This document shows positions 1-64,000 of a stretch of DNA of 64,000 nucleotides, piece after piece. Where the stretch lies: NCBI GenBank assembly GCA_022801925.1, contig JAAWTG010000002.1:62001-126000 (forward strand), written 5' to 3'. Numbering within the stretch: the stretch's first letter is position 1; every line of letters begins with the position of its first letter. Position numbers and translations under genes: made by a program. The stretch is from Clostridia bacterium (lineage in GTDB: Bacteria > Bacillota > Clostridia > RUG12999). The notes beneath the pieces were generated by a model. The model was not told where the DNA came from. It saw nothing but the letters and a program-made list of their open reading frames with translations, and searched no databases.

Positions 1-1671
1 GTGAAAGATATTGAAGAATTTGGTGACAGCAGCTTTTTCGTGATAGGCAGTGAAGAAGGCATGGTAATCGGTCAGGGTGCAGAGCCGGAGGGACTGACCT
101 ATCAGTCTTTGGAAAATGAATATGGTATTATATCAGGGAAATTAAATCGGGAAAAAGTGGCAATCAGCTACGTTTCAAGTAAAATTATTGACTGGAAGTA
201 TTTGGTTGTCACATCGCGCAAACAGATTTTAGGACCCATCAACCAGCTAAAATATGGATTTATTGTTGTTGTGCTGATTTGTCTGTTCATTGGCGGACTG
301 ATTGCAATTTATATTGCGAAGAAAAATTATTATCCCATCTCTCGGATTATGGAAAAACTGCGTGGACAAGTAGAGTGGAAGGGCGAAGGGGAAACGGATG
401 AATATGCGCTGATTAACCAGGCGCTGCAAAAGCTGGTAGACCAAAACACCATGCTCTCCGATGCGTTTTCCAAACAAAAAAATGTCTGGAGGCAGAACTT
501 TTTATATCGACTCTTAAAAGGGCGTAAAGACGAAACGTTGCCGGCGGAGTTGTCCATGGAAAAGCTGGGCATTTCATTTCACAGCGATACGTTTTGTGTT
601 GCTGTGTTTTGGATAAAAGATATTGGCGAATTGTTCCGCGGCGAGGATGTGTCTGAGGGGGAACGGGAGCAAGCGCTGCAATTGATTATTGATAATATTT
701 TATCGGAACTCCTGGAAGGGAAACAGACGGTCTACACGCTGGAGGTGGATAATATCCTCACTTGTCTTATCAATACGGCGGATAGTTCGGAGGACAGTTT
801 GGAAACGGCTGTGAAAGCGCTGAGTGAGACCAGCGACTATGTGGAAGAATATTTTCATATTACGGTTATGCCGGCAATCAGTAATATTGTGACAGGGCTT
901 GATATGGCAGCGGGTGCGTACCGTCAGGCGCTGGACGTGATGGAATATGAATCGGTCATGGGCAGCAAAACGCCTGTTATTTATCAGGAAATTGAACATT
1001 TATCCAATGCATTCTACTATTTTCCGCTGGAAAAGGAACAACAGCTTATGAATGCAGTCACCAGCGGAGAAGAAGAGGCGGCAAACAGAATTATTGAAGA
1101 AATTATCCATGAAAATTTTGAAAAAGAACACAAGCTTTCCGCCGCAATGGCAAAATGTTTGATATCGGATTTGATTAGCGCCATGATGAAGGCGATTCAT
1201 ATTTCGCATCCTTCCGAAGGGGAAGAACTGATGAAAAACGGCGCGTATATTGACCGGTTGATTCAGTGCGAAACGGTGCAGGACATGCAGGAGGTGGCAA
1301 GAACCCTGCTTCGCGAACTTTGCGGCTATGTGAATGAACAAAAACCAAAAACGAAAATCAATAAGCTGGCAGAAGAAATTGCAGCGTTTATCCAGCAGGA
1401 ATATACCAATCAAAGTATGAACATTTCCTATATTGCAGACCATTTCGGATTTACGCCATCGTATGTATCTAAGGTGTTTCGCGATTGGAGTCGCCAGTCG
1501 TTATTAGATTATATCAATGAAATCCGTGTGGATGCGGCAAAAGAGTTGATGCAGGATAAAAGCGTCATGGTGGGAGATGTGTCGGCAAAAGTTGGGTTTA
1601 CCAATGTGCGGACATTTACCAGAATTTTCAAAAAATATGTCGGCGTCACGCCCGGAAAATTTAAAGAATAA
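1..1671 (+). CDS. Membrane-bound AraC-family transcriptional regulator (5' partial)
   Basis: The reading frame is open from the first base, so the true start and most of an extracellular sensor lie outside the window. A membrane segment is visible at about residues 83-105 (FIVVVLICLFIGGLIAIYIA), followed by a cytoplasmic linker and, at about residues 455-556, an AraC-type double helix-turn-helix ending in the typical GFTNVRTFTRIFKKY/GVTPGKFKE pattern. This is the layout of one-component sensor regulators in Clostridia and Paenibacillus that respond to extracellular sugars and commonly sit beside LplA-like sugar transporters. A solute-binding protein gene follows about 500 bp downstream, which suggests local control of the glycan genes. 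The ligand cannot be read from the sequence. The DNA-binding assignment is firm; the target genes are inferred from position. Confidence 0.9.
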   Translation: MKDIEEFGDSSFFVIGSEEGMVIGQGAEPEGLTYQSLENEYGIISGKLNREKVAISYVSSKIIDWKYLVVTSRKQILGPINQLKYGFIVVVLICLFIGGLIAIYIAKKNYYPISRIMEKLRGQVEWKGEGETDEYALINQALQKLVDQNTMLSDAFSKQKNVWRQNFLYRLLKGRKDETLPAELSMEKLGISFHSDTFCVAVFWIKDIGELFRGEDVSEGEREQALQLIIDNILSELLEGKQTVYTLEVDNILTCLINTADSSEDSLETAVKALSETSDYVEEYFHITVMPAISNIVTGLDMAAGAYRQALDVMEYESVMGSKTPVIYQEIEHLSNAFYYFPLEKEQQLMNAVTSGEEEAANRIIEEIIHENFEKEHKLSAAMAKCLISDLISAMMKAIHISHPSEGEELMKNGAYIDRLIQCETVQDMQEVARTLLRELCGYVNEQKPKTKINKLAEEIAAFIQQEYTNQSMNISYIADHFGFTPSYVSKVFRDWSRQSLLDYINEIRVDAAKELMQDKSVMVGDVSAKVGFTNVRTFTRIFKKYVGVTPGKFKE

Positions 1672-1677
1672 ATACAG

Positions 1678-1730
1678 AGATAACAGAAAAAGACAGAAGA
1701 ATATAATTCTTCTGTCTTTTTCTGTTATCT
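1678..1730. terminator. Long perfect hairpin terminator
   Basis: A perfect 25-bp inverted repeat with a 3-nt loop begins 7 nt after the AraC stop codon. It is A-rich on the left arm and T-rich on the right, so it can end transcription in either direction. Confidence 0.85.
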
Positions 1731-1785
1731 GCAATTCTATATAAGATAGTTTGGTTCTCAAAAACGGAACAAAACTAGTTTCGGT

Positions 1786-1920
1786 CTATTGCTCGGTTTC
1801 AGGTTCCAGTATTCTGTCAATCATAGTAATCAACTCTGCCCTTGTAAGCCCATCGTATGGACGGAAATATCCGGAAGTGTCGCCCTGCATGGCGCAAGAA
1901 TATTCGACTCCCTTATGTCT
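1786..1920 (-). pseudogene. SLH-domain C-terminal remnant
   Basis: On the minus strand a frame reads KGVEYSCAMQGD, then GYFRPYDGLTRAELITMI, and stops at 1786. The FRP...LTRAE pattern is the hallmark end of an S-layer homology repeat. No complete upstream gene, signal peptide or other SLH repeat is attached, so this looks like the tail of a lost SLH protein gene. Part of it (1883-1922) recurs at 43749-43788. Confidence 0.6.
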
Positions 1921-2056
1921 AGTTTTGTCGAAATACAATAGAGGCAAAAGAGACGGTGAAGCGGAATAACAGACAATGCAAACCTACATAAATCCGCTAT
2001 TCTTGCGGTTTTATCCGGTGTTTATATTTTGTCACATACAGATGAAGTTTTGTCTA

Positions 2057-2086
2057 TTGTGAAAACGGGTGTACTTGTGCTATGAT
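2057..2086 (+). promoter_or_regulatory. Putative promoter of the solute-binding protein operon
   Basis: TTGTGA and TATGAT are spaced 18 nt apart, about 80 nt before the start of the lipoprotein gene. The -35 is only partly consensus. The rest of the 1923-2166 gap shows no gene. Confidence 0.45.
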
Positions 2087-2166
2087 AAAAACAGAGGATA
2101 GTCTGAGAAAGCCAAAATGACATTTTTACGATATTGCATATAGGGAGAATGACTGGAGGGAGTCAA

Positions 2167-3753
2167 ATGAAGAAACAATTGCAGCAAGGCGGAATTTGGT
2201 GTTTGGCAGTTTTACTGGCTGCGGCAAGCTTGAGTGGCTGCGGCAATCAAGAAAATCGTGGCGGTGTGTCGGCGGAGAATGAGGCGCGGTATCCTATTAA
2301 AACAGAGGAATCGCTGACGTATTGGTGCAAATATTATTCCACGGATTTTGGAGCCGATTTGGGTGCAACACCATTTGGTGAAGAACTGCAGAAAAAAACA
2401 GGTGTGAAAGTGAATTATATTCACCCGACGACCGGCAGTGAAAAAGAAGAAATGAACCTAATGCTGGCATCGCGGAATTTACCCGATATCATTGAACATT
2501 CTTGGGTTTCTTTTGACGGCGGTCCGGAGAAAGCAATGAAAGAGGAATATATCATTGATTTAACGGAGGTCATCAATCAAAATGCACCCAATTACCGGAA
2601 TTATCTGGATCAAAACCCCGATATTGAAAAAATGGTGAAAACAGATGATGGGAAACACTATGTGTTTGCATTTATCCGCGGCAGCGAATTGCTTACTGTG
2701 TCGCAGGGACCTATTATTCGTAAAGATTGGTTGGAGGACTTGGGACTGGAAGTACCGGAGACGATTGATGAATGGGAAACAATGCTGCGGCGGTTTCGAG
2801 ACGAGAAAGGCGCACAGGCGCCGCTGAGTTATGATTTTTCGATAGGGCTTGGTGGAAAGTTTTTGGTCGGCAGCTATGGCGTCAAAAACAGTTTTTATCA
2901 AGAGAACGGCAGTGTAAAATATGGGCCCATTCAGCAGGGATATAAAGATTTTATCATGAAACTGCGGCAATGGTATCAGGAGGGGTTATTGGATCCCAGC
3001 TTTGCTAATGTGGATAGGGATATGACGGAAAGTAATATGCTCAATGGAAGAACCGGCGCGACTTATGGATATGGCGGCGGCAGCATTGGAACATGGATGA
3101 CACATAAAAAAGACGGAGATGCGTTTGATTTGGTCGGCGCGCCTTACCCCACTTTAAATAAAGGAGAAAAACCGATGTTCGGACAGCGGGAAGGGCGTTA
3201 CGTTTCCTATGGTTCGGCAGCAATTACCACTTCCTGCAAAAATGTTCCGTTGGCGGCGCAGTTTTTAGATTATGGATATTCTCAGGAAGGGCGTATCACA
3301 ATGAATTTTGGTATTGAAGACGTGAGTTACCGAATGGAGGAGGGAAATCCTGTTTATACGGATTTGATTACGCATAATCCGGAAGGGAAATCCATTTCCC
3401 AAATGTTCAAGGGATATATCAGGGAGGGGTATGGGCCATACATACAAGACGAACGGTATTTAAAACAATACTATACTTTGCCGCAGCAGTGGCAGGCAAT
3501 CAAACGCTGGGCAGATACCAATACGGTATTGTATGATATGCCACCCATCACCTGCACAGCGGAGGAAAGCGAAGAATTCAGTAAGATTATGGCGCAGGTA
3601 ACGCCTTACCAAACGCAGATACTGAGAGAATTCATCATGGGAGCGCAGCCGGTAGAAGCGTTTGATGATTATGTTGCGACAATTCAGTCCATGGGCATTG
3701 ACAGAGCAATTGAAATTAATCAGGCGGCGCTCAAACGGTATTATAATCGGTAA
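2167..3753 (+). CDS. Extracellular solute-binding lipoprotein, LplA-like (ABC sugar transporter)
   Basis: I start the gene at ATG 2167, preceded by GGAGGG at good spacing, and not at the in-frame TTG 33 nt upstream. The 528-residue product opens with a lipoprotein signal: KKQ, a hydrophobic stretch, then the lipobox LSGC, so the mature protein would be lipid-anchored outside the membrane. The remainder matches family 1 (LplA-type) solute-binding proteins of carbohydrate ABC importers, typical at about 500-550 residues. No permease or ATPase gene is in the window, so those may lie left of it or elsewhere. The next gene follows after 21 nt, suggesting co-transcription with the SLH proteins and a role in capturing oligosaccharides released by the surface lyase. 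The substrate is not determined by sequence alone. Confidence 0.85.
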   Translation: MKKQLQQGGIWCLAVLLAAASLSGCGNQENRGGVSAENEARYPIKTEESLTYWCKYYSTDFGADLGATPFGEELQKKTGVKVNYIHPTTGSEKEEMNLMLASRNLPDIIEHSWVSFDGGPEKAMKEEYIIDLTEVINQNAPNYRNYLDQNPDIEKMVKTDDGKHYVFAFIRGSELLTVSQGPIIRKDWLEDLGLEVPETIDEWETMLRRFRDEKGAQAPLSYDFSIGLGGKFLVGSYGVKNSFYQENGSVKYGPIQQGYKDFIMKLRQWYQEGLLDPSFANVDRDMTESNMLNGRTGATYGYGGGSIGTWMTHKKDGDAFDLVGAPYPTLNKGEKPMFGQREGRYVSYGSAAITTSCKNVPLAAQFLDYGYSQEGRITMNFGIEDVSYRMEEGNPVYTDLITHNPEGKSISQMFKGYIREGYGPYIQDERYLKQYYTLPQQWQAIKRWADTNTVLYDMPPITCTAEESEEFSKIMAQVTPYQTQILREFIMGAQPVEAFDDYVATIQSMGIDRAIEINQAALKRYYNR

Positions 3754-3774
3754 AAAGAGAGGGAGGAAAAAAGG

Positions 3775-6495
3775 ATGCAAAAAAAGATGAAACGGTCAAG
3801 AATTGCAGTGTGGGGACTGCTTATGAGTCTGCTTCTCTGCGCATTTTCGGGCATGACAGTGGGCGCGCAGTCTTTGGGCAGCAAGCAATTGTTGGATTTG
3901 CAAGCATTTGGTATTGTTGAGGGAAATGAACAGGGCGACTTGCAGCTAGAAGAAATGATTACACGTGCGGAGTTTTGCAAAGTGCTTGCGAGATTGGCGC
4001 GGATAGACCAGATAGGCGGCGTTATCCCAAGCCAGTTTCCTGATGTGCCGGCAAACCATTGGGCGGCGGGCTATATTGAAATGATGGTCTCGATGGGAAT
4101 TGTGAGCGGATATCCGGATGGGAATTTTTATCCGGACGTGCCGGTGGAATATGCGGAAGCGGTTTGTATGCTGGTTCGGATGCTTGGTTATGGGCAGGCG
4201 GCGGAGCAACTTGGCGGATATCCGCTGGGATATGTCACGCAAGGCGGGTCTCTGGGACTGCTGAAAAATGTAAATGGGAAAAATGAAACACCACTCACAC
4301 GCGAAGCGGCGTTTATTTTGGTGTATAATGCGTTGGATATTGAACGTTTGGTCTACACCGGTATGAGCGGAGCGGGAAACTATCAAATGGAAAAAGGCGA
4401 TACCTACCGTACTATTTTGATGGGGTATGGGGAAGATGAATTGATTCGGCTAAGTGGTGTCATCACAGGAACCTATGACACTTGGCTTGTGAAACCAAAT
4501 CAGCATATTGAGCCGTATCAAGTGGAACTCGACGGCGTAACGCTGGATATGGGGACGACGGATGCAGCGGACTATCTGGGGCAGAAGGTAGACCTTTTCG
4601 TGCAAGAAGATGAAAACAGCGGACGCTATGTGATTCGTTCCATTGTCCCCAGCCGTACCAATGTTATTTTGGAAACGGAAGTTGACGATATCATTAGTTT
4701 GGATACGTCTAAAATAGAATATGAAAACAAAGAGGGACAGAAGATTCGCGAAAGCATTGCAGCAGACCCTACCATTGTTTATAATGGTCTGTTTGTGCGC
4801 AGTTGGGAAGAAATAGACTTATCCTCCATGCAGGACGGTTCCATCAAAATGATTAGCAACGATGGTTCGGGCGTTTTTAATGTTGTTTTTGTGAATGAGT
4901 ATGAAAGTTTTGTGGTAGAGAGCGTCCGTACAGACAGCAGCCGCATCAATTTTATCGGCGACCAGCGTTTTCAAGGTCAGCGCGGCGTTTTGCTTCAGGA
5001 CGAGGACAACGACGATTTGAAAGCAACGCTAATGGATGCAAATGGAAATGAGATGAAACTGGAGGACGTAAAAAAGGACGATGTTGTGAGCATTTTTGCC
5101 GGCAGCGATGGGAATTTGATTCGCCTTTATGTAAACAGTAAGACGTTTAGCGGAACTGTAGAGGAAGTAAACAGTGAGGACGGAATCGTTGTGGTAGACG
5201 GACAATCCTATGATTTGGAGAAAAAAGCATATACCGGTTCCAAAGATATCTCCGCCATTATGGGCAAAGAAATCAAAGCATATCTCAACTTTGACGGAAA
5301 AATTGCGTATTGGAAAGAGGGAAATGACGCTAATAGCTATGGCGCAGTGGTAGAACTGTCCGCCGGTGGATTTGAAAAAGCGAGTGCGAAATTAGTGGTT
5401 GGCGATGTCCTGCTGGATACGGTGGAAGAAGCGGGTGATGATTATAGCAATGATGTGCCAGCGATTACCGCGCAGAACAAAGACATTCTCGTTTTGGATT
5501 TTGCAGCCAGAGTACGCTTTGATGGTGTAAGTTATACCGGAGCGGAGGCGGTCGGTAAATTACAGGAAAAAATGGGGCTGACGATAAAAGGGTATCCTGT
5601 GATGTATAAACTGAATGCGGAGGGAAAAATCAGGGAAATCAACACACCGGATAAGGTTGGAACGTATGAACTCGGTTCCGCACATGAAAAGGTATACAAT
5701 GCGCATGAAAAGACCTTCGGAAAAACCTCTGGTGGTGCGTTTGGCATTGAAAACAGCACTGTGGCAATTTGTGTGCCGGATCCGGATCCGAAAAAGAAAC
5801 AAGTCTCTTGTGATGAAGATTATCTTGCGCCTGTGGATTTGAACAACAACCAAAGCTATAAAGTGGAAGGATTTGAGTTTGACGAAGATACCAAGAGCGT
5901 GAAACTGATTGTGATAACCACAGAATTAGACCACACATCAACCGGTCATGTAACCTCGTCCAATAAGGTGGGAGTGGTATATGGTTCCTCCTATATCGCG
6001 AGTGAAGATGGCGACCAGATTCAAGTGGTTCACATGGTGACGGATAAAGGGGAACAGAAAATGGAGGTTTCCAACAGCACCACTAGTACGAGCAATTTCA
6101 AAGCGCTCAAACCGGGTCAGTTAATTCTCTATTCGCTGGACAATGAGGACAGATTGGACGGATATTCCCTTGTAGAGTCCGTTGACCCTGTGCCGGATCA
6201 TCGCTACAGTCAGGGAACGGATTTGGAATTGTTTATCGGTAAAATTCAGGATGTTTCTTATAACGAAGTGTCCGAGGAATTAAACCGCCGCGTGGATATT
6301 TTAACCATGACAACAAACTACGGCGCAGTACAAAATTATGAGGTGCAAAAGAGAAGCAGCCAGCCGGTTTATATCTATGACACAATAGAGAAAAAGGCGC
6401 ATCTGGGCAGCCATGAAGATTTTCTGTCAACCCATCAGGTTGCGCTGGTATATGTATCCTATAACAAAGTCAAAGCGGTTGTCATTGTGAAATAA
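3775..6495 (+). CDS. Secreted SLH-domain surface protein, function of large C-terminal region unknown
   Basis: The 906-residue protein starts at ATG 3775 behind a strong GGGAGG site. It has a signal peptide (basic start, hydrophobic core, cleavage near VGA-QS). Three SLH repeats fill about residues 40-195: LQAFGIVEG...MITRAEF, then FPDVPANHWAAGYIE...GIVSGYPDGNFYPDV, then a divergent third ending in PLTREAAFILVYNAL. These bind secondary cell-wall polymer and hold the protein in the S-layer. From residue 200 to the end there are many short beta-rich segments rich in D, V and G (for example SGVITGTYD, SGTVEEVNSEDGIVVVDG), resembling S-layer scaffold proteins. I recognise no catalytic motif. N-terminal SLH placement differs from the two following genes, where SLH repeats are C-terminal. 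It may be a structural or docking component of the surface complex. Confidence 0.85.
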   Translation: MQKKMKRSRIAVWGLLMSLLLCAFSGMTVGAQSLGSKQLLDLQAFGIVEGNEQGDLQLEEMITRAEFCKVLARLARIDQIGGVIPSQFPDVPANHWAAGYIEMMVSMGIVSGYPDGNFYPDVPVEYAEAVCMLVRMLGYGQAAEQLGGYPLGYVTQGGSLGLLKNVNGKNETPLTREAAFILVYNALDIERLVYTGMSGAGNYQMEKGDTYRTILMGYGEDELIRLSGVITGTYDTWLVKPNQHIEPYQVELDGVTLDMGTTDAADYLGQKVDLFVQEDENSGRYVIRSIVPSRTNVILETEVDDIISLDTSKIEYENKEGQKIRESIAADPTIVYNGLFVRSWEEIDLSSMQDGSIKMISNDGSGVFNVVFVNEYESFVVESVRTDSSRINFIGDQRFQGQRGVLLQDEDNDDLKATLMDANGNEMKLEDVKKDDVVSIFAGSDGNLIRLYVNSKTFSGTVEEVNSEDGIVVVDGQSYDLEKKAYTGSKDISAIMGKEIKAYLNFDGKIAYWKEGNDANSYGAVVELSAGGFEKASAKLVVGDVLLDTVEEAGDDYSNDVPAITAQNKDILVLDFAARVRFDGVSYTGAEAVGKLQEKMGLTIKGYPVMYKLNAEGKIREINTPDKVGTYELGSAHEKVYNAHEKTFGKTSGGAFGIENSTVAICVPDPDPKKKQVSCDEDYLAPVDLNNNQSYKVEGFEFDEDTKSVKLIVITTELDHTSTGHVTSSNKVGVVYGSSYIASEDGDQIQVVHMVTDKGEQKMEVSNSTTSTSNFKALKPGQLILYSLDNEDRLDGYSLVESVDPVPDHRYSQGTDLELFIGKIQDVSYNEVSEELNRRVDILTMTTNYGAVQNYEVQKRSSQPVYIYDTIEKKAHLGSHEDFLSTHQVALVYVSYNKVKAVVIVK

Positions 6496-6520
6496 TAGGA
6501 GTAGAGGAGGAAAAGAGACA

Positions 6521-9500
6521 ATGAAAAAGAAATGTTTCAGTCTGTTGCTCGTGGTTTCAATGGTTTTGACCGCACTGCCGGTGGCATTTGCAGCAGGACC
6601 ATATACGCCGGCAACTGATACGGCTGCGCCGGAAACCACATATATAGAAGAAGAACTGACAAACGAATATTATGCATTGCCAAACCATGAGAATTTATTA
6701 AATGGTATTATGCATCCGACAGATGACTTGGAATATATCGTTTCAAGTACGGCAGACACTAGAGAAAAATGTACGAAAAACTACTTGAGCGATACATTTC
6801 CTTATATAAAACTGGGGATTTCTGGTTCTATGACTTCAGCAGCAATGATGAATAAGCTGGGGTTAGAAAAATTATTTTCCTATCCCAGCAATCCGGAAGA
6901 AGTAACGTCAAAACAATTGCAGCTGAATTATTCTTTGACGAATAACCAACCAATTTATTTTGCGTTTGACTTGGCACATGCCGATGAAAAAAAGCAGGTG
7001 GGTTCAGGAACGCCGAAATATTTTAACCGTGTTTCTATTGCGGGATCCAGTGGAAATCATAATCCGACGACCAAAAACAGATGGAATTATATTGATGAAT
7101 GGAAATTGAATATCACCGATGACGCGGATAAGTTTGTGGGAACAACCAGTGAGCGCCCGGGTGCAGAAACGGCAAATACGGTTGAAAATTGGAAAACAAT
7201 TTATCAAAATAATACAGGGGAAAACATTTGGGATAAGGCTGGGACAGTAAAAATAAACAGCATTATGAAATCCAGATATCTCATGTTGGAAGTGGACAAT
7301 GTCACATGCGAGGCAAACGGAGCAACATCTTCTTTAGCGCAATCTAATTTCCGTTTCACCGGCTTTCAAGTCTATCTGGAAGATGTTGTTGCAAAAGACA
7401 GCGGATATACATTGAATGCCAGAGAAAAAACAGTTGTGCTGGAAGATAATCCGGCAGTATCGGCGTTCTTAAACAACCTGGAACTACAGGACGCAAATCT
7501 GCAAGCAGGCGTTTTCACAGACACCGCAGCGTCCACAGAGAAAACAGGCAATGTTGCAAATGGCAATTATCTGATTACTTATTTTGAAAACGACGGCGCA
7601 AAAGAAATCGTCAGCGTTTATGCTATCACAGCGCCGCAAACGCAGGAACCCGAAGAAACACCAACAGCGACGCCAACATCTACACCAACAGCGACGCCAA
7701 CACCAACGCCAACGCAGCCGCCGGCAACGTCAAATGACCATGCATTTACGCCTGATTCAGAGGGAATGCCCGCAACCAATTATGTGTCTGAAGAATTAAC
7801 AGACAGTTATTACACGATTCCTACCTATCATGACTTGCTGCATCATATCATTCAGCCATCGGACAATGCAAAATATATGAATCCATCGGAAAGTTCACCG
7901 GCGGCATTGATAAATTATCCTTATATTAAGGTGGGCGGCGGAAGAGCGGAACTGTTTAACAACAAAATTTCCTCGGGAAGTGATTTGACCGCAATTTTTC
8001 AGAACTTGCCCGGTAAAAAACTACAATTGAATTTTCCAACAGGTATGGCACCCATCTATTTTGCCTTTGACCTTGCACATGAAGAGGTAAAAGCTGGACA
8101 GGAAGGACAGCCGAAATATTTTAACCGTGTTTCCGTGGCGGGACATAAAGACAATGCGACGAACGGTTCCAAACAACCCTATATTTCGGATTGGAAACTA
8201 AATATCAGCAATACGGAAAGTGCTTTTGTAGAAGCGACTACAGCAGACGCTGCTTCAGCGGCAATTACCAATCCGGCATGGAAAACCATTTATGCAGCGA
8301 CGGCGGATGAAACGATATGCGGAGAGGCGGCTACTGTAAAAACGGACAGCATTATTCAGTCCCGCTACCTTATGGTAGAAATGGGCAAATTTAACTTCAA
8401 AGTGGGCAGTACGCCGACAAACTTGCGTTTAACTGGTTTTCAGGTCTATTTGGAAGATATTGTGTCGAATGACGGGAACTATGTTGTAGACGCAAAATCC
8501 AAATTACTGAAATTGACGGATGGATCTAATCTTCCTACTGTTACGGATTTTCTCGGCAAATTTACGTTGCAAGACGCAAAACTGCACATGGGCGTCTTTT
8601 CTGATGCGGCAGGACAGACGGAAAAACAGGCTTCTGCACAAATTGAGCCGGGACAGGATTGTTTGATTACTTATTTTGGCGAAGGAGCAAGCAAAGAAAT
8701 TGTCAGCGTTTATGATATTAACTTTCCGGTACCACGCGTGGAAAACGTTGTGATAAACGCAGCGGCAGGAACAGATGTGGGCGATGAAGTGTCGCTTACC
8801 TATCAATTCCAAGACTGTGATACGGCGGCAGGGCATACAGACCAGAGTGTCATTCAGTGGTATGCAGACGGCGCGCTGATTGACGGCGCGACCGGAACGA
8901 AATATACACTGCGCACGGAGGATATCGGTAAGAATATCACGGCAGAAGTGATTCCAAACTGCGGCGCATTCCAAGGGAAAACCGTAGCAAGCGCCGCTCC
9001 GTCAGCGACAATAAAAAGAATTGTGGTTGGCAATCTAATGCCGGGGGCAAGTGTGACAGAGGTGGAAAATTGCGAAGCGGAAGCAATCTCTTCCATGCTG
9101 AAAGGGTTTGCGGCAGATACCGGCACGGTGAATGCGGCTGCAAACACCATACGGCTGCGCGCAAAATTGGGCGATAGCCGTTGGGTAACCAGTTTTCATC
9201 TGGCGACAACTGTAAGTGATAAAATGACAGGCTATGAAATTGTTGGCTATTTGAACGGTGCAGCGGTGCCGGTGGACTCGTCTGCAGCAAGCGGCGGCGG
9301 AACCGTTTCAAAACAACTGGCAACGCCTTGCTGTATCGATGAAATCGAGGTGAAAGTGCAGTCTGCCGGAGACGGCGTACAAAAATTGGGCGTTGAACGT
9401 TTTGAAATTTTCAGCAATTTGACAGATGCGCTGGCAGTGAGCCTTGATAAACAAAATTTGACGATTCCGGACGCGAACGCAGTGGTAAGCGATTTGACGC

Positions 9501-11077
9501 TGCCCGCTGTGGGCGCGGCGTATACCGCTATCCGGTGGACGTCTTCTGATGAAAGTATTATTACCGGTGACGGAAAAGTGAAGGTGCCGTTTAGCAGGCA
9601 GCCGCATGACGTGACAATGACAGCGGTTATCACGCGCGGCAGTGAGTCAGCTACCGTACAAATTCCACTCAAAGTATATGGCTTGGATCAATTCCAGATG
9701 CCGCCCAAAGACGGTGTGGGAGAGAATTTGACTTTATTTAGCGTTGTGACCGGTGAAGGAGAACTGAAACCTGGCAGCACGGCGGCGATGGCAGCAGATG
9801 GCAAAGGCACCACCGGCTGGATTGCAAAAGTGACAGAAGACACGAAACCGTCACTGACTGTAGATTTTGGTATGGAACGTGAAATAAACCGGCTGCGTGC
9901 GGCAGAAACCATGAATGGTATCCATTATGCCATTGCCGGTTATACCGTTACCACTTCAAATGATGGGATAACATGGAATCCGCTGCTAAGCGGAACGGAA
10001 ATCGGAGAAATTTTTGATAAATCATTTGATGTCGTGGAATGCAGATATGTGAAATTTACGATTACTGCGCTGAAAGAAAATGCAGTATATGGCGGAATTC
10101 GAGAACTAGAACTCTATTTTGAGCCGGCAGCAAGCGACATCATAAAAATGGAAGAAGAAGCGGTCACGCTGCATCTGCCTTATATGATTGCTGCGGATAA
10201 AGTGGAACTGCCCCAGCCTAAATATGGCGCGACGTTCCATTGGATAACGGAAAACAATCTCATTGCAGATGACGGCACAGTAACGCACCCGAAAGAAGAT
10301 ACCAAAGTAACCTTGTCGCTGCAAATCAGCCGTGACGGTGTGTCGGTCACAAAATCCTTTGGACAATTTTTGATTACCGGCACGGATAAGAAAACGGTTG
10401 GCAGTCTTGCCGGCAGCAGCGGCGGTGGTCGCGGCAGCAGCAGTGGCAGTGCAGGAGGACTTGGCATATTAGGCAATGCCCCGCAGGTTGCTGCGCCACA
10501 GCAGCCAAATGAAACGGCGGCAGGGTTTGACGATGTACCAAAAACCCATTGGGCAAGCGGATATATTGCGGATTTATCCATCAAAGGAATTTTGTCCGGT
10601 GTGTCGCAAAATCGGTTTGCGCCCGAAGAAGCGGTCACGCGGGAACAGATGGCAAAACTGTTGGTATGCGCCTTTGAAGTGCCGGTGGCAAGCGGGACAA
10701 ATCCGTTTACGGACGTGCCGTCGGGCGACTGGTCGGCGGATTATATCCGCAGGGCAGCGGAGAGCGGATTGCTGCGCGGGATAGAGGACGGTATTTTCGG
10801 TCTGGGCAGCAACATGTCCCGTCAGGATGTTGCGGTTGCCATTGTCCGAGTGTTGGAGCAGAGCGGACTTGTGCTGCAAGAAGGCAATATGGACGCGTTT
10901 ACGGATGCCGATGAGATTGACGAATATGCAAAAGCCGCAGTTGCAAAATTATATAAAGCGGGCGTGATGGTTGGCGACGACCTTGGTAGCTTCCGACCGG
11001 CGGCTGAAGTGACCCGCGCAGAGGCAGCAAAAATTGTTTATGTAGCGATAAGACTTGCGTCAGGGAGCGGTGAATAA
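6521..11077 (+). CDS. SLH-anchored multidomain surface protein with duplicated carbohydrate-binding-like modules
   Basis: The 1,518-residue protein has a signal peptide (cleavage near AFAA-GP). Two homologous modules of about 330 residues follow, at roughly 40-370 and 410-745. Both carry IYFAFDLAH, PKYFNRVS, SRYLM and TGFQVYLED, and they are separated by a Thr-Pro linker at about 377-403. Next come an Ig-like segment (about 745-840), a discoidin-like region, an atrophied Ig-like domain (IRWTSSDESIITGDGKVK), a clear F5/8 type C domain (about 1067-1205; TVDFG, RYVKFTI), a second atrophied Ig-like domain, a Gly/Ser hinge and three SLH repeats at about 1337-1515. No catalytic centre is visible, so a role in holding polysaccharide at the cell surface is inferred. 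The stop codon overlaps the start of the lyase gene, so translation is probably coupled. Confidence 0.85.
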   Translation: MKKKCFSLLLVVSMVLTALPVAFAAGPYTPATDTAAPETTYIEEELTNEYYALPNHENLLNGIMHPTDDLEYIVSSTADTREKCTKNYLSDTFPYIKLGISGSMTSAAMMNKLGLEKLFSYPSNPEEVTSKQLQLNYSLTNNQPIYFAFDLAHADEKKQVGSGTPKYFNRVSIAGSSGNHNPTTKNRWNYIDEWKLNITDDADKFVGTTSERPGAETANTVENWKTIYQNNTGENIWDKAGTVKINSIMKSRYLMLEVDNVTCEANGATSSLAQSNFRFTGFQVYLEDVVAKDSGYTLNAREKTVVLEDNPAVSAFLNNLELQDANLQAGVFTDTAASTEKTGNVANGNYLITYFENDGAKEIVSVYAITAPQTQEPEETPTATPTSTPTATPTPTPTQPPATSNDHAFTPDSEGMPATNYVSEELTDSYYTIPTYHDLLHHIIQPSDNAKYMNPSESSPAALINYPYIKVGGGRAELFNNKISSGSDLTAIFQNLPGKKLQLNFPTGMAPIYFAFDLAHEEVKAGQEGQPKYFNRVSVAGHKDNATNGSKQPYISDWKLNISNTESAFVEATTADAASAAITNPAWKTIYAATADETICGEAATVKTDSIIQSRYLMVEMGKFNFKVGSTPTNLRLTGFQVYLEDIVSNDGNYVVDAKSKLLKLTDGSNLPTVTDFLGKFTLQDAKLHMGVFSDAAGQTEKQASAQIEPGQDCLITYFGEGASKEIVSVYDINFPVPRVENVVINAAAGTDVGDEVSLTYQFQDCDTAAGHTDQSVIQWYADGALIDGATGTKYTLRTEDIGKNITAEVIPNCGAFQGKTVASAAPSATIKRIVVGNLMPGASVTEVENCEAEAISSMLKGFAADTGTVNAAANTIRLRAKLGDSRWVTSFHLATTVSDKMTGYEIVGYLNGAAVPVDSSAASGGGTVSKQLATPCCIDEIEVKVQSAGDGVQKLGVERFEIFSNLTDALAVSLDKQNLTIPDANAVVSDLTLPAVGAAYTAIRWTSSDESIITGDGKVKVPFSRQPHDVTMTAVITRGSESATVQIPLKVYGLDQFQMPPKDGVGENLTLFSVVTGEGELKPGSTAAMAADGKGTTGWIAKVTEDTKPSLTVDFGMEREINRLRAAETMNGIHYAIAGYTVTTSNDGITWNPLLSGTEIGEIFDKSFDVVECRYVKFTITALKENAVYGGIRELELYFEPAASDIIKMEEEAVTLHLPYMIAADKVELPQPKYGATFHWITENNLIADDGTVTHPKEDTKVTLSLQISRDGVSVTKSFGQFLITGTDKKTVGSLAGSSGGGRGSSSGSAGGLGILGNAPQVAAPQQPNETAAGFDDVPKTHWASGYIADLSIKGILSGVSQNRFAPEEAVTREQMAKLLVCAFEVPVASGTNPFTDVPSGDWSADYIRRAAESGLLRGIEDGIFGLGSNMSRQDVAVAIVRVLEQSGLVLQEGNMDAFTDADEIDEYAKAAVAKLYKAGVMVGDDLGSFRPAAEVTRAEAAKIVYVAIRLASGSGE

Positions 11078-14000
11078 TGATGAAAAAAAGAGTATTAGCA
11101 ATCTTGCTCTGTATGGCGATATATCTTGTGCCGATGGCAGCGCTGGCGCAGGATACCGCGGAGGAGAATCCGCAGCAATTGCGTGATGCGGTGGAAGAAC
11201 TGGTGATGTCAGGCGGGGAAATTGTCGTAGGCAACGCGGCGGCAACCGAGCAAGCTGCAGAGGAAGAAGCAGAAAAAGAAGATGCAGAGCAGCCGGAGGA
11301 AACGGCAGCAGTGCAGGATAAGGGAGTGGCGGCGCAGGAACAAGTGGAGTCCGTTCTTTCTGTGGAAGCGCAAGAGAGTGGCAGTGTGAATGCGGCAAGT
11401 ACTTCGAGCGACTTGAATCTGCAAACAACCTTCAACTTGGATGAATATGACTTTTCAGACCCCAGCACAAAAGGGCTGGAACGATTCCCGACAGATGAAG
11501 AATTTTTCGGTGTATGGGACGAATCCAAAGGAACATTTGCAAAAGCCCCCATTTTGGACTATAGCTATATATCAAACTATGGTTTGACGCTCCACGCGGT
11601 GGAGGAAGCGGCAAAAGCGGGAGACTATCCCACAGCAAAAGCGGAACTGCAAAAATACTATAATGCCAAAGTGGAGAAACGCGGTCTTTCCAAACTGGGG
11701 AGCAACAGTCAATATGAAATCATGGTGGCGCAGCTTTTACTGCAAAACTTCCACTTTAACGGAAACAGCAACCACAATGTGGCGGATATTTTCTACATGG
11801 GCAGTGAATGGGCGCCGGTTTATGTGGAAATGAAATCTCAAATTAACCGCTTTAAATCGCGCGGCGACAAAATGATGCCAATTACCATTTGCGCCGTGAA
11901 CAAAGACGACTACGAAGCGGAGTTCTATAGCAAAGAGCATCCGGATGCAGGGCCGGAGGTGCTTGGAAAATCTGCTTATCTGGAGGTACAAATCGGTAGC
12001 ACCATGCGCCGCATTCCGGTGAGCGAAGATACTTATACGGCGGCGGGAGAATACCGCAGTCAGAACTTCGGCGCAGAATCATATCTCTATGCGCGGGAGG
12101 CGGCAATTGGTGAAGTAGACCCAGTTAATTCCGATACGCGGCGAACTTTTTTGAAATTCAATCTCAGCGATATCGGCGCCTCAGATACCATCACCTCGGC
12201 GCGGCTGGTTTTATGGGGACGTTGGGTAGATAAGGCAGATACGCCGCGGGGCGACATGTCCTATCAAAAACGGATGACAGCGATTACCAACTACGATACA
12301 GGTTGGACGGAGAATGAATTATATTTCAATGATACCTCTCACACCAATGCGATTTTCTCCTATGATGGGGAATGGGGTACCAAATGGGTGCAGCCGAATA
12401 AAGACCGCTGCAATCCGCTGGCGCGTTTTGAAGAAGAACTGTTTCGGTTTAGCGGATGGTTTGACAAACTGTGTGCCCAGTATCAATATACAGGGAACGA
12501 AATCTATGCACGCACAGCATTTATGTATTTGCACAACTGGATAACAACCACCTACCTCCGCTACCGCGGCTGTCCCGAAGTGCCGGACCCATCGGGCAAC
12601 GGAAACGCGTCCAAGCTGAAATACGGCGGATACAGCAAAGCGCTGGATATGTATACCAGAACAACAAACCTGACAAGATATATTGAATATTTATACGGCA
12701 GTGAATACATGACGCCGGAATTGTTTACCACTTTTTTGAAATATATGTACAGCATGGGACGGGTATTTTCCACGTATTGGACGAGTCAGGAAAAAACCAA
12801 CAACTGGGGTTCCGCTTCCTGTAACGGATTCTTCCAGTTAATCGGTCACTATCCGGAATTCCGCGAATCGGAAGCATGGACGGTTATCATGATGAACCGT
12901 TTGGAGGAAATCACAGGGAACATTTTGTATGATGACGGCGCTTGTATTGAACTGGCGCATGGATATACACAGTATACCATTGGAACGCTGATATCCACAA
13001 AAAATGCGGCGGATACGTTGGGCGTGGAAGTCAATTATACAGATAGTATCAAACAGAAACTTTTGACTTTGACAAGATATCTCATGTATTCCACAGCGCC
13101 GGGCTGGCGGGATAGTCAAGAGGGGGATTCCCACACATTCAGCACTAGCTATAAAAGCAATATCAAACAGATAGCCGACTGGCTGGGCGACCCGCATCTG
13201 CTTTGGGCGGCATATGATGGGAAAAAGGGTGAAGCACCAGATTTCACCTCTCTCATCTATCCAATCAGCAGCAAAGCCTATATGCGCAGCGGCTGGGGCA
13301 GCAACGACTTATATTTGGCAATGAGTGCGGACGCCAGCCAAGGGTCGCACGGACATTGGGACGACAACAATGTGATTGTGGCGGCATATGGGAACTATCT
13401 GCTGTCCGACCAACTATATTATATGCTCAGCGGAGGACAGGATTTAACCTGCCGCTGGCTGTTCTCCTCGCGCGCACATAATACCATGCAAATCAATGAT
13501 TATTGCCAAAAAGCGGCAAAATCCGTATATGATCCAACTTTGCCGCTGGGCGGCAGCATGGGAACGATTGAGGAATGGGAAACAAACAGCGGATATGATT
13601 TTAACAGAATGTCGTCGGAAAACTATAAAAACATCACCTACCGCGGCGCACCGAAACTGTTGCCTGCCAAAGGCGATGAAGTGCCGCCGACAGAACCGGG
13701 TATGGACTATAGCCGCAGTATTTTGTTTGTCCGTCCGAATTTCTGGATTTTGTCCGATTATATGAATCCGGTAGATAAAGAAAAAGTCAATAAATATACG
13801 CAGCTTTGGCACATGACGCCGGGTGCCAACATGAGCATTGACGGTCAGTATCAATTGCAGAAAGGTGAAACGGTCGGAAATGTGAACGACGGCGCAGTGG
13901 ACAGCGTGATTGAAAACACACAGTTTGTGCCGGGCACCGGAAACGGTACCATTCGTTCCAACTTTGAAAACAAGGCGAACATCATGGTGGTTCCGGCGGA

Positions 14001-15396
14001 TATATCGAGTGTGGAACCCAAAATGCTGCGCGGTCTATATTCAGAAGGAACAGGAAGCCAGCAGCGGACGCCGTATGCATTGTTTGAGAAGAACATTCAG
14101 GGTACCACGACCATGGATACCATTTTGTTTCCGCAGGAAAGCGGGCGGGATTATTCGATTGAATCTACGCCGCAGCAGACAGGACAGCGGCAGGGCGCGG
14201 CGTCTGCGTTCAGCGCGGTGGTGAAAGATGCGTCCGGCAAGTCCAATGACAACTATCGTTTTGACTATTATTTGCTGCACGAACAAGACCAACAAAAAGC
14301 GGTGATGGTTGGCAATACGGCAACAGACGGAAAACTGATGTACTATGAAAAAGATTTAAACACAGGACGTCCCAGCCGGGCGATTCTACGTGGCGGTACC
14401 TATGTCAGAGACCTTGCGGGCGGTATGACAGCAGTGAAAAGTGAACAGCCGCTGGAGGAATTTACCGTGACTTGGGAAAACACGGTGCTGAAGCTGGAGA
14501 CCTCCAAAGATATGACTGAGTTGCTGGAGGGCGTGAACATTCATTCGCCGGTTGAAGTGAAAAGCGTGTTGCTCAATGGAGAAGCGGTTCCGTTCTACTA
14601 TGCGGATGGCTATGTTTGCTTTGATATGGAAAACAGACCTATTATTACACCAACGCCGCAGCCGACCGGCGGAAACAATGGAAATGGTTCCATGTCGCAC
14701 GGCAGCAGTGGTGGCGGTGGTGGAGGAAAAATGCCGTCGTTGCCGGTGGTGACGCCATCTCCGGTAACCCCAACTGTGACGCCGAATCCCGAGACCAATT
14801 CGGGTACGGAACCGGTGGGACCGCAGGTTCCGCCGGAAATTCGGTTGAAACAAGAAGTGACGGGACATTGGGGTGAGACAGAAATAACGTCTCTCATTGA
14901 CAGCGGTATTGTAAAAGGCAGCAATGGAACGCTGGAATTGAGTGGGAGCGTATCAAGGGCTGAATTTACCGCTATGATTGTGCGTGCATTGAAGATGGAA
15001 ACTGCTGCATATGACGGCAGCATCGCAGATGTTCCGGCAGACGCGTGGTATGCAGCGGAATTGCAAGCGGCAGTGCAGGCGGGCATTTTGCAGGGAGACG
15101 GCGGCAAATTGCGGCCGGAGGATTCTATCACGCGGGAGGAAATGGCGAAAATTATCCTTGCGGCATACCGGCAGGCAGGCGGCGAAACTGCAGAAGGAGA
15201 ACCGATTATTTTTGCAGACGAAAACCAAATCAGCGACTGGGCGAAAGAGTCGGTGCAGCAGGCTGGGAAACTGGGACTGATTCGCGGCTTTGAAACAGGA
15301 GAGTTTAGACCGCGGGAAAATGCACAGCGTGAACAGGCAATGGTGATGATTTACCGCCTGGTGAATGGCACGGAACAAGGCGAAAATGAAGCATAA
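11077..15396 (+). CDS. SLH-anchored heparinase II/III-family polysaccharide lyase
   Basis: The 1,439-residue protein starts at ATG 11077, which shares a base with the previous stop; a second ATG follows at once. It has a signal peptide (AALAQ), an acidic Glu/Ala-rich segment and a lyase fold. A DNRLRE/CBM96-like beta domain lies at about residues 305-425 (VSEDTYTAAGEYRSQNFG ... RTFLKFNLSD). The alpha barrel follows, then the heparinase II/III C-terminal domain with its His-rich signature GSHGHWDDNN near 756 and SRAHNTMQIND near 798. A Pro/Gly linker and three SLH repeats (about 1258-1439) anchor it to the cell wall. Family members cleave uronate-containing polysaccharides (heparin, heparan, alginate and others) by beta-elimination. 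The exact substrate cannot be told here. It closes the operon and a terminator follows. Confidence 0.88.
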   Translation: MMKKRVLAILLCMAIYLVPMAALAQDTAEENPQQLRDAVEELVMSGGEIVVGNAAATEQAAEEEAEKEDAEQPEETAAVQDKGVAAQEQVESVLSVEAQESGSVNAASTSSDLNLQTTFNLDEYDFSDPSTKGLERFPTDEEFFGVWDESKGTFAKAPILDYSYISNYGLTLHAVEEAAKAGDYPTAKAELQKYYNAKVEKRGLSKLGSNSQYEIMVAQLLLQNFHFNGNSNHNVADIFYMGSEWAPVYVEMKSQINRFKSRGDKMMPITICAVNKDDYEAEFYSKEHPDAGPEVLGKSAYLEVQIGSTMRRIPVSEDTYTAAGEYRSQNFGAESYLYAREAAIGEVDPVNSDTRRTFLKFNLSDIGASDTITSARLVLWGRWVDKADTPRGDMSYQKRMTAITNYDTGWTENELYFNDTSHTNAIFSYDGEWGTKWVQPNKDRCNPLARFEEELFRFSGWFDKLCAQYQYTGNEIYARTAFMYLHNWITTTYLRYRGCPEVPDPSGNGNASKLKYGGYSKALDMYTRTTNLTRYIEYLYGSEYMTPELFTTFLKYMYSMGRVFSTYWTSQEKTNNWGSASCNGFFQLIGHYPEFRESEAWTVIMMNRLEEITGNILYDDGACIELAHGYTQYTIGTLISTKNAADTLGVEVNYTDSIKQKLLTLTRYLMYSTAPGWRDSQEGDSHTFSTSYKSNIKQIADWLGDPHLLWAAYDGKKGEAPDFTSLIYPISSKAYMRSGWGSNDLYLAMSADASQGSHGHWDDNNVIVAAYGNYLLSDQLYYMLSGGQDLTCRWLFSSRAHNTMQINDYCQKAAKSVYDPTLPLGGSMGTIEEWETNSGYDFNRMSSENYKNITYRGAPKLLPAKGDEVPPTEPGMDYSRSILFVRPNFWILSDYMNPVDKEKVNKYTQLWHMTPGANMSIDGQYQLQKGETVGNVNDGAVDSVIENTQFVPGTGNGTIRSNFENKANIMVVPADISSVEPKMLRGLYSEGTGSQQRTPYALFEKNIQGTTTMDTILFPQESGRDYSIESTPQQTGQRQGAASAFSAVVKDASGKSNDNYRFDYYLLHEQDQQKAVMVGNTATDGKLMYYEKDLNTGRPSRAILRGGTYVRDLAGGMTAVKSEQPLEEFTVTWENTVLKLETSKDMTELLEGVNIHSPVEVKSVLLNGEAVPFYYADGYVCFDMENRPIITPTPQPTGGNNGNGSMSHGSSGGGGGGKMPSLPVVTPSPVTPTVTPNPETNSGTEPVGPQVPPEIRLKQEVTGHWGETEITSLIDSGIVKGSNGTLELSGSVSRAEFTAMIVRALKMETAAYDGSIADVPADAWYAAELQAAVQAGILQGDGGKLRPEDSITREEMAKIILAAYRQAGGETAEGEPIIFADENQISDWAKESVQQAGKLGLIRGFETGEFRPRENAQREQAMVMIYRLVNGTEQGENEA

Positions 15397-15416
15397 CGAT
15401 TAGGCGTAATAAAAGC

Positions 15417-15450
15417 AAAAACGCATGGAGAGATTTCTCCATGCGTTTTT
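15417..15450. terminator. Bidirectional hairpin terminator
   Basis: A 15-bp perfect inverted repeat (AAAAACGCATGGAGA and its complement) lies between the lyase gene and the convergent DUF4250 gene and would serve both. Confidence 0.85.
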
Positions 15451-15494
15451 GTGATTCAGACGATATACTTACATAGAAATAGAAAAACAATCTT

Positions 15495-15671
15495 CTATTT
15501 GAATTGATTTTGCTGCGGGTCATAGATAAAACCGGCGTTCTTCATCTTTTGTTCTAATTCTGTCTGGTCAACAGATAAATCATCACATAGGGCGCCTAAG
15601 TTATCGTAAAAATCACGAAGTTTTGTGTTGAGTACACTGAGCAAGAGCATGGGATCATTTGGCAATGTCAT
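15495..15671 (-). CDS. DUF4250 small protein (58 aa)
   Basis: The minus strand encodes MTLPNDPMLLLSVLNTKLRD and continues to DPQQNQFK, 58 residues, behind an AGGAGG site at ideal spacing. The start (LPNDPMLLLSVLNTKLRDFY), a central CDDL and the ending (DPQQNQF) match the DUF4250 family of about 60 residues that is common in Clostridia. Its function is unknown. It is a single-gene unit convergent with the lyase operon and shares the terminator. Confidence 0.85.
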   Translation of the reverse strand: MTLPNDPMLLLSVLNTKLRDFYDNLGALCDDLSVDQTELEQKMKNAGFIYDPQQNQFK

Positions 15672-15853
15672 GGGATATATCCTCCTTATGGAAATTTATA
15701 TTTCTATATTATATATAAGACGAAATATTTATGCAAGTGTGTAGTTTGGGGAGGATACTATGCTGAAAACTGGAAAAATTCAAAAAAAGAAAACTAAATG
15801 TGAAAAAATATAGAAAAAAATATAATTATATAGTAAAATGCACAAGAAATAGG

Positions 15854-15882
15854 TTGACAGAATAGAAAAAATTATATAAAAT
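15854..15882 (+). promoter_or_regulatory. Promoter of the cas operon
   Basis: A perfect TTGACA -35 is followed after 17 nt by TAAAAT, 42 nt before the cas3 start. The surrounding 15672-15923 gap is very A/T-rich and holds no other gene. Confidence 0.75.
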
Positions 15883-15923
15883 AGTAAGTAGAGGATTTTG
15901 ACGAAAAATGGGGAAGTGATAGT

Positions 15924-18338
15924 ATGCTCATTGCCCATAAAGAAGAATTGACAGAGCGGCAGCAGTCTGTCAGAGAACACTGCGATAACGTGGAACTCCT
16001 GGCGCGGGCATATGGCAGCAAAATTGGAGTGGATGCTGCTGCCGGATTGATTGGAAAAGTGCATGACATGGGGAAATGCAAACAGGAATTTCAGAACTAT
16101 ATCTTAGGTATCAGCCATGCAAAACGGGGAGAAATTAACCACGCGGCGTGCGGCGCGCGTTATTTGGAAGAAACCTATGCACCAGGAGAATATGGCGGGA
16201 ATTTAACGGCGCAGATGTTGGCGTTGGCAGTGGAATCTCACCACGCCGGTTTGATTGATTGTATTAGTACAAAGGGGGAAAACACGTATCAAAACGGCGT
16301 ATGGAAGGACGCGGAAGTGCAATTTCAGGCGGCAGTGCAGACCTACCATCAGGAATGCGCCGGAGAAGCAGAATTGAAACAGGCGTTTGAACAAGCGGCA
16401 GTCCAGTTGGAGGAAAAAATGCGGGAGATACAGCATATGGGCGCGTTCGGAGAACATATGCTGGAAAAATATTTGTTTTCCTGTCTCATTGACGCAGACC
16501 GCTATGACACCTATTGTTTTGCAGCGGGAATAGAACCCAAGCCGGATTTCAAACCGGATAGGGCGTTTTGGGGAACCTATTTGGAACGGTTGGAAGCGGC
16601 GCTGGAGGATATGGCAAAACAGCAGCCGAAATCAGAAGGAGAACAAAAGGTGCGGCAGCTGCGGCAGGAAATATCGGATAGTTGCCGCGCATGGGCAAAG
16701 CGGGAGCCCGGTGTTTACCAGTTATATGTGCCGACCGGCGGCGGAAAAACGATCAGTTCCTTGCGCTATGCGCTGGCGCACTGCATGGAATATGAAAAAG
16801 AACATATTTTTTATGTTATACCCTATCAGACCATTATTGAACAAACCGTGCAGGAAATCAGGGACAAGCTTCAGGAGAACGATGAAACCATCATTTTGGA
16901 ACACCATGCCAATGTGATTCACGGAGCAGAAGAGGAAAAAACAGAGGAAGAAATACAAAAACAATATGAACGGCTGACAGAACGCTGGACGTCGCCGGTG
17001 ATTGTGACGACCATGGTGCAATTTTTGAACACATTGTTTGCAGGCAAGACGAGAAATCTTCGCCGTATGCACCAATTGGCAAATTCCGTGATTATTTTTG
17101 ACGAAATCCAGTCCATTCCGGTGAAATGTATTTATATGTTCAATGAGGCAGTCAATTTTTTAAGCGAGGTCTGCCATGCCACGGTTGTGCTTTGCACGGC
17201 GACCCAGCCCAAGCTGGAGGGAGTGGAGGAACATTCGCTGCGCCTCGCGCAGCCGGCGCAAATTGTGGAGGACTATTTGGATAAATTCCGGCAATTGAGT
17301 CGGGTCAAATTAGTGGATACAACGCGCTGGAAACCTGCCATGACATATGAAGATGCAGCGGATTTTGTGTGGGAGAAACATGAGGCGCTGCCGCATGTCT
17401 TGCTGGTGGTGAACACAAAGGCGGCAGCAAAAGAGATTTATCAGCGGTTGCAGGAAAAAAATCAAATGCTGCCTGCGGAGGAAGCGGCGGATATCATTTT
17501 GCTCACCACCTCTCTATGCGCTGCAGACCGGCTGGAGCGATTGAATGTCGTTAAAAAGACGCCTGCCGGAAAGAAATTGATTTGCGTCAGCACGCAGTTG
17601 ATTGAATGCGGCGTGGACTTGTCGTTTGACTGTGTGGTTCGTTCGCTGGCAGGGCTGGATAACGCGGCACAGTCCGCCGGACGCTGTAACCGGCATGGTG
17701 AAATGGGTTGCCGTGAGGTCTATTTGGTAAAATTGTGTGAGGAAAAATTAAATAAGTTGCCGGATATTCAAAAAGCGCAGGAAAGCTGTGAACGAGTGCT
17801 GAGAGAATTTGCAAAAAAGCCGGAATATTTTGGCGGCGATTTGCTTTCGCCCAAGGCGATAGCCTGCTACTATCATTATTATTACCATGAGCGAAAAAAT
17901 GAAATGGGATATTGGGCGGAGAAAAGCGACAGGGAAACGTTGTTCGGTATGCTTTCAGATAACAAAACTGCTTGTGGTGCATATACGCATGAGTCAAAAC
18001 AGCAAACACTTCCTGCAATGCGGCAAGCATTTGCGGAAGCGGGAGCAAAGTTTCATGTTATAGAGGACAATACCACGACAGTGTTGGTGCCGTTTAAAAA
18101 AGGGAAAGAGTATATCTTACAGTTGAACGGACAGTGCAGTCCGGAGGAAACTGTGAAATTAGCGCGGCGGGCGCAGCGGTATACGGTGCAGATATATCCG
18201 GGAGACTGGAACGAACTGGAGAAAAAAGGCGCGCTCTATCAATTAAATTATGGAAATATTTGGGCGCTCCACGATGAATATTATGACAGCGAACTTGGTG
18301 TGGTGCAGGACGCCGCGCTGAAAGAAATGATTTTTTAA
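15924..18338 (+). CDS. cas3: CRISPR-associated helicase/nuclease Cas3, type I-C
   Basis: The 804-residue protein combines an N-terminal HD nuclease with a superfamily 2 helicase. The HD pair is in VHDMGK at about residues 46-51. The Walker A motif is PTGGGKT near 269, the Walker B/DExH-box variant is IIFDEIQ near 390, CTATQPK forms motif III and QSAGRCNRHGE forms motif VI. Cas3 is recruited by Cascade to the displaced DNA strand and degrades it. Length and order (first gene before cas5-cas8c-cas7) are typical of type I-C. A consensus promoter precedes it and cas5 follows after 56 nt. All key motifs are present, so the enzyme should be functional. Confidence 0.95.
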   Translation: MLIAHKEELTERQQSVREHCDNVELLARAYGSKIGVDAAAGLIGKVHDMGKCKQEFQNYILGISHAKRGEINHAACGARYLEETYAPGEYGGNLTAQMLALAVESHHAGLIDCISTKGENTYQNGVWKDAEVQFQAAVQTYHQECAGEAELKQAFEQAAVQLEEKMREIQHMGAFGEHMLEKYLFSCLIDADRYDTYCFAAGIEPKPDFKPDRAFWGTYLERLEAALEDMAKQQPKSEGEQKVRQLRQEISDSCRAWAKREPGVYQLYVPTGGGKTISSLRYALAHCMEYEKEHIFYVIPYQTIIEQTVQEIRDKLQENDETIILEHHANVIHGAEEEKTEEEIQKQYERLTERWTSPVIVTTMVQFLNTLFAGKTRNLRRMHQLANSVIIFDEIQSIPVKCIYMFNEAVNFLSEVCHATVVLCTATQPKLEGVEEHSLRLAQPAQIVEDYLDKFRQLSRVKLVDTTRWKPAMTYEDAADFVWEKHEALPHVLLVVNTKAAAKEIYQRLQEKNQMLPAEEAADIILLTTSLCAADRLERLNVVKKTPAGKKLICVSTQLIECGVDLSFDCVVRSLAGLDNAAQSAGRCNRHGEMGCREVYLVKLCEEKLNKLPDIQKAQESCERVLREFAKKPEYFGGDLLSPKAIACYYHYYYHERKNEMGYWAEKSDRETLFGMLSDNKTACGAYTHESKQQTLPAMRQAFAEAGAKFHVIEDNTTTVLVPFKKGKEYILQLNGQCSPEETVKLARRAQRYTVQIYPGDWNELEKKGALYQLNYGNIWALHDEYYDSELGVVQDAALKEMIF

Positions 18339-18394
18339 CATGAAGTATGGGAGGAAGCAAACCTTCTGTATGAAAAGAAAGGAAGTGCATTTCC

Positions 18395-19114
18395 ATGGAA
18401 TATGAAAACAAAATTTGTTTCCGGTTGTTTGGGCGGGAGGCTCTGTTCACAGACCCTGTAACCAAAACGGGCGGAGAAAAATGCACCTACTCCATTCCCA
18501 CTTATCAGGCGCTGAAAGGGATAACGGAATCCATTTACTGGAAACCTACGTTCATTTGGTATATTGACCGGCTGCGCGTGATGAAACCCATTCGCACGCA
18601 GGCGAAGGGAATGCGCATAATGAAATATCAGGAGGATAAAAACGATTTATCCATTTATACCTATTTGCGCGACGTGGAATATCATGTGGAAGCGCATTTT
18701 GAGTGGAATGAGCAGCGACCGGAATTGGCGGCAGACCGCAACGAAAACAAGCACTATCTCATTGCAAAACGAATGCTGGAACGCGGCGGACGGCGCGATA
18801 TTTTTCTGGGGTGCCGCGAATGTCAGGGCTATGTGGAACCGTGTAGCTTTGACGAAGGAGAAAGCCCCTATGACCAGCTGGAAGAACTGCCGCTGGGGTG
18901 GATGGTGCACGGCATTTTCTATCCTGATGAAACGGGAAGGGATTCTATGGAAACGCGCCTATGGAAACCGGTGATGCGCTATGGTTGTGTGGAATTTATC
19001 CGTCCGGAGGCGTGTAGCGTCGTGCAGCAAACCAGAAAAATGTCGCCCAAAAAATTCGGTAGCGGTAATTTTTCCGGATTGCAGGAGTTTGAAGGGGGAG
19101 GGGAAGGCATTTGA
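18395..19114 (+). CDS. cas5c: Cas5c (Cas5d), crRNA-processing Cascade subunit, type I-C
   Basis: The 239-residue protein begins KICFRLFGREALFTDPVTK and contains YSIPTYQALKGI, the conserved N-terminal pattern of type I-C Cas5. In this subtype Cas5 replaces Cas6 and cuts pre-crRNA at the base of the repeat hairpin, then stays on the 5' handle. No cas6 gene is present, which fits. The stop overlaps the TTG start of cas8c by 4 nt, so translation is coupled. A GGAAGTG ribosome site precedes the ATG. Confidence 0.93.
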   Translation: MEYENKICFRLFGREALFTDPVTKTGGEKCTYSIPTYQALKGITESIYWKPTFIWYIDRLRVMKPIRTQAKGMRIMKYQEDKNDLSIYTYLRDVEYHVEAHFEWNEQRPELAADRNENKHYLIAKRMLERGGRRDIFLGCRECQGYVEPCSFDEGESPYDQLEELPLGWMVHGIFYPDETGRDSMETRLWKPVMRYGCVEFIRPEACSVVQQTRKMSPKKFGSGNFSGLQEFEGGGEGI

Positions 19115-21078
19115 GTTGGATTGGAAAATTATACGAGACCTATGAGGCATGTGTCGGCGAGGTTGCCGCGCCGCAGCCGCCCGGGAAACTGCCATTGGTA
19201 CCCGTGTCGCATTCACTCCAAACGGCGCATATTGAAGTGATATTGGACGAGGACGGGACTTTTTGCAGTGCGCATTATCTTAGGCAGGACGATGCGGTGA
19301 CAATCATTCCGTGCACGGAGGATTCTGCCAGCCGCAGTTCCGGTATCAGTCCCAACGCGCTTTATGACAAGCTGATTTACATAGCGGGAGATTTTGCACA
19401 ATATACAGGAGAGGAAAAAGCGGAAAATTATTTTGACGCTTATATGCAGCAGTTAAAGGCTTGGTGTGAATCACCCTATAGTCACACCAAAGCGAAGGTG
19501 GTATATCAGTATCTGCAAAAAAAGCAGCTGATAGGCGATTTGGTGCGGGCGCATCTGTTGTTTGTCGATGAAAATGGACAGCTGACGCAGCAATGGGAAG
19601 GCGATAAAAAAGTAAAACCTGCCAAAACCACCGATACATTTGTGCGTTTTCAGGTGGAGGTGATTGGGGAAAATACCATTGCCTGTAATGAAGATAAAGC
19701 GTTGTTTGCTGCATATGAAGCCTATTATGCACAGCGGGAACAGGAGATGAAACTCTGTTATGTGCAGGGCAAACAATTGCCGGTGACGGAAAAACATCCT
19801 GCAAAACTGCGGTGGCCGGGCGACAGCGCGAAACTGATTTCTGCAAATGATACAGCAGGATTTACCTACCGCGGACGGTATACAGCGCCGGAACAGGCGG
19901 TCACAATCGGTTATGAAAGTTCTCAAAAAGCGCACAGTGCGCTGCGCTGGCTGATAAACCGGCAGGGGTGGCGGAACGGCGACCAGGTTGTTGTAGCGTG
20001 GACGGTAAACGGTATGCAGCCGCCGCAGGTGCAGATGGATACCGATGTGCTGACACAGGGCGCAACGCGGGTGGACAGCGGTGTGTATTTGGGAGAGGTC
20101 TATGCGGAGCGGCTGCGTAATGCGGCAAAAAGCCTGTGGCACAAAAAGCTGGAGGATAGGGACGACGTTATGGTGATGATGCTGGAAGCGGCAACGCCGG
20201 GGCGCATGTCCATTCCCTATTACAAAGAAATACGCGGCAATGATTTTGTGCAGCGGGTGGAATATTGGCACGAAACCTGTTATTGGCTGCACCGTTATAA
20301 ATGGGAGTCCGACGGGAAAGACGAGAAAGGGAAAGACCGCAAGAAGCCGGTTTATTATGTTGGCGCACCGTCGCTGCCGGATATTTTGTTTGCCGCTTAT
20401 GGGCCGCGTGCGGGTGATCATTTGAAAAAGAAAGTGGTGCAGCGGCTGCTGCCGTGCATTACAGAACGGGCGCGGCTGCCAAGGGACATCATGTGGCAGG
20501 CAGTGCAGCGCGCCTCCAATCCACATAGCATGGAAGAAGAATGGGAATGGGAGAAAACACTCAGTGTCGCATGTGCACTGATTAGAAAATATAGATACGA
20601 CTGGAAAGGAGAGAACTGGGAAATGAGCTTGAAGGGAAATCGCGTAAGATTAGAAGAGAATTATGATACGGAAAATGACAGAAGTTTTTTGTTCGGCAGA
20701 TTGCTGGCATGTGCGCACCAGTTGGAGGTGTATGCTTGCTATAAATTAGAACTGGATAAGAAGGACAGCAGACGGGAGACGAACGCACAAAAATATTATC
20801 AGCGTTTTCGTATGCATCCGAAAAAAACATGGGGTAAAATTATGGACGCGTTGCAGCCGTATATTGCAAGGCTGCACACGAGAGACTTGGACTATTATTC
20901 GCCGGTGATAGATAAGATTAATAAAAAATTTGTGTTGGAAGAATTTCAGTCAGATGATCCGCTGGACGAAACATTTTTGCTGGGATATTCCTGTCAAATG
21001 GAAGAATTTCGGGAGCAGAAACGGCAGCGGCTAGCAGAAAAAGAAGCAAATTCAGAGCAAAAACAAAATGAGGTATAA
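19111..21078 (+). CDS. cas8c: Cas8c (Csd1), large Cascade subunit, type I-C
   Basis: The 655-residue protein starts at a TTG codon that overlaps the cas5 stop (TTGA) and has a GGGGGAGGGG ribosome site just upstream. The sequence SWIGKLYETYEACVG, an internal ALRWLINRQGW and MMLEAATPGRMSIPYY are characteristic of the Csd1 family. It recognises the PAM and helps recruit Cas3. In type I-C an internal translation start inside cas8c is known to yield a small Cas11-like subunit; ATG 20623 (MSLKGNRVRLEEN...), preceded by AAAGGAGAG, is a plausible internal start here, which is inferred and not proven. Confidence 0.93.
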   Translation: MSWIGKLYETYEACVGEVAAPQPPGKLPLVPVSHSLQTAHIEVILDEDGTFCSAHYLRQDDAVTIIPCTEDSASRSSGISPNALYDKLIYIAGDFAQYTGEEKAENYFDAYMQQLKAWCESPYSHTKAKVVYQYLQKKQLIGDLVRAHLLFVDENGQLTQQWEGDKKVKPAKTTDTFVRFQVEVIGENTIACNEDKALFAAYEAYYAQREQEMKLCYVQGKQLPVTEKHPAKLRWPGDSAKLISANDTAGFTYRGRYTAPEQAVTIGYESSQKAHSALRWLINRQGWRNGDQVVVAWTVNGMQPPQVQMDTDVLTQGATRVDSGVYLGEVYAERLRNAAKSLWHKKLEDRDDVMVMMLEAATPGRMSIPYYKEIRGNDFVQRVEYWHETCYWLHRYKWESDGKDEKGKDRKKPVYYVGAPSLPDILFAAYGPRAGDHLKKKVVQRLLPCITERARLPRDIMWQAVQRASNPHSMEEEWEWEKTLSVACALIRKYRYDWKGENWEMSLKGNRVRLEENYDTENDRSFLFGRLLACAHQLEVYACYKLELDKKDSRRETNAQKYYQRFRMHPKKTWGKIMDALQPYIARLHTRDLDYYSPVIDKINKKFVLEEFQSDDPLDETFLLGYSCQMEEFREQKRQRLAEKEANSEQKQNEV

Positions 21079-21096
21079 AGAAAGGGGTACAAAATC

Positions 21097-21939
21097 ATGG
21101 GAGCATTACAAAACAAAATTGACTTTGGTGTGGTATTTACAGTGAGAATGGCGAATCCAAACGGCGACCCGCTCAACGGCAACCAGCCGCGGGTGGACTA
21201 TGACGGCTATGGGGAAGTGTCCGATGTTTGTATCAAGCGGAAAATCCGCAACCGTTTGCAGGATATGGGCGAGCGGATTTTTGTGCAGTCGGACGAACGC
21301 AAAGATGATGGCTGCAAAAGCCTGAAAGACAGAGCGGATAGCTGTGCGGCATTACAAGAGGCGAAAAAGAGCAAAGATGCGGATTTGTTTGCAAACATTG
21401 CGTGTGAACAGTGGATAGATGTGCGTTCGTTCGGACAGGTATTTGCGTTTAAGGGCGACCCGCTCTCTGTGGGGGTGCGCGGGCCGGTATCTTTGCAGAC
21501 GGCGGTTAGCGTGCAGCCTATTGAAATGTCCAGTATGCAGATTACCAAAAGCGTGAACAGCGTCACCGGAGACAAAAAATCTTCTGATACCATGGGAATG
21601 AAACACCGTGTAGATTTTGGCGTTTACGTTTTTTATGGCAGCATTAACCCGCAGTTGGCAGAGAAAACAGGTTTTTCGGAGGAAGACAGCGAAAAAGTAA
21701 AACAGGCGATATGCACGTTGTTTGAAAACGATTGTTCCTCGGCGCGTCCGGACGGCAGCATGGAGATACAAAAAGTGTGCTGGTGGAAACATAATTGTAA
21801 ATCGGGACAATATTCTTCCGCCAAAGTACATGGTTGTTTGAAGGTTGCGCTGAAAGAGGAAGCAAAATCGGGACGCAGCATAGAGGACTATGAAATCCGT
21901 GTGGAACATTTGGATGGGCTTGAGATGGAAGAACTATGA
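21097..21939 (+). CDS. cas7: Cas7 (Csd2), crRNA backbone subunit, type I-C
   Basis: The 280-residue protein contains KIDFGVVFTVRMANPNGDPL at its start, the typical Cas7/Csd2 RRM opening, and MKHRVDFGVYVFYGSINPQ in the middle. Several copies of this subunit form the filament along the crRNA spacer. An AAAGGGG site precedes the ATG. The stop overlaps the cas4 start by 4 nt (ATGA). Confidence 0.95.
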   Translation: MGALQNKIDFGVVFTVRMANPNGDPLNGNQPRVDYDGYGEVSDVCIKRKIRNRLQDMGERIFVQSDERKDDGCKSLKDRADSCAALQEAKKSKDADLFANIACEQWIDVRSFGQVFAFKGDPLSVGVRGPVSLQTAVSVQPIEMSSMQITKSVNSVTGDKKSSDTMGMKHRVDFGVYVFYGSINPQLAEKTGFSEEDSEKVKQAICTLFENDCSSARPDGSMEIQKVCWWKHNCKSGQYSSAKVHGCLKVALKEEAKSGRSIEDYEIRVEHLDGLEMEEL

Positions 21940-22598
21940 CGGAATACAGGGAAGAAGATTTTCTGAACTTGTCGGGCATACAGCATTTTGCGTTTTGCCG
22001 GCGGCAATGGGCGCTGATCCATATTGAACAGCAATGGGCGGAAAACCTGCGCACAGTGGAAGGAAACATCATGCATGAACGGGCGCACGATGGAGAACTG
22101 ACAGAAAAACGCGGAGACGTGCTGATTACCAGAGCGCTTCCGGTGTTTTCCAGAAGTTTGGGCGTGAATGGAATTTGTGATGTTGTGGAATTTCATCAAA
22201 CCCCCGACGGAGTGTGTCTGACAGGCTGGGGCGGACGTTATCGGCCGGTTCCGGTGGAATATAAAAAAGGAAAACCGAAGGAACATCAGGCGGATGAATT
22301 GCAGATTTGTGCGCAGGCGATGTGTTTAGAAGACATGCTGCTGTGTGAAATCCCGTTTGGTTATTTATACTATGGCGAACCGCGCCGGCGGACGAAAGTG
22401 GATTTCACGCCGGAACTGCGGGAGGCGGTGCGGAAAATGGCGGCGGAAATGCACCAGCATTATGCGCGTGGATACACACCCAAAAGCAAGACTGGGAAAC
22501 ATTGCAAAGCATGTTCTTTGGCGGATTTATGCCTGCCGAAATTGTGCCAAAACAGGTCTGCAAAAGAGTATATCAACAGACATTTGACTGAGGGATAG
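21936..22598 (+). CDS. cas4: Cas4 exonuclease, CRISPR adaptation
   Basis: The 220-residue protein has an N-terminal Cys in HFAFCRRQW and a C-terminal Cys cluster CKACSLADLCLPKLC, which together would bind the iron-sulphur cluster. PVEYKKGK is the RecB-like nuclease motif with catalytic Glu and Lys. Cas4 trims prespacers and fixes PAM orientation during spacer uptake with Cas1-Cas2. It overlaps cas7 by 4 nt and lies 2 nt before cas1. Confidence 0.95.
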   Translation: MTEYREEDFLNLSGIQHFAFCRRQWALIHIEQQWAENLRTVEGNIMHERAHDGELTEKRGDVLITRALPVFSRSLGVNGICDVVEFHQTPDGVCLTGWGGRYRPVPVEYKKGKPKEHQADELQICAQAMCLEDMLLCEIPFGYLYYGEPRRRTKVDFTPELREAVRKMAAEMHQHYARGYTPKSKTGKHCKACSLADLCLPKLCQNRSAKEYINRHLTEG

Positions 22599-22600
22599 AT

Positions 22601-23632
22601 ATGAAAATACTGCAAAATACGTTATATATCACAGCGCCGGAGCAATATTTGTCTTTGGACGGAGAAAATATTGTTGTCTCAAAAGAGCGGCAGGAGGTGG
22701 CGCGTCTGCCGCTGCACAATATCGGCGGCATTGTCACATTTGGACACGCAGGTGCAAGTCCCAGCCTGATGGGCGCTTGTGCAAGGCGGGGGATTTCCAT
22801 TAGTTTTCTTTCGCGCAGCGGCAGATTTTTGGCGCGTGTTGTGGGAGAAGAACATGGAAATGTGTTGCTGCGCCGACAGCAATACCGTATTGCCGACCAG
22901 GAGCCGCAGCGGTTGTTCTATGCCAAAAGTTTCATCATTGGGAAACTATATAATGCCAAATGGGTGCTGGAGCGGACTTGTCGCGACCATGGAATGCGTG
23001 TGGAAGAAGCGGCGCTGAAAGACGCATCGCAGAAAATTTCAGCAGCATTGCAGATGGTGGAGGATGCGCAGGATTTGGGTCAGTTGCGGGGCATAGAAGG
23101 AGAAGCGGCGGCTGTTTATTTTGGGGTGTTTGACCAGATGATTTTGCAGCAAAAGCAAGCCTTTGCGTTTCATGGGCGCAATAAACGTCCGCCGCGGGAC
23201 AATTGCAATGCCCTGTTATCTTTTATATATACGCTTTTGGCACATGATGTGGCAAGTGCATTGGAAACAGTAGGACTAGACCCTTATGTTGGATTTATGC
23301 ATTCTGCAAGACCCGGACGCATTTCGCTGGCGCTTGATTTGATGGAAGAGTTGCGCAGCGTATATGCAGACCGCTTTGTGTTGAGCTGTATTAATAAAAA
23401 TATGGTGAAGGAAAGTGGGTTTGCGGCGGTGGAAAACGGTGCAGTGCGCATGGACGAGGAAACGCGGCGGACGATTCTTTCCGCATGGCAAAGCAAAAAA
23501 CAGGAGCCGTTAAAACATCCGTTTTTGGAGGAAAAAATCTGTTGGGGATTGGTGCCGATTGTTCAAGCACAACTTCTGGCAAGGACAATTCGCGGAGATT
23601 TGGACGCATATCCGCCATTTTTGTGGAAATAG
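22601..23632 (+). CDS. cas1: Cas1 integrase, type I-C
   Basis: The 343-residue protein carries the metal-binding residues of Cas1: Glu in RGIEGEAAAVYF near 163, His in FMHSARPGRISLALDLMEE near 233 and Glu in the same helix. Cas1 with Cas2 inserts new spacers at the leader end of the array. The start MKILQNTLYITAPEQYLSLD is typical of the I-C branch. It sits 2 nt after cas4 and 12 nt before cas2. Confidence 0.96.
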   Translation: MKILQNTLYITAPEQYLSLDGENIVVSKERQEVARLPLHNIGGIVTFGHAGASPSLMGACARRGISISFLSRSGRFLARVVGEEHGNVLLRRQQYRIADQEPQRLFYAKSFIIGKLYNAKWVLERTCRDHGMRVEEAALKDASQKISAALQMVEDAQDLGQLRGIEGEAAAVYFGVFDQMILQQKQAFAFHGRNKRPPRDNCNALLSFIYTLLAHDVASALETVGLDPYVGFMHSARPGRISLALDLMEELRSVYADRFVLSCINKNMVKESGFAAVENGAVRMDEETRRTILSAWQSKKQEPLKHPFLEEKICWGLVPIVQAQLLARTIRGDLDAYPPFLWK

Positions 23633-23644
23633 AGGGAGAAAATC

Positions 23645-23935
23645 ATGCTGGTGTTAATTACTTATGACGTTAATACACAGACTGCCGAAGGACGACGGCG
23701 GCTGCGCAAAGTGGCAAAGGAATGTGTGAATTATGGACAGCGGGTGCAGAATTCTGTGTTTGAATGCATTCTGGAAACGGCAAAATGCAAAGAATTACAG
23801 CATAAACTGTGCCAAATCATTGATGAAGAGACGGATAGCCTGCGTTTTTACTATTTGGGAAAGAATTATCGTAGCAAGGTGGAACATTTTGGGGCAAAAG
23901 AAACCTTTGACTTGGAGGGACCGTTGATATTGTAG
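23645..23935 (+). CDS. cas2: Cas2, CRISPR adaptation
   Basis: The 96-residue protein starts MLVLITYDVNTQTAEG, with the conserved Asp of the ferredoxin-like fold, and has the RVQNSVFEC and LRFYYLG segments of type I-C Cas2. It dimerises between Cas1 dimers to hold prespacer DNA. It has a GGGAGA ribosome site and is the last cas gene, 239 nt before the first repeat. Confidence 0.96.
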   Translation: MLVLITYDVNTQTAEGRRRLRKVAKECVNYGQRVQNSVFECILETAKCKELQHKLCQIIDEETDSLRFYYLGKNYRSKVEHFGAKETFDLEGPLIL

Positions 23936-24174
23936 TGATATCAAGCGGCAGAGACGTTTTAAGAAAGAGTGACCTTTGAATGTTTGGTTTTGTCAATGAG
24001 TTTGGGTGCGAATCCTAAGTGAACATGAATTTTCAGGGCGATTCGCACCCGAAAAGATTGAGTGATTTGGATTTTTGCGCGGGAAAATGGAAGGTCAAAA
24101 GGCTGAACAGAAAAAAACAGGTCATTTGTATGAAATAAAAGTAGATATGAAAAGAAATTTTATCTATTTTTGCT
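23936..24174 (+). promoter_or_regulatory. CRISPR leader with inverted repeat
   Basis: This 239-nt gap between cas2 and the first repeat has no gene. It contains an 11-bp inverted repeat (GGGTGCGAATC at 24004-24014, complement at 24040-24050) and becomes A/T-rich near the array. Its position next to cas1-cas2 and the perfect repeats at this end mark it as the leader. Confidence 0.75.
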
Positions 24175-24678
24175 GTCGTGCTCTACGCGAGCACGTGGGT
24201 TGAAATATTAAATTTTGTATCAACAACCGCTCCCATTATGTCGTGCTCTACGCGAGCACGTGGGTTGAAATATGCCGCTTGCAATCGCCACAGATATGTC
24301 CATTGTTCGTCGTGCTCTACGCGAGCACGTGGGTTGAAATCTGATTCCGGTGCGGCAGGTGTTATCTATATTTATGGTCGTGCTCTACGCGAGCACGTGG
24401 GTTGAAATAAATTCATCAAAAATATATTGCAATCTTTCTTGTGTCGGTCGTGCTCTACGCGAGCACGTGGGTTGAAATAAGGCAGGAACAAACAGCGGGA
24501 TAGTGAACAGTAGTCGTGCTCTACGCGAGCACGTGAGTTGAAAATTTTAGCGATACGCAATCCAGAAATGCACGTCGCTGTCGTGCTCATGTGAAGCACG
24601 TGGGTTGAAAATGCTATTGAGCAATGTTGCGCGTCTTGTAAATGTCGTCATGCTCCATGCGGAGCAACACAATTTAAA
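24175..24678 (+). CRISPR. Type I-C CRISPR array, 8 repeats and 7 spacers
   Basis: The 32-nt repeat starts GTCGTGCTCTACGCGAGCAC and ends GTGGGTTGAAAT. Repeats begin at 24175, 24240, 24309, 24377, 24447, 24513, 24580 and 24647; spacers are 33-38 nt. The first five repeats are identical. Repeat 6 has two changes, repeat 7 has a rewritten loop, and repeat 8 is strongly diverged after its hairpin. Decay at the end far from the leader is the usual pattern. The core forms a hairpin, GTGCTC with GAGCAC, which Cas5c would recognise; the 3' end gives the crRNA 5' handle. Confidence 0.95.
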
Positions 24679-24687
24679 ACTGAATAA

Positions 24688-24729
24688 AAAAAGAAGGCTG
24701 CGGAGTGATTATTTCGCAGTCTTCTTTTT
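24688..24729. terminator. Terminator after the CRISPR array
   Basis: An imperfect hairpin of about 15 bp (AAAAAGAAG...CTTCTTTTT outer arms, CTGCG/CGCAG inner) lies just after the last repeat and ends in a T-run. Confidence 0.8.
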
Positions 24730-24810
24730 GCTTGTATAACATGAGCAGCAACCGATTCAACAGGGATAATGATTCCACTAAAAAATTGTTAAAAATTTAT
24801 CATAAAAGTA

Positions 24811-24839
24811 TTGCAAAACGAAAAAAAAGAGAGTATAAT
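24811..24839 (+). promoter_or_regulatory. Promoter of the antiporter gene
   Basis: TTGCAA and a perfect TATAAT are spaced by 17 nt, about 118 nt upstream of the antiporter start. Confidence 0.55.
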
Positions 24840-24956
24840 AGGAAAAGTGCGTATTTGGAAAGCGTGCATGAAACGCCGAATGACGGGCGGTAGAATTTTT
24901 ATGATTTGCAGCAGAAGCTGATTGATAAATATTTTACATAGTAAAGGGATGGGATA

Positions 24957-26288
24957 GTGTTAACATACGGATTTTTGGTGGATATTGCTATTATTTTATT
25001 AGCCACAAAATTGCTGGGGCTATTGACAAAACGATTCAGTATGCCGCAGGTTGTGGGAGCGCTTTTAGCAGGTCTGATTTTAGGACCGGGGGTGCTGGGC
25101 GTTTTAAAAGAAACCGATTTTCTCAAACAAATTTCGGAACTGGGCGTCATTGTTTTGATGTTTACTGCCGGACTGGAAACCAGCATCAGTGATTTAAAGA
25201 AAACAGGAAAAGCATCGTTTATCATTGCGCTGATGGGTGTGTTGGTGCCACTTGCAGGCGGTTTTGCTGTTTCCTTCCTCTTTGGGGTGAGGCAGGGACA
25301 GCAAGCGATGCTGCAAAACGTATTTATTGGCATTATTTTGACGGCTACCTCCGTGAGCATTACGGTAGAAACACTAAAAGAAATGGGGAAGTTGTCGACC
25401 AAAGCGGGAAATGCAATTTTAGGTGCCGCCATTATTGATGATATTCTGGGAATTGTTGCGCTTACGGTGATTATGTCAATGGCGGACAGCGGCGTCAATA
25501 TCGTTGTTGTGTTGCTGAAGATTCTTGGATTTTTCTTGTTTTCGGGCGTGGCAGGATATATTATCTATATCTTGTTCAACAAATGGGTATCAAAAGCAGA
25601 CCGTGATTTGCGGCGGTTTGTCATTATGGCGTTTGTCATTTGTCTGCTGCTTTCTTATGCGGCGGAGAAATTTTTTGGCGTGGCGGATATCACAGGCGCA
25701 TTTATCGCAGGTCTGATTATTTCCAGCACACAGCGGACGCATTACATTGCATCGCGGTTTGAAACATTGTCCTATATGCTGCTGTCACCTATTTTTTTCG
25801 CCAGTATCGGTATTACAGTGGTTTTGCCGCAAATGTCGGTTTCCATTATTATGTTCACTGTTTTATTGACAGCGGTTGCGATTCTCACGAAAATTATAGG
25901 CTGCGGTTTGGGCGGAAAAGTGACAAAGTTTACGAATCGTGAAAGTTTGCAAATTGGCGTAGGCATGATTTCGCGCGGTGAAGTTGCCTTAATTGTAGCA
26001 AACAAAGGATTGCCGCTGGGGCTGATTAACGCAGTTTATTTTGGACCTATCATCATCATGGTGGTAGTGACAACGATTATCACGCCAATTTTATTAAAAC
26101 TCGTATTTCGTTCTAAAAATGCGGAAGTTACAGAGGAAGCCCCTGTAGAAGATGCTGTTGTAAAGAGTTATGAAGGTTCGCTGCTCTATGAACTGTATCA
26201 GCAGGCGGCGGATAACGACCCTGCGTTGGAACAGAATTTGGCAGATTTAGCGCAGTTTGGAAAGGAACACCAACAACATAAAGGATAA
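24957..26288 (+). CDS. CPA2-family cation/proton antiporter (NapA/KefB-like)
   Basis: The 443-residue protein starts at GTG 24957 behind AAAGGGATGGG. It has about 12 hydrophobic segments, and motifs of the CPA2 family: GALLAGLILGPGVLG near the start, FTAGLETS, GAAIIDDILGIV (the paired aspartates that carry ions) and GADITG-like GVADITGAFIAGLI. The hydrophobic part ends near residue 385 and a short acidic tail follows; no TrkA-N nucleotide-binding domain is attached, unlike full KefB. It likely exchanges Na+ or K+ for protons across the membrane. It forms a single-gene unit with its own terminator. Confidence 0.92.
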   Translation: MLTYGFLVDIAIILLATKLLGLLTKRFSMPQVVGALLAGLILGPGVLGVLKETDFLKQISELGVIVLMFTAGLETSISDLKKTGKASFIIALMGVLVPLAGGFAVSFLFGVRQGQQAMLQNVFIGIILTATSVSITVETLKEMGKLSTKAGNAILGAAIIDDILGIVALTVIMSMADSGVNIVVVLLKILGFFLFSGVAGYIIYILFNKWVSKADRDLRRFVIMAFVICLLLSYAAEKFFGVADITGAFIAGLIISSTQRTHYIASRFETLSYMLLSPIFFASIGITVVLPQMSVSIIMFTVLLTAVAILTKIIGCGLGGKVTKFTNRESLQIGVGMISRGEVALIVANKGLPLGLINAVYFGPIIIMVVVTTIITPILLKLVFRSKNAEVTEEAPVEDAVVKSYEGSLLYELYQQAADNDPALEQNLADLAQFGKEHQQHKG

Positions 26289-26293
26289 AAAAT

Positions 26294-26332
26294 AATGGGT
26301 CAGTCAAAAACATAGTTTTTGACTGACCCATT
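26294..26332. terminator. Hairpin terminator
   Basis: An 18-bp perfect stem (AATGGGTCAGTCAAAAAC and its complement) begins 6 nt after the antiporter stop. Confidence 0.85.
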
Positions 26333-26384
26333 GCTATATAATAGCTACCCTCTTTCCGCAAAGGCGTGAGTTACAGTTTGATAT

Positions 26385-26492
26385 TCATTTGCTTGAGAGT
26401 GCCGAACCGCAATATTCGCAAAGACCTGTTTGCAGTGTTTTATTCGTTTTTGGCGCGCCGCATTTCGGACAACAAGGGTCTGCTTTGCTCAT
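26385..26492 (-). CDS. 35-residue zinc-ribbon protein
   Basis: The minus strand encodes MSKADPCCPKCGAPKTNKT followed by LQTGLCEYCGSALSSK. Two CxxC knuckles (CPKC and CEYC) make a minimal zinc ribbon. A GAGGTGG ribosome site lies inside the end of the preceding gene, whose stop is 2 nt away, so it is the last gene of the minus-strand operon that also holds a zinc-ribbon SPFH protein. Function is unknown. Confidence 0.7.
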   Translation of the reverse strand: MSKADPCCPKCGAPKTNKTLQTGLCEYCGSALSSK

Positions 26493-26494
26493 AT

Positions 26495-27157
26495 TTAAAA
26501 GCCACCTCTTTTTCCGCCGGCGATTTTCAGTGCACGCACCTGAAGCGTCGCTTTGATTTCCGCCAGTTTCGCTTTAATATCCTCCGTATCACTATCCGCA
26601 TGGAGTAGCGCCGCCAGTTCGTCCATCTGGGTGGAAACAGCAATTTCATCTCCGCTTACCGCACTGTTGTCCGCGTATTTTAACAGTTCTGAAATTTCTT
26701 TGAACGCTGTTTCATACTCAGGCTGATTGTTCATGATTCTGATTTGTTCAAATTTGGTATAACAGCCGCGGAGTATCGCCTGAGAACTGGATAACATACG
26801 ACTGTCAAAAAACGAAATGACGGTATCTGCAACAATCAGAGCCGCTAAAAACAGCATATTGATCAATAGATATTGTTTCAAATGAAACGGCATAACATTG
26901 ACAAACAGCAAGGATAACAGCAAAACGGAAATCACGTGAATGATGCTTGAAGTGATTTTTGAGATACCGATAATGGTTTTGGAACAGGTGATTGCTTTGA
27001 TACTTCCGATGATTTCCGCAAGAAGCAGAAACAGCATGGACACCCAACGTATTGGAACGGTAAAAATATTGTCAAAGGCAAATAAATAAAACAGTATGGT
27101 GATTATCATAGCGGCGCCACCGCAAATCAATGCCGTTGCTTTAGAATGTTTACTCAT
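26495..27157 (-). CDS. Membrane protein of unknown function, four predicted TM segments
   Basis: I start at ATG 27157 (MSKHSKATALICGG), preceded by AGGTGAC. The open frame extends 11 codons further but lacks a better site. About 220 residues: four hydrophobic segments in the first 120 residues, then a soluble, Glu/Asp/Lys-rich helical tail (YADNSAVSGDEIAVSTQMDEL ... AKLAEIKATLQVRAL). I do not recognise a family. It follows the SPFH/zinc-ribbon gene by 11 nt and precedes the small zinc-ribbon gene, so the three probably form one transcription unit. Confidence 0.8.
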   Translation of the reverse strand: MSKHSKATALICGGAAMIITILFYLFAFDNIFTVPIRWVSMLFLLLAEIIGSIKAITCSKTIIGISKITSSIIHVISVLLLSLLFVNVMPFHLKQYLLINMLFLAALIVADTVISFFDSRMLSSSQAILRGCYTKFEQIRIMNNQPEYETAFKEISELLKYADNSAVSGDEIAVSTQMDELAALLHADSDTEDIKAKLAEIKATLQVRALKIAGGKRGGF

Positions 27158-27168
27158 GTTGTCACCTC

Positions 27169-28456
27169 TTATTTGATTTCCGTGCCGCATGCGGGACAGA
27201 ATTTCGTATTTTCACTCACTTCTTTTTCGCAGTTAGGACATTTTTTCATCAATGAATATCCGCATTCTGAACAAAATTTGCTGTCCGGCATTAGAACATT
27301 TCCGCATTTTGGACATGGCTTGGGCGCTTTTTCGCCGCAGGCTGGGCAAATATCCGTATTGTCCGGAATATCGGCGTTGCACTTTAAGCAGGGATTGTAT
27401 TTCTTTCCGCATTTTGGACAAAATTTGGTGCTTTCAGTGAGTGTACAGCCGCAGGAGGCGCAGTTGATTTGTTTTGCATTTTGTGCGCTTTCCGTATCAC
27501 AGCCGCAGAGGTTGCAAAAGCGATCATTTTTTCCGATTTGTCCTTTGCACTGAGGACACATTTTGGTTTCGGCAGTTGTGATGTTCTGCGCCAGTCCGCC
27601 GAATTGCTGACCAATTGCGCCGCCGACACCGATGCCCATTCCCAAACCAATACCGGCGCCCATCATGCCGCCCTGCATAGAATTTGGGTTTGTTGCCGCA
27701 CCTTCGAGCGTATCAAAGGAACGTTCCTGCTGATAACTATATCCGACAATATCCATTTCAGCTCTTTTCGACAATGCTGCCTTTAGTTTAATGACCGTGT
27801 CATCGTCCACGGGAACATTGATATCGTTTACATAAAACGAGGTTAATTGAATTCCGTATTCCTGAAAAGAAGGCAATATCTTTTCACTGAGATAGGTAGA
27901 TATTTCGTCAAGATAAGCGTTTATCTCCAAGATGCTGATTCTTTTATGTACGAGGTAGGAGGAAATGACGTCTTTGGATTTTGTTAAATAGACGCTTCTG
28001 AAATATTTTAAAATATTTGTTTTATCAAATTGCGGCAGGCACCCCCACCAATTTCATCAGAAATTTTTTGGAATCTTCTATTTGAATACCAAATTGTCCG
28101 AATGCACGAACCGGAATAAATACGTTATATTTCGGGTCTTGCAATTGAATCGGAGTAGAGGTTCCCCATTTGATGTCCAATGAAAATATTTTGTTGATAT
28201 ACCATACTTCTGCACTGAACGGAGATTTGCCGCCGAACGGCAGATTCACCAATTTGTTTAATATAGGAATATTGGAGGTGTCCAGAGTATGCCGCCCTGC
28301 CTGAAACACATCGCACGCCTGACTGCCTTTGAATAAAATTGCCTCCTGCGATTCATTGACGATAAGCTGCGTCCATGTCCCGAGTTCACTGTTTGGGTAT
28401 TTCCAAGCGAACACGTCAGGATTATCGTCGTATTTTACCACTTCAACAATAGCCAT
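27169..28456 (-). pseudogene. SPFH-domain/zinc-ribbon protein (YdjI-like), interrupted by one frameshift
   Basis: Two minus-strand frames encode consecutive parts of one protein. The first starts at ATG 28456 (MAIVEVVKYDDNPDVFAWKY) behind GGGGAG and carries the SPFH core up to KLVGVPAAI and a stop at 28025. The second frame takes over within it, reading QFDKTNILKYFRSVYLTKS, DVISSYLVHKRISILEINAY and on to the C-terminus. Removing one base, for instance from the G5 run near 28040-28046, would join them. The C-terminal part has a Gly-rich hinge (GAGIGLGMGIGVGGAIG) and about six zinc-ribbon CxxC pairs. Related proteins in Bacillus belong to the ydjFGHI membrane-stress operon. The rest of the gene is undecayed, so this may be a recent mutation, a switchable run or a sequence error. 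Confidence 0.85.
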
Positions 28457-28486
28457 TGTATGCTCCCCTTTTTCGTGTTTTAAAAA

Positions 28487-28498
28487 GTATAGGTTTTG
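28487..28498 (-). promoter_or_regulatory. CAAAACCTATAC element upstream of the SPFH gene
   Basis: The 12-mer CAAAACCTATAC lies on the minus strand 30 nt before the SPFH start, in the position of a -10 region (TATACT). The same 12-mer precedes the divergent DUF4234 gene. Confidence 0.5.
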
Positions 28499-28628
28499 CA
28501 AAATCCGTACTTTTGTCCCCACAGGAACAAAAAACATAAAAAAAGCAAAAAACATGTAGACAAATCGGGAAAAAGATGGTAAAATTATATATTGGAAAAT
28601 GCATATAGTGTATAGGAAATGTTTGTGA

Positions 28629-28640
28629 CAAAACCTATAC
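28629..28640 (+). promoter_or_regulatory. CAAAACCTATAC element upstream of the DUF4234 gene
   Basis: The 12-mer lies 25 nt before the DUF4234 start and, as for the SPFH gene, is followed by an AAAAGGGGAG ribosome site. Confidence 0.5.
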
Positions 28641-28665
28641 CTAATAGAAAAGGGGAGAATATTTT

Positions 28666-29013
28666 ATGCAAAAAAGAAGTATTCCGGTATGTATCATTTT
28701 ATCCATTATTACCTGCGGTATCTATGGTATCTATTGGTTTGTATGTCTGACAAACGAAGCGAACACATTAGCAAACCGCGAAGGAGATACAGCGGGCGGC
28801 GTTGCGTTCCTGCTCACACTTATTACCTGTAACATCTACGGTATTTACTGGGCATATAAGATGGGTGAAAAATTAGAACAGGCAAGAACCAACCGCGGTA
28901 TGCAGCCTGGCAGCAGCAGTATTGTATATTTGCTTTTGCATTTGTTCGGTCTGGGAATCATTGGTTATGCACTGATGCAGAGCGATATCAACGCATTGAT
29001 TGATGCACAATAA
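28666..29013 (+). CDS. DUF4234-family membrane protein
   Basis: The 115-residue protein has three hydrophobic segments. Two contain the same motif, ITCGIYGIYWF and ITCNIYGIYWAYKMG, characteristic of DUF4234 proteins. A GGGGAG site precedes ATG 28666. The family has no established function but often sits beside zinc-ribbon or SPFH-type membrane proteins, as here. It is divergent from the SPFH gene and shares a promoter element with it. Confidence 0.8.
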   Translation: MQKRSIPVCIILSIITCGIYGIYWFVCLTNEANTLANREGDTAGGVAFLLTLITCNIYGIYWAYKMGEKLEQARTNRGMQPGSSSIVYLLLHLFGLGIIGYALMQSDINALIDAQ

Positions 29014-29413
29014 TATCGCTTGGAAAGCCCGACTTTTTGAAATGATGAAAAAAAGTGCCCTAATCTGTTTATGCGGATTAGGGTACGCTTTTGTCGTTCA
29101 TGTAACAGGAATAGCGATTCCGTGTCCGTTACATGCTGTGACAGGAATATATTGTCCCAGTTGCGGCGTCACGCGAATGTGTATGGCATTGCTGCGACTG
29201 GATTTGCATGGTGCATGGCAGGCAAACGCTATGGTGTTGTTGTTGCTGCCATGGCTTGCGGCAGTATTGTGCAGCTGGACGGTTCGCTATATCAGAACAG
29301 GGCAGCGGAAGCTGACGCGCGTGCAGAATATAATGATTTGGAGTTGTTGTGGGCTATTGCTGCTATTTGGTATTTTGCGCAACATTCCTAGGTTTTCTTT
29401 TTGGGCACCGTAA
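29003..29413 (+). CDS. DUF2752-family membrane protein
   Basis: The protein of about 136 residues carries CPLHAVTGIYCPSCGVTRM followed by ALLRLDLHGAWQANA, the diagnostic core of DUF2752, and three hydrophobic segments. The start is uncertain: ATG 29003 lies within the end of the DUF4234 gene and has no clear ribosome site, and ATG 29042 is an alternative. Function is unknown. It is probably co-transcribed with the DUF4234 gene. Confidence 0.75.
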   Translation: MHNNIAWKARLFEMMKKSALICLCGLGYAFVVHVTGIAIPCPLHAVTGIYCPSCGVTRMCMALLRLDLHGAWQANAMVLLLLPWLAAVLCSWTVRYIRTGQRKLTRVQNIMIWSCCGLLLLFGILRNIPRFSFWAP

Positions 29414-29438
29414 TGAAAAAGTATAAAACAGAATAAGT

Positions 29439-29472
29439 GGATTGCAAGAAAAGAAAGTGCAGTCCGTTTTTT
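29439..29472 (+). terminator. Hairpin terminator
   Basis: GGATTGCA pairs with TGCAGTCC (one G-U) across an 11-nt loop, followed by GTTTTTT. Confidence 0.7.
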
Positions 29473-29590
29473 ATGAGGAAATCGTTTGTTGTAAAATATT
29501 ATACTATTTCGGTATTATTACAAAGTCAAGGTTAAATTTACACTATTATTACAAATTTATGATGGTGATATAACATCATAGAAAATCTTA

Positions 29591-29623
29591 TTGACAAAAC
29601 GAATAATTGCGGTAAAATATAAT
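29591..29623 (+). promoter_or_regulatory. Promoter of the M60 peptidase operon
   Basis: A perfect TTGACA is followed by TAAAAT after 16 nt, with an overlapping TATAAT slightly downstream, about 40-50 nt before the gene. Confidence 0.6.
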
Positions 29624-29662
29624 AGAATAAAATGTATTATTTAATTAGAATGGAGGCACATA

Positions 29663-32600
29663 ATGATGAGACAGAAAAAAACGATAGCGACAGTATTATG
29701 TGCAGCGCTTCTCTCATCGGTCATTGCAACGACGGGATTTGCGGCAGAACCGGAACAGGTTACGGCAACGGGAGCGATGGGAAGTATTAAAGCAACGCTG
29801 CGGTTTGACTATCCACAGTTACTGTCGAAAGTGAAGGAAAAAAATATCAATATCACGCTCTACAAAGACGGAACAGCTATGGGAGAAATCCCACTAAATG
29901 GCGAGGTAACCGGCGAATTAGGGGACAAAACGCGTGTTACACAAAAAAATGTAGATGGTGTTGCAATCACAACGGAAGAAGAAATCGGATATTTAGACGT
30001 AGATATTAACGAACTTCCGTTGGGAAAATATAGTTTTGCATTTGAAGGCGATGGGTATACGCCATATAAAACACCAACAATTGCATTGCAAGATTATTCA
30101 CAGCAAATTATACTCGGAACAGGAGACAAAACGTTTTCTGTCGGTGATGTGAATGGTGATAAAAAAGTAAATAATACAGACCGTGAGTTGGTTTCGAACG
30201 CGCTGGGCAAAATAGATGAACAAAGTTTGTCCCGCTATGATTTGAATGGTGACAAAAAAATTGACATCATTGATTTGGCATATGTCAATCATCAACTTGC
30301 AGCACAAGGCGACATTCAAATCTTTGATACCAATTTGATTGCGCAAAAGGTAGTGCAGACGGATAAAATTACCCAGCAGGTAAACGTCACAGGCACAATC
30401 GGAGATATATTTTCAGAAAACAACGAAAAAGCAGTAACGCTGAAAGCCAAGGATGATGCTTCGGCGCTGTCTATTCCGATTGAATTTAATAAAGTGACTG
30501 AGATGGAACAAATTGAAGTAGTTTCTCCGGAGGGAAAAGGCGCACTGACCGCAGGAGTGGCGCAGATTACATATGAAGAAAACGGGAAAGAAGTGACTGA
30601 AGAAATTCCGTTTGATTCGGCGATACCGGAAGAAGTTGAACTGCTGAGTATGCAGGAGGGCACTTCGAGTGTTGTGATTTCTTTGGGAAAACGAGTAGCA
30701 GTCAAAAAGATTATCATTCATGTGAACAAAGTAGTGGGAGTAGAGGGCGAGCCGACTTATGCGGTTGTACAGGAAGTGAAATTCCTAAAGGATATCGTTC
30801 CGGAAAATCCTGCGCTTCAAACCTTGAATGTCAAAAATGTGAAAGCAACGCCCAAAAATGAAAGCGTGCAGTTAAAATGGAGCGAATTCCCGAATATCAC
30901 AGGATACACTGTGTATTATGGAACACAGAGCGGCGTATATGATAAACAGCTTACAGTTGATACAAATACAGCGCTTATCAGTGGACTGAAGAATTTAACA
31001 ACTTACTATTTCACCGTTACGCCAATCAGTCCGGGCTGGGAAGGCGCACGGTCAGAGGTTGTCAGCGCAATGCCTATGCCGGATAAAGCGCCGCTAAAAC
31101 CGGATATGGTCGTTGTAAAACCGATGGACGGAGCACTTGGCGTATCATGGAAAAAAACGGAGAATGCTACTTATCATAAGGTATTCTATAAAGAAGCAAC
31201 TGCGGATAAATTTATCCAGTTTGGTGATAAATTTGAGACGACAAATGTTTCTATCGGCGGACTGACCAATGGAACAGAATATCTGCTTTATATTGTAGCC
31301 GGAAATGATATTGGTGAAGGACCAAAATCGGATTTGGCAACAGGTACGCCGGAAAAAATAGAAGTAGAAGCACCCAAAATTCCGACGCTTCACCAGATTG
31401 ACAAGGATAATATTGAAAAAATTGAAATGGCAAATCCCAACAACTATGATCGTAATGAATATCCCAATGGTTTTAATGTGCAGAATGTAGCAGACGGCGA
31501 TTATGGCACACACTGGGCGGCAAGAGCGTTCTGGGAAAGCAGCCAGTTTACTTTCACGTTTAAAGAAGCAAAAGAAATGAACTACATGGTGTATGTGCCG
31601 AGACTGGATGGAAATTATCGCAAGAGTCTGGAGAGATATTCCATCACAGTTTGGGATGAAGCGGGCAATCAAAAGACAGTTTCCAAACCGATTGCCATTA
31701 ATTCTACTGTAACAGGATATGTGATTCTGCCGTTTGAAAAAACAAAAGTGAAAAAACTGGCAGTATCTCTTGCGCAGTGGGCAGGATCACCGACAGGCGT
31801 AAGTCTTGCGGAAGCAGTGTTCTATGAATCCGATAATTTGGCATCGGAAGTGCGCGGATTGTTTAAAAACGACACTTATACAGAACTTTCCGATGAGGCA
31901 AAAGCAGATACAGCGGCAACGACGGCTAAAATTGAAGCATTACGTGCCGATGCAAATAATGCAGACGGATACTATGTGGATAAAGATGTTTTGCTTGACG
32001 AATTGAGTCTTGCAGAAGCATTGCTTGCCGGCAACACCGACGCGCTTGGACGTGTGAAAGCGGGAGTTGAATCCAGAAACGCCGGAAACGACGGTAAAAA
32101 ATATGGACAGTCCGGCAGCGATTTGCAGCCGCTTGGCGTTGTGGCATATTCCACAGCTTATGCAGAAAAGAATAAATTTGCACAGCCAAAAGTGACCATA
32201 TATGCACAGATTCCGGAGGGAGAAACGGTATATGTGGTTCCAACACAGTATTATGCGGAAGCAAATGCTTGGCAGGGCGGCGGTATCGCACTGCAGAACG
32301 GCAGAAATATCATTGAAATTCCGCAAATGGGTTCGCAGACATCAGAGCGCGGCGGCTCTCTCTATTTGAGATATTCCGGCGCGCATCCGGAAGATATTTC
32401 TCTGCAAATCAGACAGGGTGCAACGCCGATTCCAACACTGGAACTTGCAGATTGGTATCAAATAGATGAACAGACAAGACGGGCGCGTATTAATGCTTAT
32501 GTTGCGGAACTGGAAACGCATGTAGCCGGTTTGAATAAGCAGAATATTTCTTTGAGAATTGGCAACTCTACTGAAATTTCCATGCCGAATGTATTGTTGT

Positions 32601-34543
32601 CCGTAGCAGCGGACAGAGTGTTGGCAGGTATTAAACCGACGGGTGCGGATAGTGCAAAAGCGGTAGAAACACTGTATAACAACGTTCTTGCATGGGAAGA
32701 TATGATGCACATTGTGAATACCACACAAGGTATTGATAATACGCTGGAAAACAGCGATATGGAAAGCCGGCAGAATATCCGTTACATGCGCATGTTCGCC
32801 AAAGCATTTATGTATGCGGCGGGCAGCCACATCGGCATCGGATATGGTTCAGTAAGTGGCATGGCATGTGGGAAACCGATTTCCATGCTTGCACCGGATG
32901 CGACAGCAAACAACATTTTTGGCTGGGGTATTGCTCACGAAATCGGACATAACATGGATAAACTTGGAAAAGCTGAGATTACCAATAATCTCTATTCACT
33001 GATGGCGCAAACCTATGATGGAAAACAAAACACATTGGCTTCCAGACTGGAAAAGAGTAATAAATATAAGGGTATCTATGATAAGGTATCTGTAGGACGC
33101 CCGGGTATGTCAAATGATGTGTTTGTGCAGCTTGGCATGTATTGGCAACTCCATCTTGCTTATGATAATGGCGAAAACCCGCTGGACTTCTACAACAGAT
33201 TCTTTAAAGAATGGAAAAAAGGCAGTATTACTGCGCCGACAAGCGATGAACGTTTTGCCTTGGTTGCAAGTAAGACAGCCAACAAGAATCTTACAGAGTT
33301 CTTTGAACGTTGGGGCGTGGTTCTCAGCGACAGCACAAAGGCAGCGCTGGCAGCATATCCTGAGGAAACAAGAAGCGTTCAATATCTGAACGACGAATCC
33401 AGACGCTATCGGTTAAGCGGCGGCGCGGCAGGCGCCGGTACAACCACAGCAACAGCGGCGATAGACAGCGAAAATGAAAAACAGGTTAATTTGACCTTCC
33501 AGACTACAGCGGCAAGCGATTCTGTTCTGGGGTATGAAATTAGAAGAAACGGAACGCCGATTGCATTTACAACGGAAGGCACTTATACAGATATTCTGGG
33601 TTCGGCAAACAACTTGGCATTCAGCTATAGCGTGCAGGCAATTGATATGCTGGGCAACAAAATAGGTGAGGCAGCAGACGCAGGACAGATACGGATTTCC
33701 TATGTGAAAACGATCGATAAAAATAGCTATACGATGCAAAGAGATACAGATGGAACCATTCGTGTTGGTTTGCAGGAGCAAACCGCAGTTTCGGGTATCA
33801 AAGTAACGAATGCACCGACAGAAGGAGCATTCACGGTATCTGTAAAACGCGAAGATGATACGGAATTTACCGTAGCGAAAAACGGCAGCTTTGAGAAAAA
33901 CGAAACACCTGATGCGGCATATTATGTAGCATATTTCAATAAGCCGAAAACAGCTTCAGATGACACGCGTATCTGGACCTATGATGCAAAAGAAATGACG
34001 CTGACAGGAATTCCTGAAAATGCAGAAGTTGAATTTATCAGCTATGCAGGCGACAATATTGCATTTACCGGCGGCGCGGCAGTAGGACGTCTCAGCGCAG
34101 ATTATCGGTATGGTGAGGCAGAAGATGAAGTGATTGCAGCAGGTACGCTGGTGATTACCGGAACATACCGCGGCGACCCGTTGTATAATACGATTCAAAT
34201 AAACGGTAAATTCAGTTCTGTGAATTCTGAAACAGGTGAACAAACCATAGTAGAACGCGCTATTGACGGTTATGGTTTGCTGTTTGCAGAAGTGCCGGAA
34301 GATGGTGAAGTGAGCGATATTAGCGATGGTATCTTCCTCTTTGTGCCCGATGTACAGAAAGAAGCAGAATTGCAGGGCGATGTGCATGACTGCTCAGCAG
34401 ACAGTTTGCTGCCGGCACAAATTCAGGCGCAGCTTTATCGCACAGATACAGTAACTAGCACGGAAAGCAAACGTTTGACGAGCGACACTATTTGGATTGA
34501 TTCGCCGTCTGGCGACGCAATGCCGGAAATTATACTGGAATGA
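29663..34543 (+). CDS. Secreted M60-family metallopeptidase with dockerin-like, FN3 and F5/8C modules
   Basis: The 1,626-residue protein has a signal peptide (GFAAEP). Residues about 159-212 contain two calcium-loop repeats, VGDVNGDKKVNNTDRE and YDLNGDKKIDIIDLAYVN, the pattern of a type I dockerin. Two fibronectin type III domains follow (about 386-472 and 474-563), then an F5/8 type C-like carbohydrate-binding domain (about 590-720) and the peptidase M60 region (about 830-1240). The zinc site is HEIGH at 1092-1096, with the downstream AEITNN glutamate at 1105. M60 enzymes cut O-glycosylated proteins such as mucins. The last 390 residues look like beta-sandwich modules. An unusual feature is the internal, not terminal, dockerin. 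An SLH protein follows after 11 nt and may be its surface partner. Confidence 0.88.
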   Translation: MMRQKKTIATVLCAALLSSVIATTGFAAEPEQVTATGAMGSIKATLRFDYPQLLSKVKEKNINITLYKDGTAMGEIPLNGEVTGELGDKTRVTQKNVDGVAITTEEEIGYLDVDINELPLGKYSFAFEGDGYTPYKTPTIALQDYSQQIILGTGDKTFSVGDVNGDKKVNNTDRELVSNALGKIDEQSLSRYDLNGDKKIDIIDLAYVNHQLAAQGDIQIFDTNLIAQKVVQTDKITQQVNVTGTIGDIFSENNEKAVTLKAKDDASALSIPIEFNKVTEMEQIEVVSPEGKGALTAGVAQITYEENGKEVTEEIPFDSAIPEEVELLSMQEGTSSVVISLGKRVAVKKIIIHVNKVVGVEGEPTYAVVQEVKFLKDIVPENPALQTLNVKNVKATPKNESVQLKWSEFPNITGYTVYYGTQSGVYDKQLTVDTNTALISGLKNLTTYYFTVTPISPGWEGARSEVVSAMPMPDKAPLKPDMVVVKPMDGALGVSWKKTENATYHKVFYKEATADKFIQFGDKFETTNVSIGGLTNGTEYLLYIVAGNDIGEGPKSDLATGTPEKIEVEAPKIPTLHQIDKDNIEKIEMANPNNYDRNEYPNGFNVQNVADGDYGTHWAARAFWESSQFTFTFKEAKEMNYMVYVPRLDGNYRKSLERYSITVWDEAGNQKTVSKPIAINSTVTGYVILPFEKTKVKKLAVSLAQWAGSPTGVSLAEAVFYESDNLASEVRGLFKNDTYTELSDEAKADTAATTAKIEALRADANNADGYYVDKDVLLDELSLAEALLAGNTDALGRVKAGVESRNAGNDGKKYGQSGSDLQPLGVVAYSTAYAEKNKFAQPKVTIYAQIPEGETVYVVPTQYYAEANAWQGGGIALQNGRNIIEIPQMGSQTSERGGSLYLRYSGAHPEDISLQIRQGATPIPTLELADWYQIDEQTRRARINAYVAELETHVAGLNKQNISLRIGNSTEISMPNVLLSVAADRVLAGIKPTGADSAKAVETLYNNVLAWEDMMHIVNTTQGIDNTLENSDMESRQNIRYMRMFAKAFMYAAGSHIGIGYGSVSGMACGKPISMLAPDATANNIFGWGIAHEIGHNMDKLGKAEITNNLYSLMAQTYDGKQNTLASRLEKSNKYKGIYDKVSVGRPGMSNDVFVQLGMYWQLHLAYDNGENPLDFYNRFFKEWKKGSITAPTSDERFALVASKTANKNLTEFFERWGVVLSDSTKAALAAYPEETRSVQYLNDESRRYRLSGGAAGAGTTTATAAIDSENEKQVNLTFQTTAASDSVLGYEIRRNGTPIAFTTEGTYTDILGSANNLAFSYSVQAIDMLGNKIGEAADAGQIRISYVKTIDKNSYTMQRDTDGTIRVGLQEQTAVSGIKVTNAPTEGAFTVSVKREDDTEFTVAKNGSFEKNETPDAAYYVAYFNKPKTASDDTRIWTYDAKEMTLTGIPENAEVEFISYAGDNIAFTGGAAVGRLSADYRYGEAEDEVIAAGTLVITGTYRGDPLYNTIQINGKFSSVNSETGEQTIVERAIDGYGLLFAEVPEDGEVSDISDGIFLFVPDVQKEAELQGDVHDCSADSLLPAQIQAQLYRTDTVTSTESKRLTSDTIWIDSPSGDAMPEIILE

Positions 34544-34554
34544 GGTGAAAGCAC

Positions 34555-35694
34555 ATGAAATCCATTGCAACAAAGATACTATTATTTGTCTGTGTGGTTT
34601 GTATTGTGCTGGGGGGCGGCGTAGCAATCTACGCCGCTGACACCACACCGAAAATAGCAATCACATTAGATAACACAAAAAAGAATGCAAAAATAAAACT
34701 GGAAAATGTCGGAATCATGATTTATTCTGCACAGATTACATTAAAAGTCAGTGATTTGACAGCCGACTACACACTCACGCCGGAGAACCAGAATGCCTAT
34801 AGTAAGGTGAGAAAAGATACAGAAAATAATACGCTTGTGTTGTATATTGATTCTACTGAATTGATGGATGGCAGCAAGGAAATCAGCCTTGCAACGCTTG
34901 TATCAGACAAGGAAATGAGTATCAGTAACAGAGCAGAATTAATTTTAATAGACCGTTCAATGGTCTCTGCACCCTATAATAATGTAGTGGTAAACGTTTC
35001 TGCCGAATCAAGCAATACCAATAATCCATCACGGAATCCGGGCGGTGCAAGTTCCGGAAATCATGGTGGTATAACGGGAGTTGTTACAGTGCCGGTCACG
35101 CCGCCTTCGTCGACGCAGGGTACAATCGGGGGATTTACAGATGTGGCGGATAATCACTGGGCAAAAGGGTCGATTGCATATGTGACCGTGAAAGGTCTGT
35201 TCAACGGTATGACAGAGACCACCTTTGCACCGGATACAGAAATGACCAGAGCGATGTATGTAGTAGTACTCAGTCGGTTTGGTACAAAGATAGATGCAAA
35301 ATGGCAAATTCCGTGCGACAGTCCCAAGCAGTTTGACGATATTGCTGCGGGAGAATGGTATGCGGACGCGGTAGCGTGGGCAGGCGGTACCGGGCTGGTA
35401 AATGGTATGGGTAACAATATGTTTGAACCGGCAAGACCGATTACAAGAGAGCAGCTCGCTGTCATGACGGTTAATTTTGCGAAGCTGTGCGGTGCAGAGC
35501 TGCCGTCTAACGTAGAAGCGGTGACATTCTCAGATAACGATAAAATTCAGAGCTATGCGGCGGACGCGGTGCGTGCAGCGCAGCAGGCAGGACTGATAAA
35601 CGGACGGACAGACGGAACGTTTGCGCCGCAGGATACGGCAACACGCGCGGAAGTCGCGGCAATTTTACACCGGTTTGTTACATTGGTAAAATAA
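34555..35694 (+). CDS. SLH-anchored protein with N-terminal beta module (possible cohesin-like)
   Basis: The 379-residue protein has a signal sequence (hydrophobic to AIYAADT). Residues about 28-145 form a beta-rich module: KIAITLDNTKKNAKIKLEN, IMIYSAQITLKV, NTLVLYIDSTELMDG, ISLATLV. A Gly/Asn/Ser linker follows, then three SLH repeats at about 190-379 (FTDVADNHWAKGSIAYV, FDDIAAGEWYADAVAWA, FSDNDKIQSYAADAV with FAPQDTATRAEV). The N-terminal module has the size and strand rhythm of a divergent cohesin, and the preceding gene encodes a dockerin-like repeat, so a receptor role is a reasonable hypothesis, unproven by sequence alone. GAGGTG precedes the ATG, and the gene shares an operon with the peptidase. 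Confidence 0.85.
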   Translation: MKSIATKILLFVCVVCIVLGGGVAIYAADTTPKIAITLDNTKKNAKIKLENVGIMIYSAQITLKVSDLTADYTLTPENQNAYSKVRKDTENNTLVLYIDSTELMDGSKEISLATLVSDKEMSISNRAELILIDRSMVSAPYNNVVVNVSAESSNTNNPSRNPGGASSGNHGGITGVVTVPVTPPSSTQGTIGGFTDVADNHWAKGSIAYVTVKGLFNGMTETTFAPDTEMTRAMYVVVLSRFGTKIDAKWQIPCDSPKQFDDIAAGEWYADAVAWAGGTGLVNGMGNNMFEPARPITREQLAVMTVNFAKLCGAELPSNVEAVTFSDNDKIQSYAADAVRAAQQAGLINGRTDGTFAPQDTATRAEVAAILHRFVTLVK

Positions 35695-35707
35695 AACAAA
35701 AAAGTAG

Positions 35708-35745
35708 AAAGTGCAGATATCAAATAGACATCTGCACTTTTTCTA
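35708..35745. terminator. Hairpin terminator
   Basis: AAAGTGCAGAT pairs perfectly with ATCTGCACTTT across an 11-nt loop, followed by TT, 14 nt after the SLH gene. Confidence 0.85.
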
Positions 35746-35839
35746 TTGGAAAGTTCGCAATGCCGGAAAGTTTTGGTGCTTTTAGCGCCCAAAAGTACAT
35801 TTGCTATACTATTAAAAAAATGGGAGAAAGATTAGAATC

Positions 35840-37789
35840 ATGGTATGTCAAAATTTGGTTGACAAAGGCACGGTAGTCATGACAAAACCGACCGAGCATA
35901 CGCCATCATGGGGGCGGTTGATGGGGCGGTATTGGGAAATGGCGATATGGGTGCAGTCGTCAGAACGGAAGCTGATGGGTTTGCGTTTTTGTTAGGCAAA
36001 AATGATTTTTGGCGGCAGCAGCAGTTATATGAAACAAAGCAGCAGCAGGGAGAATGACTTTTAAAAGAAACCTGCCGATGTACCGGCGGGCGTATCATTC
36101 CGATAGGGTAGCTGCGTTTGCAGGTTGATGGTCTGTATCAGACAGCATTCCATATAGAACAAAATATCTATGATGCGCAGGTGACAATGCAGGTGGATTG
36201 GAACGACGATTTTCTGTATTGGCGTGCATGGATATGCGCCGTGCAAAATACATTGGTGGTTGAAATAGAAAATCGTTCCAAAATGGAGGCGGCGTTTGAT
36301 TTTAGTATCATGCCGGGCGAATATAACATTGGCGAAGTGTCCGGGTATGATGATGGATATACAGAAGACGCAGTGTGGTTCACTTATGGAGCGGAACCAT
36401 ATCACGTGCAGGGGAAACGGATTGTCACTGCGGTGGCGGCAGGCATTCTGGGAAAAAAAGCGTGGTGGAAACCGGCGATGAAATTTTGGATTCCTATTAT
36501 TATTCATCTCTATATTGGCTGGGCTGCTGTACCGGCGAAGGGAAAGTGCCGCCAGCGTTATATGGTTGCTGGACAACAAGTGACCTTGCCAATTGGTCGG
36601 GCGCCTATACGCTCAATTATAATTACCAAAGTCCGTTTTTTTACCTGTATACCTCAAACCGGCAGGAACTCATTTCTTCTTATATAGACCTGCTGTTGGA
36701 CATTATACCAATCGGAGAAATGTATGAAAAAGAGAAGTTTGGAAGAAACGGAATTTGCCTGCCGGTGGAAATCGGACCGTTTGGAACGGTGTGTTCAGGT
36801 CTGTTTCACCATCAAAAAACCAATGCGGCATATTGCTGTGTGAACATTTTTATGCACTTTTTCTCAACCTATGACTTGGAATGGGGAAGACGCGCATATC
36901 CTTTTGTGAAAAAAACGGCAGCATTTTGGGAGGAAGATTTGGTGTATGAAAACGGTATATATAACGTTGTGAACGATGCGGCGCACGAGGAAGTTGTGTC
37001 GGAAGGGGAACGGAATAATATTCATGCGCTTGGTCTGGTGAAGATGCTGTTTGACGGCATTTTAAAAATGAGCAGAGAACTCGAAACAGACAAAGAATTG
37101 AGAGCAAAATGGCAAGACATAGCAGAACATTTGCCAGCGTTTCCGCATTATGTCCGCAATGGACAAAAGGTATTTAAATATAATGAAGATAGTTATGCGT
37201 GGCGTGAAGCGAATGGTACACGGGTGAAATTCATCTATCCGTTTGGCTGTGTGGGACTGGACGCGGATACGGAAACACTGGAAATGGCACGCAATACCTT
37301 GGAACAAAAAGAAAATTTTTTTCCAGCCCAACGCTTACTGTGAATATGCACAAATGCGTGCGCGGGTGAATTGTGACCCCCAAAAGACATATGAAAAAAT
37401 GAAAGAAGGGTGTTTGAATCTCAGTTACCCGAAACGCTACATGATTGCACATGGCGGAGGAATTGAGGATTTCAGTGCCATTCCAGGCGGTATCAATGAG
37501 ATGATGATGCAAAGTCATGAGGATGTCATTCGCATTTTTCCGTCTTGGCCCGGCGGAAAAAATGCAAAGTTTTTCCATTTGCGTGCATATGGCGCTTTTT
37601 AGTGTCGGCGGAAATGAAAAATGACGAAGTGCAATGGATAGAAATTATCAGTGAGCGGGGAGAACGTTGACAATACAGCTTCCGTGGGAAGCGGATATAT
37701 ACAGAAACGGCGTGCAAGAAAAAACGGTGTGCAGGGCAGGGTTATATTGGAACCCAGCGTGGGTGATTTATTGGCATTTCAAAAGATAG
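35840..37789 (+). pseudogene. Decayed (alpha/alpha)6-barrel glycoside hydrolase, GH95-like
   Basis: Consecutive fragments of one protein appear in changing frames. Near 35900-36055 one reads VLGNGDMGAVV and FAFLLGKNDFW, after which the frame stops. From 36118 a frame reads TAFHIEQNIYDAQVTMQVDW. At about 36450 it shifts to YWLGCCTGEGKVPPALYGCW, ANWSGAYTLNYNYQ and ERNNIHALGLVKMLFDG. After 37310 it shifts to AYCEYAQMRARVNCDPQKTY and on to FFHLRAYGAF. A missing T in the run at about 37597 breaks it again, and the end reads IQLPWEADIYRNGVQ...YWHFKR with a stop at 37787-37789. The core pattern (PPALYGCW...W.G.YTLN.N) resembles GH95 fucosidase-type barrels. At least four frame changes make it non-functional. 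Confidence 0.8.
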
Positions 37790-37851
37790 GAACGGTAACG
37801 GAACCATTCACAAAGAGATAAAATACAGACATAAAAGAAAGGGGAAACAAA

Positions 37852-38178
37852 ATGGCGTCCAGTAAAGAATATTTGAATTTTATAGTGGAACAATTATCAG
37901 AATTAGACGAAATCGCATATAGAGCCATGATGGGGGAATATATTATTTACTATCGCGGAAAAATTGCAGGTGGCATTTATGACGACCGATTGCTCATCAA
38001 ACCAACAAAGGCGGCAGTGGCACTCATGCCGTCAGCGCATTATGAGTCGCCATATAAAGGCGCAAAGGAATTAATACTGGTGGAGGAAGTGGATAACAAG
38101 ACATTTTTAACAGAATTGTTTGAAGCGATGTATGACGAACTGCCTCTGCCAAAACCAAAGAAAACGAAAAAAGCATAA
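37852..38178 (+). CDS. TfoX N-terminal domain protein
   Basis: The 108-residue protein has the pattern of TfoX_N: YRAMMGEYIIYYRGKIAGG, DDRLLIKPT, then a Lys/Pro-rich tail. In Proteobacteria TfoX drives competence, but stand-alone short members in Firmicutes have no settled role. AAAGGGG precedes the ATG. It sits alone between a pseudogene and the aspS T-box. Confidence 0.8.
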   Translation: MASSKEYLNFIVEQLSELDEIAYRAMMGEYIIYYRGKIAGGIYDDRLLIKPTKAAVALMPSAHYESPYKGAKELILVEEVDNKTFLTELFEAMYDELPLPKPKKTKKA

Positions 38179-38263
38179 AGTAAAATTTGCAAGAAAAAGG
38201 TTTGGTTTTTGCATAAAGAAGAGATTTTTTTCATAAAATAAAAGAAAAACGTGAATAAATGAC

Positions 38264-38292
38264 TTGACAAATGAAAGAAATTGCAATATAAT
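38264..38292 (+). promoter_or_regulatory. Consensus promoter of the aspS-gatCAB operon
   Basis: TTGACA and TATAAT, both perfect, are spaced by 17 nt just before the T-box leader. Transcription would start near 38299. Confidence 0.85.
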
Positions 38293-38299
38293 AAATAAA

Positions 38300-38613
38300 A
38301 AGAAAATTTCCGAAAAGACTGTGAACGGAAGAGTAGGCTGCAATGGTAGTTTCAGAGAGCCGCCGGAGGGTGGGAAGGCGGTACGGATTTGCAGAGGAAG
38401 AACCTCCGGGAGTCGCTGACCCAAAGACTTGTGTTCGAGTAGGCTCAGCCGCGTTTGGCGCGTTACAGCCAAGGGATATCGCCGGATGGAAACAGAAAGC
38501 CGTATCCTGACAGGAAGTGGGCTTGCAATGGCGCAGGTCAAAACGGGTGGTACCGCGGAAAGAATAGAGATTGAAGCTTTTCGTCCCAATGGAGGGATGA
38601 AAGGCTTTTTTTA
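38300..38613 (+). ncRNA. T-box riboswitch, overlapping Glu (GAA) / Asn (AAC) specifier
   Basis: The leader has the stem I features AGAGAG with GTGGGAA in the distal loop near 38354-38376, a candidate specifier GAAC at 38400-38403, the T-box bulge GGGTGGTACCGCGG at 38545-38558 and a terminator at 38575-38606 followed by a T-run. Uncharged tRNA pairing with the specifier and T-box would stop terminator formation and turn on the operon. GAAC overlaps a Glu codon (GAA) and an Asn codon (AAC); this double specifier has been described for a T-box of the aspS2-gatCAB operon of Clostridium acetobutylicum. Asn sensing fits the pathway below. Confidence 0.9.
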
Positions 38614-38641
38614 TTAGCAAAAAAGACAGGAGGGTGCCGGA

Positions 38642-40729
38642 ATGAAAAAAACAGAATATTGTGGATTGTTCTCTAAACATCATATCGGACAAACGCACAC
38701 CGTAATGGGGTGGGTGCAGAATAAACGGGACATGGGCGGCGTGATTTTTATTGACTTGCGCGATAGGGAAGGCATTTTACAGGTGGTGTGCAATCTTGCC
38801 TATCTGCCGGAAGAAATGTTCCACAGTGCAGAACGAGTGCGGACGGAGTCGGTGCTGTGTGTCAGCGGCGAAATTTACCACCGCGATGAGGAAACCTATA
38901 ATTCGGCGCTTGCAACCGGAGAGGTGGAACTGCGTGCGAGTACGCTGGAAATTTTGTCGGAAGCAGACCCGCTACCGTTTGAAATTGAGGACCGCACAGC
39001 GGTGCGCGAGGACTTGAGGTTGAAATATCGTTTTTTGGATTTGCGCCGTCCTGCCATGCTGGAGCATTTGAAATTCCGTCATAAGCTGACGAGAACCGTC
39101 AGCAACTATTTGGACGAAAAAGGCTTTTTGTCGGTGGAAACGCCCATGCTGACAAAATCCACGCCGGAGGGTGCGCGGGACTACTTGGTGCCCAGCCGAG
39201 TCCATCCCGGAACATTTTATGCACTGCCGCAGTCGCCGCAAATTTTTAAACAACTGTTGATGGTGGGCGGTATAGAGAAATATTATCAGGTCAGCCGATG
39301 TTTCCGCGACGAGGATTTGCGGGCAGACCGCCAGCCGGAATTTACGCAGGTGGACATGGAACTTTCTTTTGTGGGGCAGGAGGAAATTTTGCAGCATTTG
39401 GAGGAAACCTTTTGCTATTTGATGAAGGAAATGAAAGGAATTGACTTGCCGCGGCCTTTCCGGCGCATGACATGGCAGGAGGCAATGGACTGCTATGGCA
39501 GCGATAAACCGGATTTGCGTTTTGATTTGCCCATTGTGGATATTACAGAACTTGCGGGCGCTTGTGGATTTACGGTGTTCCGCAGCGCAGTGGAACAGGG
39601 CGGCGTTGTGCGAGCGATTAACGTGAAAGGCAAAGCGGATTTTACCCGCAGTGAAATTGAAGAACTGACGAAAAAAGCGTTGTCGTTCGGCGCAAAAGGA
39701 ATGGCATGGATTGCGCTGCGACCGGACGGAGAAATCTACTCCGTTTTAACAAAATATTTTGATGAAGTGCAGATGCAGCAATTATTGAAACAGACCCAAG
39801 CAACTCCGGGCGATTTTATTTTGTTTTGTGCAGATAAACTGTCCACTGTGCGGCGGACGCTGGGCGGACTGCGGCTGGAAATTGCCGCGCTGCTGGGACT
39901 GTGTAATGAAGAAGATTATCAATTCTTGATTGTGACGGATTTTCCGCAGTTTGAATATTCCGAAGAAGAAGGACGGTTCTTGGCAATGCACCATCCGTTC
40001 ACCATGCCGTATGAAGAGGATATTCCCTATTTGATTTCTGACCCGGCGCGAGTGCGGGCGCAGGCATATGACGTGGTACTCAATGGCATTGAACTGGGCA
40101 GCGGTAGTATTCGGATTCACAGGCGGGACGTGCAGCAAAAAATGTTTGAAGCGTTGGGCTTTTCGGAGGAAGAAATCGGAAAACGGTTTGGATTTTTTGT
40201 GGACGCTTTCCGCTACGGCACGCCGCCGCACGGTGGATTCGCATTTGGACTGGATAGGCTTGTCATGCTGCTTTGCGGCGCACCGTCGCTGCGTGACGTG
40301 ATAGCGTTTCCCAAAACCAAAGAAGCAGCTTGTCTCATGACAGGCGCGCCGGATGTGGTCGATAGGGAGCAGCTGGAAATATTGTCTTTATCGCTCGGCA
40401 TGCAGGAGGCGCAGCAGCAAACAGGAGGCGCGGACAAAACAGCGCAGCCGGCGGAGATTGATGTAGAACGTGTGGCGGGGCTCTCCATGCTGTCGCTGTC
40501 CGACAAAGAACAGGCGGCAATGAAGAAAGACATGAAGGACATTGTTGCATTTGCAAATTCATTGGCGCAGTATGATACCGAAGGCGTTCCCATGACGGCG
40601 CATGTGCAGCCCATGAAAAATGTTTGGCGGGAGGACAGTAAGGAGGACAGTTTCAGCAGAGAATCCTTGCTGGCAAACGTTCCCGCGAAGGAGGACGGCT
40701 ATATTTTCGTTCCTAAAGTAGTAGAGTAA
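38642..40729 (+). CDS. aspS-gatC: Aspartyl-tRNA synthetase fused to GatC
   Basis: The 695-residue protein has an ordinary bacterial AspRS in its first 585 residues: anticodon-binding domain (GWVQNKRDMGGVIFIDLRDR), class II motif 2 (FRDEDLRADRQPEFTQVD near 220), an inserted GAD-type domain and motif 3 (GFAFGLDRLVMLL near 535). After a linker of about 30 residues, the rest (from ERVAGLSMLSLS to DGYIFVPKVVE) matches GatC, the small subunit of the Asp-tRNA(Asn)/Glu-tRNA(Gln) amidotransferase. The usual separate gatC is absent before gatA. The fusion would couple Asp-tRNA(Asn) formation to amidation to Asn. The enzyme is inferred to be non-discriminating because of the operon and T-box. Ribosome site AGGAGGG. 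Confidence 0.93.
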   Translation: MKKTEYCGLFSKHHIGQTHTVMGWVQNKRDMGGVIFIDLRDREGILQVVCNLAYLPEEMFHSAERVRTESVLCVSGEIYHRDEETYNSALATGEVELRASTLEILSEADPLPFEIEDRTAVREDLRLKYRFLDLRRPAMLEHLKFRHKLTRTVSNYLDEKGFLSVETPMLTKSTPEGARDYLVPSRVHPGTFYALPQSPQIFKQLLMVGGIEKYYQVSRCFRDEDLRADRQPEFTQVDMELSFVGQEEILQHLEETFCYLMKEMKGIDLPRPFRRMTWQEAMDCYGSDKPDLRFDLPIVDITELAGACGFTVFRSAVEQGGVVRAINVKGKADFTRSEIEELTKKALSFGAKGMAWIALRPDGEIYSVLTKYFDEVQMQQLLKQTQATPGDFILFCADKLSTVRRTLGGLRLEIAALLGLCNEEDYQFLIVTDFPQFEYSEEEGRFLAMHHPFTMPYEEDIPYLISDPARVRAQAYDVVLNGIELGSGSIRIHRRDVQQKMFEALGFSEEEIGKRFGFFVDAFRYGTPPHGGFAFGLDRLVMLLCGAPSLRDVIAFPKTKEAACLMTGAPDVVDREQLEILSLSLGMQEAQQQTGGADKTAQPAEIDVERVAGLSMLSLSDKEQAAMKKDMKDIVAFANSLAQYDTEGVPMTAHVQPMKNVWREDSKEDSFSRESLLANVPAKEDGYIFVPKVVE

Positions 40730-40745
40730 AGGAGGAAACGGCAAA

Positions 40746-42194
40746 ATGAAACCAATAGAGATGACAGTCGCAGCGTTGGCAGAAGCGCTGCAAAGCAAAG
40801 AAGTTTCCTCTCAGGAGGTAACAAGAGCCTATCTGGACAACCTTGCGCGGGAGGAAGCGGACATTGGCGCCTATATTACCGTCACGGAGGAAGCTGCAAT
40901 GCAGCAGGCGAAGCGGATAGACGAAGCGCGTGCAAACGGAGAAGACCTTTCCAAATTGGCGGGCGTACCGGCGGGCATCAAAGATAACATCTGCACCAAA
41001 GGGACACTGACTACTTGCGCGTCTAAAATGCTTTCCAACTTTGTTCCGCCGTATCAGGCAACGGTTATGGAACATTTGCAGGATACGGTTCTGCTGGGCA
41101 AGATGAACATGGACGAATTTGCTATGGGTTCCACAACGGAAAATTCGTGGTATCACGTGACGCACAACCCACGGAATTTAGCATGTGTGCCGGGCGGCAG
41201 CAGCGGCGGAAGCGCGGCGGCAGTGGCGGCAAGGCTTGCGCCGTTTACGCTCGGTTCGGATACCGGCGGGTCTATTCGCCAACCGGCTGCATTTTGTGGT
41301 GTTGTGGGTATGAAACCGACCTACGGCAGCGTATCGCGATATGGATTGATTGCGTTTGCGTCATCGTTAGACCAAATTGGACCGCTGACAAAAAACGTTT
41401 ATGATTCTGCGTTGGTGCTGAACGAAATTGTGGGTTATGACCGGCGGGATTCCACTTCTGTGAAGCGGCAGTATGCGGATTTCACAAGGCATATCGGCAG
41501 GGAAATCAAAGGAAAACGAATTGCGCTGCCACAAGAATATTTTGGCGAAGGACTTGCGCCGGAAGTGAAAGAAGCAGTACTTGCGGCGGCAAAAAAATTG
41601 GAAGCGCTCGGTGCGCAGATTGTGGAATTATCCATGCCAAGCCTAAAAGCGGCGCTGCCTGCCTATTATGTCATTTCCAGTTCCGAGGCTTCCTCGAATC
41701 TTGCGCGGTTTGACGGTGTGAAATACGGATTCCGCGCGCAGCAGTATGATTCTGTGGAAGACCTCTACCGTAATACGCGCAGTGAGGGATTCGGCGCGGA
41801 AGTGAAACGGCGCATTATGCTGGGGACGTTTGCACTCAGTTCTGGATATTATGACGCTTATTATAAAAAGGCATTACAGGTGCGGACAATTATCGTACAG
41901 GAATTTCAGCAGATGTTTGAGCAGTGCGATGTAGTGCTGGCGCCGGTCGCGCCAACGACGGCATACCGAATTGGGGAAAAACGGGAAAATCCACTGGAAA
42001 TGTATCTGGGAGATGTTTATACAGTTCCGGTTAACATTGCGGGGCTGCCCGCACTGTCCATGCCTTGCGGCACAGACGCAGCGGGATTGCCAATTGGTAT
42101 GCAGCTCATTGGAAATGCCTTTGGTGAAACAGAACTTTATCAAATTGCCTATGCGCTGGAAGCGGCGTTACAGGAAGGGGGAAGCGGCAAATGA
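40746..42194 (+). CDS. gatA: Asp/Glu-tRNA amidotransferase subunit A
   Basis: The 482-residue protein is an amidase-signature enzyme. The catalytic Lys is in AGIKDNICTKG near 79 and the Ser-cisSer pair is in PGGSSGGSAAAVAA and GSDTGGSIRQPAAFCG. It releases ammonia from glutamine and passes it to GatB through a tunnel. The start lies 16 nt after the aspS-gatC stop with an AGGAGG site, and the stop overlaps the gatB start. Confidence 0.96.
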   Translation: MKPIEMTVAALAEALQSKEVSSQEVTRAYLDNLAREEADIGAYITVTEEAAMQQAKRIDEARANGEDLSKLAGVPAGIKDNICTKGTLTTCASKMLSNFVPPYQATVMEHLQDTVLLGKMNMDEFAMGSTTENSWYHVTHNPRNLACVPGGSSGGSAAAVAARLAPFTLGSDTGGSIRQPAAFCGVVGMKPTYGSVSRYGLIAFASSLDQIGPLTKNVYDSALVLNEIVGYDRRDSTSVKRQYADFTRHIGREIKGKRIALPQEYFGEGLAPEVKEAVLAAAKKLEALGAQIVELSMPSLKAALPAYYVISSSEASSNLARFDGVKYGFRAQQYDSVEDLYRNTRSEGFGAEVKRRIMLGTFALSSGYYDAYYKKALQVRTIIVQEFQQMFEQCDVVLAPVAPTTAYRIGEKRENPLEMYLGDVYTVPVNIAGLPALSMPCGTDAAGLPIGMQLIGNAFGETELYQIAYALEAALQEGGSGK

Positions 42195-43621
42195 TGCAAG
42201 ATTATGAAATGGTGATTGGACTGGAAGTGCATGTGGAATTGAAAACGGAAACCAAGATTTTTTGCAGTTGTTCCACGGCATTTGGCGCGGCGCCCAACAC
42301 GCAATGCTGTCCGGTTTGTATGGGACTGCCCGGAACGCTGCCGGTGCTGAACAAAAAAGTAGTGGAATATGCTGTGCGTGCAGGGCTTGCCACGCATTGC
42401 ACGATTGCGCGCTATTCCAAGCAAGACCGAAAAAACTATTTTTATCCTGATCTGCCCAAAGCCTATCAGATTTCCCAATATGATTTGCCGCTGTGTGAAC
42501 ATGGACATTTGGAAATTCAAACGCAGGAGGGCGGCAAACGTATTGGTATTACACGGATTCATATTGAGGAGGACGCCGGAAAGCTGGTGCATAAAGAAGG
42601 CGGCGGAACGCTTTGCGACTACAACCGCTGCGGTGTGCCGCTGATTGAAATTGTCAGCGAACCGGATATCCGAAGCGCGGAAGAAGCGAAACAATATGTG
42701 CGTAAACTGCGTGCAATCATGATGTATACCGGTGTGTCGGACTGTAAAATGCAGGAGGGGTCATTGCGCTGCGACGTCAACCTGTCGGTACGCAAAAAAG
42801 GAGAAACGGCATTCGGCACGCGTACGGAAATGAAAAATCTCAACTCGTTTCAGTTCATTGGCAAGGCAATTGAATATGAATTTGCGCGGCAGGTAAAGGC
42901 GCTGGAAGCGGGAGAGAAAATTGTGCAGGAAACAAGGCGGTTTGACCAGCAAAGCGGAAAAACATTTTCCATGCGCAAAAAGGAAAATGCGGACGACTAC
43001 CGCTATTTTCCGGATCCCGACTTGATTCCGGTTGTCACAGAACAGGCATGGCTGGAGCAGATGCAGCAATCTATTCCGCCGCTGCCGGATGACAGAAAGA
43101 AAAAATATATAGAGCAATATGGACTTTCTGCTGCGGATGCGGATTTGCTCACGGCTGACTTGCTAACAGCGGACTATTTTGAACAGGCAGCGCAGGAGTG
43201 CAGTAGTCCTAAAATGCTGGCAAACCTGATGCTTGGAGAATTGATGAAACTGATACCGGCGGAGACGGAGACCATTCCCATTCGTGCGACACACATGGCG
43301 GAGCTATGCAACTTGCTTGCCGAGGATAAAATCAACAACGGCACGGCGAAAAAATTGGTGAAACAGATGTGGCAGGAAGATACGGCGCCATCTGTTTTGG
43401 CAGAAGAGCAAAAGCTGTGGCAAATCAACGACAGAAGCATTTTACAGGAAACGGTGCGGCGTGCGATAGCGCAAGATACAAAATCGGCAGCAGATTTCCG
43501 CGCGGGAAAAACCAATGCGATAAAAGCGCTGATTGGCCGCGCCATGCAGGAAACCGGCGGACAGGCAAACCCAAAACTGCTTGCAGAGTTGATGGAGGAT
43601 GCGTTAAACGAAGCGGAATAG
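42191..43621 (+). CDS. gatB: Asp/Glu-tRNA amidotransferase subunit B
   Basis: The 476-residue protein begins MVIGLEVHVELKTETKIFC and has CSTAFGAAPNTQCCPVCMG, the zinc-binding region, then the kinase-like core (IHIEEDAGKLVH) and the C-terminal YqeY-like tail domain that binds tRNA. It activates the Asp or Glu on misacylated tRNA with ATP and adds ammonia. It overlaps gatA by 4 nt (ATGA). With GatA and the GatC domain of AspRS it completes GatCAB. Confidence 0.96.
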   Translation: MMQDYEMVIGLEVHVELKTETKIFCSCSTAFGAAPNTQCCPVCMGLPGTLPVLNKKVVEYAVRAGLATHCTIARYSKQDRKNYFYPDLPKAYQISQYDLPLCEHGHLEIQTQEGGKRIGITRIHIEEDAGKLVHKEGGGTLCDYNRCGVPLIEIVSEPDIRSAEEAKQYVRKLRAIMMYTGVSDCKMQEGSLRCDVNLSVRKKGETAFGTRTEMKNLNSFQFIGKAIEYEFARQVKALEAGEKIVQETRRFDQQSGKTFSMRKKENADDYRYFPDPDLIPVVTEQAWLEQMQQSIPPLPDDRKKKYIEQYGLSAADADLLTADLLTADYFEQAAQECSSPKMLANLMLGELMKLIPAETETIPIRATHMAELCNLLAEDKINNGTAKKLVKQMWQEDTAPSVLAEEQKLWQINDRSILQETVRRAIAQDTKSAADFRAGKTNAIKALIGRAMQETGGQANPKLLAELMEDALNEAE

Positions 43622-43653
43622 ACAGAAATGATATGTGAAAAGATGAGACATAT

Positions 43654-43684
43654 AAAAAGGAAGCGGTTCAGCCGTTCCTTTTTT
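43654..43684 (+). terminator. Terminator of the gat operon
   Basis: AAAAAGGAA pairs with TTCCTTTTT, with an inner CGG/CCG, 32 nt after the gatB stop. Confidence 0.8.
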
Positions 43685-43748
43685 CATGTCTTGAAAGATT
43701 TTATACTGTTTATAGGTATAGAACAAAACAATCAATTCGTTATGTTTT

Positions 43749-43788
43749 CCCTGCATGGCGCAAACATATTCGACTCCCTTATGCCTAG
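43749..43788. repeat. 40-bp repeat shared with 1883-1922
   Basis: 37 of 40 positions match 1883-1922. Read on minus, both copies encode HKGVEY(V/S)CAMQG. This copy sits exactly where readable RHS sequence begins. Confidence 0.7.
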
Positions 43789-45602
43789 CAGACAACAGCG
43801 GTAATAAACTTGTCACAAAATATAAATATGACCACCGCGGCAATGTGACAGCGGAGGTGAACTCCAAGGGAGAGACCACCTATTATACCTATGACAGCGC
43901 AAACCGGCTGAAAAGCAAGGCATATGCGGATAGTTATGGCGGACAGCGAAAGGAAAAACTGACGCTTACCTATGGCGACCAAAGCTGTACGGACAAAGCG
44001 GTGTCCAGTTTGACCATAACAGACGATATGGGGCACAAAACGGCATACTGGTTCGACAACATGGGATATACGGTGAAAGAGGGCGCCAACGCAAAAGAAT
44101 TGGAAAACTATTCCGGCTGGAAAGTCACTCAATATGAATACGATGGGTATCACAATTTGACAGTTGTGACAGACCCCAGAGGCAATAAAACGACTTTCAC
44201 GAGAGACCGGCTTAGCAGATTGACAAAAAAAGAAACGCCGGATGGCGCCGTCACGACTTATACCTATACGACATTTGACCAGCCGGAGACGATTCAGGAG
44301 CCGGACGGCAAATGCACACAATATTTCTATGACGGAGCGGGACGGCTGTCACAGCAGTGGACGGGCTGGGGCAGTGAAATAGCGGAAAACTATGAATACC
44401 AATCCATGGAATACGATTTAAGCGGCAATCCTATCAGTGTCAGTCTGGGCAGAAGCAGAGAAGAGGAACTTGACCTAAAAATGACTTATGGCTATGATAA
44501 CCATGGTCGGCTGGTAGACCGATATGAATGGATAGAAGCGGAAGAATACCGCCATACGCAGCTTCAGTATGATGCGTTTGGCAATCAAATCTGCAGCGCT
44601 ACTTATGGTGATGTTCCCTATGATGATTATGTGACGGAGACAGCGGACTATGACATTTTCGGGCGTGTTCTACGGCAGAGTAAAAGTGCATATTTGAATG
44701 GGGAAAACGTGGGGACAAATCTTGTGGAATATGACTATGACAAAGCGGGCAATGTTGTACAAAACGAACCTATACGGGAACGAATACCTACCTTACCTCC
44801 CATTATGAATATGATGGGCGCGGTCGTGTGACGCGGCAGGAAGAACCGCTGGGAGACGACACTATTGTGACGACCTATACCTATGACCCGAACGGGAACC
44901 AATATATGACGCTGAGTGCAGATTTAAGTGAAGAAAGCGATTCTGAAGAACTGGGACTGACCACGGAACAGAAGGCGTGGAGATGACACAGGCAACGTTT
45001 GACGTGTTCGGACGGATGACGTCTATGACGAAAACGAAGAACGCGGAGACGGTCACCGCGGCGTATACCTATAATGGAGACGGACTGCGGCAGAGCAAAA
45101 CGGTGGTGAGCGGCGAAACGAGCAAAACCACGAATTATCTCTATGACGGAAATTATGTGGTGCAGGAAAGCGGCAGCGAAACGGCAATGTATGTGCGAGG
45201 CATGAACTATATCGCGAAGATAGGAGCGGCGAACAGCGTAAGGCTATTACCGGTATAACGCGCATGGTGATGTGACGGGCACAACAGACGGAGCAGGAGC
45301 CATGCAAAACCGCTATGACTACGGCGCATTTGGCGAAGAAAAGCAGACGGAAGAAACGGCGGCGAACAGCCTACGCTACGTTTGGGAGTTCTATGACGAG
45401 GAACTGGAACTGTATTACCAGCGTGCGAGATATTATGAACCGGTGACAGGACGGTTTCTGAGCGAGGATACCTATGCCGGAGAAGCAGACAACCCGCGCA
45501 CCTTGAATGAAAGCGGCAAGGTGACAATTTATAGCAGCAGAACGGGCGAACCAAAGGTGGTAGACGGCGCGTCAGCGTTAAAAATGATGAACGGCGGGGA
45601 AT
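43789..45602 (+). pseudogene. Broken RHS/YD-repeat protein gene
   Basis: The plus strand encodes many YD repeats: YKYDHRGNVTAEVNSKGETT, YDSANRLKSKAY, YEYDGYHNLTVVTDPRGNKT, YDGAGRLSQQW. A frameshift near 44765 moves the reading to HYEYDGRGRVTRQEEPLG, another near 44970 moves it to TQATFDVFGRMTSMTKTKN, and another near 45240 moves it to YRYNAHGDVTGTTDGAGAMQ. The conserved RHS core end appears as ELYYQRARYYEPVTGRFLSE followed by DTYAGEADNPRTLNE. No start codon or signal peptide is present. RHS proteins encapsulate a variable C-terminal toxin or surface module; here the core is dead. After residue NPRTLNE the sequence leaves the RHS pattern. Confidence 0.85.
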
Positions 45603-47018
45603 GAGTTGGCAGTAAACAAAAAATAACGGTGTATGACAGATATAACGGAAATCCGATAGACATGGAAGCGTCACAGGTAGAGGGCAGCCGCTGGGCAGTT
45701 TGGACGGCTGATGAAACCGTAAAACTATATAGCACCTATGATGATAATGTTATTTTACTACAAAGCATATAAAGTGGCCGGAAAATTAGCGAAAGGGAAT
45801 TTGCGAACAGGAGCACAAAGAACTTTGGCAGGATATGCTAAAAATCCGGAAGCTGACCCAATCATCAATTTGAGTTGGTTTATATTGGAGGAAATTTTGG
45901 CTATGATCCGCCGCAAGATAAGCTAATTAAATATTGGCAGAAATTATTAGAGTCAGGTAAAAAGGTCACATTGGTTGTTTGCTTTGGGAACAATATAGTA
46001 CCTGCTGAGGAAAAAGAAATTAAAAAGGTGTTAAAAGATGTATTGAGGCAACTGCCAGGGGCGGATTTTGCAATAGGAACGACCCATTGGACGCTAGATA
46101 TGTCTAGATTGATCTTAATTTGGAGTATGAGAAGTTAAAATCAAATCCCTATGCAACAATAGATGAGTATGCGACTCTCCAGAAACAATATGTACAAAGA
46201 GTGAAAGATGTGTATATAGTAGCATTGAAAATGGAACAGAATTTGCAGGGTTTATGAATCAATTTGTGAGTGATTCAGCTTTCCAAGAGGAATTAGCATT
46301 AAAGTTTAGAGGAGTTTATCTTGGGATGGAAGGATATAATGATGGGCGATTTTATACTAAGGGAATACAACAACCATTAGAAATGGGAATCTATATGCTT
46401 AGCGATTTTGTACATCAAGAATTATCTGCCAAAATGGGTAGGGATATAGAATTGATATGGGCACCATTTTTACCTGGTATTTCGACCGATAATCCTGTAG
46501 ATGTTAACGAAAAATATTTGAGAGCAGTTCAATCTATAATCAACCATGGAAAGGTACTAAATTGGAGAAATGAAATATCACCGGTATTTGAACGAGTATT
46601 TTTCCAAAGTGGGTATTATTTCAGAGATGATAATGTTAAAACGGCAATCAATAAGGCAATTGAAATGAGTTGCAATCCGAGTCAAGCTGAGAAAGAATAC
46701 TATATTTCGATGGAGTACAATGTCGCTCGTATTGAGAGAAGTGTGCGTAATGGTCGAGCATTTTTAGTGGAAAGTTGGGATACAAACGATTCAGGTGCAA
46801 AGATAGGAGCAGATTTAGAAATTGATACTCGGGCTGTTGGATTGTATTATGACTCAAGTACAAAAAGCTTTAATGAAGACCATACATGGGGCTGGTTATA
46901 TCAAAATTCATATATGCGTTACTATAACAGCTTTAACGGTGGTATGAATATGACATATGCAGGAAGCCAGCAGGAGATGGAAAGATTAGTCGAATATCTC
47001 GGACAAATGATAAAATAA
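45603..47018 (+). pseudogene. Decayed gene of unknown function after the RHS core
   Basis: Short in-frame pieces follow the RHS end: KITVYDRYNGNPIDMEASQ, then from about 45875 YIGGNFGYDPPQDKLIKYWQ and GKKVTLVVCFGNNIVPAEEK, then after a shift near 46100 NLEYEKLKSNPYATIDEYAT. A two-base TA excess near 46215 shifts it again to SSIENGTEFAGFMNQ, and the last 254 codons (from 46254) read without breaks: RGVYLGMEGYNDGRFYTKG, ELIWAPFLPGIS, HTWGWLYQNSYMRYYNSFNG. The parts appear to be one original protein with a barrel-like rhythm. I cannot name the family; a DUF4855-like fold crossed my mind but is unsupported. The last 254-codon frame could still be translated. Confidence 0.6.
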
Positions 47019-47063
47019 GGTGAAAAGATACTATTATTTACGATTAGTAGCGAGGCGTTATTA

Positions 47064-47981
47064 CATGAAAAAGTTGATAATAGAAATCGTGATAATGTTA
47101 AGTATCATGTGTTATTATGTCTTGGCAGAAGGAGAATCAGTAAACATTACAGTGAACTATGATACAGTGAAAAAAATAGTAGTAAACCATGAAGAAAAAA
47201 CATTGCCGGATGGAGATTTGAATATAACGGACGAACTTATGTACCATTGCGCTTCGTTGCAGAAGCATTAGGAAAATATGTGTCTTGGGAAGGAGAAACC
47301 GGAACAGTTCGGATTGAAGAAAGCGAAGTTGTCTTTGAAGATGATTTTACAGAAGAAGATTTTGGAAAGAAATTGTGGGAAAAATGGGATAGAGATAGAA
47401 AATATGAATCTTTTTTTCTGGCAGAAAATCAATTGGTTTCGGGAGGAGCGTATAGTTTTCAGGGGAATCAATTAGTTCCAGGACTACATCCAATGCCGCA
47501 GAAGCTTGGTGGAGCAAAAGGATTTGTGCTTTTACGGGATGATGTGTTTCCAGGTGCAATGAAACATTTCAGCATGGAAGTTGATATGACAATCAGCGAT
47601 TTAGAAAAAGATTCCGAATATGCAAGGATAAGGGGTGGATTTTCAATTGGCAGTAAATTAGTAGAACAACCAAGCAGAGATTGGTCGGATGCAGGACTTA
47701 CCTTCACAATTGCGGCAGAGGGAGAAAGGACACAAGCAGAAGTTGAACTATAGTATATATCCCATATAATTAGACAGTACACTTTAAAGTAGAAATAAAA
47801 GAAAGTGAAACAGATACGCGTATAGATTACTATGTGGATAGCACTTTAATGAAAACGGACTATTGGGTACAACTATAAGTGGATGTTTGGAACCATATGA
47901 TTTGAGTTTTAATAGTATAGATTTGACAGCATCTACTGGGGGGATTTATTTTGACAATTTTAAAATAATCTCCCATGATTA
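47064..47981 (+). pseudogene. Broken secreted protein: copper-amine-oxidase-like stalk domain plus lectin-like domain
   Basis: A signal peptide (MKKLIIEIVIMLSIMCYYVLA) begins at 47064 and leads into NITVNYDTVKKIVVNHEEKT. After a shift near 47215 the other frame gives YNGRTYVPLRFVAEALGKYV and SWEGETGTVRI, the classic stalk (copper amine oxidase N-terminal-like) domain. A beta-sandwich region follows (FVLLRDDVFPGAMKHFSMEV), stops at 47751-47753, and continues in other frames (FKVEIKESETDTRIDYYV; ending TGGIYFDNFKIISHD). The end pattern is typical of concanavalin-A-like glycan-binding domains. At least three breaks make it non-functional. Confidence 0.7.
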
Positions 47982-47984
47982 AGC

Positions 47985-48013
47985 AAAAAAGGGCGCATAA
48001 TGCGCCCTTTTTT
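47985..48013. terminator. Hairpin terminator
   Basis: AAAAAAGGGCGCA pairs perfectly with TGCGCCCTTTTTT around a 3-nt loop directly after the lectin-like pseudogene. Confidence 0.9.
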
Positions 48014-48247
48014 GTTAGGATAATTGACAGAATAGGGGGAAGTAATAGTAGATAAAATAACAGGTGATTATATAACAACATTAAGTGGAGTATCACCTGT
48101 TGAACCTGTACCGGAAGAATTTTTAAAGTAACATTGTAATAGAGCAGAGATTCATCGCTGTATTCTTCTATTATCATGCATTCTTTTGATTTCATCTAAA
48201 CAATTTTATATGAACCTAAAGGCTTCCGTTTAGATTTTTAATATAAT

Positions 48248-48696
48248 TTATTTGTTACTTGCAATGACAGCCTCCATTAGTCCTAAAATCAATATTTTCG
48301 GAAGATAAAATTTGTTTTGATTCCAATTTCCTATTATGGTGTATCGGTGAAAATTACTGTCTTTTCTATTTGACAAGTATGTACTAATCCACATCTTAAA
48401 ACGTGATATATTATTTGAGGTACATACACATAACCGTTACTATCAACTTTCAGATTACAGATTTTTGTATTAACTTTAATCTTTGTACTATCAGCAGAGA
48501 TACCCGGAAGACCTTTAATGCATATCATTCTAAAATTATCTGAAATAAATTTTTTATACCTTTTTGAAACTGTTAGATTTGGATATTTGCGGGCAGCCGT
48601 AGCATCCACAGCGATACAAACCAAGCAAAGTGCTTCATCATAGTTATCCATGTCATATAGTCTTTTTGTTGAAGATATAAATGATTGTATGCTCAA
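48248..48696 (-). pseudogene. Frameshifted gene of unknown function
   Basis: The minus strand reads ILSIQSFISSTKRLYDMDNY, LVCIAVDATAARKYPNL and on to IEKTVIFTDTP, with a stop at 48334. One frame over, the text continues without a gap as TIIGNWNQNKFYLPKILILG and LMEAVIASNK and stops at 48248. One base change would join the two. The start is uncertain (TTG 48696 or ATG 48651). I do not recognise the protein. Confidence 0.5.
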
Positions 48697-48787
48697 TATA
48701 GACAGCTTCTTTATTTTACAAATATAAAACAAATCCGAACGCTTCACCAATCGGAAAGATTGATAAGGTGTTCGGATGATTTGTGTC

Positions 48788-48810
48788 TGGCAGGGGCAGA
48801 AGGACTTGAA
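48788..48810 (-). repeat. 3' end fragment of a tRNA gene (copy A)
   Basis: On minus this 23-nt stretch reads TTCAAGTCCTTCTGCCCCTGCCA, or positions 54-76 of a tRNA with its CCA end. The sequence upstream cannot pair as a T stem. Downstream, ATCCGAAC...GTTCGGAT with an inner CAATC/GATTG hairpin looks like the old tRNA terminator. Confidence 0.7.
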
Positions 48811-48839
48811 GCTGCATAGCAGCCCCGGCTTGCGGTAGA

Positions 48840-48876
48840 CGAAATTGTCTGACGGCTTATGAGCCTGACAATTTCG
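48840..48876. repeat. Inverted repeat in a GC-rich island
   Basis: CGAAATTGTC at 48840-48849 is complemented at 48867-48876. The surrounding 48811-48960 stretch is clearly richer in G and C than its neighbours and holds other short dyads (GCCGCCACTGGCGGC). I see no convincing gene. Confidence 0.6.
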
Positions 48877-48973
48877 ACCGCGGCGCCAGCGGTATCTCGC
48901 TATATCCGCCACTGGCGGCGCTCGAAACCGCTGCCCGGCACGCGTGCCTCGGCTTCAAGGGTATAGACAAATA

Positions 48974-49008
48974 AAAAAAGCAGATATCACATGCGTAACA
49001 TCTGCTTT
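48974..49008. terminator. Terminator next to the tRNA-Trp fragment
   Basis: AAAAGCAGAT pairs with ATCTGCTTTT. On minus it directly follows the tRNA CCA end, as expected for the native tRNA terminator. Confidence 0.75.
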
Positions 49009-49053
49009 TGGCAGGGGCAGAAGGACTTGAACCCTCGGCACGTGGTTTTGGAG
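49009..49053 (-). pseudogene. 3' fragment of tRNA-Trp (anticodon loop to CCA)
   Basis: On minus, this 45-nt stretch starts with the anticodon loop CTCCAAA (anticodon CCA), then a 3' anticodon strand, GAGGG-TTCAAGT-CCTTC as a good T arm, the acceptor strand TGCCCCT, G and CCA. The matching 5' half is missing: upstream bases cannot form the anticodon stem, D arm or acceptor 5' strand. A terminator follows. This is what is left when an element inserts into a tRNA gene. The inserted side is at higher coordinates, where an integrative element lies. Confidence 0.75.
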
Positions 49054-49240
49054 TGGGTGTCTGAAATGAACTATTATTCAAAACATTCCCACCGTTGAAC
49101 CGTTTGCAACCCAGCGTAATATAACTTCTGCCCCGTTTGATGCTTTATTGATGATGTTGAAAAATTTCTATGCAAAATAAGATTCAAATCAATCAAATAC
49201 CCGTATCAAAATTTGATCCGCATAAAACAAAGAATAGAGT

Positions 49241-50122
49241 TTATTTGTTTAACAGTTTTCTCAAAGAAAAATCAAGTATCAAGGATTTGCGTTCAGCCAG
49301 CATTGTTTTATAAAACCGTTTTTGTAAATCATTGATATAAGGAGTGTCATCAACAATTTTATTGATTTTATTCATATCGATTTTAGGTTCAATTCTTTTT
49401 AAGGCATTATTACAGTCTTTATTCTGCAAAGAGGAGATAAAGTCAAAATAGTTGATTTTCCGACCATCAATTTTAATTCCGGAGAGCGGAATGGAAAATA
49501 CTCGCATATTTCTCTGGTTTTTATCGGTTAAGGTTGCTTCCATAATTTCTTCATCAGCCTGCGGATATAAGCAGCTGCCGCAATCATATATGGGGGCAGG
49601 CTTCATCTCGTCAGTATCAACGTTATACAGAAATCCCCAATTGCCGTTATGTCTGTCCCAATTTCCGATAAATGCATCGACTATGAACATATCCCAAAAC
49701 CATTTTCGCAGTTCGTTAGGCGCAATTGCTTGCTGTTCGTCAATGGCATGTATAATATCATCAAGTTCGGTTCCATATCCGTTATGAATAGAATCAATAA
49801 TGGTGTTTTTCAAAGAAGCAAAGTCCTGAAGAATTATACCTGACGATGTAAAGTCCTTACATGCAACAACAACTTTTTCTTTGCCATTTACACGGTAAGT
49901 TCCAAGTAATGTCTTCTGCACGGGAATACCAATACTTTCAAATATATGACATCCGATATATTCGGAAATACATCCGTTTGCATAACTCATATCCTTGTTT
50001 TTGTTTGGAATTGCGGGGAACTTCAGCATATATTGCTCATTATTATATAAGACAGAAATTTTACTGCCGTTTGCACCCGCGTATGCTTTATTTTTCTTAG
50101 GCAAATTGGTAAAATCAATCAT
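49241..50122 (-). CDS. HipA/CtkA-like serine/threonine kinase (putative toxin)
   Basis: The 293-residue protein has HipA-fold kinase motifs: a nucleotide-binding Lys in YMLKFP near 34, the catalytic loop NWDRHNGN at 154-161 and the metal-binding YDCGS at 179-183. HipA toxins phosphorylate translation factors such as aminoacyl-tRNA synthetases and induce dormancy. This protein is shorter than E. coli HipA (about 440 residues) and lacks the N-subdomain, as in CtkA or split HipT types. Its start overlaps the stop of the helix-turn-helix gene by 4 nt, giving the HipB-then-HipA order of a toxin-antitoxin pair. Activity is inferred. Confidence 0.85.
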   Translation of the reverse strand: MIDFTNLPKKNKAYAGANGSKISVLYNNEQYMLKFPAIPNKNKDMSYANGCISEYIGCHIFESIGIPVQKTLLGTYRVNGKEKVVVACKDFTSSGIILQDFASLKNTIIDSIHNGYGTELDDIIHAIDEQQAIAPNELRKWFWDMFIVDAFIGNWDRHNGNWGFLYNVDTDEMKPAPIYDCGSCLYPQADEEIMEATLTDKNQRNMRVFSIPLSGIKIDGRKINYFDFISSLQNKDCNNALKRIEPKIDMNKINKIVDDTPYINDLQKRFYKTMLAERKSLILDFSLRKLLNK

Positions 50123-50583
50123 ATATTTTTGCTCCTGTCCATTCTAAGATATTTTTCTCTTAAATACCATGCTTGCTCAGAAGAAATATCCTGGTCCGTT
50201 TCAGCAGAATTTATGCTGGCATTAAGCTCGCACCAGTATAAGTCCCAATAATTATCGTTGCCGCCATTATCAATTATTTTCCAAGAATTAATCATATCAT
50301 CGAGAGATTTTTGCAAATACATCGGCAGACCGCATTCAAGATATGCTTTATCAGCCGGTAAACCGCTTTTATCATCGTATCTATCCTTAGAATCAAGCAA
50401 CATAATATCCTCCATAGGGCAATTGAGAGCTTTTGCAATCTGCCAAATAGTTTTGGCAGAACATTTTTCAATGGAACTCTTTCCCGAACACATATCTATA
50501 ATAGTTGTTTTTGGAACGCCGCTAATTTTTGATAAATGATATTTTGTTATATTTTTATTGTCAAGCAGAGCCTGAAGTGTCAT
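50119..50583 (-). CDS. XRE-family helix-turn-helix protein (HipB-like antitoxin)
   Basis: The 154-residue protein has an N-terminal Cro/C1 helix-turn-helix at about residues 1-62 (NITKYHLSKISGVPKTTIID, TIWQIAKALNCPMEDIML) and a C-terminal extension ending in LREKYLRMDRSKNI. In HipB-like pairs this protein binds the operon promoter and neutralises the kinase. It is the first gene of the pair and overlaps the kinase gene by 4 nt. The 50584-50719 gap upstream would hold the promoter and operator; I cannot place them firmly. Confidence 0.8.
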   Translation of the reverse strand: MTLQALLDNKNITKYHLSKISGVPKTTIIDMCSGKSSIEKCSAKTIWQIAKALNCPMEDIMLLDSKDRYDDKSGLPADKAYLECGLPMYLQKSLDDMINSWKIIDNGGNDNYWDLYWCELNASINSAETDQDISSEQAWYLREKYLRMDRSKNI

Positions 50584-50719
50584 ATAATCACCTAACTTTC
50601 TATATTGTATATTATATCGGTTTGCCGACCTATTGTCAATACCCTATATCAAAAATTGTACCGCAGTAAACAAAGAAAAGACAAAAACAGAATTGCGGAT
50701 AAACAATGTCATTTTTACT

Positions 50720-51778
50720 TTAATCTCTCCAGATGAGTCTTATAAATTCCCGACCGGAAATCCTGCCGCTTTTGTAATCGGTTCTGGCAGACGAGTATAA
50801 ATCCGACCAAGCGGCAAATTCCTCCTCGGTCATATCCTTATCGGTGAGTTCGTCGGGAAGTTTGCTTCTCGCCCTGTCCATTCTGGAATATAGCTTGTTA
50901 TATAATGTTTGTGCAATTTTAAGTGGAGATTGCTCATCACCCAACGAGTTTTTATATGTATTTGTATGCCCGATTTCGCTGCAGCGCTTACCGTCCTTGA
51001 AAACTCTATCGCAATATTCTCTCTTGCGATTATCCATTAGAACAAAATACTTGCCGCAATTTTTACACCGTTTTATTTGTCGTCCGTTTTGCATTATGCG
51101 CATAAATTCATAATAAAACATTTCCGATAGGCGCTCAATAATAACATAACTAATAACAGATAATTTATCCCCGTCCTGCTCGGTCATATATAAATGTTCT
51201 TCTTCATCCGTCTTATAAAGTGCATATCCTGTCGGAAGCGTAAAAGTCATAAATTGCGGATACCTGTTAAAGAAATCCATTAACTTTTCGGAAACATGTC
51301 TTGCCGGCATATTTTCTTTATCCAAGCAAATTTTTAATCCATATATAAATATTTCGTGTATTGTAATAACCTCTTCAAGATGTTTTTGTGCGTCAGTAAT
51401 GTGCTGCCGCTTCAAATTACTCATAAAGCTTTCATCAATGCTCATCTCTGAAGTAATGGGATGACATAGTATATCGGAAAGACCATATGAGGTAAAAAAG
51501 TATGAGCAACGATGCTTGTCTTTCAGCCAATCAACTATATCCCATGCCATTTTGCATAAGTCATCATATCGCTCTTCTGAGTATTCCGTTTGCTTAAAAT
51601 CATCAAGTATTGAAATATATTCTGTCATATCCAAGTCGCAAAAATTTATAATCTCGGCACAGGGAGTCATTTCTTTAAAAGTTACTATTTGACCGTCCTC
51701 GTAGTAGATAGTATATAGCAGAGCGCCGTTGCCGTCTTCGTAGGTTTTCATATACGGAAAATGTTTTTGATAAAACAT
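50720..51778 (-). CDS. DUF6076-type protein with Cys-rich knuckle
   Basis: The 352-residue protein has a C-terminal metal-binding segment, CKNCGKYFVLMDNRKREYC followed by DRVFKDGKRCSEIG, similar to the zinc knuckle of CGNR-type and DUF6076 proteins common on Clostridial mobile elements. The N-terminal 230 residues are mixed alpha/beta with no known motif. The function is unknown; RNA or DNA binding is possible from the knuckle. It is divergent from the excisionase-like gene, and the 51779-51933 A/T-rich gap must hold both promoters. Confidence 0.75.
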   Translation of the reverse strand: MFYQKHFPYMKTYEDGNGALLYTIYYEDGQIVTFKEMTPCAEIINFCDLDMTEYISILDDFKQTEYSEERYDDLCKMAWDIVDWLKDKHRCSYFFTSYGLSDILCHPITSEMSIDESFMSNLKRQHITDAQKHLEEVITIHEIFIYGLKICLDKENMPARHVSEKLMDFFNRYPQFMTFTLPTGYALYKTDEEEHLYMTEQDGDKLSVISYVIIERLSEMFYYEFMRIMQNGRQIKRCKNCGKYFVLMDNRKREYCDRVFKDGKRCSEIGHTNTYKNSLGDEQSPLKIAQTLYNKLYSRMDRARSKLPDELTDKDMTEEEFAAWSDLYSSARTDYKSGRISGREFIRLIWRD

Positions 51779-51933
51779 AATGCACCTTCTTCTGCAAAGA
51801 ATATATTTTGATAAAATAAATTTTTTATGATTATCTATGTAAAGACAAAGAATAATTTTATATAATTATAACACAGATAATGGAATTGAACAATAACTGT
51901 TATTTGCAAAAATAAGATTTATTACGAAAGGAT

Positions 51934-52146
51934 ATGAAAACTTTGAAGAAGTCAATCTACAAATCTTATGATGAACTGCCCATAATGCTGAATGTAGAAA
52001 TGGTGAAGGATGTACTGGGGATATCTCTTACTTCTGCGTATGAATTAATACATGAAAAAGATTTTCCGAGCATGAAAGTGGGAAACAGAATTATTGTTCC
52101 CAAGGATAAATTCAGGAAATGGGTGGAGAAAAGGTCAAACAAATGA
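51934..52146 (+). CDS. Excisionase-like helix-turn-helix protein
   Basis: The 70-residue protein has an HTH_17 (excisionase/MerR-like) fold: LNVEMVKDVLGISLTSAYEL, then FPSMKVGNRIIVPKDKFRKW. Such proteins direct integrase toward excision or act as regulators of the element. ACGAAAGGATATG is its ribosome site and start. It overlaps the next gene by 4 nt. Confidence 0.8.
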   Translation: MKTLKKSIYKSYDELPIMLNVEMVKDVLGISLTSAYELIHEKDFPSMKVGNRIIVPKDKFRKWVEKRSNK

Positions 52147-52583
52147 AGTGTAAAAAATACCCCAAACGGGATGCAATCAAAAACTATTTTCCAATGCCCA
52201 ATGAAATATTTCATCTTGGCTTGAACGCGGGAGAGATTGCCCTCTACGCATTTTTATTAAAATGTGAAGACAGAAAAACGTTCAAATGCTATCCGAGTTA
52301 CAGAACTATCGGTAGGGCGTTGAATATATCTAAGAATACCGTTAAAAAATATGTGGACAACCTGTGTGCGAAACGCCTAATAGATATTGCGTATACGGAC
52401 ATCTATACAAAAGACGGAAAGAAGTTGAACGGCAATTTAATGTACACGATTCGCCCGATACAAGAGGCGATAGACTATGAATTGGAAAAACTGTATGAGA
52501 AAAAAGAATTGGAACGCCGAAAGGCTGAAATTGAAAAGAAATTTAATAAGTATATGCGTTCCGAAAACGAAGATGCACGTTAA
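52143..52583 (+). CDS. Helix-turn-helix replication/control protein of an integrative element
   Basis: I start at ATG 52143 (MKCKKYPKRDAIKNYFP), which overlaps the excisionase stop and has GGAGAAAAGG upstream. The 146-residue protein has a winged-helix pattern like the N-terminal domain of plasmid RepA-type initiators: FPMPNEIFHLGLNAGEIALY, SYRTIGRALNISKNTVKKYV, then a Glu/Lys-rich helical tail. On Clostridial elements such proteins sit between the excisionase and integrase genes. The exact function is unknown. Confidence 0.75.
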   Translation: MKCKKYPKRDAIKNYFPMPNEIFHLGLNAGEIALYAFLLKCEDRKTFKCYPSYRTIGRALNISKNTVKKYVDNLCAKRLIDIAYTDIYTKDGKKLNGNLMYTIRPIQEAIDYELEKLYEKKELERRKAEIEKKFNKYMRSENEDAR

Positions 52584-52610
52584 AGTATACGGATAGAGAA
52601 TTGGCGAGGG

Positions 52611-52949
52611 GTGTTTCGCAAAAAACAGGCGAAAATTTCGGCGCATAATGCTCTGGTGGAGAAAGTACACGTTGACACTGGATACGGCGAAAAATGCCCC
52701 GATTTTGAGACAGTGAGAACAAGGAAAAACATTGCCGCACCTCATAAATTTGCAGATTGGGAGATAGAGAAAACAGAGCGGTTTTGGGTGAGCATACAGC
52801 GGAATAAATTGAAGCAGGATAAAGCATTGGTGTCACGGGGCGCCGCCAATGCGGTGAAACCCCGACCGGCAGTGCCGTTCGGGGTGGTGCTGAAAATGAG
52901 GGTATGGTGCTGTTTTGGTGTCATCAACCAATGTAGTGACGAGTGTTGA
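52611..52949 (+). CDS. Doubtful small ORF before the integrase
   Basis: A 112-codon frame exists in the 480-nt gap between the helix-turn-helix gene and the integrase. It has no obvious ribosome site and no family pattern, and its second half crosses a strong hairpin (52859-52885), so coding is uncertain. The gap may be mostly control or transfer sequence. Confidence 0.25.
   Translation: MFRKKQAKISAHNALVEKVHVDTGYGEKCPDFETVRTRKNIAAPHKFADWEIEKTERFWVSIQRNKLKQDKALVSRGAANAVKPRPAVPFGVVLKMRVWCCFGVINQCSDEC
52859..52885. repeat. Strong hairpin before the integrase gene
   Basis: ACCCCGA at 52859-52865 pairs with TCGGGGT at 52879-52885, and CGGC/GCCG closes an inner stem around AGT, with a single mismatch. 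No T-run follows, so it is more likely a protein or strand-transfer site than a terminator. Confidence 0.6.
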
Positions 52950-53063
52950 GCGGTTTGGTTGGTGTTTTAGGTGGTGTCGTAGAAAAAATACTTGACTTGT
53001 AATAGTCTTTAGAGTATTGTGTGTGTTGCCAAAAGGCGAATACAAAATGAAGGAAGTGATAGA

Positions 53064-54278
53064 ATGCAAAAGAAGCTGCTTACAAACGGAAATGTGTTCA
53101 AAAGAACAGATGGGCGATGGGGCGGCGTGGTGTGGTATATGGACGAACAGGGCAACCGTAAACGCAAATCTTTTTCAGGAACGACCAAGCAGGAAGCAAA
53201 TAAAAAAATCACCGCGTATATAACGGAATTTGAAAATCAAATTACAGGCACAGATGAAAGCAGGAAACTGCTTCGTGACAGTCTGCAAAACTGGCTTGAG
53301 GGTTTCAAATTTCCAGTGGTGGAACAAACAACCTATGACCGGGCGGAAAGTACCGCGAAAAACCAGGTGTATCCCATACTTGGAAATAAAGTGGTTGACG
53401 ATATCACCGCGGCGGACATCAAAAATTTATTAAATCACTGGATGAATGAGGGATTGTCCTACTCGACAGTCAAGAAAGTCTATGTACTGCTGAATGAATA
53501 TTTCAGAACTCTATACCTTGAAGAAATGATAAACAAAAATCCTATGGGTAATGTGGAGATGATAAAGAAATCAAATTTTCTATCCGCACAGGGCAAGGAA
53601 GACTTGCCGGAATGTGAAACGGTGACGGTATTTGATGAAGATGAGGTAAAACGGTTCAAGGCGGAAGCGCTTGCCACATATCCAAACGGAAAGAGAAAAC
53701 ACCAACAAGCCCTTGCGTACATACTAATGCTGAATACAGGAATGAGAGCCGGCGAAGCGCTTGCGCTGAGAAACTGCGATATAGATTTGGAAAGCCGGCA
53801 GTTACAGATACAAAAGACGGTCAAGGAAATATATAAACGGCAGGGTACTAAAGCAGTCGGCGGTAGGACAATGAAGGTTGGAAAAACAAAAACGCCAACA
53901 AGTAAGCGGACTGTTCCGCTGAACAGAGCTGCAGTCGAAGCAATTAAGAAGTTGAGAGAAGAATATTATTTTGGAGAAGAAACGCCGCTGATATGTGATG
54001 AAAGGGGCAACTATACAAACCCTGTAAACTTCCGTAAGAGATATTACCGAATCTTAAACGGAGCCGGAATAGAGACCAAAGGTCTGCATTCGCTTCGTCA
54101 CACCTTTGCCACCAACTTAATCAACGGAGTGAAACAGCCAGATGGAACGATACGGGCGCTAAGTCCGAAGCAGGTGGCAGACCTCCTTGGACACAGTACC
54201 TCGCAGATTACGGAGATGTATTATGTGAAAAAAGACACTGCAAGGCTGAACGGAATTACGGACGGATTTGAGATATAA
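53064..54278 (+). CDS. Tyrosine site-specific integrase (Tn916 Int-like)
   Basis: I start at ATG 53064 (MQKKLLTNGNVFKRTDGRWG), with AGGAAG upstream; the open frame extends 45 nt further without a good site. The 404-residue protein has an N-terminal arm-binding region, a core-binding domain (about 65-190) and the catalytic domain with Arg in TGMRAGEALAL near 226, HSLRHTFATN near 341, LLGHSTSQITEMYY with His and the nucleophile Tyr near 386. These enzymes integrate and excise mobile elements. It closes the excisionase/HTH/integrase block. All catalytic residues are present, so it may still be active. Confidence 0.95.
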   Translation: MQKKLLTNGNVFKRTDGRWGGVVWYMDEQGNRKRKSFSGTTKQEANKKITAYITEFENQITGTDESRKLLRDSLQNWLEGFKFPVVEQTTYDRAESTAKNQVYPILGNKVVDDITAADIKNLLNHWMNEGLSYSTVKKVYVLLNEYFRTLYLEEMINKNPMGNVEMIKKSNFLSAQGKEDLPECETVTVFDEDEVKRFKAEALATYPNGKRKHQQALAYILMLNTGMRAGEALALRNCDIDLESRQLQIQKTVKEIYKRQGTKAVGGRTMKVGKTKTPTSKRTVPLNRAAVEAIKKLREEYYFGEETPLICDERGNYTNPVNFRKRYYRILNGAGIETKGLHSLRHTFATNLINGVKQPDGTIRALSPKQVADLLGHSTSQITEMYYVKKDTARLNGITDGFEI

Positions 54279-54537
54279 ACCACTGACTGAAAATATTTCT
54301 CAGGTATGTACAAATAACAGGTATATGAGATTTGGGTTTTTACAAGAATGCAATGAAGAACTGCTGTTCAGATTGGTGATTCAAAGCGAATTGATTGATG
54401 TAAATGAACGTGCGCACCAAATGATAAAGAAGTTTGAAAAAGCATATCTAAAAGACAGCAACGAAGATTTCAAGACAAGGCTATCTGCAAGAGCCATTGC
54501 AGAAGAATTTGTATTGATCGAAATAGTATATGCATGA
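54268..54537 (+). CDS. TnpV-like small transposon protein
   Basis: The frame of 89 residues starts at a TTG overlapping the integrase stop; ATG 54325 is an alternative start. The part YMRFGFLQECNEELLFRLVI, a helical middle and the ending EEFVLIEIVYA resemble TnpV proteins found after Clostridial integrases. The role of TnpV is unknown. A hairpin follows. Confidence 0.5.
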   Translation: MRYKPLTENISQVCTNNRYMRFGFLQECNEELLFRLVIQSELIDVNERAHQMIKKFEKAYLKDSNEDFKTRLSARAIAEEFVLIEIVYA

Positions 54538-54545
54538 GGTTGGGG

Positions 54546-54571
54546 GAGCGTATCAATTTTGGTACGCTCCT
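54546..54571 (+). terminator. Hairpin after the integrase/TnpV pair
   Basis: GGAGCGTA pairs with TACGCTCC across a short loop, with wobble pairs inside. It lacks a long T-run, so termination is likely but not certain. Confidence 0.5.
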
Positions 54572-54659
54572 GCATCGTCTAAAAATAAATTGATACGGAG
54601 GAAATCACTATTAATATAACGATAGCCACTAAACTATAAAAAATGAAAGAAGAAATACA

Positions 54660-54842
54660 ATGATGAACAGGATACAACAATATATTATAAATTTTATTTT
54701 GGACAAACTTGGAATTGCCGATGCCTATAACGCCCTGTTTGATAAGTATATAGAGCTGCAGCAAAGACTGTTGGGAGTGGAAGAAAGATTATTACAGGAC
54801 GAATCCGACTTTACAGCGAAGAATGATAGAGATAATGAATGA
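54660..54842 (+). CDS. Hypothetical small protein (60 aa)
   Basis: ATG 54660 has GAAGAAAT upstream. The product MMNRIQQYIINFILDKLGIA continues with a coiled-coil-like part (YIELQQRLLGVEERLLQDES). It is too short and too plain to name. It may be a late gene of the integrative element. Confidence 0.4.
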   Translation: MMNRIQQYIINFILDKLGIADAYNALFDKYIELQQRLLGVEERLLQDESDFTAKNDRDNE

Positions 54843-54844
54843 TA

Positions 54845-54980
54845 CGTCACTTTGGTGACGGCAAGTTTCCTGTTTGTATATACAAACAGCTTTGAATATT
54901 GGACTCTGCCCAAACCTATGTTGCAAAACAGTTTTTATGCGAAATGGAATAGCCATAAGAGAGCCAAATCTCTTATGGCT
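54845..54980. repeat. Cluster of three dyads
   Basis: Within 136 nt there are CGTCAC/GTGACG (54845-54860), a perfect 20-bp palindrome CTGTTTGTATATACAAACAG (54870-54889) and a 12-bp hairpin AGCCATAAGAGA with its complement (54951-54980). No gene overlaps them convincingly. They may mark the right end or a control site of the integrative element. Confidence 0.6.
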
Positions 54981-55176
54981 GGGAGAAGATGGTATTTCCA
55001 TGAGCTTGCTTTCGATATTCGGTCGGCAACATACCGAATTTTGATTGAAACAGCGTGCTGAAAGGGTCTGCTACAGATTTTGTGTAAATTCCAAGCAAGA
55101 GTAAAACTGATGGTAGCAGGAAGAGTTTTCTCCCTATTTTATCAATATAACAGAAACATGGCAAAGAATCAACCAT
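54973..55176 (-). pseudogene. C-terminal remnant of an AraC-family regulator
   Basis: On minus the frame includes SVADPFSTLFQSKFGMLPTE followed by YRKQ, close to the second helix-turn-helix end of AraC proteins (FSTLFKKKFG.TPTEYRK). Upstream the frame loses the pattern. The rest of 55060-55292 shows no other gene. Confidence 0.55.
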
Positions 55177-55292
55177 AATTCGGTAGGTAATAGGTGAGAA
55201 ATGCCTGTAGCTGCGAGCGGATGATGTCTTAATCTTTGAGACGGAACCGGCGCTTTGTCAACAGTCCTCCTTGCGTTGACCCTCGGCGAAAG

Positions 55293-56441
55293 CTAATTTT
55301 TCATATCTTGTAGCTTTTTAATTTGCGGCACATGTGTGCGTGCGCTGTCACACCGTGCCTCAAACAAAATTTTAAGCGTATTTGCCATAAGTTCGTTATG
55401 CGCTTCGCATGACAACAGATTTTTCAATTCTTTGATTGCTTCTGCGCCGTCTTGTTCCATTGTTTCGGAATATTTTAGCCGTTTGATGTAGTCCATACCG
55501 GCAATCATACACCACGCATCAAAGTATCTCTGCAAAAGTTTTTTATCTTGGATAACACTGTTTAGTATCTCTAAATATGTAATAAAACGCTCTTTTTCCT
55601 TTCCGCAAAGCACGCTGTGATACTCAAAATCAAAATGGTATGGAATCACATTCAGCCCGATTTTATCCGCGGAAATTTCCAGTTCCGTCATATAGCCATA
55701 ATGCCAAGTTGTTGTCGCAGGGTTCGCGTGAGGAAAAAAGAAATTGCCCATGCTGTATACAATCGGTTTTCCTCGATAAAACTCATATCCCTGCGGACAA
55801 TGGGTATGCATAGCGATGACTGCCCCTGCGCCTAAATCAATAAAATGCCGGTATAACTCCACCTTTCCCGGCGAGGGAAACGGATTATGTTCATTTCCGC
55901 CATGGAAATAAATAATCGGCATACTGCCATTACTTTTTGCAAGTCGAATTGCCTCAGTTACCAATTCCAAACGATAGCCGGCGGCGCCGGTGGTGTTCTC
56001 CGCAGCAATTCCAAATTCGTTTTCGCAAACCGCAAACACAGAGACTCTAATCCCATCCTTTATAAATTCTGCCGGACGGTATGCTTCTTCTATATTTTTA
56101 CCTGCCCCGATACACAAGTATTTTTGCTGTAAAAGCTGCATTGTATGATGCAGTGCCCCTTCGCCGAAATCTCCTGCATGATTATTAGCAAGACCAACTG
56201 CTGTCGGGCAAAGTATATCAATATACTCCAAAAAACTGTCCTCTGAAATTAGATTCGGACCGGTTTTGACAATCGGCGTATATTGTTTTTTCTCTCCGAC
56301 GATATTCTCTAAATTCAGTATGCTGAAATCCGAGGCATGGAAATACTCCGCAGTTTCACGCATAGTTTCACATACTTGCTTTCTATCCGGAAAAGAAGAA
56401 AAGTAGTTAAAAGAAATGTCAGAAGCAAACAAAATTTTCAT
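55293..56441 (-). CDS. CapA-family (PGA_cap) metallophosphoesterase-like protein
   Basis: The 382-residue protein matches the CapA/PgsA fold: ILFASDISFNYF at the start, LNLENIVG, LANNHAGDFGEGALHHTM, AVIAMHTHCPQGYEFYRGKP and IVYSMGNFFFPHANP. These place metal ligands as in calcineurin-like phosphoesterases. CapA is known from poly-gamma-glutamate capsule export, but many family members occur alone with unknown roles, and no capB/capC is present here. No signal peptide is visible, so it may be cytoplasmic. It has GGAGGGCG upstream and its own promoter, divergent from the esterase genes. Confidence 0.85.
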   Translation of the reverse strand: MKILFASDISFNYFSSFPDRKQVCETMRETAEYFHASDFSILNLENIVGEKKQYTPIVKTGPNLISEDSFLEYIDILCPTAVGLANNHAGDFGEGALHHTMQLLQQKYLCIGAGKNIEEAYRPAEFIKDGIRVSVFAVCENEFGIAAENTTGAAGYRLELVTEAIRLAKSNGSMPIIYFHGGNEHNPFPSPGKVELYRHFIDLGAGAVIAMHTHCPQGYEFYRGKPIVYSMGNFFFPHANPATTTWHYGYMTELEISADKIGLNVIPYHFDFEYHSVLCGKEKERFITYLEILNSVIQDKKLLQRYFDAWCMIAGMDYIKRLKYSETMEQDGAEAIKELKNLLSCEAHNELMANTLKILFEARCDSARTHVPQIKKLQDMKN

Positions 56442-56521
56442 GGTCTTTCGCCCTCCTTAAATTTAGCCGAAATATTTACTCTACCGTTTAAAACAGCATC
56501 GTATCGTATCAATTAGATTAC

Positions 56522-56551
56522 AATATACTATAATGTCAATATCGTTGTCAA
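56522..56551 (-). promoter_or_regulatory. Promoter of the CapA-like gene
   Basis: On minus, a perfect TTGACA (56546-56551) is followed after 18 nt by TATATT (56522-56527). Confidence 0.65.
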
Positions 56552-56585
56552 GCATGAAATGACGAAAGACAGTCTTGCTGTAAAA

Positions 56586-56643
56586 AAAGTTTATAGAATC
56601 GAAAAATCGTTGATTTACTTTTTGGGTATCCAGGTGATAAAAT
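56586..56643 (+). promoter_or_regulatory. Shared promoter module, copy 1 (esterase operon)
   Basis: A 38-nt block (56586-56623) is 36/38 identical to 58730-58767. It contains TATAGAAT, then GAAAAATCGTTGATTTACTT. TTTACT followed after 18 nt by TAAAAT fits a promoter. The esterase gene starts 73 nt downstream. Confidence 0.65.
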
Positions 56644-56715
56644 ATTATTAAAAAATTGGAAAAGGATTTCGCGAATGTATATAGATATATTATATATAAA
56701 AAGGAGATAAAAGCA

Positions 56716-57336
56716 GTGAAAAAAATATTATTCCAAGGCGATTCGATAACCGATGCGGGTCGCTCCAGAGAAAATGATGAATGGAAGGGCAGAGGATACG
56801 CGACTCTTGTTTCTGCCAAGTTGGGATTTGACGAACCCAATCAATATGAATTTTTCAATCGCGGAATCGGTGGGAACCGCAGCATTGATTTGCTCGCGAG
56901 GATAAAAAGCGACGTTATCAACCTAAAGCCGGATATTATGAGTATTTTAATTGGCGTAAACGATGTGTGGCACGAATTTGAACTTCAAAACGGCGTGGAT
57001 GCGGAAACATACGAGACCTATTATAATATGATAATTGAGCAGACAAAAAAGGCGCTGCCGAACATTGAAATAATGATACTGGAACCGTTTGTGCTAAAAG
57101 GAACGGCAACCGAGGAGTTTTGGGACAGACTCCGACCGGAAACGGAAAAAAGAGCGGCTGCGGCAAAACGTATTGCAGAAAAATACAATTTGCCTTTTAT
57201 ACCGTTGATGGAAAAATTTGACCGAGCACTGCAGCTTGCGCCGGGCAAGTATTGGCTTGCCGACGGCGTGCATCCGACCTCCGCCGGACATGAACTTATC
57301 GCCAGAGAATGGATAAAGGAGTATAAAAAGCTATGA
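56716..57336 (+). CDS. SGNH/GDSL-type esterase
   Basis: I start at GTG 56716 (MKKILFQGDSITDAG), with AAGGAGAT upstream, and not at the frame's earlier ATG. The 206-residue protein has the four SGNH blocks: GDSIT (nucleophile Ser), GIGGN, IGVNDVW (Asn) and ADGVHPTSAGH (Asp and His). Such enzymes remove acetyl or similar groups from polysaccharides. There is no signal peptide, so it would act inside on imported oligosaccharides. It overlaps the next gene by 4 nt, so the two esterases are probably made together. Confidence 0.92.
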   Translation: MKKILFQGDSITDAGRSRENDEWKGRGYATLVSAKLGFDEPNQYEFFNRGIGGNRSIDLLARIKSDVINLKPDIMSILIGVNDVWHEFELQNGVDAETYETYYNMIIEQTKKALPNIEIMILEPFVLKGTATEEFWDRLRPETEKRAAAAKRIAEKYNLPFIPLMEKFDRALQLAPGKYWLADGVHPTSAGHELIAREWIKEYKKL

Positions 57337-58403
57337 AAATACCTGAAATATTAACTGCGTTGAGCGGAGAACGAATTACATCAACGGCTATGTGGGAAAA
57401 ACACCGCAGGGACGAAATTTACACACTGTTTGAAAATTTCGTGTATGGCGTTGCGCCGGAATGTCCGAAGGATATGCGTTTTTCTGTTAAAACCATAGAG
57501 CGTGAACACAATATCACGCAAAAGAAAGCAGATATGATTTTTCCAAATTTCAAAATCAGCGCGGATATTTTTGTCCCGACGGAAAATACGAAAAAGCTGC
57601 CTGCATATCTGCTCTGTATGCATCAGTTTGAGGAGGATAGCTGTAATATAGATGAGGGATTGGATTTTGAAATCGTTCCGATTTTGGATATTGTAGAGCG
57701 TGGATATGCCATCGTAACAATGAAAACAAGTCAAATCTGTCCGGATGTATTCACGAACGAGCCATATGGAGACGGAATTTTTAAATGGATTGATTATTCA
57801 AAACGGGATAATTCATGGTCAATCATTGCATCATGGGCGTGGGGACTTAGCCGTGTTATGGACTATCTGCAAACGGATGAGGATATTGACGAAAGCCGCG
57901 TCGCGGTCATCGGTCATTCACGCAGCGGCAAAACCGCGCTGTGGGCGGGCGCGTCCGACAAACGCTTTGCTATGGTCGTTTCCAACGATTCAGGCTGTAC
58001 GGGCGCGGCAATGACCAGAGGGAAAAAGGGCGAACACGTCAAGGATATCAACGATGCTTTTCATTGGTTCTGTGAAAATTATATAAAATATAACGATGAC
58101 GAGGATATGCTGCCTATAGACCAGCATATGCTGCTCGCGCTTATCGCGCCGCGCCCTTTATATGTCGCCAGTTCCTCGCTGGACGAATGGGCGGATCCTG
58201 ACAGTGAACTGCGTTCCTGCCGTTTTGCTTCGGAGATATATGAACTGTACGGATTAGATGGTGTAATCGTACCCGAAGGCATTGAGGAAAATATTCCTTA
58301 TCATGGTGGCATGATTGCATATCACTGCAAGACCGGCGAACACGGTTTGACAAAGCAGGACTGGAATTTGTTTCTGGATTTTTCGGATATACATTTGAAA
58401 TAA
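57333..58403 (+). CDS. Alpha/beta-hydrolase, CE15 (glucuronoyl esterase)-like
   Basis: The 356-residue protein has GHSRSGKTALWAGASDKRF, matching the CE15 nucleophile motif (G-x-S-R-x-G-K), then VVSNDSGCTGAAMTRGKKGE, LLALIAPRPLYVASSSLDEW and a late His (HGLTKQDW). CE15 enzymes split the ester between glucuronic acid on xylan and lignin alcohols; some bacterial members prefer other uronate esters. It lacks a signal peptide. Its start overlaps the SGNH stop. Together they would strip esters before glycosidase attack. Confidence 0.85.
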   Translation: MKIPEILTALSGERITSTAMWEKHRRDEIYTLFENFVYGVAPECPKDMRFSVKTIEREHNITQKKADMIFPNFKISADIFVPTENTKKLPAYLLCMHQFEEDSCNIDEGLDFEIVPILDIVERGYAIVTMKTSQICPDVFTNEPYGDGIFKWIDYSKRDNSWSIIASWAWGLSRVMDYLQTDEDIDESRVAVIGHSRSGKTALWAGASDKRFAMVVSNDSGCTGAAMTRGKKGEHVKDINDAFHWFCENYIKYNDDEDMLPIDQHMLLALIAPRPLYVASSSLDEWADPDSELRSCRFASEIYELYGLDGVIVPEGIEENIPYHGGMIAYHCKTGEHGLTKQDWNLFLDFSDIHLK

Positions 58404-58729
58404 CGGATAGAAAATGCTGCAAATTTTGGTGAAGTGAACGGGACTTCCCTAAAACCAAATGAAGCTATGCAGCAAAAGGGAGTGTTGTAAGAGTGAAATC
58501 AGACGTTTTTATAAAAGCGTAGCCGGCATATATTTCACGAACTGTTGCACTGCTGTGAATCGAGTGATGTTCCGTCAAATTGGTAAGTTATGTCGTTCAT
58601 TGCTAAAATTCCCGCACCCTTTCCGGTGAGGGAATTTTAGTTTGGGTATATCTTTATCTGATGCACCGGTGCACTTGGTTTTGTCTTAGAAATGGCTAAA
58701 AATCGCTATATAACAGGCGTACTACAGAA
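58404..58729. other. Gene-free stretch with terminator
   Basis: I see no coding region here. The only clear structure is the hairpin at 58603-58640, after which the second copy of the shared promoter module begins. Confidence 0.6.
58603..58640. terminator. Hairpin terminator of the esterase operon
   Basis: CTAAAATTCCC pairs perfectly with GGGAATTTTAG, with an inner CACC/GGTG stem, about 200 nt after the CE15-like gene. Confidence 0.75.
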
Positions 58730-58786
58730 AAAGTCTATAGAATGGAAAAATCGTTGATTTACTTTTTATTGTACCGGCGGTAGAAT
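58730..58786 (+). promoter_or_regulatory. Shared promoter module, copy 2 (GH43-like gene)
   Basis: The 38-nt block 58730-58767 repeats copy 1 with two changes. TTTACT (58758-58763) and TAGAAT (58781-58786) are spaced by 17 nt. The gene starts 174 nt downstream, leaving a longer leader than in copy 1. Confidence 0.65.
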
Positions 58787-58959
58787 GAAAGTATAGAAAG
58801 TAACGTTTTTGCAAAATGGATGAGATAGTATAAAAAAAGATTCTCCTCCACCGGTTATGGCGGAGAGAAATAACGTGGTCTTGCCGCTGATTCAAAACGA
58901 ACGAGTACAAACAGAGAACATAAAAATGAAAAATAAATCGGAAAAGAGAGGTTACAATA

Positions 58960-59802
58960 ATGAAACTTTCGGAAATTAACATCAGAGACCCTTTTATTTT
59001 GTTCTATGAGGACAAGTATTATATGTATGGGTCACGAGTGGGTGAGCAAAGAGGATTTGATGTATATATAAGCGATGATTTGACAGATTGGAGCAATCCT
59101 GTATCCATATTTGAGTATTATGACGGATTTTGGGGAACAAATCAGTTCTGGGCGCCGGAGGTGCATTTGTATCATAACACATTTTATATGTTTGCATCGT
59201 TTCGGGATAATGAAAATCATAGAGGAACGGCAATCCTTACATCAAAAACACCTGATGGTAAATTTAAAGAGCATTCAGAAGGCGCTGTAACGCCGAAAAA
59301 ATGGTCTTGTCTTGACGGAACGCTATACATCGAAGATAAAACACCGTATATGATTTTTTGTCATGAATGGACGCAAGTTAAAAACGGTGAGATATGTATG
59401 GTTAGGCTATCCGACGATTTAAAGAGAGCGGTATCCGAGCCTAAGCTGCTTTGGAGGGCAGCAGATGCAAAGTGGGTTTTTAGCGTAAAAGGTAATGATG
59501 AGTATGTGACTGACGGACCTTTTTTGTATTCACTGAATGGCAGATTGATATGTATGTGGTCAAGCTTTGGTAAAAAAGGCTATTGTCAGGCAGTTGCATA
59601 TTCAGATAACGGCAAAATAGACGGTAATTGGCTGCATTTAAGTCAGCCAATATATGAAGGATGCGGACATGGTATGCTTTTTAATACGCGGGAAGGCAAT
59701 TTGAAATTGGTTTTTCATAAGCCAAATACGCATACTTTGGAGCGCGCTTGTATTGTTGATATTGAGGAGAAGAACATAACGGAGATGATTCAGTTAGGGT
59801 AA
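58960..59802 (+). CDS. GH43-like five-bladed beta-propeller glycosidase
   Basis: The 280-residue protein opens with IRDPFILFYEDKYYMYGS, where the Asp after Arg is the usual GH43 base, and has WAPEVHLYHNTFYMF and SCLDGTLYIEDKTPYMIF (the second Asp) followed by TDGPFLYSLNGRLICMWS. The catalytic Glu position is not certain from this reading. GH43 and related clans contain xylosidases and arabinofuranosidases. It has no signal peptide. AGAGAGG precedes the ATG. The shared promoter element suggests co-regulation with the esterase operon. Confidence 0.85.
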   Translation: MKLSEINIRDPFILFYEDKYYMYGSRVGEQRGFDVYISDDLTDWSNPVSIFEYYDGFWGTNQFWAPEVHLYHNTFYMFASFRDNENHRGTAILTSKTPDGKFKEHSEGAVTPKKWSCLDGTLYIEDKTPYMIFCHEWTQVKNGEICMVRLSDDLKRAVSEPKLLWRAADAKWVFSVKGNDEYVTDGPFLYSLNGRLICMWSSFGKKGYCQAVAYSDNGKIDGNWLHLSQPIYEGCGHGMLFNTREGNLKLVFHKPNTHTLERACIVDIEEKNITEMIQLG

Positions 59803-59905
59803 AATCGGTATAACGAACGCGTTTTCGGGAGGATATATAAACATTTATCCGAAAAGAAATTACATTTTGTTTTTTAGGAAAGGGTGACGTGGGATGGGAG
59901 ATAAT

Positions 59906-62900
59906 ATGATGCAATTACTGCGAAGATTTGTTGGTTTGTTGCTTTCGGTGGTTCTTTTTCTGATTTCTCTGCCGACAAATGCGGCGTGGGATGGCTATGA
60001 AGAAACGAAAAGCGGGAGCGTACATCTGGTGGATATGAACCGGCGCGGTTCTGTGACCAGTACAGGCTTAGCGGCGTCCGGCTCCGTGCGGAAGGGGCAC
60101 AAATATTCCATGTATTGGAATCACGGCGCTTCAAAAGCAGATGTTTATCTGCCGAAAAAGAATATACCGCGCGATTGGTCGCAGTTTACATCGTTGGATT
60201 TATGGATTTACAGCGAAAAAGCATATGGCAACAAATTTATGATTGTGGTGGACTGCGACCCGAAGGAGGCAGGAGCGGCGTCATATTTGTCTAAAACAAT
60301 TACGGTGGACTGGGAAGGTTGGAAGCAATTTTCCATTCCTGTTTCCGGTATGTCAATCAGCCGTAATGCAGACCCGAAAGAAGTCAATGATGTGCGGCTC
60401 GTAATCAGCGGGTGGAGTATGGTAATTAATCCGGAATGCGAACTGTATATCGGCGAAATTAAGCTATCCGCTGCCGGCGAATTGATAGGGAGCGCCGGAA
60501 GCATGTATAATATGGATACATATAACACGCTTGTTGAGGCGCTTGGCGATGGATATGCGGTTTATCGGGGCGGTCAAAATGCCTATTCTCCCGAGGAAGG
60601 GCTGGTTCCGCTTGGTGCGGCTGCGGCTGAAGTAGACGGTGTGGTGGCTGTGCCGCGCACATTCTTTGAAACGTATCTTGGCGCGAAGGTTTCGCAAAAG
60701 GACGGCGGCTATACGCTGACGGTGGGAAGCAACACTTATTCCGGCGCGGGAAAAGAGATGGACGGGACTGTGTATTTTCCACTGGCGGAAGCGGCGCGGG
60801 CGCTGGGGTTTGAAACGGCAGAGGCTGACGGCCTGACATTGGTTGGTAAGAGTGATAAGCTTTCGACCATACTAAACGATGCAGTTCTAAAAGAGGAGGC
60901 AATGTATATGGCGAGCTATCAGAAACCGGACACAAAGAGTATTACATCGGAAGATTACAAAGTGTTAAAAGACAGATGGCGCTTGAAGCTGGTTGGTGAT
61001 GAAACGCTGGATTTGAGCGATGAGCGAATCGCTGCAAACGTAAAAGCGATTGAAAACGCAGGAAAAAGTTCACAAAGACAAATGCACAGAGGAGACGACA
61101 TAGAAGAACTGTGGGGAAACAAAATTGTCACGTCCAATCAAATGACGCAGGAATATAAGCAAATTGCACAGATGGCGAAAGCATGGGCAACATATGGTTC
61201 TTCTCTGTATCATGACGAAGCGCTGCGCGATGATATTCTGTTTGCGCTGCAATGGATGTATGAAAATCGCTATGGCGAGGCAGAAAAAACAAACAGCGGC
61301 TGGCGGTCAACCAGTCTATTTAACTGGTGGGATTGGCAAATCGGTTCACCGACACAGCTGATTGATACGCTCATGCTAATGGAGAGCGAGCTTGACCGCG
61401 AAACCATTACCCAATATCTGTCACTGTTTGATAAGTTGGTGCCGACCGCCACAGACTACGGCGCAAACAAGCTTAATTTCACACGGGAAATCATCGGTTC
61501 CGGTCTGCTGCAGGAAAATGCGGACAGGGTGATTGTCGGCCGCGACGGCGCAGACCCAACAATGATGTATGTTGACGGCGGCCGCAACAATAAACAGGGC
61601 TTTTATACGGACGGCTCCTATATTTTCCATACGCTTCATCCGATGAACGGTACCTACGGGTTTGAACAGTTCAAGAATTTTGCAGACCTTATGTATTTGC
61701 TGGAAGGTACAAAGTTTGCATACTGCAATCCGATGAAGTACAACATTTATGAGTGGGCAATCAATGCATATGAGCCGCTGATATATAAAGGAGACATGTT
61801 CCGCTTTGTGTTGGGACGCCATCCGAGCGGCGGAGCTGATCTGGGTCGCGGCGTTGTGGAGGTATATCTGAATTTATTGGCGCTGGATTCTATTCCGGCA
61901 GATTTGGCGGCGCGGCTGAAATCCATTATTAAATATATGGTCACAGAGGATACGTCAAAGTCTTACTATCAGAGCCTTACATTTGAATCCATCCGGCTGC
62001 TGAATGAGATTATGGCGGACGATTCCGTGAGACCGCGTGAAGATTACATATTAAATAAGATGTATTACAACATGGATAAGATGGCGCACCAGCACGAAAC
62101 GTGGGCGGCGGGCGTCTCCATGTCGTCCTCCCGCATTTACAACTATGAATGTATTAACAATGAAAATATGACGGGTTGGTATGTGTCGGACGGTATGACC
62201 TATCTCTATTCAGAAAATGACTTAACGCAGTATGATAGTCTCTACTGGACCGGTGTTGACCCGTACCGGCTGCCGGGTACAACAGTCAATACGGGCGAGC
62301 GTGAGGTAACCAGCGTTGCGCAAAAAAATGAGTATCTCAGCAGTCAGGACTTTGTCGGCGGTGCATCGCTTGGCGGGGAGTATGGTACAGCGGCAATGTA
62401 CTTGGAGTCATACCACGGAGACGGTATCGGCACGGGCGCAAACACTGGCTACGGCGGCTCAAATCCGCCGCGCGATTGTTCGCTGGAGGCACAAAAGGCG
62501 TGGTTCCTGTTTGACGATGAAGTCGTTGCGCTTGGCGCAAATGTTCACGCGCAGGACGGTTTACCGGTGCTAACGGTGGTGGAAAATCGGAAATCAAATC
62601 AGACGGAAAGTTTAACGGAAACGAACGTAACACCATATGAAGTTGTTTCTGTTAAAGCAAGCGATGTGCCGGAGCCTGCAAATGTACCGGAAAACACGAT
62701 TGACGGCGATTTAGCGACGCGCTGGGCAGCGGAAAATGAAGCAACCATTACATGGGATTTGGGCGAGCCGCGCGAACTTGGCTATGCGGGACTGGCATTT
62801 TGGCAGGACGGAAAAAGGCAGACAATATTCGATTTGGAGGTTTCTGTAGACGGCGCAAGCTGGGAACAGGTATTCTCCGGCCGTTCCGCCGGAAAATCGG

Positions 62901-64000
62901 AATTGCCGTCCGCCTATACGCTGGGCGGCAAAACGGCGCGCTATGTTCGCTACTGCGGACACGGCAACACAGCAAGCGCTTGGAACAGCATTTTGGAAGC
63001 TGATTTCTATCCGCCAAATGCGGACGGCAGTCTTGCGCTTCCCAAGACGGATTTTGTCGGTGCAGAGAAGGTGACAGCAGACGGCAAGACGCTTTCCCTC
63101 AGCGAAGAAGATACCGCGCTTGACGGCATAAGCTGGGTGCAGCTGGAGGGAACCGGCGGCTATTACTTCCCGGAAGCGCAAAATGTGAAGGCGCGTAAAA
63201 CGAATAAAACAACCAGCTTCTTTGAACTGTGGCTTGACCACGGCGTTGACCCGCAGGGCGGCACATATTCCTATGTGCTGCTGCCCAACAAATCGGCGGA
63301 CGAAACGGCAGCTTATGCACAAAATCCAAATATTGAGGTGCTTGTGAACACGCCGGAGATTCAGGCGGTACGCGCAAAACAGCAGGGCGTAACGGGATAT
63401 GTGTTCTGGAAAGCGGGAACGTATGACGGCATCACCGTATCGGAACCGATGATTGTGATGGTGAAAGACAATGGAACCGTGGTGGAAGTATCCGCATGCG
63501 ACCCGACGCAGAAGCTGACAAGCGGCACGGTTACGATGAACCGCGCATTGACAAAGGTGTCCGCAGACGAGGGCGTTACTGTCACCGGCGGGGAGCAGAC
63601 TGCCATTGCGGTTGACTTTACCAATACCTACGGAAAAAGTTTTGAAGCAAAGCTGGGCGACCCGAACGGCAGCAAGATGAGTGGTGATACGGCGACGACC
63701 AATACAGATGCGGTGTTCAGCGACCTTGGAGAAGCGGCATGGGCGGCGGAAGCTGTCATGCGGCTCTATGAACGCGGCGTGGTATCTCCGGCGGCGGACA
63801 GGCGGTTTCGTCCCAACGACAGTGTGACGCGGGAAGAATTTGTGAAGCTGCTGATGGAAACGTTTGAAATCAAGGTGGCGGACGAAGCACAGCCATTTGC
63901 CGATGAAGCGGAGGGGGCATGGTATACGCCTTATCTGGCGGCGGCGCGGCAAATGGGATTGGTGAACGGCTATGACGATGGACGATTTGGCGTGGGAGAA
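59906..64000 (+). CDS. SLH-anchored polysaccharide lyase family 8 (hyaluronate/chondroitin/xanthan lyase type), 3' partial
   Basis: The frame is open to the window edge (at least 1,365 codons), so the end is missing. ATG 59906 follows GGGAG; ATG 59894 and 59909 are alternatives. It has a signal peptide (PTNAAW), a CBM11/CIA30-like beta module (about 30-185), a stalk-like region, then the PL8 alpha/alpha toroid: FNWWDWQIGSPTQLIDTLML near 473, YGANKLNF (catalytic Asn), TDGSYIFHTLHPMNGTYGF near 570-585 (His and Tyr), GRHPSGGAD (Arg), and WYVSDGMTYLYS plus VDPYRLPGTT. An F5/8C-like module (DGDLATRWAAE...RYVRYCG) lies within the beta-domain part. SLH repeats begin near 1270 (FSDLGEAAWAAEAVMRLYER, FRPNDSVTREEF). 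PL8 cleaves uronate-containing glycans by beta-elimination. Confidence 0.93.
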   Translation, partial: MMQLLRRFVGLLLSVVLFLISLPTNAAWDGYEETKSGSVHLVDMNRRGSVTSTGLAASGSVRKGHKYSMYWNHGASKADVYLPKKNIPRDWSQFTSLDLWIYSEKAYGNKFMIVVDCDPKEAGAASYLSKTITVDWEGWKQFSIPVSGMSISRNADPKEVNDVRLVISGWSMVINPECELYIGEIKLSAAGELIGSAGSMYNMDTYNTLVEALGDGYAVYRGGQNAYSPEEGLVPLGAAAAEVDGVVAVPRTFFETYLGAKVSQKDGGYTLTVGSNTYSGAGKEMDGTVYFPLAEAARALGFETAEADGLTLVGKSDKLSTILNDAVLKEEAMYMASYQKPDTKSITSEDYKVLKDRWRLKLVGDETLDLSDERIAANVKAIENAGKSSQRQMHRGDDIEELWGNKIVTSNQMTQEYKQIAQMAKAWATYGSSLYHDEALRDDILFALQWMYENRYGEAEKTNSGWRSTSLFNWWDWQIGSPTQLIDTLMLMESELDRETITQYLSLFDKLVPTATDYGANKLNFTREIIGSGLLQENADRVIVGRDGADPTMMYVDGGRNNKQGFYTDGSYIFHTLHPMNGTYGFEQFKNFADLMYLLEGTKFAYCNPMKYNIYEWAINAYEPLIYKGDMFRFVLGRHPSGGADLGRGVVEVYLNLLALDSIPADLAARLKSIIKYMVTEDTSKSYYQSLTFESIRLLNEIMADDSVRPREDYILNKMYYNMDKMAHQHETWAAGVSMSSSRIYNYECINNENMTGWYVSDGMTYLYSENDLTQYDSLYWTGVDPYRLPGTTVNTGEREVTSVAQKNEYLSSQDFVGGASLGGEYGTAAMYLESYHGDGIGTGANTGYGGSNPPRDCSLEAQKAWFLFDDEVVALGANVHAQDGLPVLTVVENRKSNQTESLTETNVTPYEVVSVKASDVPEPANVPENTIDGDLATRWAAENEATITWDLGEPRELGYAGLAFWQDGKRQTIFDLEVSVDGASWEQVFSGRSAGKSELPSAYTLGGKTARYVRYCGHGNTASAWNSILEADFYPPNADGSLALPKTDFVGAEKVTADGKTLSLSEEDTALDGISWVQLEGTGGYYFPEAQNVKARKTNKTTSFFELWLDHGVDPQGGTYSYVLLPNKSADETAAYAQNPNIEVLVNTPEIQAVRAKQQGVTGYVFWKAGTYDGITVSEPMIVMVKDNGTVVEVSACDPTQKLTSGTVTMNRALTKVSADEGVTVTGGEQTAIAVDFTNTYGKSFEAKLGDPNGSKMSGDTATTNTDAVFSDLGEAAWAAEAVMRLYERGVVSPAADRRFRPNDSVTREEFVKLLMETFEIKVADEAQPFADEAEGAWYTPYLAAARQMGLVNGYDDGRFGVGE

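Follow-up and report, generated by a model that had tools for sequence, protein, structure and literature searches.

Two described systems are among those closest to the locus reported here. In Bacteroides thetaiotaomicron, the use of heparin and heparan sulfate involves a surface PL12 enzyme, a PL15 enzyme and a surface glycan-binding protein (PMC9067506). In Clostridioides difficile, SlpA acts as a phage receptor, and its isoforms originate from cassette recombination (PMC12680318, PMC10100898).

We analyzed a stretch of 64,000 nucleotides from an uncultured member of the Clostridia (the window, at its full length), in which a surface protein with SLH domains carries two copies, A and B, of an unnamed module of predicted binding type that has been seen only in one genus. 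We consider it probable that the modules serve glycan capture for surface lyases and that the core of module A was exchanged as a unit by homologous recombination. Within this account, we infer both the glycan binding by the modules and the functional effect of the swap.

Gene neighborhood and layout of the surface protein

The gene lies in the following surroundings:

1 to 1671, + strand: AraC-family sensor-regulator, starting upstream of the window (Pfam HTH_18 and GGDEF_2; upstream part in L019)
2134 to 3753, + strand: sugar ABC solute-binding protein (Pfam SBP_bac_1)
3775 to 6495, + strand: SLH protein of 906 aa, the preceding gene (Pfam SLH)
6521 to 11077, + strand: SLH surface protein of 1518 aa with both modules (open reading frame; Pfam; two orthologues)
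11077 to 15396, + strand: SLH-anchored heparinase II/III-type lyase with a CBM96-like domain, the next gene (Pfam; 4mmh)

The first-pass annotation was correct in its coordinates and in placing a heparinase-type lyase next to the module gene; the best solved relative of this lyase is heparinase III 4mmh (E 1.4e-12). A further solute-binding protein and a DUF4962/Hepar lyase lie upstream of the window, and the latter matches the oligoalginate lyase 3a0o at E 1.5e-200, compared with E 3.6e-25 for the heparinase II/III-like 6lja. The oligoalginate lyase 3a0o belongs to family PL15. In the nearest relative, an extra SLH-domain gene (L017 14109-14999 to L018 3-998) stands between the AraC and solute-binding genes, an interval that is merely a gap of ~250 nt in the window.

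The rest of the window holds several features of its own. CRISPR-Cas genes (cas3, cas5d, csd1, cas7, cas4 and cas1), presumably of type I-C, occupy 15924-24612 together with a seven-copy repeat array at 24160-24612. A Peptidase M60 (enhancin-like) protein with dockerin, fn3 and F5/8C domains is encoded at 29663-34543, and a phage-type integrase at 53019-54278 makes a mobile element nearby possible. The window ends within a large SLH protein (59894-64000) that has polysaccharide lyase 8 and F5/8C domains, and genes near it encode a GDSL lipase (56656) and, at 57333, a glucuronyl-esterase-like protein.

Within the 1518-aa protein, whose orthologues in two other genomes of the genus are 1507 and 1530 aa long, Pfam detected three SLH domains, two aBig_2 domains and one F5_F8_type_C domain at aa 1085-1196. 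The SLH wall anchor occupies the C-terminus in three stretches, the best at aa 1460-1503 (E 9.7e-34). The region at aa 835-970 looked discoidin-like by eye and was dropped, as hhalign gave 0.7%. The N-terminal half is composed as follows:

6521 to 6595, + strand: probable signal peptide, aa 1-25 (read by eye: basic N-end, hydrophobic stretch, AFAA)
6626 to 7627, + strand: module copy A, aa 36-369, 334 aa (39% identity to copy B, E 3e-69)
6697 to 7351, + strand: segment of copy A interpreted as replaced, aa 59-277 (identity drop against the nearest genome, fourfold sites, trees)
6797 to 7381, + strand: predicted discoidin/CBM32-like sandwich of copy A, aa 93-287, model residues 58-252 (AlphaFold2, Foldseek, VIA)
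7382 to 7627, + strand: copy A tail (aa 288-369), probably repeat-like (hhalign, BLASTP)
7628 to 7765, + strand: inter-copy linker containing a Pro-Thr repeat (tandem units of 12 nt, 7658-7717)
7766 to 8719, + strand: module copy B, aa 416-733, 318 aa, conserved (core 190/191 identical to the nearest orthologue; DNA 918/954)

Because modules A and B are N-terminal and the SLH domains C-terminal, the modules should reach furthest from the wall, with copy A as the outermost part of the protein.

The first-pass annotation had described a two-copy duplication in an SLH surface protein, and our comparison upholds it. The two halves aligned in BLASTP with 140 of 355 residues identical (39%, 210 bits, E 3e-69), and the local alignment score was 538, compared with a mean of 36 for shuffled copies of B (sd 5.2, maximum 63; n=1000). 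The motifs that it had listed recur in the same order in both copies, namely IYFAFDLAH (aa 145 in A, 512 in B), PKYFNRVS (165, 531), SRYLM (251, 614) and TGFQVYLED (280, 638). Many invariant residues are common to the copies, whose long cores share 78 of 185 residues. Both A and B are present in each of three genomes of the genus, and the best explanation is that the duplication is older than the split of these genomes.

The size that it had proposed, about 330 residues, agrees with ours. It missed two points: each copy probably contains two domains, and copy A is radically different from its orthologue in the nearest relative within conserved surroundings. Each copy seems to be a composite of a discoidin-like sandwich and a tail of ~80 aa, and the tail is probably, by sequence similarity, a separate domain akin to a surface-protein repeat. 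The copy tails matched the tandem repeats of another protein of the nearest relative's genome in hhalign (74%, E 2.8e-5, 57 columns) and in BLASTP (E 7e-5), and a tail profile gave E 0.002. At E <= 0.001, a profile of this tandem repeat (~76 aa) found members in 5 of 41 genomes, and it did not recover the copy tails of the window's own genome or of the second relative. A profile of all six tails recovered only the three genomes of the genus among 60 at E <= 0.05, so that kinship to a general repeat is weak.

Fold and distribution of the module

Neither copy matched Pfam, NCBIfam or the PDB sequences above noise. Over the copies, the noise consisted of PDB matches on the Pro-Thr stretch (E 0.049) and to a polyadenylate-binding protein (E 0.33), and of rad23 at E 0.95. 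When the six copies of the three genomes were compared alone with Pfam, the sole match was SpaA in two of the six (best E 0.012, noise), and PF00754 gave no match over the copies at its cut-off, its one match in the protein being that at aa 1085-1196. Hence, as far as profile and sequence searches of these three collections can test it, the earlier statement that the module belongs to no nameable family holds.

The structural evidence came from models of modest quality. AlphaFold2 gave a weak model of copy A with the other five copies as the alignment (pLDDT 46, pTM 0.50) and no usable fold for the copy B core (pLDDT 29, pTM 0.21). Five PDB entries matched the copy A model in Foldseek at E <= 0.001, namely the chitosan-binding module 4zy9, BgaA 4cu9, 4a42 and 5zu6, both titled CBM32, and the nanoCLAMP 7rg7; their TM-scores by query were low (0.23-0.29). 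The pneumococcal hyaluronan-binding module 4d0q (CBM70) ranked 19th, and leukotoxins also appeared at a probability of about 0.1. In VIA, the best match was a CBM32 over model residues 59-251 with Z 8.5, a value to be read with care, since Z < 8 can mean merely a common arrangement and Z 7-8.5 lies in or near that range. The best 50 entries included many CBM32s as well as APC10, IFT25 and BIRC6, which have discoidin-type folds, and other related-fold families, such as the ephrin receptor and laminin/netrin domains, were also present among the VIA matches. A viral structure library gave weak matches, six of them at E <= 0.001, which were set aside.

Additionally, hhalign of the copies against 26 F5/8C domains taken from the window's genome returned a probability of 5-7%, with IYFAFDL...WKLNI in a plausible register. 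A divergent discoidin/CBM32-like beta-sandwich as the core of each copy is a prediction with moderate support. The very divergent discoidin fold suggested by the first-pass annotation gains from the PDB matches shown, which are mostly of CBM32/discoidin type, and loses from the weak model and the low profile probability.

Whole modules were found in three genomes, all of the window's genus, and in no other genome searched. A copy search of 99 related genomes found three at E <= 0.01 (the window's own genome, G001 and G002), class genomes gave 4/391 at E <= 0.001, and phylum genomes gave 1/398 at E <= 0.01, the own genome; the class, phylum and relative samples overlap, and therefore these counts are not additive. 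A contig search with part of copy A, restricted to close relatives, returned two loci (G001:C5 and G002:C324). The genome G128 had a tail-only match (E 4.4e-4) in a giant protein and was not counted as a module relative. In this ~1.1-Mb genome, contig C5 (L013) has an 18042-aa open frame that seems to encode a giant protein of surface type. No relative was found among plasmids and phages with copy A as the query, or among viral contigs with the alignment as the query. A literature search near the theme yielded nothing on this protein type among the matches listed, which is no proof of absence.

The divergent core of copy A

We compared the window's genome (G000, here W) with its nearest relative (G001:C5, here L001) and a second relative (G002:C324, here L002), and we append A or B for the module copy. 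W and L001 are colinear over ~70 kb and about 96% identical (1357 aligned windows of 150 nt, mean identity 0.96). Within 6697-7351, the DNA identity drops to 379 of 597 positions (63.5%), plus 104 gap columns, compared with 97.2% before the segment (171/176) and 96.0% after it in the gene (3554/3702). The edges are exact: the first difference is at 6697 and the last at 7351 (aa 59-277), and identical runs flank them at 6645-6696 (52 nt) and 7352-7409 (58 nt). L001 and L002 are 81.3% identical in the segment and 82.6% after it, as would be expected for vertical descent.

The proteins display the same pattern. The core is 103/201 identical (~51%) between WA and L001A, compared with 190/191 between WB and L001B, and 85% identical between L001A and L002A. 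Over the first domain of copy A (aa 26-290), W is 60% identical to L001 and 57% to L002, and L001 is 84% identical to L002. Across the other domains compared, with the signal peptide and linker left aside, W is 95-99% identical to L001 and 85-90% to L002, and the copy A tail is 96% identical between W and L001 and 76% between W and L002. By sequence comparison, the window's copy-A core is a third type, somewhat closer to A than to B. The three genomes hold two divergent types of copy-A core, and the search of relatives returned no other genome of the genus.

Silent sites and trees point in the same direction. Between W and L001, 30 of 42 fourfold-degenerate sites differ in the core, which is near saturation, compared with 72 of 628 in the rest of the gene (by part, 1/28, 8/56, 19/145 and 44/399). 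The corresponding counts between L001 and L002 are 46/88 (core), 66/130 (copy-B region) and 136/347 (aa 736-1518). The core tree joins L001A with L002A (support 0.998), but the tail tree joins WA with L001A (0.817, moderate), and the two trees disagree. Exact edges, silent sites saturated only inside them and discordant trees argue for import rather than point mutation, and sharp edges, conserved flanks and discordant trees are together the pattern by which we recognize recombinational allele replacement. These comparisons strongly support the interpretation of the copy-A segment as an imported divergent allele of one domain, acquired by homologous recombination. The simplest reading would be a single import on the window's branch; the replacement is known from one genome pair, and the donor was not found.

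We found no sign of switching by inversion or from a spare cassette. No inverted repeat of at least 18 nt (seed 12) was found in 6400-8900, and copy A used as a query against the own genome gave clear matches to A and B only, with no clear third copy. A match on the own-genome contig C14 (E 0.07) lies in a different protein and was dropped.

The drop stands out in the 70-kb comparison. Aligned 150-nt windows below 0.80 are confined to the copy A core and the adjacent Pro-Thr linker; windows at the end of the copy A tail and in the Pro-Thr linker are at 77-81%, and others at 81-85% lie near -53102, -51700 and -2550. Six stretches did not align, one of them within the copy A core. Three of the others (-30085 to -29798, 1676-1923 and 15549-15755) are without an open frame of at least 150 codons, and two (-52952 to -52553 and -47373 to -46999) coincide in part with the ends of frames that long. 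As a control, 30 F5/8C loci of G000 (of 40 matches) were compared with 30 loci of G001 (of 52 matches) and with G001 C5. After the exclusion of two loci without a match and three with the domain unaligned, 25 were left; identity in the domain trailed that of its flank by 10 points or more in 2 of the 25 (L029 and L053) and by 9 points in L047, with the caveat that some loci overlap or may pair with a paralogue. With 2 of 25 domains affected, domain-limited divergence is therefore not general in this genome.

One of these two domains belongs to a second F5/8C-rich, surface-type protein of the window's genome, on contig C55 (L092, ~3001-5850). It has a diverged block that holds all three of its detected F5/8C domains between flanks ~95% identical to G001; one 533-nt piece of the block is 81% identical, and part is unaligned. 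This block is a hint of recurrent domain replacement and no more. We tentatively raise the possibility, which we would not regard as probable, that the outermost binding domains of SLH glycan-capture proteins in this lineage of Clostridia are exchanged whole between strains, by homologous recombination at conserved edges, with the twin module and the anchor fixed. If so, strains could retune which glycan, phage or antibody recognizes the cell.

Proposed role and comparison with known systems

Overall, we provide a putative mechanism for the locus. The SLH domains would hold the C-terminus of the protein on the cell wall, and the modules would keep polysaccharide close to the next gene's product, the SLH-anchored lyase. 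The solute-binding protein or proteins would import the oligosaccharides, and the oligoalginate-lyase-like enzyme would finish them. Given the lyases of the locus and the Bacteroides precedent, the substrate is probably a uronic-acid polysaccharide, which may be of heparan or alginate type. After the split from the nearest relative, homologous recombination via the conserved flanks would have put a divergent allele in place of aa 59-277 of copy A, and copy B, the copy A tail and all other parts would have stayed as they were. The new tip surface would most likely alter what copy A binds or what recognizes the protein. The protein background is nearly constant and the one domain exists as two natural alleles, which form a ready-made pair for asking what such a bacterium gains from a change confined to the tip, be it a new glycan specificity or an escape from phage or antibody.

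The alternative that survives best, although we hold it unlikely, is that the modules are domains for protein or surface interaction (a phage receptor, immune target or adhesin) and that copy A was exchanged to escape recognition. The variable piece is the one most distant from the SLH anchor, and copy B hardly varies; C. difficile offers a precedent in SlpA, which serves as a phage receptor and has isoforms that arise by cassette recombination (PMC12680318). However, the gene lies among lyase, SLH and solute-binding genes, a setting that tends to favor glycan capture. It is very improbable that the divergent core is an assembly chimera in one genome. The records of the two relatives are metagenome-assembled genomes and the window's genome is in 96 contigs, but the reading frame is intact across both edges, the own genome holds no clear copy-A matches beyond A and B, and L001A agrees with L002, a separate genome. 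Slightly more doubtful still is the view of the modules as structural spacers without a ligand: the tail resembles a repeat, but the core is long, many of its residues are invariant between the copies and the predicted fold is of binding type. Least credible of all is rapid evolution of copy A by point mutation under relaxed or positive selection, without recombination: tandem copies can relax constraint on each other, but exact edges bordered by 52 and 58 identical nt, fourfold sites near saturation only inside (30/42 against 72/628), disagreeing trees and an L001A-L002A core still 85% identical all oppose it.

Read as glycan-capture modules of which one has an exchanged core, the copies can be set beside several known systems. 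They would share with the CBM32 or F5/F8 type C family (PF00754) the predicted beta-sandwich, and a DL-like strand and a W-K-L-N strand fall in a plausible register; the correspondence of SRYLM to the ARY(I/V)R strand of the family is our by-eye reading from the consensus, not the result of a tool. In contrast to that family, they have no Pfam match, and a sandwich of ~195 aa with an N-terminal extension of ~55 aa stands against 127 model positions. CBM70 (4d0q) and the BgaA modules (4cu9, 4cua and 4cub) are among the Foldseek matches for the copy A model, but at 7-11% identity and weak scores, and a relation at the sequence level was not detected.

Similar to SlpA, the protein is wall-anchored and would have had its variable part replaced by recombination. 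Unlike in SlpA, the change does not concern the main S-layer gene: it covers 219 aa of an SLH protein whose gene belongs to a polysaccharide locus, and it is a single event in one genome pair; the phage link is SlpA's. The BT4661 system (PMC9067506) would resemble our locus by role, in that it combines a surface binder with two lyases, one of them at the surface. The locus described here relies instead on SLH anchoring and ABC import.

Follow-up and report, generated by a model that had tools for sequence, protein, structure and literature searches.

A dockerin-bearing M60 peptidase and a private cohesin receptor that holds it on the cell surface are very probably made by a single operon of a Clostridia bacterium of the gut, a reading to which we give a probability of roughly 0.83. 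The operon lies in the window, the whole stretch of 64,000 nt that was analyzed from a 2.95-Mb assembly of 96 contigs (G000:C83:62001-126000). Signal peptides would export both the enzyme and the receptor, and the three SLH repeats of the receptor would fix it to the cell-wall polysaccharide. The divergent N-terminal cohesin of the receptor would then bind the dockerin of the peptidase one-to-one, probably in a calcium-requiring manner, with the second dockerin segment as the main contact. In this way a peptidase without an anchor of its own would be held on the cell surface by the receptor, and there it may cut glycoproteins, most likely those of mucin type.

Locus and Operon Layout

The peptidase gene (29663-34543) and the receptor gene (34555-35694) are both open frames on the plus strand, and the gap between them is 11 nt. 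A sigma-70-like promoter (TTGACA-16-TAAAAT; 29591-29618, +) stands 45 nt upstream of the peptidase start and agrees with the consensus at 11 of 12 positions, a consensus match only, of a kind found 20 times in the region vs. 13.6 expected. Each gene has a Shine-Dalgarno sequence, GGAGG for the peptidase (29652-29656, +) and GAGGTGA for the receptor (34542-34548, +), the second of which overlaps the peptidase stop codon (34541-34543). A terminator-like 14-bp inverted repeat with A and T runs at its flanks (35708-35740; reported on the minus strand, nearly symmetric) stands 3′ of the receptor gene. With this operon-like layout, the two genes are read as one operon.

Directly downstream of the pair, a GH95-like gene lies in pieces across several frames (35911-37818). 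The gene is intact (741 aa) in another locus (L005:8828-11053) and gave no match in the part of L004 that was examined; its broken state in the window may reflect either gene decay or an assembly error. On the other side of the pair, an SPFH/Band 7 protein with zinc ribbons (27169-28555, -) occupies two frames, split near position 28040, and the same protein is a single 443-aa frame in L005.

The Dockerin-M60 Peptidase

The first gene encodes a protein of 1626 aa (29663-34543, +), assigned from its open frame and Pfam matches, and all of its features given below lie on the plus strand. By inspection it begins with a signal peptide (residues 1-27; 29663-29743), followed by an X-like beta-rich domain whose boundaries were also set by inspection (residues about 38-158; 29774-30136). 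This domain is kept in the closer orthologues, with near full-length matches in G289, G376, G195, G340, G153, and G122. Behind it lies a type I dockerin (residues 161-212; 30143-30298), which matches Pfam Dockerin_1 (PF00404) with an E value of 1.6e-9 (38.3 bits vs. a cut-off of 22.9). Its two 12-residue calcium loops, DVNGDKKVNNTD at residues 162-173 and DLNGDKKIDIID at residues 193-204, both carry D or N at positions 1, 3, 5, 9, and 12 as the dockerin pattern demands, so the two calcium-loop repeats noticed in the first-pass annotation belong to a dockerin over the Pfam cut-off. The same annotation had called this dockerin internal; the dockerin is there, and its position is better termed N-terminal, since it follows the signal peptide and only one beta-rich domain.

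Further along the protein are a fibronectin type III domain (Pfam; residues 390-468; 30830-31066) with a second one after it, an F5/8 type C (CBM32-like) domain that scores under the Pfam cut-off (residues 601-714; 31463-31804), and a complete Peptidase_M60 catalytic domain (residues 1010-1218; 32690-33316), matched by PF13402 with an E value of 4.2e-18 (66.3 bits vs. a cut-off of 25.8). Judging from the E values, neither the dockerin nor the M60 match is due to chance. The catalytic domain holds a HEIGH zincin motif (residues 1092-1096; 32936-32950) with a candidate third-ligand Glu 8 residues on, i.e., HEXXHX(8)E, in agreement with the gluzincin pattern HEXXHX(8,28)E that defines the M60-like motif (PMC3267712). 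Knowledge of the M60 family (PMC3267712) is what points to mucin-type glycoproteins as the probable substrate. No SLH tail, sortase signal, or membrane helix was found at the C-terminus of the peptidase, where the end of the protein was examined.

Among the orthologues, the second segment of the dockerin is better conserved than the first (mean loop entropy 0.62 vs. 1.26 bits). D1, L2, N3, D5, G6, D9, I10, D12, L13, and Y15 of the second segment are kept in at least seven of eight representatives, and the first calcium loop is lost in the G122 dockerin. Because the second segment is conserved and the first much less so, we infer that the second may form the contact face, with a single binding mode. 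In a PDB sequence search with the dockerin, the second best match was the module of a Clostridium perfringens hyaluronidase (2jnk/2ozn). One could also take the dockerin for a calcium-stabilized structural spacer that has no partner, in which case the two genes would merely be co-transcribed, and both the G122 orthologue without its first loop and the single clear dockerin of the genome would suit such a role. We hold this to be highly improbable, as conservation over seven families extends to I10, L13, and Y15, which are not calcium ligands, and a spacer predicts neither a cohesin fold in the neighboring gene nor the class-wide pairing of dockerins with cohesins.

The Probable Receptor and Its Predicted Cohesin-Fold Module

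The second gene (34555-35694, +; open frame and Pfam) encodes a receptor of 379 aa in which a linker connects the cohesin-fold module with three SLH repeats. A signal peptide recognized by inspection (34555-34635, +) precedes the module, which comprises residues 28-152 (34636-35010, +) and was assigned through structure prediction and profile searches. The linker is rich in Ser, Gly, Pro, and Thr (35011-35124, +), and the SLH repeats (35134-35253, 35332-35460, and 35527-35658, all +) match Pfam with an E value of 3e-33.

The first 150 residues of the receptor have no Pfam match over cut-off and none in NCBIfam, and Pfam Cohesin (PF00963) matches neither the module of the window nor the receptors of families f51 and f17. 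An hhalign comparison of three near-identical orthologues with nine cohesins of SLH partners gave no signal, which is uninformative because the query profile is without diversity. When the PDB was searched by sequence with a profile of 13 modules, only a weak match was obtained, to the S-layer protein EA1 (E 0.13). A MAFFT alignment that included a module from genome G055 was misaligned and was left out of inference.

Structure prediction is what connects the module to cohesins. The first AF2 model, built from three near-identical orthologues, reached a pLDDT of 70, and in a PDB fold search it matched cohesins and CNA-type collagen-binding adhesin domains about equally. A model from seven orthologues reached a pLDDT of 90.1 and a pTM of 0.85; its alignment held no recognized cohesin, and none of its sequences was picked for being one. 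Residues 27-152 are predicted to form nine beta strands, the sixth and seventh of which are separated by a short helix, so the first-pass description of an SLH protein with an N-terminal beta module, 11 nt behind the peptidase, agrees with both the coordinates and the model. At E values up to 1e-3, the PDB fold search with this model returned 14 matches, of which ranks 1 to 13 are cohesins and rank 14 is a copper-binding protein. TM-scores to the cohesins are modest, about 0.4-0.54, suggesting that the module represents a divergent version of this fold. From the predicted structure we are confident that the module has a cohesin fold, a nine-stranded beta sandwich nearest to solved cohesins, and its tentative identification as cohesin-like in the earlier annotation has thus been borne out, an unrelated fold not having been obtained. 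The modest TM-scores, together with the lack of a Pfam, PDB-sequence, or profile-profile link between the module and cohesins, count against our reading of the pair.

Alternatively, the module may be a matrix- or glycan-binding adhesin whose fold is similar to that of cohesins, and the dockerin may bind some other cohesin, such as the one in a second cohesin-SLH protein of the genome on contig C3, where a Pfam-level cohesin (E 3.9e-5) is followed by SLH repeats. The CNA-type collagen-binding domains that appeared beside cohesins in the three-sequence model would fit an adhesin. We consider this unlikely, since the seven-orthologue model matches cohesins almost alone, and since in all 13 genomes the module follows the dockerin-M60 gene, a place that a separate adhesin would not need.

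One-to-One Pairing and Exchange of the Wall Anchor

A profile of three module sequences was searched against 391 genomes of the class and recovered four further full-length modules, all directly behind an orthologous dockerin-M60 gene. From the other side, a query made from the X-like domain and dockerin of the peptidase (X-dockerin) found six further genomes at E<1e-7, each with a homologous module in the next gene. Both searches are independent of adjacency. A genome was taken to have an orthologous dockerin-M60 gene if it gave an X-dockerin match at E<1e-7 plus a long frame; the match in G329 (3e-7) is just above this threshold and spans little more than the dockerin. The 13-module profile returned exactly the same 13 of 391 class genomes, with the module gene always adjacent downstream of the dockerin-M60 gene, and because this profile was made from its own 13 members, the informative part is that no module was found away from the peptidase. 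In a sample of 398 genomes of the phylum, the same profile found only two genomes, both already among the 13.

In 10 of the 12 measured pairs the intergenic gap is -4 to 19 nt; the remaining two have gaps of 189 and 207 nt. The pair of G002 is split over two contigs, the receptor contig starting inside the peptidase gene and showing the same 11-nt gap as the window. Beyond the pair, the neighboring genes are not common to the families, except for generic kinds such as transporters. These coincidence counts are drawn from related genomes and are not probabilities. The proposal of a minimal two-gene system, put forward in the first-pass annotation, gains support from the one-to-one adjacency in 13 of 391 genomes and from the predicted cohesin fold.

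The means of wall attachment differs among the receptors. In families f1, f17, and f56 the module is followed by SLH repeats. The f58 receptor carries three CWB2 repeats after the module (E 1.8e-49), and the f40 receptor has an LPXTG anchor (22.4 bits vs. a cut-off of 20). The receptors of the two f54 genomes end with a short NPGTG or NPSTG tail and a hydrophobic stretch that look sortase-like by eye, the tail scoring 13.7 bits in one genome, below the LPXTG cut-off of 20. The f51 receptors (L178:9651-10763, L179:8665-9774, L180:3720-4823, and L202:12623-13735) keep the cohesin-fold module, and their C-terminal half of about 220 residues matched no known domain or anchor, which makes surface display less certain in that family. 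The enzyme-module pair is conserved and the wall anchor is not. A chance SLH neighbor in an SLH-rich genome was also considered and rejected, because the pairing holds in lineages with a non-SLH anchor. As the enzyme and the module stay together when the wall attachment changes, the simplest reading is that the enzyme needs the module, not the anchor. We think it likely that the modules form a hidden cohesin subfamily, the private receptor of one M60 lineage, and that the pair was kept in at least seven families of Clostridia with its anchor exchanged.

Dockerins and Cohesins in the Class and in the Genome

In a set of 60 relatives, 19 of the 48 dockerin genes found in SLH-bearing genomes adjoin an SLH gene on the same strand, and such a neighborhood occurs in 13 of the 19 relatives that have both kinds of gene; these figures are estimates, since the count steps over further dockerin genes and includes a few loci chosen by SLH similarity. 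Seven of ten SLH partners tested match Pfam Cohesin, six of them over cut-off, including those of G004 and G007 from the same family. The dockerin partners are of many kinds, namely subtilases, GH3-like proteins (by eye), metallophosphatases, and LRR proteins. Taken together, the neighborhood counts and the Pfam cohesins indicate that a dockerin protein with a cohesin-SLH receptor is a common layout in the class, and the pair of the window appears to be one specialized, sequence-divergent case of it.

Other members of these neighborhoods deserve mention. A small secreted protein of 190-230 aa that has a beta domain and ends in a dockerin recurs in L106, L113, L118, L063, and L150, in versions of about 300 aa in L130 and L149; across several families, its usual neighbor is a gene for a cohesin-SLH or cohesin-like protein. 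In G055 (L062:676-11055), a module-SLH receptor lies together with a subtilase, a lone cohesin-like protein, and two LRR proteins that each have a cohesin-like stretch and a dockerin; the locus resembles a small chained assembly.

In the window genome itself, SLH repeats occur in at least 75 open frames, which suggests that an SLH tail on the protein itself is the usual route to the surface in this organism, and the CsaB pyruvyl transferase that prepares the SLH ligand is present. A search of the genome gave one dockerin above threshold, that of the peptidase, and likewise a single M60 domain; the same kind of search gave 84 dockerin matches in a dockerin-rich relative. Only two Pfam cohesin matches were found, in separate proteins, and a scaffoldin with several cohesins was not found in the genome. 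The search for other dockerins that the first-pass annotation proposed as a check thus left one clear dockerin, which fits a private two-gene pair and not a multi-enzyme complex. The pair is not a cellulosome: it has one clear dockerin, and the multi-cohesin scaffold is absent.

The SLH protein on contig C3 (L009:15413-19648, -) is an fn3 protein of 1411 aa that ends in a cohesin joined by a Gly/Ser linker to three SLH repeats. Its cohesin was detected at E 3.9e-5 in the whole-genome search, and hmmscan run on the full protein did not recover it, for which reason we treat it as borderline. It could bind the same dockerin, which counts against our reading of the pair. The C3 protein clusters with two GH3-like genes and is a candidate second receptor. 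On contig C30 (L010:148-4344, -), an RCC1-repeat protein of 1398 aa has a weak cohesin match and a degenerate C-terminus that looks dockerin-like by eye, possibly the second dockerin of the genome.

This degenerate candidate, and the four and three dockerin matches in the same-genus genomes G001 and G002, would suit another arrangement, in which the receptor is a small scaffold for several dockerin proteins and the M60 peptidase belongs with them to a complex of several enzymes. We find it quite unlikely, for the receptor has a single module, the genome yielded one dockerin over cut-off and no multi-cohesin protein, and the other dockerins of the genus differ in type and sit elsewhere.

Implications and Comparison with Known Systems

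A private receptor would mean that cohesin-dockerin docking serves a single enzyme, not a multi-enzyme machine, in a genome without a cellulosome, and the docked enzyme belongs to a family of peptidases associated with mucus and the glycoproteins of the host. For gut biology, a commensal could in this way retain a probable mucin-cutting enzyme at its surface and not release it. Since the subfamily is invisible to the standard profile, some cohesins may be missed by surveys; if the hidden-subfamily reading is true, those based on Pfam cohesins undercount small cohesin-dockerin systems. Cognate and non-cognate pairs from seven families are natural material to map binding specificity.

OlpA of Clostridium thermocellum is a single-cohesin SLH-anchoring scaffoldin. 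The SLH-anchoring scaffoldins of cellulosomes are a defined class (PMC11557425), and the receptor described here resembles them in its cohesin-linker-SLH order and in that it would receive a dockerin partner at the cell surface. Unlike them, it comes from a genome with a single clear dockerin and without a large scaffold, its cohesin is not captured by the Pfam model, and its gene invariably stands behind that of its one enzyme. In the Limousia mucinolysome, mucin is degraded by cohesin-dockerin complexes that include dockerin-bearing peptidases and a wall-anchored cohesin protein (PMC12997984), and the pair of the window shares the cohesin-dockerin organization, the peptidase, and the wall-anchored cohesin protein. 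However, in Limousia the scaffoldins bear tandem cohesins and the dockerin enzymes number more than 20, whereas the window pair has one enzyme and one cohesin, and the terms M60 and SLH are absent from the main text of that paper (PMC12997984). Its complex predictions were judged by a pDockQ threshold of 0.3. The cohesin-dockerin enzyme pairs of C. perfringens (Adams et al., 2008, as described in PMC12997984; PDB 2ozn, 2vo8, 2jh2) are likewise non-cellulosomal and one-to-one and act on host glycans, and their cohesins are among the best fold matches of the module. In those pairs the cohesins are parts of glycoside hydrolases and link one enzyme to another, whereas the cohesin of the window sits on a surface anchor.

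With the M60-like peptidases (PF13402), the enzyme shares the catalytic domain, the HEXXHX(8,28)E motif, and the fn3 and CBM32-like domains (PMC3267712). Among 415 proteins in the M60-like survey, two had a dockerin and one an SLH domain, and no description of a dedicated receptor gene for M60 was found in that paper (PMC3267712). In the open-licence literature we came across neither a receptor dedicated to M60 nor this subfamily of cohesins, and swapping of anchors was likewise not found described there. Mucinolysomes, peptidases with a dockerin, and cohesins anchored by SLH repeats are already known; the new elements are a cohesin subfamily hidden from sequence models, its one-to-one link with M60, and the swapping of its anchor.
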